Source: Blastomyces gilchristii SLH14081 (lineage: Eukaryota; Ascomycota; Eurotiomycetes; Onygenales; Ajellomycetaceae). From it: 64,000 bases of DNA. The position numbers were made by a program, and so were the translations under genes. Shown one piece after another: positions 1 to 64,000 of this stretch (its first letter is position 1; the number at the start of each line of letters is the position of its first letter). The notes beneath the pieces are model-generated. The model searched no databases. It was not told where the DNA came from and saw nothing but the letters and a program-made list of their open reading frames with translations. The DNA lies in the NCBI RefSeq assembly GCF_000003855.2, contig NW_003101668.1, forward strand, positions 871,068 through 935,067, read 5' to 3'.

Positions 1-2493
1 CAATTAATCACTTGATTATTCAAAACATATATTTCTACTTGAAGAATGAATATTTTGAGCTCTTTTTCAATCTCTTAAAAAATGATTATCATTCTGAATG
101 CTGGAGAGAGGCTACTAAAGTAATCCTTACAAAATCTAATAGAAAAGCTTCAATTTCTAAGTCATATAGAGTAATATCTCTGTTGAACTGTTTGAGAAAA
201 ATTCTAGAAAAGATAATAGCTACTAGATTATCTTTTATAAGCTCTATTAGTGATTCTCTTCTATTTAATGAATAAATGAGAGGTAGAAAACAATGTTCTA
301 CAATTGATTCTGTTCTCTCAGTTATTCATGATATTTAAGTAGTAAAGTATGAAGACCTGGTCTCAACTGCAGTTGTTATTGATATAAAAGATGTATTTAA
401 TCATGTTTCAAAGTCTAAGATGATTCACACTTTGAAGATGTTAAAACTGTCACTTTCTCTAATAAAATGAGTTAATTGTTTCATATCTAAAAGAACTATA
501 TAACTATTCTTTGATGAAAGAAAACAAGATAAAACTGAGATAAAAATAGAAGTATCATAAGAATCTTCAATCTCATCTGTTTTATTTGCAATATACACTG
601 CATATCTATTCAAGAATAGAGAGATGAAAATAGTGAGATCTTCAAGTTATATAGATGATATTGATCTACTCCACAGTTCAAAGATAATTAAAGAGAATTT
701 AGAAGTGATTGAGAAAGCAGCAAAGAAAATCTTTGTTAGAGTAGATATCATTCTAATTCAATTTGATATGAATAAAACTGAATTAATTTACTTTTTTCTC
801 AGATTTAATGAGAAAGAACTAAGTCTAACTCTTCTGAATAAAGAGATTAAACCCAGTTTGAATGTCAAATGACTAGGAGTATGATTAAACTCCAAGTTGA
901 ATTTTAAATATTATATTTAACAAAGAATCATTAAGACAGAGAAACTACTGAATAGTATAATCAGACTATCAAAGACTGAGAGAGATCTATTCTTTCAGAC
1001 TATGAGACAGTTATACATAGTCTGTATTATCTCAGTAGCTGATTATAGAGTTCAAGTTTAGTGAAATAATTAAGATAACTTCACTGAACTCTTTCAGAGT
1101 CTATAAAACAGAGCTTTGAGAAGAATTCTAAGAGCATTTAAATTATCTTCTATTAAAACAATGAAAATTGAAGCTTCAATTTCATCTTCTGCTATTCAAT
1201 TTGAAAAGGCCTGTATAAACTATACTCTGAGAGTCATGAAGATGAGCTCAAATCATATAATCAGAGAAAGAGTTTCTTCTTCATTTTCATCAGTTAACTC
1301 AGGAAATGAACTGAATTAAAATAGATTTCTTGATTGAAATGAGAATAATGCTTTAAAGAAAATGCTCTCTCAACTGTATAGACTATGTTCACTTATTAAG
1401 AATCAATTTTCTTCATTAAATATTGAGAAAATTGATCATGAGAAGATATCTCTCTGAAGAGAAAAGCTTTAATCTCTCATAGACTTATAAATAAGTGAAC
1501 TATCTAAAGAGAGAGAATATGAACAGCATTTGAAGAAGATCTCTACAATTAATATAAAAGACTCTACTCTGATTTTCTCAGATGACTTAAAAAATGAGAA
1601 TTTGAATAGATTAGACACAGGCATTGCTTATACTGAAGATAATATCAATTTTATCTCAGATTTCTGAAATTTAGACTGTGAATCTGAAGTCTTTGATACT
1701 GAACTATTTATAATAGTGAAAGCTTTCAAACTCATTGAAATAAAATCTTATAAAAGAGGAAATAGTTTGAAAGAGATATAAATATTCTCTGATAGTCAAG
1801 CTGCTTTAAAAAGACTTAGAAATAGTCAGATTCATAATGATTAAATGAATCTTGAACTGATTTTAAACTCTGTTTTGAAAATTCAAAAGAGAAGAACATC
1901 AAAACTGATAATTTATCTGCATTGAGTTTCTGCTCATGAATATTCATGATAATGAATTAGCTGATTCAGCTGTAAAAAAGAGTTCAGAATTAAGCAGATC
2001 TATTCAGAAAACAGTGTTCTAATCTTTCATAAAGAGAAAGATAAAAGAATCTTATTTAAACAAGTGAAATGAAAGCTGACAGAAATGAAAGAAGAGCATA
2101 CATTATTCAAGATTTGAGATAAAATCAAAGTGAAAATCTTGTTCAATTAAATGTAAAAAGAAAATATTCTCATGTATAATTCAGCTGAAACTAGGACATG
2201 ATTATTTCAAATTCTATATACAAAGATTTAATGATAGATTTGATTCAACAGAGTGCTCATTCTGCAATATGAATGAAAATCCTGAGTATATTGTAATGCA
2301 TTGTGCATTAAACAATAGTCTCAGAGTCAGATTAAAGCAGAAGTATGATTTAAATCAATTAAATATGAGATTCTTATTCTCAACTGAGACAGAAATTAAA
2401 TACTTAATAGACTTTCTGTCAGAAACTCAAGCAGCTATAAGAAAATGACTGAATTCAGAAGTATCTGAATATGAAGAGGCAGAAATTGATTAG
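1..2493 (+). pseudogene. LINE ORF2 remnant: reverse transcriptase, RNase H, zinc-finger tail
   Basis: This is the C-terminal two thirds of a LINE polyprotein. Visible blocks are the RT segment YRVISLLNCL near 165-195, a YIDDI active site near 648-662, the RNase H block IFSDSQAALKRL near 1780-1815, and a C-terminal CSFC...H..C zinc-finger-like motif near 2260-2300. The stop is TAG at 2491. The frame is broken by many TGA and TAA codons, most at positions where the LINE family has tryptophan or glutamine. Family motifs such as QGSPISP read QESSISS, showing Gly to Glu and Pro to Ser changes from GG/CC mutation. The equivalent region in copy 2 is at 30511-33004. Confidence 0.85.
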
Positions 2494-2876
2494 ATATAGT
2501 CTGTTAAAACAGCTATACACTATCTTTTAATAATTTTATTTTGTTATAGTCTCTCTTTACTGTACTTGTTTCTTTCTGTTCTTTTCTATCTATCTATTTA
2601 ATGTATCTATCTTTAAGACTATGTTCTCTTTTCTCTTGTCATGATATTTTCAAATGATTGCAAAGTATCAGAAGATGTTGAAATACTGCAATTTGTAAAC
2701 AGTTTTTATATTCCGAGCTGGAATTTTCTGATTTTGCAAATCTGAAATTGATAAATGTATAATAGTTGACTCTATAGATATAGAAAAATCCCTGAGAACT
2801 AAAGGTTCTTAGGTAGATGTCATAGTCTCTGACTGCATACATCTATAATTGAAGAATAATAATAATAATAATAATT
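2494..2876 (+). other. LINE copy 1 3' untranslated region and (TAA)n tail
   Basis: Non-coding 3' end that matches 33005-33376 of copy 2. The last 40 bases before the tail resemble the 3' end of the SINEs at 25543 and 59770 (see findings). The minus-strand reading frames here are shadows. Confidence 0.8.
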
Positions 2877-3122
2877 TAACTAACTTGTTAATAAAGAATT
2901 TGACTTTGAACTTCTTCATAATAAGAATTATCAAATAATTGAATTTAAAATAATTGATGAAAATAATTAAAAATTTTATACAGTAATAATTAAGCACTGT
3001 GTTTATCTTATTTATAATATCTGAGAGGCTGCTGCTACTACAGTTGTAGAGACTGTCTTAAATTATATATTCTTTTCTATATATGCATTTCTGAAAGATA
3101 CTGCTCTACTGTTCACTATCAC
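2877..3122. other. AT-rich spacer, nothing recognised
   Basis: Between the LINE tail and the left LTR of Gypsy-4 there is AT-rich sequence without a coding or repeat signal I can name. It does not end in a copy of the bases that follow the right LTR at 63519, so a Gypsy-4 target-site duplication is not visible. Confidence 0.5.
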
Positions 3123-3395
3123 TGTCACAGGCTGTAATGTAAGAATAAGTACTCGCAGGTGATTATTCAGGTGTTTGCAGCTTGATGTGATATGTACTGA
3201 TACCTACTAGAAGTATTCACAGTAGAAAGATAAGATGTAAAGATTAATTATATAATAGTATTTAAGCTGAGTTATAAATAGTATTTGCACACTTTAGTCT
3301 ATATAGTTATGCATAGTTAAGAGCTACTAATTCTATTAATTACATAAGAGATAGAAATAGAGATAAAGAATTTGTAAGAAGTAAGATTTCTTACA
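3123..3395 (-). repeat. Gypsy-4 3' LTR
   Basis: It aligns without length change to 63246-63518 (273 bp each), begins TGTAAG and ends CA in element sense. The inner neighbour at 3396-3411 reads as AGAGAGAGATAGATA on the minus strand, a purine tract in the place expected for plus-strand priming. Confidence 0.85.
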
Positions 3396-3411
3396 TATCT
3401 ATCTCTCTCTA
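3396..3411 (-). promoter_or_regulatory. Gypsy-4 polypurine tract
   Basis: On the minus strand this is an all-purine run with two T interruptions, directly next to the TGTAAG start of the 3' LTR. The position is the standard one for the reverse-transcription polypurine tract. Confidence 0.6.
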
Positions 3412-3929
3412 AGACTTTATCTGTGAAGTCTTTCACGAGTAATTCATAGAATCAGAGACAGACTGCAGCATACTCCCAAAAACTCGCAATCTCTCTAATA
3501 AACTTCAGTAAGGAACAATTTCTCATATTATAAAGAGAAAAGAGTCTGTTACTCAGTTTCTTATTCTATAATTCTTTATAATCTGTAGATCTTTCTCTGA
3601 CTATTATACAGATTTATTCTATATATTTTATATAGAAGAATTTCAGTTGACTCTTAATTATTTCTGTAATATTCTTATGTAATTATTATATAGATTTATT
3701 TCATATCTTTTAATCTGAAAAGTTTCAGTTGATTTTTAATTATTTTTTCATGAGATTCTTATGTAATTATTATACAGAGTTATTCTGCAGATGAATTACT
3801 TTCTATAAGATTACTCTTATTAAAAAGAAGTATTTATAAGTTAATCTTTCACTTATTTTTATAAATTATCATTCTTTAATACTGTAGAGTTGTAAGAAAT
3901 TTTTCATTCTTTTATCAACTCTATAGAAC
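3412..3929 (-). other. Gypsy-4 3' region, part 1, no gene recognised
   Basis: AT-rich sequence between the Gypsy-4 3' LTR and the Gypsy-1 insertion. Bases 3925-3929 (AGAAC) are the left target duplication of Gypsy-1. I see no protein motif. Gypsy-2 and Gypsy-3 carry an antisense gene in the equivalent place, but nothing comparable is readable here. Confidence 0.6.
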
Positions 3930-4199
3930 TGTGGCGGGCTGCGCCCGATCAATCATATAGACTATTTCATTACACTTCATAGATTCTTTCATTCCTGATT
4001 GCTGATCCGCGGTTGCTATGAACACGCGCATATTCTTCTGCCCTGAAGCTTCACTGCGTACACCATCACATACACATATAAATATTCATCTCAATCACTG
4101 ATTCTTGCACTTTCTCTTTCTTTTCTTCTTTAACATTTTTATCTTTGTTACATAAGACCTATAATACTATACTGATCTATTCAGTGTAGGCCTCTTACA
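3930..4199 (+). repeat. Gypsy-1 5' LTR
   Basis: 270 bp, direct repeat of 9284-9553. The outer end (TGTGGCGGGCTGCGCCCGAT) keeps CpG and GG/CC that the matching inner end of the 3' LTR has lost. The bases after it (CTATAAAAAT) do not form a TGG-type primer-binding site. Confidence 0.95.
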
Positions 4200-4529
4200 C
4201 TATAAAAATATTTATTATCTTCTTATTAGAAAATGATTATTCACATATTATCTTCTCATCAGAAACAATTATTCATTGAGAGATATTTAAACATATAATA
4301 ACATGTAAGAAGTAGAGAAACAGTTAAACAGTTAAGCAGACACTGAGTTCTCAGATAGAAGCTTGTTTATCAGTCACTCTGACTCTGTAATAAGATCTTA
4401 TAAAGAGAATAAGATCTTATAAGAGAATATCAGTGAAAGACCTGAGAGTTCTGACACTCAGATATATGAGAATATGATTACACTTCTTCAGATTTCATAG
4501 ATATTATACATCTGATAATTGATATAATC

Positions 4530-5690
4530 ATGTCTAATGATAATATGAAACTCTTGAACATGAGTATAGATGTGATATCATAGTGACTCTGAGTAATGTT
4601 GAAATTATAATAATAATAAATAACTGATATGTATATAACTCAACAACTTCAATATAAAGAGATTCAATAATTAATTCATGTAATTTCAACATCTACAGAA
4701 TCAAATACAAAAGCACTGAAAGAATACTTAGATACTCTTATATATTTTAATACTTCTGATCTCACTCTCTACTCATCATGAAGAATGAAAATGCTTGTGA
4801 AACTGAGTGTAGATGAAGATTTCATTGATTCATTAATCAATTAAGATTGATATATCAATGAACAATTGAAGAATTATATAACATAGAAGTTTCATTCATG
4901 AATGAAAGTATGTAAATCAGTGTTATGAATATCTGACAATATTATTAAATATCTTGATATTCTATTCTGAGACACTGCTATGCAATAGAAAGTATTAGAT
5001 TGATTACAGAGTGTCTGACAGAGAAACACTTCTCTTACAACATTTATCTCTGACTTCAACATCAAGATTCTAGAAGCAGGTGATCAATCTTGAGAGAATT
5101 GAATGAAGATTAGCCTGCTTAAGAAGACATTAACTTTCAAACTCTTACAGACTCTTGTAAGTGTAGACAAAGATCAGACTTATAAAGACTTCTGCACACA
5201 GCTCTGAACAATGAATGACTGTCTTATCAAGCTCAAGAATATACAGAACAGTGATAGAAGACATTATATCTCAGTGACTCATATATCTGTGCTGAGGAAT
5301 AACAATGATGCAGATGCTATGAATTGAGTAGACTTGAATGTCTACACACAAGCAAGAGTCTTCACTGTTCAGACAGACTTTCAAGTCTCTGAGATCACTT
5401 CTGAAGAAGTTGCTGATCAATGTTAATATAAAGTGTGTATTAACTGTAACTGATCAGAATACATTGCTTTTAACTGCTAATCAATCTATATATCTTCATA
5501 CTCAAGAGAAAGATCAGTGTCTTCTTATTCAAAGAATGAATCAGTATCTGTCTGCATCAATCATGTTACATTAGAGAAAGATTTGAAAGATAACTATAAG
5601 AATGTCTCAGTGAAACAGAGAAAAGATTAGCTTCTATTCAAGTTCATAAACAGAAGCTTGAAGAGATTGAATGATAATAATTTGAAGAGA
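4530..5690 (+). pseudogene. Gypsy-1 gag remnant with zinc knuckle
   Basis: Structural (capsid/nucleocapsid) protein of the element. The clearest sign is the nucleocapsid motif at about 5434-5475, which reads CINCN*SEYIAFNC. It keeps three cysteines and the C-X2-C and terminal C spacing, while the expected His is Tyr and Gly is Glu. Upstream, broken helical frames run from about 4530. Stops are mainly TGA. The ATG-initiated frame at 5338-5574 is in another frame and is not the real product. Confidence 0.7.
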
Positions 5691-8600
5691 AGATAATAAT
5701 GAATATGATTCTTGTATCTACTGTGATTGATAATATATATAATATAAAAGCTATGATAAACAGTGATCTATGTTACTATGCAATGATAAAATCTTCAGTT
5801 GTAAGATGTTATAATCTTCAGTGTATTTCTTTATCAAAATCTCAACTTCTCACAGAATTTGATGATTTAAAAGACATTTGTACTCATTACATAATGAAGC
5901 TGACTATAGATATGAAAGAATATCAGTATAAAGATACCTATATATATGAAGTTGATAATCTTGATTATAATCTTATATTAGAACTTGTCTGACTATCTGA
6001 ACAAGATATTTTATTGAACACTTAAAACAGAAGCTTGATATTCTCTAACAATGATAGAATTCATGAAGATGATATTCATAAGACTATTGATCTGATACAG
6101 ATCTCTGTCAATATCTATGAAATGCTCAGAAAAAGAAGTCTCTGAAAGAATTACTGATAGCAGAACTATATATCAATCTATTTCATTAGTCTGACTAATA
6201 TTAAAAAGACTTTAGAAAAGTTATTCTATATTATAATAACAGATTCTTATATAAAACTTTCTCAATAATATTATGAATATCTAGATGTCTTTTAATAAGA
6301 TAATATTATAAATATACCTCTCTTACAAGGTTTTGAAGTGAATCACAGTATCAAGTTAGAGAAAAAGAATGATAAGAACTCTGAACTATTATAAGACTCT
6401 CTTTATAACATGTTCTGAGATAAACTTCTTCTTCTTTGAAAGACACTCAATAATCTGTTAAATAAAGAATTTATATATATTAGTAACTCTTTCACTGCAG
6501 TCTCTATTCTCTTTACAAAGAAATCAGATAAAGAACTCTGATTCTGTATGAACTACTGAGATCTGAACAGATTTATAAAGAAAGATCAATATCTCTTATC
6601 TCTTATCAATGAAATCCTAGCATGAATCAGATAAGCTCAATGATTTATAAAATTAGATATTATCACTGTGTTTCATAAGATTCATATCACTGAAGAAGAT
6701 GAATGACTTACAGTATTCTGAACATGTTATAATCTCTTTGAATGAATAGTCACACTCTTTGAACTGACTAATATTCTCAGTATATTTCAGAAGTATATCA
6801 ACTGAGTGCTCTGAGATTTTCTTAATAAGTTTATATCTGCTTATCTAGATAACATTCTCATCTTCACTGATGAATCTAGAAAAGAATATCAAGAGTATGT
6901 ATAAAAGATATTACAATAGCTACAAGAAGTAGAACTACTGATAGATATTAATAAGTGTGATTTTAAAGTCAAGAGTATCAAGTATCTGAGTTTTATTATA
7001 GAAGCTAGTAAGAGAATTTGATTGAATTCTGAGAAAGTCTTTATTATTCTTGAATGAGAAGCTTTATATACTGTGAAAGATATATAAAGCTTCATCAGAT
7101 TTACTAACTTCTATCAGTAATTTATATAAAACTTCTCAGATATTATAAGATTACTTACAGATCTCACTAAGAAAGACTTAGTATTTTAATGATCAGTGAA
7201 TGCTGAAGCTGCATTTACACAGATAAAGAAGATATTTATTAATACTTCTCTGCTAATAACATTTGATTCTGATTATAAGATAGTTATTAAAGCTGATTTC
7301 TCTGACTATATAATAGAAGAAGTAATATTGTAATATAATGATAAAGATATTCTATAATTATGTATCTTTATATCTAAGAAACTGAGTTCTGCTGAATGTA
7401 ATTATGAGATCTATGATAAGAAACTTCTTATAATCATACACTGTTTAGAAGAATGAGGCTCTGAACTTTAAAATATCTCTGAATTTGAGATAGTTATAGA
7501 TTATAAGAATCTTAAATACTTCACAACTATCTGTAAACTTACTGAATAATAGATATAATAATCTGAGTTTCTAAGCTACTTTCATTTTATAATACACTAC
7601 TACTCTGATAGTCAGAACTTGATAACAGATACTCTCTTATAATGAGAGTAAGATATATTATCTGATGTAATAGATACTCACTGAATGAACTGAGAGCATC
7701 AGCTCTTGAATTCAAAGATATTAGTTAATCAAGATAAAACAGCTTACAGCATTATATATGCTTCTCTGATTAGAACTGACATTAATATCTTCACTTTCTC
7801 TACACTGAATGAACTGTGATATACAGCAGCTCAGACTGATGAACTTCTTCAGACTCTCACTGAAGCAGTATATCAAGAAGTATTCTGATTCTTCTCAGAA
7901 CTATGTATAAGAACTGATATCTCAGAATACTTAATTAATGATAATAATACTCTATAATTTCATAAATAATACTGAGTCTCTCACTCTGAACTCTTATACA
8001 CTCAGATAATGTAAGAGATGCATGATTTGTATATAACTGATTATTCAGGCTGTGAACAACTGTATAAAATAATCTTCTGAGAATTCTACTGATCTGAGAT
8101 ATTAAATAGTATCAGATACTTTGTCTGAAACTGTAATTACTGTTCTTCTATTATCTTATAAAAGAACTGTAGAAAAGATCTACTGAAATCACTCAATATT
8201 TCTGATAAAATCTGATAAGATGTAGAGATTGATTTCACTATTAATCTATCTAAGAGTAAGAGTTGTAGAAATATTCTGATCATTATTAACTAACTAAGTA
8301 AGAATATAATATTGAAATCTTATAATAAGATAAATACTGAACAAGTTACTGAAGTCTTCTTACAGAGTTCATTCTATCAGATATATAAGTTACTGAGATT
8401 AATAGTATTGAATCAGAGCTGCTAATTTGTGAGTACTCTCTGAACAAGAATCTATCAAGTTCTCAAGATTATATACTATCTGTTAACTGCCTATCATTCT
8501 GAGACTGATAATATATCAGAATGAACAATTCAGACTGTAAAGAATTATCTTTATAAGTTCTGTAATTATTTATAAGATGATTAATATAATCTTCTTCTAC

Positions 8601-9265
8601 ACACAGAGATCACTATCAACAGTTGAGATGCTATTTTAATAGATATAAGTCTGTTCTTTCTTACACACAGATATTACATGAAAGTGTTAAATCTTCTAAA
8701 GATTACATAGTTCATATTAAATCTCTGCAGTTTAATTCAGATCACTGATAATATAGTAATAAAGCTCTGAGATATCTATGACTGAGCAGAGGTCTTTATG
8801 ATAACTATGAAACAAGATTAAGAAGATTAAATCAATATCTGACAAGATTCTGCAGAGCAGTATAAGATAGAAGACCTTGTATAATTAAATCTCAAGAATA
8901 TATGAATCACATGTTTATCTTATATACTAGACTATTATCATATCAGATATAAAGTAATAGAAGTTCTAGATAGTCATAACTACTGTCTTGACACATTATC
9001 AGAGATTCATAATGTATTTCATACAAGCTTGCTCTGCTGTGCTATCACTGATCTGTTCTCTTCTCAGCTGACTTCTGACTGACAGCTGCCAGACATCATA
9101 GAAGAAGATAATAAGCTTGAGTGAGAGATTGAAGATATTCTTAATAAGAGATCTCACAGCTGTGACTGACAATATCTTACAAAATGAATTAGCTATAATT
9201 AACTGACCTGAACTCTGAGTTTCACATTATCTGAAACAGCAGTTCTTGACTGATGAGAACTGCTT
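5690..9265 (+). pseudogene. Gypsy-1 pol remnant: protease, RT, RNase H, integrase, chromodomain
   Basis: Polyprotein that would copy and integrate the element. Protease: INSD stands where the family has DSG, near 5755, with DYNLILEL as the second conserved block near 5960. RT: FCMNY.DLNRF near 6545 and the active site AYLDNIL near 6838 (normally YLDD). RNase H: about 7260-7520, with [15 protein letters not shown]. Integrase: zinc-binding part near 8040-8150 with C-N-Y-C, then the catalytic core starting VEIDF near 8225. The C-terminus has RYKVIEVLDSHNYCLDT near 8945 and a chromodomain-like stretch IEDILNKRSHS...QYLTK near 9130-9200. Tryptophan positions are almost all TGA. Confidence 0.9.
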
Positions 9266-9279
9266 CTGGAAAGAGGGGG
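9266..9279 (+). promoter_or_regulatory. Gypsy-1 polypurine tract
   Basis: GGAAAGAGGGGG lies four bases before the 3' LTR. It is one of very few G-runs in the region and has survived the GG-directed mutation. Confidence 0.75.
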
Positions 9280-9283
9280 CTAA

Positions 9284-9553
9284 TGTGATGAGCTGCGCCT
9301 GATCAATTATATAGACTATTTCATTACACTTCATAGATTCTTTCATTCCTGATTGCTGATCCGCGGTTGCTATGAACACGCGCATATTCTTCTGCCCTGA
9401 AGCTTCACTGCGTACACCATCACATACACATATAAATATTCATCTCAATCACTGATTCTTGCACTTTCTCTTTCTTTTCTTCTTTAACATTTTTATCTTT
9501 GTTACATAAGACCTATAATATTATACTGATCTATTCGGCGTAGGCCTCTTACA
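9284..9553 (+). repeat. Gypsy-1 3' LTR
   Basis: 270 bp, partner of 3930-4199. The outer end (TTCGGCGTAGGCCTCTTACA) is unmutated where the inner end of the 5' LTR reads TTCAGTGTAGG. It is followed by the target duplication AGAAC. Confidence 0.95.
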
Positions 9554-9558
9554 AGAAC

Positions 9559-10298
9559 TATAGAATTAAGATATTTATAATCTATAATCACTCTTTATAG
9601 TTATATAGAAAGATTTAGATCTGTGATTTATAATTACTTTTTATTTACTAGAGTAATCTGATTATTCTATAAAATCACTTATAGTATAAATAAATCTCTT
9701 TAGAGTAGTATCAATATCTCAGATCTGTTTACAGAATCTTATCTTCTTTTCTCTTTTTCTATAATAGCTCTTATTCTTATAAACTGTGAGTATTCTCATT
9801 TATCTGTAAAATGTTTTTATTCAGATAATACAGAGAGTGTGTTTCTAATAATATTTATATATTAATTTAAGAACTTCTTAAGAATAAAATTTTTTCACTT
9901 TTAATATCTTTATAAATAATATCTAATTACTATTAAGCTTTTTATAAGTATCTCTGTAATATTTCTAATCACTTTCTACTGACTGATAATGTAGAAATAC
10001 TGTTATTTATAATAGTATTTTCACTTCTCTCAGCTTTGTCATTATACTCTATTTTTAAGTTAGTAATTAACTCTGTGTCTCTCTCAGATCAGCTTCTAAC
10101 TCTTAGTAGTACAGTTCTACTCTTTACTATAAGTCTCTTTATAAGTGATTTTTACAGACTCTAGCTGATAATTTCTGCAAAGCTCTCAGTGCTATCAGTA
10201 CTCTCTACAGTTCTATAAGTCTATAATTACTTTCTTTCTACTTATACAATCTCTGATCAGATATATGTAAATATATCTAGATTCTCTATTAATAGTTC
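9559..10298 (-). other. Gypsy-4 3' region, part 2, no gene recognised
   Basis: About 740 bp between the Gypsy-1 insertion and the reverse Gypsy-2 copy. It is pyrimidine-rich on the plus strand and has no readable protein motif in six frames. The final four bases GTTC (10295-10298) are duplicated at 34904-34907, marking the Gypsy-2 insertion point. Confidence 0.65.
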
Positions 10299-10483
10299 TG
10301 TGATTTAAAGATTGCTTGAGTCAGTGTACGATTACAGGCGTACGCTGACTTCTTATATACAGTACACTAAATTAATTAGTAGCCGCTATGACTCCTTTAC
10401 ATTCATAAGCAATTTCAGGAGTGTAAGCATGTTTAAAAGCAGCTGTATTATTATTCAGTGATTATATGTTCTTCTGAATCACA
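10299..10483 (-). repeat. Gypsy-2 (reverse copy) 3' LTR
   Basis: 185 bp. It matches the LTRs at 11645, 34718, 38420 and 54289, beginning TGTGATT and ending CACA on the plus strand. It carries a GTACGATTACAGGCGTACG core near 10325-10345. Confidence 0.85.
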
Positions 10484-11014
10484 TTCTCTCTCATCAGATT
10501 CAGTCACGCTCACATGACTATAATATACATTCTAGCTTCATGCAGATTAGTGTGTCACTAGCACTTGCAATAGTGTAGTCTATTTCTGATTTAGCTAGCA
10601 TTCTGTGTACACTCTCACAAAGAAACTTTCACTATATTATATTACTCATTCACTAACTTTTTTCATTCTTTAATTATCTTCTTCATCATCATCATTATTA
10701 AATATTATCATCTTATTCAAGATTTCTATCTCTTCTTCTTCTATTCAACATCTTCTATCAGTTCATCTATTATATTATATACATTTCTGACAATAACTCT
10801 CTGTTTTCATAAGAAGTGTCATTGTAGTGCTCATATCAGACAGTTTGTTAACAGTAAATGTAATGTATTATGAAATGTGATCAGCACTTGTTTATCTTCT
10901 AATGATTATTAAAACATACTATTATAAATGATACATTTTCTTTATCTTCTTATATACTCTTAATCTTCTTTTTTCAGTAGATATCTGATAATGTTTTCTG
11001 ATCATATTTTCTGA

Positions 11015-11644
11015 TTGTTTTGTATAGATGCAAATACTGATATATTTATTTTAATTTATGTAGAATCTTCATGTGTTGACAGATCTGCATCTGCTGATGA
11101 TCATGATCTCAATGTTGAATTATTAATTAAGAACTTGAGAGACATTATAATAAAGAAATTGCTTATATCATATATAACTGAGTCTTTCATATTTCTCTCT
11201 GTCTTCTCTGTTTCTTTCTCTGCTACTTCTTCTCAATCTTCTATACCTGCTTCTGTATCTGATTCTCTCACTTCTACTATTTCTGTTTCTGAGACTCTTA
11301 CTTCTACTACTTCTGCTTCTTCTGTCTCTGCTATCTCTCTGCTTTTATTATCAGCTCTCCCTGTTTTAAGAAGATATTATATAGACTTGATGAACTACAT
11401 TTCTTAGTATATATACTCTCACTCTTCTTACTGATCTCTAAAATGATTTATTATATGAAGACTGTGTATGACATGACTATCTAAAGCTTGATCACAGAGA
11501 CTGATTATTACATTTATTTTAAGTATTTATAATAAGATAATTATTTATTTATACTGAAGAATCACTTCTCTCTTTAACAGTATTAAGATTGTAAGTCTTT
11601 TCTTTTTTCATCTTTTCTTTCTGACACTGATTTTTCTGTTCTTA
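11015..11644 (+). pseudogene. Accessory antisense gene of Gypsy-2, exon 1 only (partial copy)
   Basis: Homologous to exon 1 of the genes at 12373-13865 and 53759-52267, with the same Asp-rich start, the segment SSCVDRSASADDHDLNVE, a Ser/Thr-rich linker and a shifted hydrophobic end. The exon ends at a good splice donor GTAAGT (11591). The intron then runs to TTCTTA, exactly where a new LTR starts at 11645, so exons 2 and 3 are missing. Frame damage includes a TAA where the others have TGA (ancestral Trp). Function unknown. See the 12373 entry. Confidence 0.7.
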
Positions 11645-11840
11645 TGTGATTCAAAGGTTGCTTGACCCAGCGTACGATTACAGGCGTACACCGGCTTCTT
11701 ATATATTGTACACTAAATTAATTAGTGGCCGCTATGGCCCTCTTACATTTGTAAGCAAGTTCAGAAGCAGCTGTGTTATTATCTGACAGGCGCACGTTCT
11801 TTCAAACCACACTGACAGTTGTATGTTCTTCCGAACCACA
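11645..11840 (-). repeat. Extra Gypsy-2 LTR inside the reverse copy
   Basis: 196 bp LTR of the same family, starting TGTGATTCAAAG. It contains a short internal duplication of the end motif (ACCACACTGACAGTTG). Because 10299 and 34718 share the GTTC duplication, this third LTR marks either a tandem partial duplication of LTR plus accessory exon 1, or an element inserted into the first and later partly deleted. The next bases on its inner side, TTCTCCCTCATC, read as a purine tract on the minus strand. Confidence 0.8.
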
Positions 11841-12372
11841 TTCTCCCTCATCAGATTCAGTCACACTCATATGACCATGACATCCGCTCTAGCTTCATGC
11901 GGATTAGCATGCCACTAGTATTCGCGATTTTGTGACCTATTTCTGATTTGGCTAGTGTTCTGTGTACACTCTCATAAAGAAACTTTCACTATATTACATC
12001 TCTTATTCACTAACTTTTTTCATTCTCTAATCATCTTCTTCATCATTATCATCATTGAACATCATCACTATTCAAGATTTCTATCTCTACTTCTATTCAA
12101 CTCTTTCTATCTGTTCATCTATTACATTGTACATGTTTCTGACAATGATTCTCTGTTCTCATAACAAGCATCATTGTAGTACTTATACTGAGCAGTTTAT
12201 TAGCAGTAAGTATAACATGTTGTGAAACATGATCAGGACTTGTTTATCTTCTAATGATTGTCAGAACATATTATTATAAATGGCACATCTTCTTCATCTT
12301 CTCATATACTCTTGACTGTTTTTTTTTTTCTTCTTAGTGAGTTTCTGATCATGTTTTCTGATGTGATTTTAT

Positions 12373-13865
12373 ATGAACACAGATGCTGATATGTTTGTTT
12401 TTATTCACATAGAATTTTCATGTGTTGACAGATCTGTGTCTGCTAATGATAGTAAACTCAATGTTGAATCATTGATTGAGAACTTGAAGAATGTGATAAT
12501 AAAGAAATTGTCTGTATTATATGTGACTGAATCTCTTATATTTCTCTCTACTCTCTCTGTTTCTTTCTCTGCTGCTCTCTCTCAATCTTCTATATCTGTC
12601 TCTGTGTCTGATTCTCCTGCTTCTGCTACTCCTGTTCCTGCAACTCTCACTTCTGCTACTTCTGGTTTTATCATCTCTGCTTTTGTTATCAGCTCTCCTC
12701 ATTTCAAGAAGATGTTGTATAGACTTAATGAATCATATTTCTCAGTGTATATACTTCTGCTCTTCTTGCTGACTCTTAGAATAATTTATTATATAAAGAC
12801 TGTGTATAACATGACTATCTGAAGCTTGATCACAGACATCAATTATTACATTCATTTTAAATATTTATGATAAAACAATTATTTATTTATATCAGAGAAT
12901 CATCTCTCTCTTTAACAGTGTTAAGATTATAAGTCTTTTTCTTTTTCATCTTTTCTTTCTAATGCTGATTTTTCTGTTCTTAGGAAAAATTGTTATGAGT
13001 TTTACTGTGTACAAAGTCATAATATTCATAGATATTAAGAAGCTTTTTATAACTGTAAAGTTCAATATCACAGAGATATCTGCTCTAATGAATTTCTTTG
13101 AAATAATAAATCTGTATCAGTCTATTCTCTGATATTTATTATCTGACTTCATAATACAGATGAAGAATATCTGTGTTTTCAGAAATAAGAATATGAATAT
13201 TGTAGTTTTTTACACCTGTAAGTGTGAGACTTATACATCTTATCTGAGATGTTATTGTAAGAATGAGCTGTTTACACACTGTATTCTACTTTCTGTATTC
13301 TTTTATATTTCTCTCTCTCTTTCTGAGAAGTCTTATATGTGTTGTAATTATATATACAACTCTAAGATCAGCAGATGTTCATTTAATAACTGTTTTTATC
13401 TCTGATTTTGTAGTTTTCATACACTAATAATGATTCTTAGTTGCTCTGATGCCAGAGATTATTCTAATTAAAGATGATAACACTGCTGAGATCACTCTCT
13501 CTCATTCTTAAGCTTCTTCTATTGTTCTCTCTTTCTTTCCTGCAGAAAAGAATATATATATACTGAATTATAAGTATTCAGTTCTGAGTGACTCTCACTG
13601 TTATTTATCTGATTCTACACTCTCTTTCTCTTTCATTTCTTTCATCTTCACTCTCTCTGTTCTGGCTTCTGATTCTGTGAGTTCTGTACTCTTCTTCAAT
13701 TTTTCTATACACATGTGTACACATTTCTATATTGACATTTCAGTCAATCTTGTAATAAATAATATTAATGTTATACACACAGTGATAGAGAAATTAAAGA
13801 TATATACACTGTTATTACAAGAGCAGCTTACAGCTCTTGAATCTCTTACAGATCTCAAGTTTTAA
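12373..13865 (+). pseudogene. Accessory antisense gene of Gypsy-2 (three exons, about 460 aa), decayed copy
   Basis: Not gag or pol, and encoded on the strand opposite to pol, between pol and the 3' LTR. Exons 12373-12928, 12984-13385 and 13441-13865 total 1383 nt, exactly 461 codons. Both introns are 55 nt, end in TTCTTAG and have branch-like CTAAT. Here both donors read AT instead of GT, whereas the copy at 52267-53759 keeps GT. Predicted regions: acidic N-terminus; Ser/Thr-rich linker (residues about 60-115); hydrophobic segment (about 123-149); Cys-rich block (about 264-317, with CVF, CKC, LRCYC, CC, C); Ser-rich linker; helical tail VIEKLKIYTLLLQEQL near 430-455. Several TGA/TAA codons interrupt it. 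I do not recognise the family. A membrane segment or a zinc-binding domain would be inference only. Confidence 0.72.
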
Positions 13866-14863
13866 CATTTTCTTTATTTTTGATGTTTTTTAAGTAGTGT
13901 GGTGTTAGAAATAGATTAAATATGTGATATATGAAAATGAATGAAATATGTATAATAACATTTATCTTTTACAGCTGACTCTTACAGTTGATGATCAATT
14001 CATTATTTCTTTTCTTTCTTATACTTTTTCTTTGTCTGCTAGTTACTACTCTTACATAATCTCTATATAATACAGTGTTTGATAACTAGGTTTGACAGCT
14101 TTTATCTTGTAATTCTGTCTCACATATTATACTATCTCTCTTCACCTGCTCAGACTACTACAGTAAATAGCTCATTGAAACTAATCTTACTCAATATCTA
14201 AGCATTCTCAGAGATTAAGATAGCTTAATCTCATGTGTCTGTGAATATTTCAGATACTTCATTCTCTGTTGTCTCTGTAATTGAACTGATGTAAACAGTT
14301 AAATTCAACTCTGAATTTCTTTTTCTTCTGCAATCTGATTTATATATAAGTCTATCACTCTAAGAGTACTCTTTACTGTGTTGTATCTACTATCTACAGT
14401 GTGTTATTAGACAACTGACTACAGTCTTATTACTTATTAAAGTGTGATATTCATCTGATTTCTTCATTTCTTCTCATTCTTTTCTTATAATTGTGAAAAG
14501 ATTGAAATAAGTGAGATTATCTGATTTATAAATGTCTATGATTTCTCTTACTTTGTGAGGCTTTTTAATTATAAGTCTCTTCTTTTTTAACACTGATAAT
14601 AGTGCTGTGAATAATTATAATCTACTCAGATCTTGCATCTTTACTTCTATAAGATATGAATCATTTATTAAGTTATATAAGATCTGTCTCTCTGATTCTT
14701 TCAATGCATATGTTCTCAGAGAATGTGATTTGAGTATTTTATATAGCTTAAATTATCTAGATTGAAACTTCTCAGAATTCTCATTATATATAAGAACTTA
14801 TATTCTTATCTTGAGACTTAATTTCTTAACTAGTGAGTCTCATATTCTTTTCAATTGAATTAC
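13866..14863 (-). pseudogene. Gypsy-2 (reverse copy) end of pol and 3' region
   Basis: Reverse complement of 51398-52260. It contains the C-terminal integrase tail near 14690-14740, uninterrupted. That shows what the Gypsy-3 insertion site looked like before insertion: GAGTATTTTATATAGC, the complement of the joined flanks of Gypsy-3. Further left the frame fades into a polar, Ser-rich extension with many stops. Confidence 0.7.
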
Positions 14864-16800
14864 TCAGTTCAGAAGTAACTTATTAGCTTTTACACATGCA
14901 TGACTAATCTCTTTCAATCTTAATTCTGTGTCTGTGACTGCTGTGTCTATAACTATTACATCTATAACTATTGTTTCTACTGTGTTTGCAACTGCTATAT
15001 TCACAATCACTGTTCTCTCTCTCATCTTTTTCAAAGCATTCTTTAGAATGCGCGGATGCAATTCATATAACAGATAGAATGATGAACACTTGAAGAATGC
15101 ATGCTGTTAAATCTGTGTGACTAATAGTGTCTGTCTGAGATATTCATCTCATAGTCTTATAGACTTACTTACTAGATATTTCATCAGCATGTTACTTAAG
15201 ATTTCATTCAAGCATTTTATCTTTCTGTTCATTCATGAATAATATGATGTTGTTCTACAATGTCTTGTCTGTAACTGACTTATAAAATGCCTTATCACTT
15301 CTTCTACAAGATTTATATCATTATCAGTTAGAATCTCATATAGTATTTCATAGTTGATATAGATCTTATTATATAGAAACTTCTAGACTGGCCGCCGGGA
15401 TCATGAATTTCACGTTTGGTCTCATTTGGTCTGGTCTCATACATTTCTTGGCGTGAATCCCGCTGAGACTGACTATCAAAAAAACATGTAAAGTGACTAT
15501 ATATCAGATCTTAAAATGAAATCATGACTTGAAAAAAATGAGAAAGTGATCTCATTTGGTTTCATTTAGTCTCATTCTTGGCATAAAGTTACTATTTTTA
15601 GACATTTTAAGGTTTTTTTTAGACTATTTTTAATTTTTTAAAAAGTAATACTTTTTGATAATACTCAAATGAGATTTAAAGTCATTTAAAGCAATAAAAA
15701 TAATATAAATTGAGAAGTGGAAATCATAATCTCATTTGAAAAATGTGACAAGAGTAGACAGTAAGTCCCACTGAGACAGTATGAGACTACTATCTAATGT
15801 TAAACCGTGTAATGGGATCAGTCGAATTGGTAATGAGACTATCAAAAATCTGGTCCTGGTCCCAGACACGATCCACACGAGTCAGTCTAGAAACTTCATC
15901 ATCATCTTCTTCATTATCTCTGAAACTACTTTCATAACTGATCAGTCAGTAGTATAGTCAATAGTAGTGACTATTCAATGATTTTCATTTAATATTCATA
16001 GTAATATATCTACAAGGTTCATCTCTCATTATTTAAATAATTGTATCTTACATTTTATCTGATATTGTACTTTCTTGCATTCTAATCCTTTCTTAGATTC
16101 TTTCACAACCTGATAATTTAGATACTTGTGAGTGTATATCTGAATATTCTCAGTCATGCTTGATCAGTACACTCTTAGTTTAAGTACACTTATGAGTTCA
16201 GAGCTTCTCAAGTAACTGAATTCCTTATGCATTTAAGTTACTAAGTTGTGTCTAAATAAATGTTTCAGATAGAGAGCTTCTATATATTCTAGATCACAGT
16301 AAAGTATAACATCATTTTTCAATTTTCTCAGCTTGAAGTTTGAAAGCATCTCTTCTATCACTTTCACAAGATGCTTATTATCTGACATCTTGTCATTCTT
16401 TAAGTAAGAGATCATTATGTTCACTCATTCTGATTTCTTGCATTCTCTCAGTGTGTTTAATGTAAACTTTTCTTATATCTGATTTGCAGAGCTCTCACTT
16501 ATGAAATCAGGTCTATGACTGATTGCATCAGATATTACAGTGTCTGATCTCTTTTGATATTTAATATGAAGATTATATGCTTAGAACTCTGAGATTCAAT
16601 GTACTAAGTGTTTGAAAGATTTCATCATTGATTGTAGATAGATGAGACTTTCATAATCTATAATCACTGTTGTTATATATCTGTTGTTGATATATCTATT
16701 TCACAACATCACTGTGTGCTTAATCACTAGCAATTTCTTTTCATACACTAAATAATTGAGCTCAGTGTCTGATATTTTTCTACCATCATACATCACTAAG
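14864..16800 (-). pseudogene. Gypsy-2 (reverse copy) integrase and RNase H part
   Basis: Minus-strand remnant of pol, split by the MITE at 15384-15889. The segment 15061-14864 (ILKNALKKMRERT...LKEISHACVKANKLLLN) matches 43340-43530 of the other copy. The block 16424-16233 (ISYLKNDKMSDNKHLVKVIEEML) matches 42487-42680 and lies just before the integrase zinc-binding region. RNase H is cut by the hAT insertion at 16801, with target duplication TCACTAAG/TCACTGAG, and continues at 22609. Confidence 0.8.
15384..15889 (+). mobile_element. hAT-type MITE, copy 1 (506 bp)
   Basis: Ends TAGACTGGCCG...GTCAGTCTA with an 8-bp duplication GAAACTTC at 15376-15383 and 15890-15897. The uninterrupted target is visible near 43000 in the other Gypsy-2. 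It has no coding capacity. It shares about 85 bp at one end and about 35 bp at the other with the large hAT elements, so it can be regarded as a non-autonomous relative moved by their transposase. An internal motif AAAAAGTAATACTTTTT recurs in the hAT family. Confidence 0.92.
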
Positions 16801-16859
16801 TAAACTGACTGTGTGACTGTGTCTGAGACTAGAATTAAACTTTATAGTTATTATATTGC

Positions 16860-18400
16860 CTAAAAGCATTACTTCTGATTATGATTTATATTCATTATAT
16901 TAATCTCAAATCACATTATTTCAAATATTAAAGGTTTCAGATTCACTTTTTAAATAAAAATCTAGTCTCAGATAAAGAATATATTTAAATTCTTAGTCAC
17001 ATTTTTATTCTAATCTCATTATTGAGAATGATATTAAAGAAGATTATGAAATCATTTCTCACTTATATAATATTATAACATAGTACTCATTTGTTGAAAA
17101 TTCAATAGAAAGTATTATCAAATATCATTACTTTTCTAAACACAGATTATAATTTATATAATTTTAATTATAAAAAAAATAAAAAATACAAAAAAAAAAA
17201 CAAAAAATAAAAAATAAAACAAAAACAAGAAAAAATCACAATGAAAAAAAAAAGAGAAAGAAAAAGAAAAAAATAAAAAATAAAAATAAAAAGAATTCAA
17301 GATCACAGAGCTGTAGCACTCTTAAAATACTCATTCTTCAGAGTCTTTACAATGTTTATTATTAGTTATGTATTTCTCACAGTTAGAGTAACACAGCTGT
17401 GATAAGTTATTATCTTAATATTATCTAATAAATAATCAGTATATATCTGTATAAATATGAATAATTAGAAAATATACACTTACAAAGTGTGATCAGAGTG
17501 AACTCTGCTGTCACTTAAATGATATCAAGAGTAGAACACTGAAATTGATAATTATTCTCATTATTTTCACAGACAACATGTATGAAGATAATTTTAAAGA
17601 ATATAAGATTCTCTAACTTCTGATAAAAACAGATCTCACAGAGAGACTCTATTTTCATAATATCAGAGACTGAGTGTTATTAAAAAGTATTACTTTTATA
17701 TAATATATATATACTTACTGCAGTGATTCACTCTCTATATATATAACTGAGAATTACAGCTTTCTCACACTGCACAGCTCTCTCTGAGATGCTGCTGCTG
17801 ATTTGCAATTAATGCAGTCTCTCAGTTCAGTATGCACTGTGTGTATACAGCTCTGTGTGCTGAGACTGTGTTAATCATTATAATCTGACATAATACTCAC
17901 TTTTCGCAGGCCATGTTTCATTTGATTGAGAGAGAAGAGAGAGAGATACAACTACTGTTTTATTTAAAAGAGAGATGAGTAATTGAATCTGTAGAAGATA
18001 ATTTAATTTCTTCTATATTTGAAATTTAATTAGTCTATACTCTTTAATTTAAGAGTTTCTGAGAGTGTTTTAATAGTTTTCATATCAGCTTGAAATTAGT
18101 AGTTGATTGAAGAAGAGAAAAGAGAGAAGAAAGAAATAAGAATAACTTATCTTTATAATATAAAAACAGAGAATTGCTGTAATTATTTATTCTAGTAATA
18201 AAGATCTGTTTTCTGCATGTATCTCTGATACAGATTATATAATAACTGTATACAAAGAATATCAATAGTGTATGTATTAAATGAAGATGATGTTACTATA
18301 TAACACTATAGCTGTTTCTATACATCTCTGAAAGCTGTTAATATTTTCTTTAAATCTCTCTATATTTAATAAGTCAGTAATATATTTCAATACACTCTCT
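16860..18400. other. hAT left region: A-rich tract and AT-rich sequence without a gene
   Basis: Contains an A-rich tract at 17170-17290, matched as a T-rich tract at 59083-59200 in copy 2, and a repeated motif of the AAAAGTRTTATYA kind near 17110 and 17683. A 300-bp part starting at 18030 is also found at 63519. No protein motif was seen. Confidence 0.6.
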
Positions 18401-18404
18401 TTTT

Positions 18405-18515
18405 TATTATTATTATCATCATCATCATCATTATCATTATTATTATTATTATTATCACTATTATTACTACTATTATCATTATTATTATCATTATTATCAT
18501 TATTATTATATTATT
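18405..18515 (+). repeat. (ATT/ATC)n microsatellite in hAT copy 1
   Basis: Imperfect trinucleotide repeat of ATT with ATC and ACT variants. The same place in copy 2 (57797-57985) is longer. Frames through it give meaningless Tyr/His or Ile/Met runs. Confidence 0.9.
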
Positions 18516-18589
18516 TCTGATCACATCTTCTGCCTTCATCTCTTTTTAACACTCACTGAAATCAATTATGTTATTTCTCTTCAAATATT

Positions 18590-19340
18590 CTGTGATTCTG
18601 CAGACTATCAAGACGTGTGAGCATTATCACAGATTGAAGAAAGAGAAGAAGAAAGTGTTTAAGTGAGAAGAAATAGATTGTAAGACATGTTATAATATCT
18701 TGAAGAGACTCTGTAAGAGAGTAGAATAATAACAATTTTAAGTAACACTTCTAATAGATTTAGACTGAACTAAGTATAGAAATAATATGAATAATACTGT
18801 CTATGAGAGATTGAAAAAAAAGATAGTGAAGAGTCTTATACAGTAGTAGTAAGATCAGAAGAAGTTCTGAGAATAATTTAAGATTAAGATGAAGAGAGAG
18901 AGAGAGAAGCAGAGTATTACTATAAATAAACAGTGATAGAAGAAGATTAAGAGAATGTTAAAGTAAGAGAGAAAGAAGCTAAAACTGATAAGTTTTTTAT
19001 TTATTAAGAGATAATAATTTTTAATAACACTTCTGTTCTTTAATTGAGTAGTAGAAGCTGATAGAGAAGAAGAGAATTGAGATCTTATTCAGATCTCAAA
19101 TGCACTTTATAATTCAGAATATTGAGAAGACAGCTCTACTCTCTGAGCATGTCAACTTGCTTACTACTGAAGTGAAATCTGAGATAGCACATCAGAAAAT
19201 GCAGGATTTTAAGACACAGATTGATCTGACTAAGAGAAAGCAGTGAGAATTCTTCTCTGAGAAGGCAGCAGAGAGAGATTTTAAGATAATTATCATCTCA
19301 GATGAGAAGAAGAAGAAGAAGAAGAATAAGAATAAGAAGT
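18590..19340 (+). pseudogene. Second reading frame of the hAT element, unknown (copy 1)
   Basis: Decayed copy of the region at 57720-56967 on the minus strand. Segments YHRLKKEKKKVFK and, later, NIEKTALLSEHVNLL...KIIIISDEKKKKKK are conserved between the copies, although the two hATs lie in different host elements. The end is a lysine-rich tail. Charged, probably helical. I cannot name a family. It may be a second protein of the transposon or an exon upstream of the transposase. Confidence 0.45.
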
Positions 19341-20339
19341 AAATTATAAAGAATAATAAGAAGAATAAGAAAGAGAAGAAAAATAATAAGTAGAAAAAGT
19401 TTTTTTCTTTTTATATTAATTAGTTATAAGTTTATAATTATTAATAATTGAAATTAATTTTAAGTTTTTAAAAATTATTGTACAAGTTGTAATGAATGTC
19501 AGAAATAATATATATATATATATATTTAATAATCATGATTCACAAATCACTATAATATATAAGTATTAATATTTTTTCAACATTGATATTTACAATATTA
19601 ATATATTTTTAATGATATTATCTGATAATATAATTTGATAACACTCTCTTTTACAATATTAATATATTTTAAGAAATATAACAGAGATTAATCAAGATTA
19701 TTTATTTACTTTTATATATTGATAATATTCAATCTGAGTTAGTACTAAAATTATAACTAAGTTAAGAAAGAAAATTATTTTCTTTTATAATAATTCTTCT
19801 TATACACATCAGTGATCAGTTATTATCTTTATTAAAAATAAATTATTATCATTTTTAAATCTTTATTATATCTTCTGAATTGACTTCTTTCACTTCTTTC
19901 ACTTCTATTGAAGATCTATAAACTCTTCAAGAAATCACTATGAATTACAAAGTCTATATTATCTATAATTCAACACAGAATACTCTCTTTTAATTATAAT
20001 AAATAATCACTTTATTCTTCACATCTGATTTCAGGTTACAAAATTTATGAAAAACTTAATACAAACATTGAGATGAACTATGAAATAATTATTAATAGAT
20101 TGTATTACAGATTACTGAAGAGTTATCTCTCTGCTATAATTACTATAACTTTATTCAGAAACATTCATTATAAACTGATTATAACTCTGATGAAATTTTC
20201 TGATATCTGAAGTCATTAGAATGCAGATAATAAAAGAAAAATAATCAGAAAATTACTACTGAGCTGATAAGTTACTCTATTAGATAATAATATTTGATAA
20301 CACTAACTTTCTAATTTGAAGAAAATCATGTGAAAATAA

Positions 20340-22260
20340 TCATATATCAGTACTCTGATTCTATAACTCTTTTCTGATAACTTCTGTGAATAATTACTTT
20401 GTATATATATATTTCTGAATCTTTCTCTTTCATCAATTGAAAACCCCGAATTCTGAACACTTCTTCAAATACTTAATTCCAATCTTTATATTTCATATCA
20501 ATCATATCTTCAGTTCAATCTCAAGACACACTATAAAGTCAATATACAATATCTAGAATCAGAGTTGAAGAATCATTGAAGAGTGTCTCTTACAGTGAAT
20601 GTATAAACTAGTATAAATAATCTTACATTTATGAAAGTTACATGTTATTACATTGATGAGAACTGAACTTATTAAGAGATATTAATTGAATTTGAATCAT
20701 TGATTAGTAGTTATACTGAGAATTATATAATAGAGATATTAATAACAGTGATTAAAAATGATTATTAAGATATTAGTCTCAGTCTTCTTACAATTACAAC
20801 TGATAATACTGTGAATAACTACACTATGATAAAGAGCTTGAAGTAAAAATTGACTTTGCATTTCTGAAATAATAAATAAGATCATATTCTCTGCATTGCT
20901 TATATAATTCAACTTGTAATATAAACACTAATAAAGAATCTTAATATTGAGATAATAAATAATAAGATGACTAGTTCTTGAGATGAGAATGAGATGAAAG
21001 TGATTACTCAAGTAACTTTTATATTCACTTTGTAAAAGATAATATTTTAAATAACACTTTCTAATATTCCTTTTTAATAATGCTTTTTAATAATACTACT
21101 GTTAATTTGAATAGATTGATTAATTATTTAAATATTACAGATTTAAAACATTGTTAATATGATTTATATCTTCTCTAAATAATAATAATAATTTCATAAT
21201 ATTCAATAAATAAATAAATCAGTCATGTCACTGAATATAATACAGAATATTAGAATATAATGAAGTTTAATATATAAGATAACTATTCAGACTCTTTGAT
21301 TGCATTAAATAATTGATCATTAAGTGTAACACTCTGATTGAGAAAAGATTCAGATATTGAAACTTTCTAATATGAAGTGAACTCAGTTGAAATATGTGAT
21401 TAATTTACTGTTTTAGTTTTATAAAATAATAAAGACAGTTTCAATCACTTATATATCAATACTGCAGTCAGTCTGATAAGTGTATAACAGTTTATTTACT
21501 CATCTCAAGAAGCAGTTGAATCACTCAAAAAGAAATTCAGTCTGAAAAAATACTATAGCACAGGCTATTATTACTGTAAGAAATAAACTAGTATATTATT
21601 ACAGTAAAACTGAACAATCTTTTACTGAGTACTATACTGTAGCAGCTCTACTAGATCTCTCTTATTAAGTTAATATCTACACTTCTCAAAATTAAATAGA
21701 GAAGAAATAAGACTTATATATTAAATTAGTCTGAGACTACTACAATGTCAACTATCAGAGATTTGAATAAACAGATGTTAGAGATGTGAAGACAGTGAAA
21801 TACAACTCTCTAATAAGTAATAATCTTTGATAATACTTTATATTACATAGAACTATACTACTAACTTTGAAACAGAACTTATATACATTGATTGTAACTG
21901 AAAATCAGGTAAAACTACACACTTGTAAAACTGAATTTAATCACTATTTTCAAGATAATCTGATGAATTTACATGTTAAATCAATTCTAGAGTTATGAAA
22001 AATTGTTAAGAGTATATAATCAACTGTTACACTGATAATATATAATATTCTGACAATTTTAATAACAGAAGTGAGAACAAAGTGAAAGTTCAACTTAAGT
22101 TAAAATATTTATCACTATTACTGAGAATAATTACAAGAAGAAATAATCAAGAAACTCATAATTATAAAACATGAAATTATCAGACAGTTTAATATCTCTG
22201 ATCACAGTATATCAGAGAAGTGTAGTTTTCATAAGAAAGTAAAGAATAAACTTATACAAG
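20340..22260 (+). pseudogene. hAT transposase remnant (copy 1)
   Basis: DDE/RNase H-fold transposase that cuts at the TIRs. Landmarks in order: IENPEF near 20438, a motif typical of fungal hAT proteins; LTVNV*TSINNLTFMKVTCYYIDEN near 20595-20670; ITTDNAVNN near 20798 (catalytic-region motif); CIAYIIQLVI near 20898; YYSKTEQSFTEYYTVAALLD near 21595; and the C-terminal dimerisation region L*KIV...IYNILTI...IKKLIIIKHEI near 21990-22170. Stops are mostly TGA at tryptophan positions. There are frameshifts near 21500. No intact product is possible. Confidence 0.85.
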
Positions 22261-22608
22261 AATGTATTTAGTTGTTTCATAAGTGTTATTAATAATCATT
22301 ATCAAATTCTGATTATATAAGCAATCACTGAATGAACTGAATAGAACTGAATTTAATATTCAGTCTCAGTCTTATTCTGATTTTGAAAGAATGATCATCT
22401 TTCACAGTTTATTCTGAGAAATTACTCTCATTTCACTGTTCTTGTATTAAACCTGGTCATTTTTCACATCATTTCTGTCAGAAATAGTTCATTTTCAGAT
22501 TCTTTTGATGCTTGATTCTGGTGAGACTCATGTCAAGAAATGTATGAGATCAGATTAAATGAAATCAAATGTGAAATTCATAATCCCGCCGGTCAGTCTA
22601 TCACTGAG

Positions 22609-24071
22609 TGCAGCTTGCTGTTCTTACTCATCTGTAGAAGAGTATCTCTGATAGCTTATTCAGATGCATCTGTCTCAATATAGAAAGATTTATCATGATC
22701 TGATTAAATAAGCACTGAAAATGTTATCACACATTCTCTCAGTGTGAGAAAGGCCTCTTCACATGCAGTATTTCAGATGATTAACTGAAACTTCTTCTCC
22801 TGCAGATTAGCATTCATTTCTCTTAAGAGATCTGAAAGTGATGCAGCTATTTATGTGAAATTCTTGATAAATCTGTGATAGTATGAGGTCAACTCAAGGA
22901 ATTGTTGTACATGATATATATTTCTCAGCCACAGTCAATTCACTATAACATTCAATGTCTCTGAGATGAGGTGTATACAGTCATCACTCATCACATGTCT
23001 CATGAACTTCAACTCTTTCATTTCAAACACACACTTGATTGATTTGATATAGAGCTTATACTCTGTCAGAGTTGTAAGTACTTTATTAAGATGCTTCAGA
23101 TATTCATTATATGAGTTTGAGAAGACTAGAATATTATTCAGATGTATGAGATATGAGATTTCATTCTGTTTATAAAGAATTGTATTCATTATTATTTAAA
23201 AGATGATGAGTGCATTTATCAGACTGAATGACATTACTAGAAATTCAAACTTTTCTCATTATATATTAAACACTGTTCACAGTACTGACAGTTCATCTAT
23301 ATGAATCTGTCAGTATTCTGAGAGAAGATTGATCTTTGATAGATATTAGACATTTTCAACTATATTCAACTGTTGTTGAATTTATGACAGTGAATATTCA
23401 TTCTTGATTGTAAGCTTATTGAGTGCTTAATAATTGATACATATCTGTCACTCTTCATTCACCTTTTTCATGAATAGAACTGGGAAGTCTCACATACTTG
23501 ATAAGAATTGTATGAGATTATATTCTAGATGATCTATGATCTGACACTTGTGTTCTTTAAGATGTGTTTGTGACAGAGAGTATGCATTTTGATTGACTGG
23601 TTTTACATCCTCTGTGTCAATCTCATGTATGAATTCTCATTTCAGTAGCAATTCTGATGAAAGATCTGTTTGAAAGATCTTTTTATACTTCTTCAGAAGT
23701 TTCTTCATATACTTATTCTCTTATATATTCTTTATCTTGATTTTCTCTGGTTCTGAGTTCTGTATCACATACAGAATACTTTCAGATGAGGTCTTATGAA
23801 TTATTCTTCTTACTTATTAATGTGTAAGCAGATTTAACTCTTCTATATCAGAGATGTGAAATGTTCTTCTCATATTAGTTGATAGAATTGTATAAACTGT
23901 TTTCTTCTTATTAATTAATTATATATAACACATACATCATTGAATCTGTAAATTGAATCTTTGAAATTAATTGAGTCTAAGAATAAGATTGTATTTCATG
24001 TTCTGCAGCTCTCATGCTCAGATATAACAAGATTATTCTCTGAAGTATAAGAGAACTCTTACTCTTGCAGA
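22609..24071 (-). pseudogene. Gypsy-2 (reverse copy) RNase H and reverse transcriptase
   Basis: Continues the pol remnant after the hAT insertion. The segment 23189-22935 (MNTILYKQNEISYLIHLNNILVF...) is the palm of the RT. HLNNIL stands where the family has YLDDIL, so both catalytic Asp codons have changed to Asn. It matches 41515-41770. Further right, near 23460-23560, lies the start of RT (AFPVLFMKK-like block). The 506-bp MITE follows. Confidence 0.82.
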
Positions 24072-24577
24072 TAGACTGGCCGCTGGGACCATGAATTTCA
24101 TGTTTGGTCCCATTTGGTCTGGTCCCATACATTTCTTGGCGTGAATCCCGCTGGGACTGACTATCAAAAAAACATGCAAAGTGACTATATATCAGATCTT
24201 AAAATGAAATCATGACTTGAAAAAAATGAGAAAGTGGTCCCATTTGGTCCCATTTAGTCCCATTCTTGGCATAAAGTTACTATTTTTAGACATTTTAAGG
24301 TTTTTTTTAGACTATTTTTAATTTTTTAAAAAGTAACACTTTTTGGTAACGCTCAAATAAGATTTAAAGTCATTTAAAGCAATAAAAATAATTTAAATTG
24401 AGAAGTGGAAATCATGGTCTCATTTGGAAAATGTGACAAGAGTAGACAGTAAGTCCCACTGAGACAGTATGGGACTACTATCTAATGTTAAAACCGTGTA
24501 ATGGGATCAGTCGAATTGGTAATGAGACTATCAAAAAATCTGGTCCTGGTCCCAGACACGGTCACACGGTCAGTCTA
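24072..24577 (+). mobile_element. hAT-type MITE, copy 2 (506 bp)
   Basis: Same length and ends as the copies at 15384 and 35215. The 8-bp duplication CTTGCAGA is at 24064-24071 and 24578-24585. It is the least mutated of the three, keeping GGTCCC where the others read GGTCTC, and so shows the CCC-to-CTC spectrum well. Confidence 0.93.
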
Positions 24578-25529
24578 CTTGCAGATGATACTAAATATTG
24601 ATTATCAGATAATCTTATATATCAGAGATTCTCTACTCAGCAGACTTCTTTTAGTCTTCAGATTATATAATTATCAATATATTATGTAAAAGCTTCTGTA
24701 TCTGCTAATACTTTTACAGTTATCTCTTAATTCTTAATCAAGTGTTCTCTATACATTAACATTTCAGGTCTCAAGGCATTGAGATGAGTATTCACTTCAT
24801 TCTTATCTGTATCTCAGTCAGGAGTCTGCTTTCTCTTTGTATTTACAGAATTCAATGAGTCATCTAACATGAGCATCTCTTTCACTTTGAAGACTTTTCA
24901 TAGAATATCAGTGAGTGTCTCTGAGCTCACTAATTCTACTAGTTTTTTAACTCTCTTAACTGTGTATACTGTGTGCAATCTTTTATATTATAATTTTAAC
25001 ATCTGTAGTTGAAGTAAGCTCAATACTTATAATATTAAGATTTTCACTTAGAAAATCTCTTTTTTAAGAGATTTAGTGCTTTAGTGATGATATTCAGATC
25101 TAGATTCATTATATTTAGATATATAACTTATATTATAGAAGTCTGATTATCTGTTCTCTATTAAAATATACTCAATTGCAGTATTTTCTGTTATAATTAA
25201 CTCACTTATTTCTATATAATAAGAATATTGTATACTTATTTCACTGTATCTGATTATAAGATTAAGTATTTTCATTCTGCTCTCAACTCAGATGTAAGAT
25301 TATGAATAAAGATCTATAAATAGAAAGATGTTGAAAGCTCTTCATTTAATATAAGATAGTGTAAGCTGAAGTGTGTAAAGTATAATATAAGATTACTCAC
25401 TTATCTACACTCAGTGAAGTATTTGTAATACTTATCTCATATATTCACTTTCTCAAAGTTATGCAAGATTCATTTGAAAAACTCATTTCATATTTATGAA
25501 AATGAATATTATTCTAAGTCTGTGAGATT
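24578..25529 (-). pseudogene. Gypsy-2 (reverse copy) protease and gag, part
   Basis: Collinear with about 40580 down to 39690 of the other copy: protease region near 24600-24720, gag near 24750-25520. It ends where the SINE entered. Bases 25530-25542 (CATCTTTTCATTA) are repeated at 33641-33653. Confidence 0.75.
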
Positions 25530-25663
25530 CATCTTTTCATTATTATTATTATTATTATTCTTTCATTATACTCATATGCAAGCAGAGCTTATGATGAGTC
25601 CTTGCGTGATGTTAAATACAGGTCAAGTGTTGATTATACAGGAGGAAATACAGGTGTTGAGAC

Positions 25664-27441
25664 AGAGACACTGTATATCAGAACCGCTCCACCACGAACT
25701 CGCTCGACTTTTTGAATAAGACCCCGCCGATAGATCCATCGAAAAGCCCTCGATCATACGAGCATTTTGACCCCATCGCCGACCGCATACCCCGTGTGGT
25801 GGTGGAGTTATCCAGCCAAATGTGAACCAGACATTGTTTGAAACTCCTGTGTGGGATTATCCCCCGTTCTCCCCTATCACACCACAACCCCGGGCCAAAT
25901 TGCCATACAAATTGTAAGGTGAAAAGACCTAGCCATATGCACCAATCTTCTCAATTTTGGAAGATCCCCAATCTGTGATTGTGAAGATATCCGAGGAGCA
26001 ACATCTGTGAAAACCCTGTTCATCTTTGATGTTCCAAAACATCAATGCCAAGTCTCACCCTTGTACCGCCCTTCTCAATCTGGCCCATCCCCAGCAGAAA
26101 AATACAAAAAGATACCTCAGCAATAATATCAAGCATATAATCAACAGACACTTCTGAAGTGCAATCTCTATAAATACCCTGTCTGTCTTCAGTGTACCTA
26201 GACATAAATGCCAAGTCTCACCCTTGTATCACCCCTCTCAATCTGGCTCATCTCTGACAGAATAATACAAAAAGACACTCTGACAACAGTACTTGATACA
26301 TAATCAGTGAACAACAAGTCAACAGAACAAGTCAACAGCATGTCAACAACTATAAATTCAGTATATCTCAAGATCTGACTGAGTCTTTGATCCCTGCACA
26401 GTGAGATATATTAAATCTAGTTTTAATATCTTAATATTCAATAGATTCTGCAAGAGATTGAGAACAGCAATACTAGATTTCTATTGAATTTAAGAATTAT
26501 CTCTATATTAATATAATCATTGACAAAGTCTTCTATTTTGAGATATAAATAACCAGTTCCTCTACATCTCACTGACAATATATATATTATTATATAGAAA
26601 TAGACTTATATTCTCTATAATATCAAGACTCTGAAGAGAGAAAGTCTTGATAGAGAGTATACAGTAGTATATATCTTAGCAGTTTCTATCTCATTCTTCT
26701 ACAGCAGTTAATGCAATAAAAAAAAAAAGATCTTAGAAATAGTTTTTTACTTCTCTTGAAAAAGTAAGATGTTTTTCTCTGAGTTTTATATAATATTCTT
26801 ACAAAGAATTAAAAACAGAGTTATTTTCTATCATAATTTCATATTCTTTTAAGTAAGAATTACTTTTTCAGTGACTGAAGAGCTTTTATTAATACTTAAT
26901 TCTCTTTTACACTCTTTATTGACTGATTTGAGTTGCACACTTATTATGTGAGAAGAATTAAATGATTTAGAATAAAATTAAATAGTTTTAATCAATTTCT
27001 CTGCAAAAAATTGACTTATTTTTTGTCAGTTTTTCTCTTAAAAACTATCATATTATCTGATTTATTATCAATTGATATCATACTTTTTCTCACTGTATTT
27101 CAAGAAAGAGTTTATAAAGATTTTATTGATTTATCTCAAAAATCACTTTTAGTTTATTAGATTCTCTTCAAAAATCTAATCTAGTTACTGAACTAGTGTG
27201 AAAAAAATCAGGTGATTTATACATAAAAGTCTTTCATTCTTCTTTTGAAACAGTCTGATCAACTTTTCAATTGAAAATAGACTAATAAATCTCTCAACTG
27301 AAACAGTCTGACTAACTTTTTATTTAAAAATAGATTAATAAATCTCTCAATTGAAACAGTCTGATCAACTTTTCATTTGAAAATAGACTGATAAATCTCT
27401 CAATTGAAACAGTCTGATCAACTTTTCATTCAGTGAGTAAA
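25664..27441 (+). promoter_or_regulatory. LINE 5' untranslated region, first part nearly unmutated
   Basis: Runs from the target duplication to the first ATG of ORF1. Bases 25670-26300 keep normal CpG, CC and GG content (for example CCCGCCGATAG and CCCCGGGCC), in sharp contrast to the rest of the window. From about 26400 decay is again heavy. Short CT/GA-rich direct repeats (TGAAACAGTCTGATCAACTT and variants) occur three or more times at 27245-27430. LINE promoters are normally internal to this region. Confidence 0.7.
26020..26340 (+). repeat. Tandem repeat of about 175 bp in the LINE 5' UTR
   Basis: Two adjacent units share CCAAGTCTCACCCTTGTA, then CTCTCAATCTGG or CTTCTCAATCTGG, then a run like AATACAAAAAGA and ATAATCA..CAACA. 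The second unit starts near 26195. This is similar in form to promoter monomers of some other LINEs. Confidence 0.75.
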
Positions 27442-28990
27442 ATGAGTTCAAGAGTATACTCAGTGAATGTGAAAAAAGATGTTTTTCCAGATGCTGTTCC
27501 TGAGATTGAAATTCTAAAGAGAAGAAAGAAGAAAGAAATAGAGAAATAACAAGTTCTTGAAATACAGAAACTGAAAAAAGCAAGCAAAATTCTTGAAAAA
27601 CAGTATCTGAGTGAGAAGAATGAAGAAGTTCTGTTAATTCTTCATACTCAGACTAGACAACTACAAGAAGTGATCAAGTTCAAACTTGAAATTTCAAACA
27701 CAATTCAAAAAACATTGAAATCTTTCAGTACAGTCACTGACTCTTTTTCATCTTCTACTTCTTCATCTTCTTCTTCAAATCAGAAGAAAATATATACTCA
27801 AGTAACAGAATCTGCTGTCTTCAAACCTGCTAGTTCAAAATCTGCTCAAAATTCTGAGAAAACTGAGAAGAATATTACTCAGATCTCTGTTCATAGAAAG
27901 AAAAAAAAAGAAATGCAAAAAGAGAAGAACTTTTAAATCTTCAGAAATAGAAGACTTATTCTCAAAATCTCAAATCAGAAGAGCTTACAAAAAAACAAGC
28001 TAAACTTAAATCTCATTTTCAGAATTAGAAATAAAATTAATCAGCAGTTCTTTTCTTAGTTAATAACTGATATTGAAGTTCAAAAATCATTCATAGCTTT
28101 ATTTGAGTCATCTTTCTTTGAAAATTCTATTATTTTGACTACAATGCCTGAATTCAGTGCAGAATTTCTCATTCAGAATAAGAATCTCTGAAAATCAGCA
28201 ATAGAATCTCTACTGAATACAATAATTCTATCTGAGAGAGATGAAAAGTGAGACAAATTCATTCTTCATGATATTTCAGTTGAAATTTTTGACTGTGAGA
28301 AAGAAATGCTGCTTCTTAAAAATGAATTAGAAGAATACAATTCTATTCAACTGAGAAAAGAGTCTGTATGACTTAATTCAATTGAGTTCAGACAGAGCAG
28401 AAGAAATGCCTCTGTTCTAGTATATATAAAAACACTTGAATAATCAAGAATCTCTGAAGTAAGAGTAGCAGGTTTGAAAATGAGAGTTCATAAATACAAA
28501 GACTTAAGAATGAATCTCAAAGCTCAAACACAGTGTTCAAACTGTCAAAGATATGAACACTTTATAATCTCTTATTTCAGAGACTCAAAATGTGCATTCT
28601 GTGCTAGAGATCACAAAACTAGTGAGTATAAATGTGAAACATGCTCAAAAAGAGATGAAATATGTCAATATACTCTACTTAAGTGCTTCAATTGCAAAGA
28701 AAAACATGCATCTAGCTCAAAAGAATGTATATTTACTTCAAGAACTCAGAAGAACTGAAGAAAAGATGAAGCTCAAAGTGAATCTAAAACTGAAGAGAAA
28801 AGTCAAGCTAGTAAATTCACAACTGTAAGCTTAAAAAGAAGAAACTCTCAACTATCTAGATCTTCAAACTTCAATTCTTCAGCTAAATATAAACAGAATT
28901 TGAATTCTCAAATATCTGTTAAGATTAGAGAATTGAGAAATGACTCTCATGATAAACTAGATAGAATGCAAGCTGTTGAGATTCCTGCTT
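27442..28990 (+). pseudogene. LINE ORF1 remnant (nucleic-acid-binding protein with zinc knuckles)
   Basis: Starts ATG at 27442 (MSSRVYSVNV). An early TAA replaces CAA. The N-terminal third is a charged helical region with a Ser-rich linker (27670-27936). After a frame change the C-terminal part at 28474-28758 carries three Cys/His knuckles: CSNC...H (last Cys now Tyr), CAFCARDHKTSEYKC, and CFNCKEKHASSSKEC. This arrangement is typical of ORF1/gag-like proteins of Tad-type LINEs, which bind the element RNA. The frame is broken by stops and at least one indel. Confidence 0.82.
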
Positions 28991-29060
28991 TTTAAAATAG
29001 TTATAATCTACTATCTGATGATAGTGATTAGATTCTACTATATCTTCACTCTCTTTTAGA

Positions 29061-32000
29061 ATGAATATACAACAAAAATAATAAAAAAAGTTTAAAAACT
29101 CTTCAAAAATCACATTTATTTAAAACAATATGAATAGAAACTCAAATTGCATTTATTCTTATCTTCAGATTATATTTGAATAAAAAGTTGACTTTGTACT
29201 TCTTCAAGAATCAAACTTTGATACTGAGTAAAAGTACATCATTTCTCATTCAAGCTATTACTGCTTTCTTTCTGAAAAATCTGAGATAAAATCAAGAGTA
29301 GCAATCTATGAGAGAAAAAGATCAAGATATTAATTTAATCTGAGATTTGATATCATATCTGACTCTGATATTCTAGTGAGTGACATTATAGATAAAGATA
29401 ATGAGTTTAATACTATTTAACTTATAAATATCTATAATGAAAAATCATTAAAAGAAAACAACAATATCTGAACAATTGATAGAGGATTTTTGAATATACT
29501 CTGTAAAAACTCTCTATAATTGCAGAAGACTTCAATGCACATCATCTCTGATAGAACTCAGAGTGCACAAGAGTAGTAAGAGCAGATAAACTGATTGAAT
29601 GAACTTTTGAGCATTCAATAGATTTAGTTAACAAGTCTGATCAACAAACATTCTTTAGAAAAGACATGAAACAGAAATCTATTATAGATCTAACTTTCAT
29701 GTCACAAAATCTAATTGAAAAAAGACTTATAAACTGATTTATTAATTCAAATGAAACCTCAGAATCAGATCATGAGATCATTCAATTTAATATTAAACTG
29801 AGTGAAAAACAAAGAAGTGAAAATCCTCTTCTCTTTAATCAATATAACTTTGAAAAAGCTGATTGAAAAGCAGTTGAAGAAAGAGTAAAACAGCTGAAAT
29901 CTGAAAGACAGAGTAAGCTCTATTGAAATCAAAGTCAAGATATCTCAAATGAAATACTTAAAAATAGAGTAAAGTTGATTACATCTATTCTTCTAACAAG
30001 TATTGAAGAAAATATTTCAAAGAAAAAGTCTTCTGAGTATTTCAAATCTTGATGAAATGAGAATATCACTTCTAAAAGAAAGCAATTAGTCACTACTAAA
30101 AGAGATTGAAAGAATCACTTAATATCTGATGAAAAGTTCAAAGCTATTTAAAATGAATATTTTTCAGATATTAAAAAAGCTAAAACAGATTACTGAAACA
30201 AATTTCTTAAAGAAGTATAAGAAAAAGAAGTTTTTAAAGTCTTCAACTATACTAAAACAAGAAGTGTAGCAAAGCTTTCACCCTTAGAATATGAATTTCA
30301 GAATGAATTATATACAGTAAACTCTTGTAAGGAAAAATATCAAGCTTTTATAAGAATTCTCTTTCAAAACTTATCACATTTAGAAGAGAAGAATATGTCA
30401 TTTCATGAATATATTGATGAAAATAACTGAGAATGATCTGAGCTTATATATGATGAACTAGAGTCAGTAATATTCTCAAGTTCAATTAAAACTGCTGCAG
30501 GGCCTGATTCAATTAATCACTCAATTATTCAAAACACATATTCCTACTTGAAGAATGAATATTTTGAGCTCTTTTTCACTCTCTTAAAAAATGATTATTA
30601 TTCTAAATGCTGGAGAGAAGCAACTGAAGTAATCCTTATAAAATCTAATAGAAAGACTTCAATTTCTAAGTCATATAGAGTAATATCTCTGTTGAACTGT
30701 TTAGAAAAAATTCTAGAAAAGATAATAGCTACTAGATTATCTTTTATAAGCTCTATTAGTGATTCTCTTCTATTTAATGAATAAATAAGAGATAGAAAAC
30801 AATGTTCTGTAATTAATACTGTTCTCTCAGTTATTCATGATATTCAAGTAGCAAAGCATGAAGGCCTGGTCTCAACTGCAGTTTTTATTGATATAAAAGA
30901 TGCATTTGATCATGTTTCAAAGTCTAAGATGATTCAAACTTTAAAGATGTTAAAACTGTCACTTTCTCTAATAAAATGAGTTAATTATTTCATATCTAAA
31001 AGAATTATACAACTATTCTTTGATGGAAGAAAACAAGATAAAACTGAGATAAAAATAGAAGTATCACAAGAATCTTCAATCTCATCTGTTTTATTTGCAA
31101 TATACCCTGCATATCTATTCAAGAATAGAGAGATGAAAATAGTGAGATCTTCAAGTTATATAGATGATATTAGTCTACTCTACAGTTCAAAGACAATCAA
31201 AGAGAATTTAGAAGTAATTGAGAAAGTAGTAAAGAAAATCTTTGTTAGAGCAGATATCAATCTAATTCAATTTAATATGAATAAAACTGAGCTAATTCAC
31301 TTTTTTCTCAGGTTTAATGAGAAAGAACTAAGTCTAACTCTTTTAAATAAAGAGATTAAACTCAGTTTGAATGTCAAATAACTAGAAGTATAGTTAAACT
31401 TCAAGTTGAATTTTAAATATCATATTCAACAAAGAATTATCAAGACAGAGAGACTACTGAATAGTATAATCAGACTATCAAATACTGAGAGAGGTCTATT
31501 CTTTCAGGCTATGAGATAGTTATACATAGTCTGTATTATCTCAGTAGCTGATTATGAAGTTCAAGTTTGATGAAATAATCAAGAAAACTTCACTGAACTC
31601 TTTCAAACTCTATAAAACAGAGCTTTGAGAAGAATTCTGAGAGTATTCAAGTCATCTTCTATTAAAACAATAGAAATTGAAGCTTCAATTTCATCTTCTG
31701 CTATTCAATTTGAAAAGGCCTGTATAAACTATACTCTGAGAGTCATGAAGATGAGCTCAAATCATATAATCAGAGAAAGAGTTTCTTCTTCATTTTCATC
31801 AGTTAACTCAGGAAATGAACTGAATTAAAATAGATTTCTTGATTGAAATGAGAATAATGCTTTAAAGAAAATGCTCTCTCAACTGTATAGACTATGTTCA
31901 CTTATTAAGAATCAATTTTCTTTATTAAATATTGAGAAAATTGATCATGAGAAGATATCTCTCTGAAGAGAAAAGCTTTAATCTCTCATAGACTTATAAA

Positions 32001-33004
32001 TAAGTGAACTATCTAAAGAGAGAGAATATGAACAGCATTTGAAGAAGATCTCTACAATTAATATAAAAGACTCTATTCTGATTTACTCAGGTGACTTAAA
32101 AAATGAGAATTTGAATAGATTAGTCACAGACATTGCTTATACTGAAGATAACATTAATTTTATCTCAGATTTCTGGAATTTAGGCTGTGAATCTGAAGTC
32201 TTTGATGCTGAACTATTTGTAATAGTGAAAGATTTCAAACTCATTGAAATAAAATCTCATAAAAGAGGAAATGATTTGAAAGAGATATGAATATTCTCTG
32301 ATAGTCAAGCTGCTTTAAAAAGACTTAGAAATAGTCAGATTCATAATGATCAAATGAATCTTGAACTGATTTTAAACTCTGTTTTGAAAATTCAAAAGAG
32401 AAGAACATCAAAACTGATAATTCATCTGCATTGAGTTCCTGCTCATATGAATATTCATGACAATGAATTGGCTGATTCAGCTGCAAAAAAGGGTTCAGAA
32501 TTAAGCAGATCTATTCAAAAAACAGTGTTCTGATCTTTCATAAAGAGAAAGATAAAAGAATCTTGTTTAAACAAGTGAAATGAAAGCTGGCAGAAACAAA
32601 AGAAGAGTATACATTATTCAAGATTTGAGATAAAATCAAAGTGAAAATCTTGTTTAATTAAATGTAAAAAGAAAATATTCTCATCTATAATTCAGCTGAA
32701 ACTAGGACATGGTTATTTCAAATCCTATATATAAAGATTTGATGATAGATTTGATTCAACAGAGTGCTCATTCTGCAATGTGAATGAAAATTCTGAGTAT
32801 ATTGTAATGCATTGTGCATTATACAATAGTCTCAGAGTCAGATTAAAGAAGAAGTATAATTTAAATCAATTAAATATGAGATTCTTATTCTCAACTGAGA
32901 CAGGAACTAAATACTTAATAGACTTTCTATCAGAAACTAGAGCAGCTACAAGAAAATGACTGAATTCAGAAGTATCTGAATATGAAGAGATGGAAATTGA
33001 TTAG
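29061..33004 (+). pseudogene. LINE ORF2 remnant: endonuclease, reverse transcriptase, RNase H, zinc finger
   Basis: ATG at 29061, TAG at 33002. The interval is not a multiple of three, so at least one frameshift is present. Endonuclease: VDFVLLQE near 29190, AEDFNAHHL near 29522 (family GDFN.HH..W, Gly changed to Glu), SDHEIIQF near 29767 with the catalytic His kept. RT: TAAGPDSIN near 30490, YRVISLLNCL near 30674, DIKDAFDH near 30890, QESSISSVLF near 31070, YIDDI at 31157-31171 with both Asp intact. RNase H: near 32070-32500, with DAELFVI, FSDSQAALKRL and NELADSAAKKG. The tail has CSFC...HC near 32770. Nearly every expected Trp is TGA, one TAG. Confidence 0.9.
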
Positions 33005-33376
33005 ATATAGTCTGTTAAAACAGCTATATATCATCTTTTAATAATTTTATTTTGTTATAGTCTCTCTTTACTGTACTTGTTTCCTTCTGTTCTTTTCTCT
33101 ATCTATTTAATGTGTCTATCTTTAAGACTATGTTCTCTTTTCTTTTGTCATAATATTTTCAAATGATTTCAAAGTATTAGAAGGTGTTGAAATACTGCAA
33201 TTTGTAAACAGTTTTTGTATTCTGAGCTGGAATTTTCTGATTTTGCATATTTGAAATTAATAAATGTATAATAGTTGACTCTATAGATATAGGAAAAACT
33301 CTGAGAACTAAAGATTCTCAGGTAGATGTCATAGTCTCTGACTGCATACATCTATAATTGAAGAATAATAATAATA
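33005..33376 (+). other. LINE copy 2 3' untranslated region and (TAA)n tail
   Basis: Matches 2494-2876. It ends ...GAAGAATAATAATAATAA directly before the target duplication. The last 40-50 bp resemble the SINE tail. Confidence 0.85.
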
Positions 33377-33551
33377 ACAGGTGTTGAGACCACGCCAAGA
33401 GAACAAGAACATAGGAAAATACAAAGAAGTGACAATTAGATACATGCGATAATAACTTCCCACCTCAGAAACATAGAGTGATTCATTGAAGTGATTTGTA
33501 CACCTCTGTATTTATTAGAAACCTGAGGTGCTTGAGTTCCGGATTTAATGT

Positions 33552-33640
33552 ATCCTCTGCGGGTTTCGAACCCACGCGCCTTGGTTTCCCACACCAAGGC
33601 GCTACCGGGTGGCCGCATTAACTATTCGGCCACCGGGGCT
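33552..33640 (-). ncRNA. tRNA-like head of SINE copy 1 with Pol III boxes
   Basis: On the minus strand: an A-box-like TGGCCGAATAGTTAATGCG (33632-33614) and a B-box GGTTCGAAACC (33572-33562). Three hairpins can be drawn: GGTGGCCG/CGGCCACC, GCGCCTTGGT/ACCAAGGCGC with loop GTGGGAA (anticodon position GGG), and a T-arm GTGGG/CCCGC-like stem with TTCGAAA. There is no matching acceptor stem, so this is a SINE head and not a working tRNA gene. Confidence 0.75.
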
Positions 33641-33653
33641 CATCTTTTCATTA

Positions 33654-34717
33654 GTTATTTATAATAACTTCACTTTTTCATGTAGAAATGTGACAGATCT
33701 TAAGACTTGTTAAAATTCTATTAACTGTCTGTCTGTGAGTTCATATTCAATCTGATAATATAATTATATCTGACTTAGTCAGCTGATTGCAGTATTATTT
33801 TTTCAGTTATTATCAAAGCTTGATAATTTTAACAGATCTTCTGACTTGATGTATTTCATATTTAAATTCTCATTCTGCATAGTAGTCTCTGATGATGTAT
33901 ATACTTCTGAAGAGATTATGAATAATTGTGATAAGATCTTCAGATTTGATATAATTATCTATCTGTGTAAACATTGAATCTCTCACTGCAGGTTTACAAT
34001 CTGATTTTCTCTATTTTTATTAATGATAATGATTGTGTTAGTGAATCTCTTCATAGTGAATGCTTAATCTGTAGTGAATGTCAATTATTATTTGACTTCT
34101 GTCTCAGTCTGTCACTGCATATACAAGGCCTTAATCTCATTTAGAATTCTTGTATATGTACAGAACTTCAATTCTGATTTAATGATCTCAGTTATTTTTC
34201 TTACTACTTTAAGTAAACTCTCTGAGAGGTTCTGCATATCTTCTGGTTCAGATAGCAGAGAAGAGTGTTTGTATTAACTAGAGAAGATGTTCATTTTAAT
34301 AATTTCTCATTGATTATATACTCTCTATCATTATATCATTATATTGTTATATTATTATATTATTATATGATTTCTGATTTCTGTTTCCTGTTATTATTAT
34401 ACAACTTCAGTGATGGTTATCTCTCTTTTATTCTTCTAAGTAGAGAGTGATCTTCTTTGAATCTGATTCACTACTCGCATTCCCTTTCTTATATCTTATT
34501 TATTTGTATATGTGACATTCATCTGAGTGTGAAGTTTTCTCTTAATAAGTAGAGTAGTATTAATCAGATACTCTTCTACTCATCACTTCTTCATACACTA
34601 TCTTTTAAAATGTTTTAGAATCACACCAGTATGATAACTATGAATTACTTTGTAGATGAAATTATCACACTCTGAAGAAGTCTGCACTTCTTACTAGTTT
34701 TTAGACATGCTATCAGA
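33654..34717 (-). pseudogene. Gypsy-2 (reverse copy) gag N-terminal part and leader
   Basis: Reverse complement homologue of 38594-39660 of the other copy. In the plus direction the frame at 34074-34277 (SVCHCIYKALISFRILVYVQ...) looks conserved with 39228-39040, but this is the antisense shadow of a conserved gag coding region. The bases next to the LTR, TATCAGA, correspond to the primer-binding position and do not resemble a TGG-type site. Confidence 0.7.
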
Positions 34718-34903
34718 TATGATTCAAAGATTGCTTGAGTCAGTGTATGATTACAGGTGTGCACTGGCTTCTTATATACAGTACACTAAATTAATTAGTG
34801 GCTGCTATGGCCCCTTTTACATTCGTAAGCAATTTCAGAAGCGTAAGCATGTTTGAAAGCAGCCGTGTTATTATTCAGCAGTCGTACGTTCTCCCGAATC
34901 ATA
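34718..34903 (-). repeat. Gypsy-2 (reverse copy) 5' LTR
   Basis: 186 bp, starts TATGATTC (TGTGATTC in the others) and ends CCGAATCATA, followed by GTTC (34904-34907), which is the repeat of 10295-10298. Confidence 0.88.
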
Positions 34904-34907
34904 GTTC

Positions 34908-35214
34908 TCACATCACAGTACATTTCTGTAATCTTAATATTAATGAGAGATAAGTCTCTGAGTATCTGTAAAATTTAGATAATTAAGATAATATAAATAC
35001 TATAAATTTATAATAGAAGTTAATTTGAATAGATGAGTTCTCTCTCTGTATTCTTATTATTTTCAGACTGAATACTTCAGTATAACTGAGAGAGCAGATA
35101 TAGCTTCATAAGAGATATCTGATTATATATACAGATAATCAGTCTTCAAGATTCTACTGCAACTGTATGTATTCTGATATTCAGCTCTCTTAAAGTCTGT
35201 GTATTTCTGACAGT
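34908..35214 (-). other. Gypsy-4 3' region, part 3, no gene recognised
   Basis: About 300 bp of Gypsy-4 between the reverse Gypsy-2 and the MITE. It ends with the MITE target duplication CTGACAGT. Nothing coding was seen. Confidence 0.65.
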
Positions 35215-35720
35215 TAGAATGGCCGCCAGAACCATGAATTTCACATTTGATCTCATTTGGTCTGGTCTCATACATTTCTTGGCATGAATCCCGCTAGGAC
35301 TGGCTATCAAAAAAACATGTAAAGTGACTATATATCAGATCTTAAAATGAAACCATGACTTGAAAAAAATGAGAAAGTGGTCTCACTTGATTCCATTTAG
35401 TCTCATTCTTGGCATAAAGTGACTATTTTTAGACATTTTAAGGTTTTTTTTAGACTATTTTTAATTTTTTAAAAAGTAACACTTTTTGGTAACACTCAAA
35501 TGAGATTTAAAGTCATTTAAAGCAATAAAAATAATTTAAATTAAGAAGTGAAAATCATGGTCCCATTTGAAAAATGTGACAAGAGTAGACAGTAAGTTTC
35601 ACTGAGACAGTATGAGACTACTATCTAATGTTAAAACCGTGTAATGGGAGCAGTCGAATTGATAATGAGACTATCAAAAAATCTGATCCTGGTCCCAGAC
35701 ACGGTCACACGGTCAGTCTA
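35215..35720 (+). mobile_element. hAT-type MITE, copy 3 (506 bp), in Gypsy-4
   Basis: TAGAATGGCCG...GGTCAGTCTA with duplication CTGACAGT at 35207-35214 and 35721-35728. All three MITE copies have exactly the same length. Confidence 0.93.
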
Positions 35721-35728
35721 CTGACAGT

Positions 35729-37676
35729 CTTTGTACTAAATGTAATAATTATTTGTATTATAGATATAATACTCTCTGCTTCTTTAAAGAGAAGAATTAA
35801 TAGTTACAGAGAAATTAAATATTATGAATATTAAGAATATAAGTGTAAGTTTTCTTTATTTTTCTCTTATTAATCTTTAAATTGTGTTCATAACTCTGTT
35901 TTTATTTTTCTTTATTTTTAACTTTAATAATAATATAATTTCTGTTTCTCTTTATATATACTGTGAACTATTCATCTCAGTAGAAACTTATTATCTTTAT
36001 AGACTAGAATTTATAAATAACAGTGTTAATATCTTTATTATAATTAGATTCTTAGTGAAAACTATATTATTCTGACTTATTAGAATTTATAGTATAAAAG
36101 TTATATCTTAGCTTTCACAGATATCTTATCTATCTGAATAATTCTTAAGTGAACTTATTTATCTTATTAGAATACTTTTATCACTAAATCTTGAATTAAA
36201 GCTTATAATCTTACTTCTCTGAGTTAATAATCTTTTTAATCTAATATTCTTTTTCACTTTTTAATACTTTATAAACAGAGTGATGAGTTACAGAGTTTTC
36301 TTCTAAGAATTTCTTATATTCACAGAGTAAAGAGATATAAAAAATATTTTTTATCTGTAACTCAGATAAGAGCTCTAATCTATAGAACTACAAGCTAACT
36401 TTCTTCACAATCTTATAAAACTCTATTTATAAGAGATTCAGCTTCTTATTAAATCTCTGTATAATAACATTTTTCAGATTTAGTCAGACTCTATTAGCTT
36501 TCTCAAAACTTTTTATAATATATTTAGAGTTATAGTATCTCTTCTGATACTCTTAAGTCTTTCTCAAGAATTCACAGACTTTTTTCTGAATATTCTGAAT
36601 TCTCTCAGTCTATTCACAGATATTATCACACTCTATAGTATACTCTCACAGATTTATTAAGATTATCTATAAGTAAGTCTTAATAAGTATCTTAAAGAAG
36701 GTTTTATCTGTACTAATATACTTTAAGTTATTATAGATAAACTCTGTAAGTAATAATTAATACACTCAGTTATTCTAATTATAATTGATAAAGTACTGCA
36801 GATACTACTTTAATATACTTATCAGATATTCTATCTGATTATCTATCTATTAATAAAGAACTGTACTTAGATCTTATAAGATCTTCAGTATAATTATTAG
36901 ATTAGATTAGAACTCTCTTATAAAGATTAATTCTCTATCTGAGATAATATTTATAGATAACTTATATAACTGAATCATATTATAGATAAAAATATAAGTT
37001 AAATTCTTTAACTTTAAGTTTTTATAAGTGAGTATAAAGTGTGTTATCTTAATAAAGTAATCTACTATCATCAGCATACTGTTAAAACAGATATTATATA
37101 TACTCTTACTTTTAGAAAGACTTATAAGAATATTTATTTCTAGCTATTTTTAAGATTCTTATAGAATAAGTAGAGAAGTAAGTTCTTTATATAATCTGAA
37201 TCATACTACTTATAAATTTAAATAAATAGTATAAGAATTCACTATCTTTCTCACAAGCTCTTGTATCTTCAGTTAGAAGTATTTTCTTATAAGTAACTTA
37301 TAAGTTTTAATATCTATAAAATAATCTGCTAAAGAAGAGTTATAATATCTTTTAATAAGTTCTATATATAGAAACTTATTCATAGATATATAAATTTAGT
37401 TCTCTTTTTATAAGAGACTATTTAAATCTCTTTAACTCTTTATTTCTGCAGAATTAATCTCTATTATAAGTAGTTTCTGAATATACTGAGTATATTTATT
37501 CTTTAGTTACAGTTCTGATAATCTGAATAGAAGATCTTATAAAGACTTATACTCTGTTTTCTCTTATATAAGTCTTTTATAGTACTTCTTAAAGTCTGTA
37601 AATTCTTCAGATTATAGATACTCTCTTCAAGAATCTTTATAAAGATTTTTAAAGTGTTAACTCTTAGTATTATAAA
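35729..37676 (-). pseudogene. Gypsy-4 integrase C-terminal half and chromodomain
   Basis: Minus-strand remnant. Near 36860-36680 the integrase core reads DNQIEYLISILK...LLLTEFIYNNLKYISTDKTFF, the segment around the catalytic Glu in gypsy integrases. Then come FYKIVKKVSL and ELQIKNIFYISLLCEY near 36400-36320. A chromodomain-like block EKEY*IKKIINSEK*DYKL...YSNKINKFT*ELF lies near 36250-36130. Trp codons are TGA or TAA. The upstream half of integrase lies on the other side of the hAT insertion, at 59584 and beyond. From 36100 down to 35729 nothing is readable. Confidence 0.8.
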
Positions 37677-38018
37677 TAGACTGCCCGGCGGGACCATGAA
37701 TTTCACATTTGGTCCCATTTGATCTGGTCTCATACATTTCTTGACGTGAGTCTCACCAGAATCAAGCCTCAAAAAAATCTGAAAATGGATCATTTCTGAG
37801 AGAAATGACATGAAAAATGATCAGATTTAATTCAAGAACAGTGAAATGAGAGTAATTTCTCAGAATAAACTGTGAAAGATGATCATTCTTTCAAAATCAG
37901 AATGAAACTGAGACTGAAGATCAAAATCAGTCTCATTCAGTTCATTCAGTGATTGCTTATATAATCAGAATTTGATAATGATTATTGATAATACTCATGA
38001 AATAACTAAATACATTCT

Positions 38019-38419
38019 TATACAAGTTTATTCTTCACTTTCTCATGAAAATTATACTTCTCTGATATACTGTGATCAGAGATATTAAACTATCTGATAA
38101 TTTCATGTTTTATAATTATGAGTTTCTTGATTATTTCTTCTTGTAATTGTCTCTGATAATAGTGATAAATATCTTGACTTGAGTTGAACTTTCACTCCAT
38201 TCTCACCTCTGTCAATGAAATTGTCAGAATATCATATATCATCAGTGTAACAGTTGAATATATACTCTCAATAATTTTTCATAACTCTAGAATTGATTTG
38301 ATGCATAAATTTGTCAGATTATCTTGAAGATAGCAGTCAAATTCAGTTTTATAAGTATATAGTTTTATCTGATTTTTAGTTGTAATTAATGTATACAAGT
38401 TCTATTTCAAAGTTAGTAT
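38019..38419 (-). pseudogene. hAT transposase remnant (copy 2), C-terminal part
   Basis: Reverse-complement homologue of about 21860-22260, holding the dimerisation region (LTI... and LIIIKHEI-like blocks). It is separated from the rest of the gene by the Gypsy-2 insertion, with the break at GTAT (38416-38419 and 54463-54466). Confidence 0.75.
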
Positions 38420-38593
38420 TGTGGTTCGGAAGAACGTACGACCGTTGAATAATAACGCGGCCGCTTCCGAACTTGCTTACGAGTGTAAAGGGGGGCATAG
38501 CGGCCACTAATTAATTTAGCATATGATATTACAATATATAAGAAGCCGGCATACATCTGTAATTGTACACTGACAAGCAATCTTTGAATCACA
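38420..38593 (+). repeat. Gypsy-2 (forward copy) 5' LTR
   Basis: 174 bp. The outer part keeps many CpG sites (TGTGGTTCGGAAGAACGTAC, GCGGCCGC), whereas its inner part is mutated, the reverse of the 3' LTR. The next bases TCTGATAG are shared with the reverse copy and do not form a TGG primer-binding site. Confidence 0.95.
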
Positions 38594-38759
38594 TCTGATA
38601 GGATGTCTAAAAACCGGTGAGAAGCACAGGCTTCTTTAGAGTATGATAATTCTGCCTATGAAGCAATTCATAGTTATCATATCAGTGTGGTTCTAGAACA
38701 TCTCAAAAGATAACATATAAAGAGCAGTGAGCAGAAGAGCATCTGATTGATGCTGCTTT

Positions 38760-40450
38760 ACTTATAGAAAGAAAACTTCACACTCAGATGAATATCATGT
38801 ATACAAATGAATGAGATGTGAGAAAGAGAATGAGAGTGATGAATGAGATTCAAAGAAGTTCACTCTCTACTCAAAAGAAGGATAAAAGAGAAGAGAAGTC
38901 ATCACCAGAGTTGTATAATAACAACAGAAATCATATAATAATATAGTAATATAATAATATAGCAATATAACAATACAGTGATATAATGATAGATATTATA
39001 CAATCAATAAGAAACCACTGCAATGAATATCTTCTCTAGTCAATATGAATAACATTCTTCTCTGCTATCTGAATCAGAAGATATATAGAACCTCTCAGAG
39101 AGTTTACTCAAAGCAGTAAGAAAAGTGACTGAAATCACTGAACTGAAATCAAAGCTCTGTACATATACAAGAATTCTAAATGAGATCAAGATCTTGCATA
39201 CACAGTGACAGGCTGAGACAGAAGTCAAACAACAATTGACATTTGCTGCAGATTAAGCATTCACTATGAAGAGCTTCATCAACACAATTATCATCATTAA
39301 TAAGAATAGAGAAAACCAGATCTTAGATCTGCAGCAGAAGATCAAATGTTTACATAAACAGAAAACTATGTCAAACCTGAAGATCTCATCACAATCATTC
39401 ATAATCTCTTTAGAAGTGTACACATTATCAGAGATCACTGCATAGAATGAGAATCTGAGCATGAAATATATCAAGCTAAGAGATCTGCTGAAGTTATCAA
39501 GCTTCAATAAAGACTGAAAAAATAATACTGCAATCAGCTGACTAAGTCAGATGTGATTATATTATCAGATTGAATATGAACTCACAGACAGGCAGTCAAT
39601 AGAATTTTAACAAGTCTTAAAATCTGTCACATTTCTATATGAAAAAGTGAAGTCATTATAAATGACTGATGAAAAGATAAATCTCACAGATCTGAAGTGA
39701 TATTCATTCTTATAAACATGAAATGAGTTTTTCAAATGAATCTTGCACAACTTTGAGAAAGTGAATATATAAGATAAATGTTATAAACACTTCACTGAGT
39801 GTAGACAAGTGAGTGATCTTACATCATACTTCACACACTTCAGCTTACACTATCTTGTATTGAATGAAGAGCTTTCAACATCTTTCTATTTACAGATCTT
39901 CATTCATTGTCTTACATCTAAGTTAAGAGTGAAATGAAAATGCTTAACCTCACAGCCAGGCACAGTGAAGAAAGCATATAATATTCTCATTATACAGAAA
40001 CAAGCAAGTCAATTGCAACAGAAAATACTGTAATCAAGTATATCTCAGTAGAGAACAGATAATCAGACTTCTATGACACAAGTCACACACTCAGATGTAA
40101 TGAATCTAGATCTGAATGCTATCATTAAAGCACTGAATCCTCTGAAAAAGGAATTCTCTGAGTGAAAATCTTGATGTTATAAGCATTGAGCTTGCTTTAA
40201 CTGTAAATGTTAAAATCATGATGTAAAAGATTGCATTCAGTGTGCACAGTCAAGAGAAGCAAGAGAGTCAAAAAACTAGCAGAATCAGTGAGCTCAGAGA
40301 CACTCACTGATATTCTATGAAAAGTCTTCAAAGTGAAAGAGATGCTCATGTTAGATGACTCTCTGAATCCTGTAAATGTAAAGAAGAAGCAGGCTTCTGA
40401 ATGAGATGCAGATGAGAATGATAAAGCAGACACTTATCTCAATGTCTTGA
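38760..40450 (+). pseudogene. Gypsy-2 (forward copy) gag
   Basis: Capsid/nucleocapsid remnant. A nucleocapsid knuckle CFNCKC*NHDVKDC at 40193-40234 keeps all four ligands (C-X2-C-X4-H-X4-C), with one TGG changed to TAA inside. Upstream the gag body is broken by TGA stops but readable as a helical protein from about 39680 to 39960. Confidence 0.8.
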
Positions 40451-40479
40451 GACCTGAAATGTTAATATATAAGAGACAC

Positions 40480-43400
40480 TTGAGTAAGAATTGAGAGATG
40501 ACTGTAAAAGTGTTAGTGAATACAGAAGCTTCTATATAATATATTAATGATTATATAATCTGAAGACTGAAAGAGATCTGCTGAGTGAAGAATCTCTGAT
40601 GTATAAGATTATCTAATAACTAATATTTGATATCATCTGTAAGAGTAAGAGTTCTCTTGCACTTCAGAGAATGATCTTACTATATTTGAGTGTAAGAGCT
40701 GCAGAATGTGAAATACAATCTTATTCTCAGACTCAATTGATTTCAAAGATTCAATCTGCAGATTCAATAGTGTACATATCATATACAGTTGACTGATAGA
40801 AAGAAAACAGTTCATACAATTCTATCAACTGATATGAGAAGAACATTTCACATCTCTGATATAGAAGAATTAAATCTACTTATACATTAATAAGTAAAGA
40901 GAATGATTCACAAGACCTTATCTGAAAGCATTCTGTATGTTATACAGAACCTGAAAGCAGAGGAAATCAAGATAAAAGATATGCAGAAGGACAAGTATAT
41001 GAAGAAGCTTCTGAAGAAGCATGAGAAGGTCTTTTAAACAGATCTTTCACTGAAATTGCCACTGAAATGAGGATTCATACATGAGATTGACACAGGGGAT
41101 GCAAAACCAGTCAATCAGAATGTGTATTCTCTGTCACAAATGCATCTTAAAGAACAGAAGTGTCAGATCACAGACCTTCTAGAACATGATCTCATACAAT
41201 TCTCATCAAGCACATGAGGCTTTCCAGTTCTATTCATGAAAAAGATAGATAAGAAGTGATGAATATGTATCAATTATTAAGCACTTAATAAGCTTATGAT
41301 CAAGAATGAATATTCATTATCATGAATTCAACAATAGTTGAATACAGTGAAAAACACCTGATATCTATCAAAGATTGATCTTCTCTCAGAATACTGACAG
41401 ATCTGTGTAGACAAACTGTCAGTTTCATGAACTGTATTTAATATACAATGAAGAAAGTTTGAATTCCTGGTAATATTATTCAGTCTGATAAATGTGTCTG
41501 TTATCTTTCAAACAATGATAAATACAATTCTTCATAAACAGAATGAAACCTCATGCCTTATATATCTCAATGACATTCTAGTCTTTTCAAACTTATATAA
41601 TGAATATCTGAAGTATCTTGATAAAGTGTTTATAACTCTGACAGAGCATAAGCTCTATATCAAATCAATAAAGTGTGTATTTGAAACAGAAGAGTTAAAG
41701 TTTATAGAACATGTAGTAAGTGATAACTGTATACATCTCATCTCAGAGAAATTGAATGTCATAGTAAATTAGTCACAGCTGAGAAACATGCATCATGTAT
41801 AACAGTTTCTTGAGTTAATCTCATATTACTGTAGATTTATCAAGAATTTCACATGAATATCTGCATCACTCTCAGATCTCTTAAGAGAAATAGATGCAAA
41901 TCTGTGAAAGAAGAAGTTTCATTCAATTATCTGAAATACTGTGTGTAAAGAGACTTTTCTCACACTGAGAGAACATGTAACAACATTCTCAGTGCTTATT
42001 TAATCAGATTGTGATAAACCTTTCTACATTGAGATGAACACATTCAAATGAGCTATCAGAGGCACTCTTCTACAGATGAGTAAGAATGACAAGCTGTATC
42101 TGATGACATATAATGATAGAAAACTATCAGATGCTGAGCTCAATTACTCAGTGTATGAAAAGAAATTGCTAGTAATTAAGCACATGCTGATGTTATAGAA
42201 TAAATATATCAATAACAGGTATACAATAACAGTGATTATGAATCATAAAAGCCTTGTCTATCTATAATTAATAATAAAACCTTTTAAACACTTAGTATGT
42301 TGAATCTCAGAGTTCTAAGTGTACAATCTTCATATTAAATACTGAAAGAGATCAGACACTGTGATACCTGATGTAATCAGTCACAGACTCAATTTCATGA
42401 GTGAGGATTCTGTGAACTAGATATAAGAAACATTCATATTAAACATGCTGAGAGAATGCAAGAAATCAAAATGAGTAAATGTCATGATCTCTTACTTGAA
42501 GAATGACAAGATGTCAGATAACAAGTATTTCATGAGAGTAGTAGAAGAGATGCTTCTGAACTTCAAGCTGAGAAAATTGAAAAATGATATTATGCTTTAT
42601 TATAATCTAGAATACATAGAAGCTCTCTATCTAGAATCTTCATTTAGATGTGACTTGATGACTCACATGCACAAGAAATTCAGTCACTTAGAAAGCTCTG
42701 AACTCATGAGTGTACTCAAATCAAGAGTATACTAGTCAAGCATGATCAAGAACATTCAGACATATGCTTACAAGTGCCTGAATTGCCAGGTTGTGAAAGA
42801 ATCTAAGAAAGGGTTAGAATGTGAGAAAGTGTAATATCAGATAAAGTGTATAATACAACTGTTCAAATGATGAGAGATGAATCTCATAGGCATATTACTG
42901 CAGATGTCAAATGAAAATTGATGAATAATTACTACTATTAATTACACTACTGACTGATCAGTCATGAAAGCAGTTTCAGAGATGATAGAGAAGATGTTGA
43001 TGAAGTTTCTATATAATAAGTTCTATATTAACTATGAAATGCTGTATGAGATTCTAACTGATAATAGTGTGAATCTCATAGAAGAAGTAGTGAGGCATTT
43101 CATGAGTCAGTTACAGACAAGATATTATAGAACAACATCATATTATTCACAGATGAATGAGAAGATGAAACACTTGAATGAAATCTTGAGCAATATGCTG
43201 ATAAAATATCTAGTGAACAAGTCTATGAGACTATGAAAATGAATATCTCAGGCAGGCACTACTGATCACACAGATTCAATAGCATACAGTCTTCAAGCAT
43301 TCATCATTCTATCTGTTGTATGAATTGCATCCGCACATCTCAGAGAATGCTTTGAAAAAGGTGAGGGAGAAAACAGTTGTGAATGCAACAGTCACAGATG

Positions 43401-43653
43401 CAGCAGAAACAGCAGTTATGAATACAGTAGTAGCAGTTGTGAACACAACAGTTGCAGACACAGAATCAAGATTGAAAGAGATCAGTCACATATATATAAA
43501 AGCTAACAAGTTACTTCTGAATCAAGCAATTCAATTAAGAAGAATACAAGACTCACTAGTTAAGAAATTGAGTCTCAAGATGAGAATATGAGTTGTTATA
43601 TACAATGAGAGTTCTGAGAAGTTTCAATCTAGATGATTTGAGCTATATAAAAT
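40480..43653 (+). pseudogene. Gypsy-2 (forward copy) pol: protease, RT, RNase H, integrase
   Basis: Protease: VLVNTEAS near 40505 (family DTGAS; Asp to Asn, Gly to Glu). RT: from about 41050, with FPVLFMKK near 41222 and YLNDILVFS near 41563 (first catalytic Asp lost). RNase H: 42000-42300, with KLSDAELNYSVYEKKLLVIKH. Integrase: HKKFSH near 42670 and CLNC near 42776 for the zinc-binding part, TDNSVNL near 43058 around the second catalytic Asp, then YSQMNEKMKHLNEIL near 43145 around the Glu. The frame at 43316-43591 is the linker that follows. Gypsy-3 entered after 43653, and the last codons are at 51398-51479. Confidence 0.9.
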
Positions 43654-44191
43654 TGTAACGTGGCGGAACCGAAGCGGTGGCTAGCCGGTGGCGACACGTA
43701 GAGGTAGTTGTTTGAGAAGCTGTATGAGTGAGCTTGACTATCTTGCTTGAATAGCGAGCTCATAGGCTACAGGGTTATTGCAAGGATATCACAGATATGG
43801 TACTTAGTATACTAAGAAGATTGTATGAGGCATGCAGTAACTCTTGTGTATATTATTCCTGTAGAAGAAAAAGATGAATTGCTGGCTTCTTGAATGAGAA
43901 GCCAGCATCTAGCTATTCTATATAGACAATGAGCAGATACCCTTCTCTCATTTCACAAGTGAGAATAGCTGAAGTGATACCTCAGCGGCATCTCATTACC
44001 AAGGAAGAGTAATCTGCTGACCTTGTATAGAAGCGGGGTTCTCATATCCATCAATCAGATCTTTCTATGATATATCTGAATGATGTCATAGAGTGGTTGA
44101 AAACTGGTTCAGACAGGATGAAATCATTCACATGAAAGTGATGAGCCATGTGAAACTGCAATGAGGCCTTGACATGATCAGAAGTGTGACA
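43654..44191 (-). repeat. Gypsy-3 3' LTR
   Basis: 538 bp. The outer (left) end is unmutated (TGTAACGTGGCGGAACCGAA); the inner (right) end is mutated. The adjacent inner bases read AAAGAGAAGAGCAT on the minus strand, a purine-rich tract next to the LTR. Confidence 0.95.
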
Positions 44192-44691
44192 ATGCTCTTC
44201 TCTTTAAGAGCATAGTCTCTATGTTCTCAAGATTACTGAATTAGGAATTATCTTTGTTATATAGTAACAGTTGTTAACTGATTAGCAGTGTATGTGTTGT
44301 GTATGATATAAAGAAATAGATGAGTTTTTCTGCTGACTGTATAGGTCTTTCTTTTCTCATCTTCATTCAAACCAAACATGTGATAAGTGAGTTTCTTATA
44401 TATCAATTTGAAATATGAAAAATATAGTTAATAAGTGACTTGCAGATCTCTCAATATATTCCATTCTATGTATGAAATTCCCTGCAAAAGTGATGTGTTT
44501 TAGAGACAAAGCTAACAGTAGTGGCAGGATTTTTCTGAAAAGATCCCCCCCTCCCTGTGACACATTTTTCTCCCCCCCTTCCATCTGCAATAGTGAGTGC
44601 ATGGGAGCATCATTCTTGGGAGACAATAAGGGGCTTATTCTGATGTTTTCTAGTGAATAATAAATGTCTTCATGGTGCGGCTGCGGCCTCC
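44192..44691 (+). other. Gypsy-3 region between 3' LTR and accessory gene, with C-runs
   Basis: Possible upstream (promoter) region of the accessory gene. It contains two C7 tracts at 44544-44580 (G-runs on the element sense strand). The frame at 44472-44660 has no recognised motif and overlaps these runs. I do not call it a gene. Confidence 0.5.
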
Positions 44692-45603
44692 ATGACTGTC
44701 AAGAAAGCCAGATTAAAGGCAGTGATGTCAATGAGCTGCGGGAGCCCCGCTCCCATTGCCACACCTCCTCCTGCTTCTCTTGCAGCCGCGGCGGTTCTGC
44801 TGGTCAGTGCATCTCCTGCCCCCCCCGCCACTGTTGCGACGCCGCCCCCCCCCCCAGTCAATACAGTGGTGTATGACCCTGTGTGATCATTTGAAGAGGA
44901 ACCTGGGAAGAGCTTGGTTTCAGGGACAGTGGCTCCAAGGAGCCCAATCTGTAGTTTCCCTCCCACACACCCGAGCCCTGCTCAGGATGCTGCTGGGTTG
45001 GGTCCGCAGGGTCCCGCGGTTCCTTTGCCTTCTCTCTGTGAGAAGGCTCTGATACAGCCTCTGGCCAGCACTGCCACTTGCCTGCACTGTGTCAAGCAGC
45101 TGAAGGAGAGAGGGATTCTGTGCACTCATTCCTTCTCTCACTTCTGTTGTTTCTGTTGTACTCATAACAATGACTCCTGTCTCTCTGTAAGTATTACCTA
45201 CTCTACAAGAAGGCATTGTGTCAGCTCTGACAAGGAGTCCAGATGCTCAAGCAGTACAGAGCAAGGATCTCAGAGCTTCAAGCATTGATAGATTCTGTCA
45301 AGGCTGAAGAGATCCCCCTTGCTTATCTGCAAAAGAAGATGAAAGCATGAATCTCTGAGATGAAAAAACATCTCAGAATAACTGGTCTCAAGAAGAGATC
45401 AGTCAGCACTGCTGTTGAAAGTATCATAAAGATCAATCACTGATTGAAGAGAATCTCACTTCAACTGAAGCAGATGACTGAGATGCTTTGTAAGTTAATA
45501 AGTTGATATTTTATGCATTTCTCATGCTCTTCTGCAGCATCACAGTGCTAACTTCTCAGCAGACAAAGATATCAGTGTCAGAGACTTCAATGATGAAGAA
45601 TGA
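44692..45603 (+). pseudogene. Accessory antisense gene of Gypsy-3 (three exons, 261 aa)
   Basis: ATG at 44692 (MTVKKARLKAVMS). Exons 44692-45186, 45243-45489 and 45560-45603 total 786 nt, exactly 262 codons with stop. Intron 1 (56 nt) has GTAAGT, branch CTGAC and CAG. Intron 2 (70 nt) has GTAAGT, branch TGCTAAC and CAG. Removing intron 1 also removes a TGA. Three internal TGA codons remain (44884, two in exon 2). The protein starts Ala/Pro-rich, then has a Cys cluster at about residues 130-163 (CLHC-X10-C, CCFCC-X6-C), then in exon 2 a heptad-like helical region (LKQYRARISELQALIDSV). The layout resembles the Gypsy-2 accessory gene. Function unknown; zinc binding is inference from the cysteines. 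Confidence 0.7.
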
Positions 45604-45975
45604 GTTTGATGAGAGTGTGATTATTGATGAGTAGACTCTGAGATTCTCTCTTTTTACTTTTTCAGCAGACTGCAGTCTCACTAGAATAGCAGCAGTTCAT
45701 GAGTTGATTAATATTAATCTTTTTTGTTGATTTCAAATATCTCTTTTCTCTAATCACTTCAGGAATTTTACACTTGTGTAGTCTCATTAAACTTCTAAAA
45801 ATTCTTTGAAAGAAAATAGAAGAAGAGTGCTACAGAGTCTATAAGACATCAGCTCATCACTGTGAGATCATCTCTAAAAAATCCTTTGAAAAAAATAAGA
45901 AGTCTCAAGCAGTATTTCTTGTTCAATGTCTCTGACATGTAATAAGATAATCTCTACTAGCTGTCTTATAGCTTG
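45604..45975. other. Gypsy-3 spacer between accessory gene and pol
   Basis: About 370 bp of moderately decayed sequence between the convergent ends of the accessory gene (plus) and pol (minus). No motif was seen. Confidence 0.5.
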
Positions 45976-45979
45976 CAAT

Positions 45980-48900
45980 CTCTTTCTCAGCATTTTTCAA
46001 ATACTTAAGTGATTCTCATGAATTCTCTGATAATGAATAATCTTCTCATTTAATGAGATATTAAAGCTTGCTGTAATATATTTACTTATTCAATATTTTC
46101 TTCACAAGATATTCAGTATCACTCTCAATCTCTATATCATTCAGTCAAGACAGCTCTGCTTCAGAGTATTGCTTATAGAGCTTTAAATAGAAAATGTGAA
46201 AAATAGAATGAATTGATTTCAATTCTGTGAGTAATTTTAACTCATATACCTGCTTATCTATCACTCTTGTTACTGAGAAAGATTCTAGTCACTACTCACT
46301 GAGCTTTTTACACAGTCTTGTTATCTTGATGTTCTTTGCTGAAAGTAGCACTTGATTCTCTATTAAGAACTTTATCAGAAGATGTTTTCAATTATAATAT
46401 TCTATCTACTGCTTCTGAGTATGATGAATGCTTTTCACTGTCTTCTCATGAATTTTGTTCAAAAGTTCCAATCTCACTTTTACTTCTGATACTGAGAAAT
46501 ACTTCATTCTCTGTATCTATCTGACATTCTGACTGTCTATCCCTCTCTTTGAAATATTGTCTGCAATGTCACTGAGTAATGAAGAATTATATTCATAATA
46601 AGTATAGAAAGAAGATATCTTTAAGATTGCATTCTTTGCATTATTATATATGACTTCAGTGATCAGAAGATGTTTAAGCTAATCATTCTGATAATATGAA
46701 TAGAATGCTTAAAGATACTGTTCTAGTGTTTGATTCTGATATTCAGTCTGGTCATTGATCTGTGAATGAAATGCAGTACTGAGAAGACATCTTATTATAA
46801 GATAATAGTAAAAAGCTGACTAGTATTTACTGATAAAGAGGAATTCTTGATCTGTTATCAACAATTTCAGAGTACTGTGATCATGAATAATAATATTTAA
46901 AAACAGGTCAGTCAATTCAGAAGCTTTAATCTTTTTATAAGTAGAGATATATCTGATCATCTTTATAAAGTAGTTAACAATGATCAAAATTGAGTCATAT
47001 TCTTTGACTCTTGTTAACTTCAGCAGGTTAACTATGAAATTCATCAATAGATTCTGTCATGAGCTCTTTGAAACAGGCAGTGATGTCAACTTGCTGTATT
47101 ACTTATACTATGAGATCTTTATTCTTTGATAGACATTGTAAGTTTCAATATACTCTTTGACATCTGTTCAGAGCTTGTCTTAAATATATTTATATTTTAG
47201 AAGCTTCTCAGTCTTCTCTAACCTGAAGTGCCCTGTATGGGGATTATTATAATGAATTCTCAATAACTCCTGGCACACTGCCCTGCTATGAGGAATGAAG
47301 ACTGAATCATTCAGTAGTAGAAGTTCATATTCTTCTAGTTATCAGTGACTTGATTTCTTAGCAGCACTGCCCTGCTCAGAGCCTGTCTCTTTCAAGTTTA
47401 AACTGAATTCTTTCTTCTTTAACTTTTGAATTTGAGCTGTAGTAGAGATGTCCCCCTTCTGTAACTTATCAATGAATTTTAAAAGTAGTCAGATTAAAAG
47501 GTTGTAGACTGTTTTATTCTTTGTCAATTCAATAATTGTAAGATGTGACATAAGAAGCTCATGATCTTCAGTGTCAGTTCTCTGTGAGAACTCAAGTTCT
47601 CTTTCACCTTCTATACTGAGTCATGCAGCTGTCTCTCCAGCGTCATTTCTGAGCTTTAGAGAACCTTAATCCCCTGCAGTCAGCTTCTTCTGCAGTGATA
47701 ACAGAGATTCTTTTATAGAATTCTTCTTCATATCAATGATATTATAATCAGGCTGTTTAGACAGTGTATCAGTGAGGTTAAGCTGACCTGAATGATATCA
47801 GATATAGAAATCATACTCTGAAAGCAGCTTTACTCATCTGACTTGATGTTCTATTAAGCTCTTTGTTATCAAGAAGTAATGCAGATTTGCATGATCAGTG
47901 AGAACTTGCACTGAGTACTTACTACTCTGAAGATAATGTTATCAGATCTTAAAGAATTCAACAATTACTAACATCTTCTGATCATGAGTATCATACCTTC
48001 TCTGTATGAGTGATAACTTCTTGAAGAAGAAGGTCACTGATCTTCATTCATAATGTCTTATAGACTCTGTGAAAAAGTCTTCTTTCATAGACAATTCATT
48101 ATCTGTTTTCTCAGAGATGATTATTCTCTGATTCTTTCAACATTGAAAGGCCTCTGATGTCAACTGTGAAAAGATTTCACAGATCTCATTTCTGAATGCA
48201 TCAGTCTCACACTGACTGAGTAAGTCAGAGTTAAAATGATTCAGTATCATAGTATCTGTGAAAGCTTGTTTCAATTCTGTAAATACCTGCACAGTGTCTT
48301 GAGTGAGAATAAACAGTTCTGTTTTTCTGTCTTTCACACTTCTCTTTAACAGATCTGTAAGAAGGGCAGTAATCTGTGAATATGTATAGATGAATTATCT
48401 GTAGAAATTCACAAATTCTAGAAACATCTGTATCTTGTGATATATCTGTGATATCAGCCAGTTCTCAATAGTGAAGACTCAGCTTCTGTTCATTGAAATG
48501 TCATTCATCTCAATAATATAATCTAAGAAATCAATCTTCTGTATGTAGAATGAGCATTTTTCAGTGTTTGTATAGAGTTAATACTGTCTCAAGTGACTCA
48601 ATACTTCTTGAACATGAATATCATATTCTTTCTCTGATTTTGAGAAGATTAAAATGTTATTCAGATATACTATGCAGAAGACATTGACAAGGCTCTGCAG
48701 TGTCTCATTTATATAGATCTGAAAGATGACTGAAGTATTATAAAGATTAAAAGATAAAACAAGATATTTAAAATTGCTGTACTTGATATAAAAAGTCATT
48801 TTTCAAATGTTATCTTTGTTAACTCTGATTCTATAATAGACATTCTGTATATCAATCTTTGAGAATATCTTTACTTCAGATAATCAATTGATCATCTCAT

Positions 48901-49740
48901 CAATTAATAATAATGAATAGTGATTCTTAACTGTCATCTTATTAAGGCCTCTATAGTCTACACATAGACATAGTCTATCATTCTTCTTGAGTATAAAGAG
49001 TATAGATGCTTCTGCTGAACTCTTTGATAAATATATTCAGTTCTTTGATTATACTTCTTCAAGATATTTGTGCAGAACATTCAACTTCTTTATAGATAAG
49101 TTATAAAGAGGCCTGTATAGCACTGTTGCACTGTCTTCAAGATGAATCTTATATTGTATCTTAATATCAGAAAACTTCACTGCTTCTCTTTCTGAAAAGA
49201 CATTCTTAAAATCTGTAAAGAGATGTCATGTACATCTGTCTTCAATGACAGATACTGCTGCTAATCTTGCAGTGAGAGTGATGACTTCTTCATCTGTTCT
49301 CAAGTCTCAATCATCTGTTACACAGTATATCAACTCAATCTTTTTCTCAAGATTCTTCTGATGAAACTCTTCAGATTCCTCTATTACTGTCTCTTCATCA
49401 GTGAGACAGTACTGTCACACCTGAGTGACTCAGTCAATGAGAGAATTGTTTTCTCTAAATCATGAGAGATCTAGAATAATGTTCTCATCTATAATATTAA
49501 CTGTGTGAAGAAGCAGACTGCTCTTCTTAAAGATTTCTTCTGAGTCTGTGATCACACACTTTGCTTGAATTATACTAAAACAGTGACATTTCATTTCATC
49601 TGTAAATTTCACATGATCTGACAGATCTATCTTCTTTCAATTCTTCATCAAAGAAAAGAAATAGAATATGAAGTTAGTATCTACTCTGAAGTTGAGTAGA
49701 CATCTCACTAGTATCTTCTCATTCAGAATATGCATTGTGA
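45980..49740 (-). pseudogene. Gypsy-3 pol: protease, RT, RNase H, integrase, chromodomain
   Basis: Read on the minus strand. Protease region: about 49650-49480. RT: ASILFILKKNDRLCLCVDYRGLN near 49010-48945, and IVYLNNILIFS near 48690-48660 (both catalytic Asp now Asn). RNase H: about 48330-47850. Integrase: HYNNPHTGHF near 47245 for the zinc-binding part, MNFIVNLLK...YDSILIIVNYFIKM at 47047-46950 for the start of the core (Asp in family DFIVGL, here NFIVNL), ITDQEFLF near 46850. C-terminus: chromodomain-like EYLVKKILNK...YLIK*EDYSLSENS*E near 46120-46000. Stops are predominantly TGA at Trp sites. Confidence 0.88.
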
Positions 49741-49876
49741 TTGTAATATAAACTCAGAGATGTGAGAATTATCAATTCTTTTCTTTCTCTTCTTTATCTT
49801 TCATGAATACATTTGTCAGAAGAGAAGTTAACTTTGAGAAGATATCTTCTTAATTTCTTCTCTTCTTTGACTTCTT

Positions 49877-50797
49877 ATAATCACTGATATAGTGATCACC
49901 AGCTCTGCAGTTGAAACAGAGATCTTTATCAAATCTTTTTTAATATTTCTTTACAGTGAGTGAAGAATTAGAATACTTGAAATTCTTCTTTACTTTCTCT
50001 ACACTGAAGCTGTCATGACACTATTTAGATTTCATTATTGATTACTTAGAAGAGGTCTTGTTAACCTTTTTCTTAAAGAATTGATTATTCAAATAGATCT
50101 GAGAAGTCAGATTGACAAGCTCAGTGTGATTAATTGATGAACTCTGATATTGTGATATTATTGTCTGCATCTTGTGAGTCAGCTTTGTGAGATAAAGCTG
50201 TGTTTTTAATTGATTCAAATCATCAGTCAGTTTCTCTCAATATTCTTCAAATCTTGCATGGAAATTGAAAGGATTCTCATTATCTTGTTAATATAATGAG
50301 TTGAACTGCTGTGCTGCTGTGAAGCTGCAGTTGTGATGATCTTTAATTTGATTCAGTAGAAAGTTCTTAAATTCTTCCCAAGTCATGACAGCATTGATAC
50401 ACTCAAGCTTCCTCTTCTTGATGACTCAAGTAGTCACAGAGATGCCTTCAAGAAGGTTGACAGTGTATATTACTCATATCTTGTGAGTATTATACTGGCT
50501 CAGATTAAGACAGAATTTCTGTTCAAGAGTACAGATAAAGCTGTGAAATTCAGACAAGATGTTTCTCTTGTATCTCAGTGAATCTCTGACCTTAATCTCT
50601 CTATCTCCATGATAGATGTAGGTGTGTAGGGGCCGCGGCGGTGACAGGGCGGTTGAAGAGCTCATGTCAAAATGTGCAGCAGGTTCAGGAATCTCAGATT
50701 CCTGCTGAGGTAGAGATGTACACACTCTAGGAAATGATGTAGTGTTTCCCCCAGAGAGTGAGGTTGAGTCAGTCTCAGCACAGGTGTGTGAGGCCAT
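49877..50797 (-). pseudogene. Gypsy-3 gag
   Basis: ATG at 50797 (MASHTCAETDSTS). The first 107 codons are open, including a Pro/Ser-rich N-terminus with good GC content, then the body is broken by TGA. A nucleocapsid knuckle CFNCRAGDHYISDY lies at 49918-49877, with the fourth ligand Cys now Tyr. The region EEFKNFLLNQI near 50370 and NPFNFHARFEEY near 50270 is typical of gypsy capsid proteins. Confidence 0.82.
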
Positions 50798-50854
50798 ATC
50801 AGTCTATTAGAGCTTGACTGATTCAAATGTGTAATCAGATAGAGTGATTTGAAT

Positions 50855-51392
50855 TGTAATGTGATGAAACCAAAGCAGTGACTAGCTGGTGATGATATGT
50901 AGAGATAGTTGTTTAAGAAGCTGTATAAGTAGGCTTGACTATCTTGCTTGAATAGCGAGCTTGTAGGCTACAGGGTTATTGTGAGGATATCACAGATATG
51001 ATACTTAGTATACTAAGAAGATTGTATAAGGCATGCAGTAACTCTTGTGTATATTATTCCTGTAGAAGAAAAAGACAAATCACTGACTTCTTGAATGAGG
51101 AGCCAGCATCTAGCTATTCTATATAGACAATGAATGGATACCCTTCTCTCATTCCACAAGTGAGAATAGTCAGAGTGATACCTCAGCAGCGCCTCATTGC
51201 CAAGAAAGAGTAATCTGCTGACCTTGTATAGAAGCAGGGTTCTCATATTCATCAATCAGATCTTTCTATGATATATCTGAATGATGTCATAGAGTGGTTG
51301 GAAACCGGTTCAGATGGGATGAAATCATCCGCATGAAAGCAATGAGCCGTGTAGAACCGCAACGGGGCCTTGGCGCGGCCGGGAGCGTGACA
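50855..51392 (-). repeat. Gypsy-3 5' LTR
   Basis: 538 bp. The outer (right) end is unmutated (CGCGGCCGGGAGCGTGACA); the inner (left) end is mutated (TGTAATGTGATGAAACCAAA). The first internal bases on the minus strand (ATTCAAATCACTC) are not a TGG-type primer-binding site. Confidence 0.95.
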
Positions 51393-51397
51393 AAAAT

Positions 51398-52266
51398 ACT
51401 CAAATCACATTCTCTGAGAACATACACATTGAAAGAATCAGAGAGACAGATCTTATACAACTTAATCAATGATTCATAACTTATGAAAGCAAAGATACAA
51501 GATCTGAGTGAATTATAATTATTCACAGTACTATTATCAGTGTTAAAAAAGAAGAGACTTATAATTGAAAAGTCTCACAAGATAAGAGAAATCATAGATG
51601 CTTATAAATCAGATAATCTCACTTATTTCAATCTTTTTATAATTATAAGAAAAGAATGAGAAGTAATGAAGAAATCAGATAAACATTACACTTCAATAAG
51701 TGATGAGACTGTAGCTAATTATATAATAACATGCTGCAGACAGCAGATGTAACACAGCAAAGAACAGTCTCAAAGTAGCAGACTTGCACATGAGTCAGAT
51801 TACAGAAGAAAAAGGAATTCAGAGTTGAATTCAACTGTTTACATCAGTTCAATTGTGAAGATTACAGAGAATGAACTATCTGAAACATCTGCAGACACAT
51901 GAGATCAAGTCATCTCAATCTCTGAGAACACTCAGAGATCAGATGAGGTTAGTTTCAATGAGCTGTTCACCATAGTAGTCTGAGTGAGTGAAGAGAGACA
52001 GTATAATACATGAGACAGAATTACAAAAGATGAAAGCTACTGAATCTAGTCACTGAACACTGTATTATATAGAGGTCATGTAAGAGTAGTGACTAGCAGA
52101 TAAAGAAAAAGTGTAAGAAAAGAGATAATGAATTGATTATCAACTGTAAGAATTAACTGTAAAAGACAAATGTTATTATACATATCTTATTTATTTTCAT
52201 ACATCATATATTTAAATCTATTTCCAATGTCATACCACTCAAAAAATGTCAAAAATAAAGAAAATC
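51398..52266 (+). pseudogene. Gypsy-2 (forward copy) integrase end and C-terminal extension
   Basis: Joins 43653 in frame after removal of Gypsy-3: ...FELYKI followed by LKSHSLRTYTLKESERQILYNLIND (to 51479). This resembles the C-terminal region of gypsy integrases. From 51550 to 52060 a polar segment (KHYTSISDETVANYIITCCRQQM) may still belong to Pol. No further domain was recognised. Confidence 0.72.
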
Positions 52267-53759
52267 TCAAAACTTGAGATCTGTAAGAAATTCAAGGACT
52301 GCAAGCTGCTCTCATAATAATATCATACACATCTTCAATTTCTCTACTACTCTGTATATGACATTAATATCATTTATTGTGAGATTGGCTGAAATGTTAA
52401 TATAGAAATGTGCATGCATATACATAGAGAAATTGAAGAAGAGCATGAGACCTGCAGGACCAGAAGCCAGGACAGGGAAGACAGAGATGAAAGAAACAGA
52501 AGAAGAAGAAGACACAGAACTGAATGAATGACAGTAGAAGTTACTCAGAGCTGAACACTTACAATCTGATGTGTACACAACCTTCTTCATAGAAGAGAGA
52601 GAGAAAGTGATAGAAGAAGCTTGAGAGCAGAAGAGAATAGTCTCAGCAGTGTTATCATCTTTGATTAGAATGATCTCTGACACTGAAGCAACTAAGAATC
52701 ATTATTAGTGTATGAAAATCATAAAATCAGAGATAAGAATAGTTACTGAATAAACATTCACTGATCTTAGAGTTATACATATAATTACAACATATACAAG
52801 GCTTCTCAGAAAGAGAGAGAGAGACATGAGAAAATGCAGGAAGCAGAACACAGTGTATGAACAGCTCATTTTCATAATGATATTTCAGACAAGATGTATA
52901 AGTCTCATGTCTGCAGATGTAAAAGAGTATAATATCTATGTTTCTGTTTCTGAAAACACAGATATCTTTTACCTGCATCATGAAGTTGAATGACAGATGT
53001 CAGAGAATAGACTGATACAGATCTATCATTCTGAAGGAATTTATCAGAGTGAATATCTCTGCAATGTTAAACTTTATAATTGTAAAAAGCTTCTTGATAT
53101 CTGTAAATATCATGACTTCATACACAGTAAAACTTATAATGATTTTCTCTAAGAACAGAAAAATCAGCATCAGAAAGAAAAGATGAAAAAGAAAAAAACT
53201 TACAATCTCAATACTATTGAGAAGAGAGATGATTCTTCAGTATGAATGAATGATTATCTTATCACAAATATTTAAAATAAATATAATAATCAGTGTCTGT
53301 GACTGAGCTTCAGATAGTCATGTTATATACAGTTTTCATATAATAAATCATTCTGAGAGTCAGTAAGAAGAGTAGAAGTGTATATACTGAGAAATATGAT
53401 TCATTAAGTCTATACAACATCTTCTTGAAACAGAGAGAGCTAATAACAAAAGCAGAGACAGTAAAACCAGAAGTAGTAGAAGTGAGAATCACAGGAACAG
53501 AGATAGCAGGAGCAGAAGAACCAGATACAGAGATAAGTGTAGAAGATTGAGAAGCAGCAAAGAAAGAAGTAACAGAAGAGATAAGAGAGAATGTGAGAGA
53601 CTCAGTTATATATAACACAGATAATTCCTTTATTATCATATTCTTCAAGTTCTCAATTAATGATTCAATATTGAGTTCACTATCATCAGCAGATGTGAAT
53701 TTGTCAATATATGAAGATTCTATGTGAATAAAAACAAACATATCAGCATCTGTGTCCAT
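52267..53759 (-). pseudogene. Accessory antisense gene of Gypsy-2 (forward copy), best preserved
   Basis: Start ATG at 53759 (MDTDADMFVFIHIES). Exon 1 runs to about 53203, exon 2 is 53148-52747, exon 3 is 52691-52267. Introns of about 54 nt (53202-53149) and 55 nt (52746-52692) both have GT donors (GTAAGT, GTAACT), CTGAT or CTAAT branch sequences and TTCTTAG acceptors. After splicing the frame continues from CLFS into ASVSEIILIKDD. Only a few stops remain: TGA at 53310 and some more before the end of exon 1, one TGA near the end of exon 2, one TGA at 52312. Cys block, hydrophobic segment and helical tail are as in the 12373 copy. It is antisense to pol and sits directly before the 3' LTR. The role is not known. 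Confidence 0.75.
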
Positions 53760-54288
53760 GTAAAATCATGTCAGAAAACACAATCAGAAACTCACTGAGA
53801 AGAAAAAACAGTTGAGAGTGTATAAGAAAGATGAAGAAGATGTGTCATTCATGATAATACATTCTAGTAATTATTTAGAAGATAAACAAGTTCTGATCAT
53901 ATTTCACAATATATTATACTTACTGCTAACAAACTGCTCAGTATGAGCACTACAATGATACTTGTTATGAGAACAGAGAATCATTGTCAGAAATATGTAC
54001 AATGTGATAGATGAACAGATAGAAAGAGTTGAACAGAAGAAGAAGTAGAAATCTTGAATGATAATAATATTCAATAATAATGATGATGAAGAAGATGATT
54101 GAAGAATGAGAAAAGTTGATGAATAAGAGATGTAATATAGTGAAAGTTTCTTTGTGAGAGCATACACAGAATACTAGCTGAATCAGGAATAGGTTACAAG
54201 ATTGCAAACACTAGTAGTGTACTAATTCACATGAAGCTAGAATGAATGTCATAGTCATGTGAGCGTGACTGAATCTGGTGAGGAAGGA
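53760..54288 (-). promoter_or_regulatory. Region between accessory gene start and Gypsy-2 3' LTR
   Basis: About 530 bp that would hold the promoter and leader of the antisense gene, conserved in three copies (10484-11014, 11841-12372 and here). A pyrimidine-rich stretch ending TTCTTCTCAG just upstream of the start could be an intron end in the leader. The bases next to the LTR read GTGAGGAAGGA on the plus strand and serve as the polypurine tract. Frames 53904-54207 are not supported as genes. Confidence 0.5.
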
Positions 54289-54462
54289 TGTAGTTCAGAA
54301 GAACATACAACTGTCAGATAATAACACAGCCGCTTCTGAACTTGCTTACAAGTGTAAAGAGGGGCATAGCAGCCACTAATTAATTTAGCGTACGATATTA
54401 CAATATATAAGAAGCCGGTGTACGCCTGTAATCGTACGCTGGTAAGCAACCTTTGAATCACA
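54289..54462 (+). repeat. Gypsy-2 (forward copy) 3' LTR
   Basis: 174 bp, partner of 38420-38593. Its outer end keeps CGTACGCTGGTAAGCAACCT where the inner end of the 5' LTR reads TGTACACTGACAAGCAATCT. Confidence 0.95.
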
Positions 54463-54466
54463 GTAT

Positions 54467-55985
54467 TATAGTTCTATGTGATATGAAGTGTTATCAAAGA
54501 TTGTTACTTACTAGAGAATTATATTTCACTGTCTTCATATCTTGAACATCTGCTTGTTCAAATCTCTGATAGTTAGCATTGTAGTAGTCTCAGACTAATT
54601 TAATATATAAGTCTTATTTCTTCTCTGTTCAATCTTAAGAAGTGTAGATATTAACTTAATAAGAGAGATCTAGTAGAGTTACTACAGTATAATACTCTGT
54701 AAAAGATTATTCAGTTTTGCTGTAGTAATATGCTAGTTTATCTCTTACAGTAATAATAGCCTGCACTATAGCATTATCTCAGACTGAATTTCTTTTTAAG
54801 TGATTTAACTGCTTCTTAAGATAAGTAAATAAACTGTTATACACTCATCAGACTAACTGCAGCATTAGTGTACAAGTGATTGAGACTGTCTTCATTATCT
54901 TATAAAACTGAAACAGTAAATCAATCACATATTTCAACTGAGTTCACTTTATATCAGAAAGTTTTAATATCTGAATCTTTTTCTGATCAGAGTATTGTAC
55001 TCAATGATCAATTATCTGATACAATCAAAGAGTCTGAACAGCTATCTTATATATTGAACTTCATTATATTCTAATATTCTGTATTATATTCAGTGATGTG
55101 ACTGATTTATTTATTTATTAAATATTATAAAATCATTGTTATTATTTAGAGAAGGTATAAATTATATTAGTAATATTTTGAATCTGTGATATTTAAATTA
55201 TTAGTCAATCTATTCAAAATTAATAGTAGTATTATTAAAAAGCATTATTAAAAAGTAATATTAAAAAGTATTGTTAAAAAACATTATCTTTTATAAAGAA
55301 AATATAAAAGTTACTTGAGTAATCACTTTCATCTCATTCTCATCTCAAGAATCAGTTATCTCATTATTCTTCATCTCAATATTAAGATTCTTTATCAGTG
55401 TTTATATCATAAGTTAAATCACATGAGTAATACAGAGAATATAATCTTATTTATTATTTCAGAAATGCAAAGTTAATTTTTCCTTCAAACTCTTCATCAT
55501 AGTGTAGTTATTCACAGCATTGTCAGTTGTAATTGTAAGAAGACTGAGACTAATATCTTAATAATTATTTTTAATCACAGTTATCAATATCTCTGCTATA
55601 TAATCTTCAGTATAACTACTAATCAATAATTTAAATTCAATTAATATCTCTTAATAAGTTCAGTTGTCATCAATGTAATAACATATAACTCTTATAAATA
55701 TAAGATTGTTTATACTAGTTTATACATTCACTGTGAGAGATACTCTTTGATGATTCTTCAACTCTGATTCTAGATATTGTATATTGACTTTGTAGTATAT
55801 ATTGAGATTGAACTGAAGACAGAATCAATATGAAATATGAAGATTTGAATTAAGCATTTGAAGAAGTGTTCAGAATTCAGAGTTTTCAATTGATTAAAGA
55901 GAAAGATTCAGAGATATATACATGCAAAGTAATTATTCACAGAAGTTATCAGATAAGAGTTGTGAAATCAGAGTACTGATATATG
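54467..55985 (-). pseudogene. hAT transposase remnant (copy 2), main part
   Basis: Reverse complement homologue of 20340-21860. The catalytic-region motifs seen in copy 1 lie at about 55700-54700 on the minus strand. The plus-strand frame 54880-55074 is a shadow of this conserved region. Confidence 0.78.
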
Positions 55986-56966
55986 ATTATTTTCACATAA
56001 TTTTCTTCAAATTAGAAAATTAGTATTATTAAAAATTATTATCTGATAGAGTAACTTATCAGCTCAGTAGTAATTTTCTGATTATTTTTCTTTTATTGTC
56101 TGCATTCTGATGACTTCAGATGTCAGAAAATTTCTTCAGAGCTATGATCAGTTCATGATAAATATTTCTGAATAAAGTTACAGTGATTATAGCAGAGAGA
56201 TGACTCTTCAGTAATCTATAATACAATATGTTGATAATTATTCTATAGTTCATCTCAATATTTGTATTGAGTTTTTCATAAATTTTGTAACCTGAAATCA
56301 GATATGAAGAATGAAGTGATTATTTATTATAATTGAAAGAGAGTATTCTGTATTGAATTATAAATAATATAGACTTTGTAATTCACAGTGATTTCTTAAA
56401 GAGTTTATGAATCTTCAATAGAATTAAAAGAAGTGAAAGAAGTAAATTCAGAAGATATGATAATAATTTAAGAAAGATAATAATTTATTTTCAATAACTA
56501 ATCACTGATGTGTGTAAGAAGAATTAATATAAGAGAAAATAATCTTGTTTCTTAGCTTAGTTATAATTTTAGTACTAACTCAGCTTGAATATCATTAATG
56601 TATAAAAGTAAATAAATAATCTTGATTAATCTCTGTTATATTTCTTGAAATATATTAGTATTGTGAAAGAGAGTGTTATCAAATTATATTATCAGATGAT
56701 ATTATTAAAAATATATTAATATTATAAATATCAATGTTGAAAAAATGTTGATACTTATACATTATAGTGATTTGTGAATCATGATAGTTAAATATATATA
56801 TATATATATATTATTCCTGACTTGATTACAACTTGTACAATAATTTTTAAAAACTCAAAATTAATTTTAATTATTAATAATTATGAACTTATAACTAACT
56901 AATATAAAAAGAAAAAAACTTTTTCTATTTCTTCTCTTTTTCATTCTTCTTATTATTCTTTATAAT

Positions 56967-57720
56967 TTACTTCTCATTCTTCTTCTTCTTCTTCTTCTTC
57001 TCATCTGAGATGATAATCATCTTAAAATCTCTCTCTGCTGCCTTCTCAGAGAAGAGTTTCTGCTGCTCTCTCTCAGCCAGGTCAATCTGTATCTCAAAAT
57101 CTCGCATTTTCTGGTCTGCTGCCTCAGGTTTCACCTCAGTAATAAGCAGATTGACATGCTCAGACAGCAGAACTGTCTTCTCAATATTCTGAATCATGAA
57201 GTGTATTCAAGACCTGAATAAGGCCTTAATTCTCTTCTTCTCTATCAGCTTCTGCTAATCAATTAGAGAATAGAAGTATTATTAAAAATTATTATCTCTT
57301 AATAAATAAAAAACTTATTAGTTTTGACTTCTTTATCTTCTACTTTAATATTCTCTTAATCTTCTTCTATCACTGTTTATTTACAGTAATACTCTTCTTC
57401 TCTCTTTCTCTCTTTATCTTGAACTCAAATCATTCTTGAGACTTATTCTAATCTCACTGCTACTGTATGAGACTCTTCACTATCTTCTTCTTCAATCTCT
57501 TATGAGTAGTGTCATTCACATTATTTCTATACTTAGTTCAGTCTAAATCTATCAGAAGTATTACTTAAAATCATTATCATTCTACTCTCTTATGAAGTCT
57601 CTTCAAGATATTATAACATATCTTATGATCTGTCTCTTCTTACTTAAACATTTTCTTCTTCTCTCTCTTCAATCTGTGATAGTACTCATGCGCCTTGATG
57701 ATCTGCAGAACCACAGAATA
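56967..57720 (-). pseudogene. Second reading frame of the hAT element, unknown (copy 2)
   Basis: The last 76 codons (57197-56967) are still open: MIQNIEKTVLLSEHVNLL..., a charged helical stretch with AEREQQKLFSEKAAERDFKM and a terminal poly-Lys. Upstream, 57720-57600 reads IIKAHEYYHRLKREKKKMFK on the same strand. This stretch retains CpG and GG/CC better than its copy in hAT 1. A match to the C-terminus of a fungal transposase or a separate accessory protein are both possible. I do not recognise it. Confidence 0.5.
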
Positions 57721-57796
57721 TTTGAAGACAAATAACATGATGAATTTCAGTGAGTGTTAAAGAGAAGTGAAGGCAGAAGAGATAGTCAGAAATAAT

Positions 57797-57841
57797 ATAA
57801 TAATAATAATAATAATAATGATGATAATGATGATGATGATA

Positions 57842-57874
<33 letters not shown>

Positions 57875-57985
57875 GTAATAATGATAATAATAATAATGAT
57901 GATGATGATAATAATAATAATGATAGTAATAATGATAATAATAATAATGATGATGATGATAATGATAATGATGATGATAATGAAA
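57797..57985 (+). repeat. (ATA/ATG)n microsatellite in hAT copy 2
   Basis: About 190 bp of AAT/ATG/ATA trinucleotides, longer than the counterpart at 18405-18515. The reading frames through it are artefacts. Confidence 0.9.
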
Positions 57986-57997
57986 GAGAGAGTGCAT

Positions 57998-59575
57998 TGA
58001 AATATATTACTAACTTATCAAATATAAAGAGATAAAGAAAATATTAACAGCTTTCAGAAATATATGAAAACAGCTACAGTGTTGCATAGCAACATCATCT
58101 TTATTCAATACATGCAGTATTGATATTCTTTGTATACAGTTATCATATAATCTATATCAGAAATGCATGCAGAAAACAGATCTTTGTTATTAGAGAGAAT
58201 GATTGCAGTGATTCTTTATTTTCATATTATAAACATAAGTTATTCTTATTTCTTTCTTCTCTCTTTTCTCTTCTTCTTCAACTCATCACTAAGTTCAAGC
58301 TGGTATAAAAACTATTAAAACACTCTTAAAAACTCTCAAATTGAAGAGTATAGACTAATTAAATTTTAAATACAGAAGAATCAAATTATATTCAATATTA
58401 CTAATTATTCATTTCTCTTCAATAAAATCACAGTTGCATCTTCTCTCTCTTTTCTCAAACAAAACATGACCTGTGAAAAATGAGTATCATATCAGGTCAT
58501 AATAGTCAATATAGCTCCAGCATGCAGAGCTGTATACATGCAGTGCATGCTGAACTGAGAGACTGTGTGAGTTATAAACTGGCACCAGCATCTCAGAGAG
58601 AGCTGTGCAGTATGAGAAAGCTATAACTCTCAGTCACATACATAGAGAGTGAATCATTGCAGTAAGTGCATGTGTATTGCATGAAAGTAACACTTTTTAA
58701 TAATACTCAGTCTCTGATATTATGAAAATAGAGTCTCTTCATAACATTCATTTTTATCAGAAGTCAGAGAATCTTATATTTCTTAAGATTATCTTCACAT
58801 GCCTTGTCTGTGAAATCAATGAAGAGAATCATCAATTTCAGCATTCTGCTCTTAATGTCATGCAAGTGACAGCAGAGTTCATTCTGATCACACTTTTTAA
58901 GTGTATATTTTCTAAATATTCACATTTATACAGATATATACTGATTATTTATTAGATAATGTTAAGATAATAACTCATCACAGCTGTGTTATTCTCACTG
59001 TGAGAAATACATGATTGATAATGAATATTGCAAAGACTCTGAGAAGTGAGTATTTTAGAGATACTGTGACTCTGTAATCTTGATTTTTTTTATTTTTGTT
59101 TTTTTTTTTTCTTTCTCTTTTTTTTTTTTTCATTCTGATTTTTTCTTGTTTTTGTTTTATTTTTTGTTTTTTGTTTTTTTTTTTGTATTTTATATTTTTT
59201 TCATAATTAAAATTATATGAATTATAATCTGTATTCAGAAAAGTAATGATATTTGATAACACTCTCTATTGAATTTTCAACAAATGAGTACTATGTTATG
59301 ATATTATGTAAGTGAGAAGTGATTTCATAATCTTATTTAGTATCATTCTCAATAATGAGATCAGAATGAAAATGTAACTAAGAATTCAAACATATTCTTT
59401 ATCTGAGACTAGATTTTTATTTGAAAAGTGAATCTGAGATCTTTAATATTTGAAATAACATGATTTGAAATCAATGTGATGAACACAAATCATGATCAGA
59501 AGTAATGCTTTTAGGCAACATAATAAACTGTAAAGTTTGATTCTGGTCTCAGAACACGGTCACACAATCAGTCTA
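57998..59575. other. hAT copy 2 right end: repeats and T-rich tract, no gene
   Basis: Collinear with 16801-18400 in reverse. It contains the T-rich tract 59083-59200. The short frames at 58120-58308, 58722-58955 and 58978-59262 have no support beyond chance. Confidence 0.6.
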
Positions 59576-59583
59576 ATTATAAG

Positions 59584-59769
59584 ATAGGTAGTTATACAAA
59601 CTTCTTCTCTTTCTTTCTCTCTCTTCTCTAATAGAAAGATTAAAAGACTCTTCAGTTACTTTCTTTTATAACACTTAGTTTTAAAGTATTTCTATAAAAG
59701 CTTTTCTATCTTCTCTAGTCTCTCTATATCTATTACTCTGATCTTCTTAATATAGTCAGATCTATAAGA
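59584..59769 (-). other. Gypsy-4 pol fragment between hAT and SINE
   Basis: 186 bp of Gypsy-4, joining the integrase half at 37676 to the RT side at 60154. It ends in the SINE target duplication CAGATCTATAAGA (59757-59769). Confidence 0.7.
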
Positions 59770-60140
59770 TTATTATTATTATTATTCTTTCATTATACTC
59801 ATATGCAAGCGGAGCTTATGATGAGTCCTTGCATGATATTAAATACAGGTCAAGTGTTAATTATACAGGAGGAAATACAGGTGTTGAGACCATGCCAAGA
59901 TAACAAGAACATAGAAAAATACAAAGAAGTGATAATTAGATACATGTAATAATAACTTCTCAGCTCAGAAACATAGAGCAATTCATTGAAGCAATTTATA
60001 CACTGCTGTATTTATTAGAAACCTGAGGTGCTTGAGTTCTGAATTTAATGTATTCTCTGCGGGTTTCGAACCCACGTGTCTTGGTTTCCCACCCCAAGGC
60101 GCTACCAGGTGGCTACATTAATCATTTAACCACCAGAGCT
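59770..60140 (-). mobile_element. tRNA-like SINE, copy 2, intact (371 bp)
   Basis: 13-bp duplication CAGATCTATAAGA at 59757-59769 and 60141-60153. On the minus strand: tRNA-like head with B-box GGTTCGAAACC near 60072-60062, a body of about 250 bp, then a LINE-like 3' end and a (TAA)n tail at 59770-59787. It shows the uninterrupted site into which the LINE jumped in copy 1. Confidence 0.93.
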
Positions 60141-60153
60141 CAGATCTATAAGA

Positions 60154-63100
60154 GAATCTGTTTACTAAGTTCTTAATTCTCTTAATATACTCTATCTTAA
60201 CTCAGAATTCACTCAGTCTCTGAACTTAGTAAATCTATCACTGTGAGAGTTTCTTGATTAAAGTAAACTATTATAAGCTCTTATAATCAGTTCTAATAGT
60301 AATTACTATTACAAGGTTCTTAAAGTAGTAATATCAGTAATAAAAGAATTTTACTATTATAAGAAGCTTCTAATTATAAATATTATAGTTAATCTCTGTG
60401 AGTTATATCTTCTATAAGAAAAAAATCACTGAAACTCAGTTCTTATTTAACTGTAGTTATAAAACTATTTCTGAAATTATAAAGAAGAAGATATCTATCT
60501 TTCATCTAATTAAGAGTAAGAAATTAAAGTAAAACAGTATTATTATATTTAGAAATATCTATTTTAATCTTATAAAAACTCTGTAAGCTTTTAAGATAAA
60601 AAAGTTCTTACAGCTCTTTCTTCTTAATAATCTTTCTATTCTTTATTTATAGAATAACATCTTCTTATTTTTATTCTTCAACATGTCTGTAAGAGTTAAG
60701 AAGATTCTCATGAATACAAAGATAAATTATCTATAGAAATTCATAAAGCTTAGACAGATTTGAATCTTATAAATACTAGTTAACTTTAATTATAATAGAA
60801 TAGTTTTCACTTATAAAGATTCTATCTGAATATTATTCACAGTAATTATATATTCTAGAAAATTAATTCAGTGAGTACTGAAGTTATACTTTATAAGCTT
60901 AATATACAGTTCTATCTTATTTAAGATTTTTCTAATACAGTTTATATATACTCAGTATGTTCTTTCTTCTTTATAAAGTATATCATCACATTATTCAGAT
61001 ATATTATTACAAAGATATTTAGATATATATGAAGTATTTTATTGATAAAAGACTGAAATACTACAGAAGTATTAGTCAAATCAAAAGATATCACTAAATA
61101 TTTAAATAATTTCAGTATGATTTTAAAGATAGTCTTTTATTCATTCTCAGACTGTATTCACAGCTGTGTATATATATTAATTATATTCAGTTATATAAAT
61201 ATAACAGCTTCTATAAAATAGTTAATCATATTCTTAATCAGAGATAGAAAGTAGTAACTCTTTATAATCTTAAAGTTCAGATTATAATAGTTTGTACACA
61301 GTCTGAAATCTTTATTCTTCTTCTTTATAAATATTACAGAGACTCTCACAGAGATCTGTGAAGATTAGATAAAGTTTTTCTTCAGATTCTTCTTTATATA
61401 AGTCTATAAGATCTCTATTTTATGATAAAAGAGCTTATAAATTAATTCTTAAAAGAGTTTCTACTTCTCTATTAAATCTATTATCAGATTCTTCTTATAG
61501 TAAGATGAAAGCTCAGTTATCTTAGCTGAACTGAATATCTTTATAAGATCTCAGTATTTCTCTGATATCTGAAGCTCAGTTTTCATAATTATAAAGTTCT
61601 CAGATATTTATAAAGTTATTATATAGATAAGCTTATCTTCTTTAATTAACTTTATAGTATTAACTGATTCTATCTCTATAAGTAAGTCTGTCAACACTGA
61701 TTGAAAGTTTAAACTTAACTTATAGACAGTTATATACAGATTATGTCTTTGAAGTTATATAAGTTTTAAGTATATATTATCTATAATATCTGTGATAATC
61801 ACAGTTTTTACAGATCTTCTTCAAGTTGCAGAGGGGTCTTGTAATTCAAAGATGACTCTTTTAGGCTCTTGGTTCTCAGATCTGAGTTCTTACACTCTGC
61901 TTATTATAAGAGTAGATTCTCAGTTTCATCACTCAGTTTATTCACTTCACAAAGCTTTAAAGATATTATAGTGATCTGAAATTCTGAGTTTATTAATACT
62001 TCTTATACTTATACTTATAGAGTAGTAGTACTGTAATATAGTCTTTTCTTATAAGTATATATTTATATTAAATAAGTAACAGATTTAGATGTCAGCTTTA
62101 AGACTCTTAAGAAGATTATTACTGACTCTGTCTATAACTTCTTAAATTTCTATATTAATTTATTCAGATAGTTTGTATAAAGATATTCTAATTTTAAATA
62201 GATAAAGTAGAGACTCTTTTTCTTAATCTCTCTATTATATACTCTATTTATAGAAGTTTATAAAGCTCTTTCTCTCTACTTAGTAGTCAGATATAAATCT
62301 CTCTATATCTTATTTTCTTTCTTTAGTAAATCTATTCTCTATTATTCTGATTCTTATAGAACTGATCAGTGATTTACTCTTTATAAGTTTATAATTCTTA
62401 CAGTGATCTGTAAATAATAAATAAGAGTTATCAGTTTTCTCAGAGCTAAGAACTTAGAGTCTTACTTAATAAGCTTATCTTATATATTTTTATTCAGTCT
62501 CTTTATAATATTATTATTCAGATCTTGTTTCAGAAATCTGTTTTCACAGATTTTAATTTATATTATAATTTTATAAAGTACTGTGAGTAGTCTTTATCAG
62601 ATTTCTCATCTCTTTTTCTAATATTAATAATCACAGCTCAGATATTCTCTATTCAGCTTATAAAGTTTCTTAACTTATTCTCTAAATAGATCTTGAAAAT
62701 AGATCAGTAGAATCTCTTATAATTATTTTCTAGATAATTCAGTCAGTTCTTAACTTCAGTGTAGTAGAGATTTATTATTATATAAATAACAGCTTCTTTA
62801 TCTTTTATATTACACAGCTAAGCTTGTGAGTTAATTTTAACTATAAACTTATAAAAGCTTTTATAGATTGTGATTCAGTAGATAATATTAAGTAACTTAA
62901 GAAAGTTTCTTTTTAGTTTATAGATATCTTTAAAGATTATGTCTAGAGACTCAGTTTAAGAGTTTTTACAGATAGTAAGTATTTCTTATAGAAAAGTAGC
63001 TTAATTTTATAGAAGATACTCAAGAATGATCTTTACTAGGATTAATTTATTTATAAGTTCAGAGAGTTTCTCTGTCACAGATATAGAGAATGATATTTTA

Positions 63101-63245
63101 TAAGTAATTAATAAGTTCTCTAAGACTTCTTTTATAGAGATTATTTATAATTTAGATAACTGCTTCTGAGTGTCTACAGTTGAGTTTATAGAAATTGAAG
63201 TATATAAGTTTCTAGTTCTTTCAGTTATAATAAGTGATTGCTGAC
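60154..63245 (-). pseudogene. Gypsy-4 gag and pol (to RNase H)
   Basis: Minus-strand remnant. The RT palm is near 61075-60790, where FQSFINKILH-like text is followed by NDVMIYFIKKE and then YNFSTH*INFLEYII, a typical gypsy thumb. Upstream RT, protease and gag fill 61300-63200 but are too decayed for exact limits. RNase H runs to about 60160. It is the most decayed element here; stops include many TAA and TAG as well as TGA. Confidence 0.75.
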
Positions 63246-63518
63246 TGATAGAGCTTGAAATTTAGAAATAAGTGATTATAGATGATTATTCAGATATTTA
63301 TAACTTGATATAATATATACTGTTAACTACTAGAAATATTTATAATAAAAAGATAAAATATAGAAATTAAATGTATAATAGTATTTAAACTGAGTTATAA
63401 ATAGTATTCACAAACTTCAGTCTATATAGTTGTGTGTAGTAAAGAGCTGCTAACTCTATTAATTATATAAGAGATAGAAATAGAGGTAAAGAGTCTGTGA
63501 GAAGTGAGATTTCTTACA
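63246..63518 (-). repeat. Gypsy-4 5' LTR
   Basis: 273 bp, the same length as 3123-3395 and aligned throughout. The inner end is followed on the minus strand by GTCAGCAATCAC, not a TGG primer-binding site. Confidence 0.85.
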
Positions 63519-64000
63519 TTAGTCTATACTCTTCAATTTAAGAGTTTCTAAGAGTATTTTAATAGTTTTCATACCAGCTTGAAATTAGTGATGAATTGAA
63601 GAAGAGAAAAAAGAGAAGAAAGAAATAAGAATAACTTATCTTTATAATAAAACAACAGAGAATCACTGTAATTATTCTCTCTAGTAATAAAGATCTGTTT
63701 TCTGCATGTATTTCTGATATAGATTATATAATAACTGTATATAAAGAATATTAATAGTGTATATATTAAATGAAGATAATATTACTATATAATACTGTAG
63801 CTGTTTCTGTATATCTCTGAAAGCTGTTAATATTTTCTTTAAATCTCTTTATATTTAATAAGTTAATAATATATTTTAATACACTTTTTCTTTCATTTTT
63901 ATTATTATTATTATTATTATTATATCATTGCTGATTATCTTCTCTGTCTTCATTTTCTCTTAATACTTATTAAAACTAATTATGTTTTTTCTCTTTAAAT
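63519..64000 (+). mobile_element. hAT family fragment, internal part, runs off the window
   Basis: Collinear with 18030-18580 of hAT copy 1, including the microsatellite position (63895-63925). It starts abruptly at an internal base of the element next to the Gypsy-4 LTR, so a third hAT copy probably flanked or received Gypsy-4. Confidence 0.8.

Follow-up and report, generated by a model that had tools for sequence, protein, structure and literature searches.

A spliced antisense gene with a DUF3716 domain in a Ty3/Gypsy retrotransposon family of Blastomyces gilchristii

The carrier element and its antisense gene

The window analysed here, a stretch of 64,000 nucleotides from Blastomyces gilchristii SLH14081 (C15:871068-935067), contains an LTR retrotransposon of the Ty3/Gypsy type, about 8.2 kb in length and with LTRs of 174–175 nt, that carries a spliced gene between pol and the 3' LTR (Table 1). 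The gene extends from 53759 to 52267 on the minus strand and is thus antisense to the reverse transcriptase piece at 41452–41769 on the plus strand. Both full copies of the gene in the window, named after their starts at 53759 and 12373, consist of three exons and two 55-nt introns and amount to 461 codons including the stop. The spliced frame contains 8 internal stops in each of these copies, which therefore code no protein as they stand, and the stops are attributed to RIP-like C-to-T decay.

The assignment to Ty3/Gypsy is based on the LTRs, which begin with TG and end with CA at both 38420–38593 and 54289–54462, and on the order of the pol domains in another copy of the family elsewhere in the genome (L085), whose minus strand carries RVT_1 (53.3 bits), RNase H (37.6 bits) and rve (16 bits, below the cut-off of 32.6) in that order. 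This is the sense-strand succession of reverse transcriptase, RNase H and integrase typical of the group. The integrase-like piece of the window at 42958–43233 gave no rve match in the Pfam scan, and the RIP-damaged stretch L085:340-588 at the integrase end, where elements of the chromovirus clade have a chromodomain, gave no Pfam match.

An earlier note on this DNA had described a gene of about 460 aa antisense between pol and the 3' LTR and had worked out the three exons, two 55-nt introns and 461 codons for the copy at 12373; this plan stands, and the 53759 copy follows it as well. The same note counted three homologous copies, of which those at 53759 and 12373 are full and the one at 11015 is truncated at 11644, retaining exon 1 and most of intron 1. 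Of the junctions it gave, 52746/52692 for intron 2 is retained; for the other, 53202/53149, the donor was off by one and intron 1 extends from 53203 to 53149. It was silent on the closed state of exon 1, where in the 53759 copy a 149-aa open reading frame ends at 53310, and on the internal stops of the full copies.

Table 1. Features of the carrier element and of the antisense gene copies in the window
Feature	Position	Strand	Remarks
5' LTR of the carrier element	38420..38593	+	174 nt, TG...CA; 86% identity (149/174) to 54289-54462
pol reverse transcriptase piece (sense)	41452..41769	+	Pfam RVT_1 35.3 bits, cut-off 29.6
Integrase-like pol piece	42958..43233	+	Within the stretch aligned to L085:592-900 (rve 16 bits, below cut-off)
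3' LTR of the carrier element	54289..54462	+	TG...CA; pairs with 38420-38593
Leader from the ATG to the 3' LTR; presumed site of the antisense promoter	53760..54288	-	Placed by position
Exon 1	53204..53759	-	Frame and indel analysis; RIP-damaged here, in-frame stops from 53310 on; open except for one stop in L082
Intron 1, 55 nt, GTAAGT...TTCTTAG	53149..53203	-	Non-3n length change in 14/78 copies
Exon 2, 402 nt	52747..53148	-	Length constant in 78/78 copies
DUF3716 Cys-rich domain	52748..52930	-	Place mapped from L082
Intron 2, 55 nt, GTAACT...CTAAT...TTCTTAG	52692..52746	-	Non-3n length change in 15/78 copies
Exon 3 including the stop codon	52267..52691	-	Frame and indel analysis
C-terminal segment, homologous to that of the host-like DUF3716 gene	52270..52410	-	Place mapped from L082
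Second full copy	12373..13865	+	Exons 12373-12928, 12984-13385, 13441-13865
Third copy, exon 1 and most of intron 1	11015..11644	+	Truncated by an LTR starting at 11645

The carrier element is split by about 7.7 kb of other DNA between 43653 and 51393. This insert contains direct repeats (43651–43950 and 50852–51151, 89% identity) and a GC-richer patch at 44001–46000 (41%). Another repeat has two copies in the window, one at 16802–22601, inserted within the pol of the 12373 element, and one at 37676–38419 and from 54463 onward, which was the target of the jump of the 53759 element and shows GTAT at both edges. The open reading frames at 1–3400 and 27550–33640, with RT-like pieces, a Cys-rich first frame and parts that occur twice at 94% identity, presumably represent a non-LTR retrotransposon. 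An open reading frame beside the Gypsy copy at L085:6619-6900 (minus strand) resembles the terminal RNase H part of a Copia element.

Copies across the genome, decay and selection

Searches of the 74.8 Mb genome returned 846 first-look candidates for pol; for the gene, whole or by exon, they numbered 775 to 846, and the family is thus far larger than the three copies previously seen in the window. Among the best 40 of the 846 pol places, at least 30 had a match to the gene at a distance of 2.7–3.3 kb, each on the opposite strand, the nearby matches being picked by eye; for the other 10 none was found at that distance among the gene matches listed, which is not proof of absence. A gene copy at C3:80930-81487 (minus) lies 2.2 kb from one of these 10 places, the pol at C3:83695-85183 (minus), and on the same strand, and probably belongs to a neighbouring element or reflects a rearrangement.

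For comparison of copies 80 loci (L001–L080) were collected: the 40 best matches at the DNA level, and 40 taken from high in the list of exon 1 protein matches, the latter choice favouring an open exon 1. L001 is the window's own 53759 copy. Three loci that did not span the gene (L042, L055 and L061) were set aside, and the remaining 77 were aligned together with the 12373 copy, giving 78 copies. One further, less decayed copy (L082; C7:2384000-2386500, GC 46%), elsewhere in the same genome, was treated outside this set.

The differences among 41 of the copies are overwhelmingly transitions (8843, against 168 transversions, or 98%) with a bias to CpA and TpG: an A follows at 170 of 371 C/T columns and a T precedes at 217 of the 339 G/A columns that have a preceding base. 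We take this pattern to be the product of repeat-induced point mutation (RIP), a process that distorts the dating of elements by their LTRs. None of the spliced reads of the 47 copies that are in frame by length is free of internal stops, each having 5 to 11. L082 retains far more of the gene. Its spliced frame spans 461 codons with 1 internal stop; the two shifted frames have 15 and 24, and in 2000 first-order random sequences the mean was 17.7 stops and the lowest count 7. An open reading frame at 239–796 in this copy reads through the sites of three stops that almost all decayed copies have, and L082 itself is the sole stop-free one among the exon 1 matches listed (at least 150). Its introns of 54 and 55 nt have GT...AG borders and contain CTGAC and CTAAC, which we assume to be the branch motifs. 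The rest of its element is more decayed than the gene: the pol strand of L085 has no open reading frame of 110 aa or more, and in a comparison with the window copy the directional differences lean more strongly to one side in the gene than in pol. Along C7:2383543-2391780 (L082, L085 and L086) RIP decay is lighter at the gene end than in gag-pol and changes along a gradient, with no sharp edge.

Length changes in the 78 copies fall differently inside and outside the exons. The frame was kept by length in 47 copies, whose spliced reads were used further, the other 31 being left out, and both introns were present in all 78. Copies with changes by multiples of three and by other lengths numbered 40 and 1 in the body of exon 1, 0 and 0 in exon 2, and 22 and 4 in exon 3; the corresponding numbers were 2 and 14 in intron 1, 4 and 15 in intron 2, 9 and 54 in the leader, and 9 and 40 downstream. 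The exons without their first 28 nt thus had 62 copy-level changes in multiples of three versus 5 others, and the introns and flanks 24 versus 123. Counted as distinct length classes, the ratio was 10:4 in these exons versus 9:25 in introns and flanks (Fisher p 0.008). The first 28 nt of exon 1 depart from this pattern: 3 copies are changed by multiples of three and 26 by other lengths. Of the 26, 20 have a one-base slip in a T run; in five copies a later ATG is in frame after the loss of two bases. The start codon is therefore uncertain or lost in many copies. When this stretch is included, the exons count 65:31 against 24:123 and the classes 12:7 against 9:25 (p 0.018).

A dN/dS ratio from all differences was dropped, and the analogous test was restricted to transversions, because 98% of the differences among the 41 copies were transitions. 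As the copies are related, columns were counted instead of copies. Transversions shared by at least two copies (28 columns) were distributed over the codon positions as 7/3/18; 14 of the 28 were synonymous and the omega-like ratio was 0.24. For private transversions, seen in one copy (95 columns), the distribution was 40/26/29, 17 of 95 were synonymous and the ratio was 1.09 (shared versus private, Fisher p 0.001). In the shifted frames the shared transversions gave ratios of 0.94 and 2.49, and the third-position share was 9/16, 5/6 and 4/6 in exons 1, 2 and 3, respectively. The test is small, with 28 columns drawn from related copies. Shared transversions presumably for the most part predate insertion. 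Together, the exon length changes biased to multiples of three and the third-position bias of shared transversions show that purifying selection acted on the gene while the family was moving, before insertion of the individual copies.

These results bear on several expectations of the earlier note. It had named a dN/dS of about 1 and loss of the frame in other family members as signs against a functional gene; the shared transversions gave a ratio well below this value and the private ones a ratio close to it, and beyond the first 28 nt changes that break the frame were few. It had also asked for support of the splice junctions in related copies, and the frame-breaking length changes in introns next to an exon 2 of constant length, with canonical signals in L082, support these splice sites. 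Its proposal of an accessory gene kept by selection within the family is supported by the low ratio and the exon length changes.

Two other gene models were considered and rejected. Two separate genes, the first ending with the 149-aa frame at 53310, do not agree with the absence of the three stops from L082 or with the length and codon signals that cross them. A third intron in exon 1 that would bypass the stops is unneeded in L082, and inspection by eye gave no GT...AG pair suitable in length, phase and branch site.

The DUF3716 domain and a host-like relative

The encoded protein of about 460 residues, which the earlier note had not recognised, consists of an N-terminal part that includes an S/T/P-rich region, variable in length, a Cys-rich DUF3716 domain (PF12511) and a C-terminal tail resembling that of a host DUF3716 protein. 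Against a cut-off of 22 bits, exon 2 of L082 scored 32.5 and the spliced read of L066 26.4, and that of L026 fell below it with 16.7, so that two of the three scanned copies pass. Pfam scans of the window pieces 13133–13402 and 12830–13129 gave no DUF3716 match, and those of single window reading frames of the antisense gene returned only names below their cut-offs. In exon 1 of L082 there was a weak match to DEC-1_N (17.4 bits, cut-off 29.2). A PDB sequence search for a solved relative gave 0 matches. The domain lies in frame 1 of exon 2; frame 0, which has a protein-like look, had been considered and was rejected on this account and on that of the shared transversions, which favour frame 1. 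By its Pfam name, DUF3716 is a domain without known function.

A genome-wide search with the family gave at least 38 matches at E ≤0.001 when 150 of 189 candidates were scored; 14 control genomes gave none. The top match, at 56.6 bits, was a locus with an ordinary GC content of 49% (L081), whose protein, according to an exon model that we made by reading, scores 52.9 bits for DUF3716 and, in a search of the genome that gave 9 candidates, matched nothing but its own two exons at E 0.01. The proteins of L082 and L081 align from before the domain to the C-terminus with 52 of 227 columns identical (single-pair E 5e-9), and the tail aligns by itself (pair E 8e-6). In a phmmer comparison the real L081 protein scored 32.1 bits, above all 3000 of 3000 shuffles, the best of which reached 10.5. 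In the decayed copies the signal of this relationship is weaker: the best blastp E of the 47 reads against L081 was 3.6e-4, and in a profile built from them L081 and its pieces came ahead of 2000 shuffled sequences (first of 2003), but with poor E values of 0.57 for the tail and 1.3 for the whole. Both genes have a phase 1 intron after the domain; by reading, its distance from the last cysteine of the domain is greater in L081, and it is similar, not identical, in the two.

A second, divergent DUF3716 gene group is represented by L083:1148-1663 (C7:2212150) and L084:673-1425 (C13:769399). It has 40 matches in the genome, 37 with internal stops and some next to repeat fragments, and may belong to another mobile element. 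When the domain pieces of L082, L081 and L083 were compared with each other, the residues C, C, G, G, F, C, C, S and C were invariant, in the pattern CxxC ... CxxC ... C with G-x-G-x-F that marks the family.

Origin of the gene and comparison with known systems

The structure of the gene, its frame, the past purifying selection, the domain and the homology to a host-like gene are direct results of the analysis. We consider it probable that a Ty3/Gypsy element captured a host-type DUF3716 gene in antisense and kept it as an accessory gene. An ancestral element would have taken up the host gene with its introns, and the antisense gene would be transcribed from a promoter of its own in the leader or the 3' LTR, the transcript being spliced on the antisense strand. 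The introns would then persist because new copies are made from sense RNA, in which they cannot be spliced. It is established logic that introns in antisense outlast reverse transcription of the sense RNA, and the protective effect of orientation suggested in the earlier note fits the presence of both introns in all aligned copies. Capture from the host, which had likewise been proposed, gains support from the homology to L081, with host to element as the presumed direction of transfer. More speculatively, the product may be a Zn-binding, coiled-coil and probably nuclear accessory protein, with a role in trans in the element's expression, integration or silencing; a nuclear, Zn-binding and dimerising role is a guess from the cysteine pattern and the look of the tail. 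A broader proposal, that retroelements took up host DUF3716 genes repeatedly and that the antisense protein counters genome defence or steers integration in trans, appears to us quite improbable; if true, it would help to explain a family of several hundred copies, and the host DUF3716 genes would be parts of a pathway that is copied or mimicked.

The brtn gene of the element Boty is reportedly the subject of Zhao et al. 2011. Boty is a Gypsy element of Botrytis cinerea and brtn is its antisense gene (PMC7264820, section 5; PMC8365987). The gene studied here could be brtn or its direct orthologue, and would then already have been described. The shared position and orientation in a fungal Gypsy element argue for such identity (PMC7264820, section 5; PMC8365987), whereas the main text of PMC8365987 has 0 occurrences of "duf3716" and the passages on brtn mention no introns in it; we regard the identity as doubtful, with a real chance of being correct.

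The reverse direction of transfer, in which the gene is an ancient component of the element and the host-like DUF3716 gene a domesticated copy, is in our view unlikely. The element gene and L081 are homologous, our analyses leave the direction unpolarised, and DUF3716 is also found in other RIP-decayed repeats of this genome, all of which would agree with domestication. Against it, L081 has a normal GC content, is single, and differs in its N-terminus and, by reading, in the places of its introns; the antisense gene of the C7 copy is also GC-richer than its pol, which lesser decay could partly explain.

A host gene or other element might also have inserted a single time into a founder copy and travelled with the family as functionless cargo, and such captures are known (PMC7264820, section 6). 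The signature of selection before insertion and the retention of the gene at no fewer than 30 of the best 40 pol places make a mere passenger very unlikely. That the antisense transcript works as RNA, as a source of dsRNA or small RNA limiting or tuning the element with the frame as passenger, is possible for antisense genes in general (PMC7264820, section 8) and is highly improbable here in view of the codon-position bias of shared transversions, exon indels mostly in multiples of three and a conserved protein domain.

Capture of a host-type gene remains our preferred reading, and antisense genes at this position are themselves already known, as brtn of Boty, gene23 of Grande and the gene of Retand. 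Antisense extra genes are frequent in the LTR retrotransposons of plants, and their origin is stated as unknown because no relatives outside transposons have been found (PMC7264820, section 6; PMC11963269). What the present case adds is a host relative, introns that make sense on the antisense strand only, and measured selection. The origin by capture becomes testable with a gene tree, and DUF3716 gains a biological setting.

Boty with brtn is similar as a fungal Gypsy element in which the extra gene lies antisense between pol and the 3' LTR (PMC7264820, section 5; PMC8365987). Maize Grande with gene23, rice RIRE2 and Phaseolus PvRetro13 share the position, the orientation and the presence in most copies (PMC7264820, section 5), and gene23 is nuclear (PMC7264820, section 7). 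According to sections 6 and 7 of the same review, no clear similarity to other proteins has been described for the plant antisense reading frames, and relatives outside transposable elements are lacking; the gene described here, in contrast, has a curated domain and a host-like relative. TRP28 of Retand, thought to bind DNA, resembles it as an antisense domain protein that is kept across a lineage and for which a regulatory role has been proposed, but is said to have no similar sequences outside transposable elements, and the word "intron" is absent from that text (PMC11963269). With DUF3716 proteins the product shares the Cys-rich domain, which passes the cut-off in two of the three copies scanned, and a C-terminus colinear with that of L081. 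Unlike them, it is encoded in antisense inside a retrotransposon of many copies, and its N-terminal part is long and S/T/P-rich.
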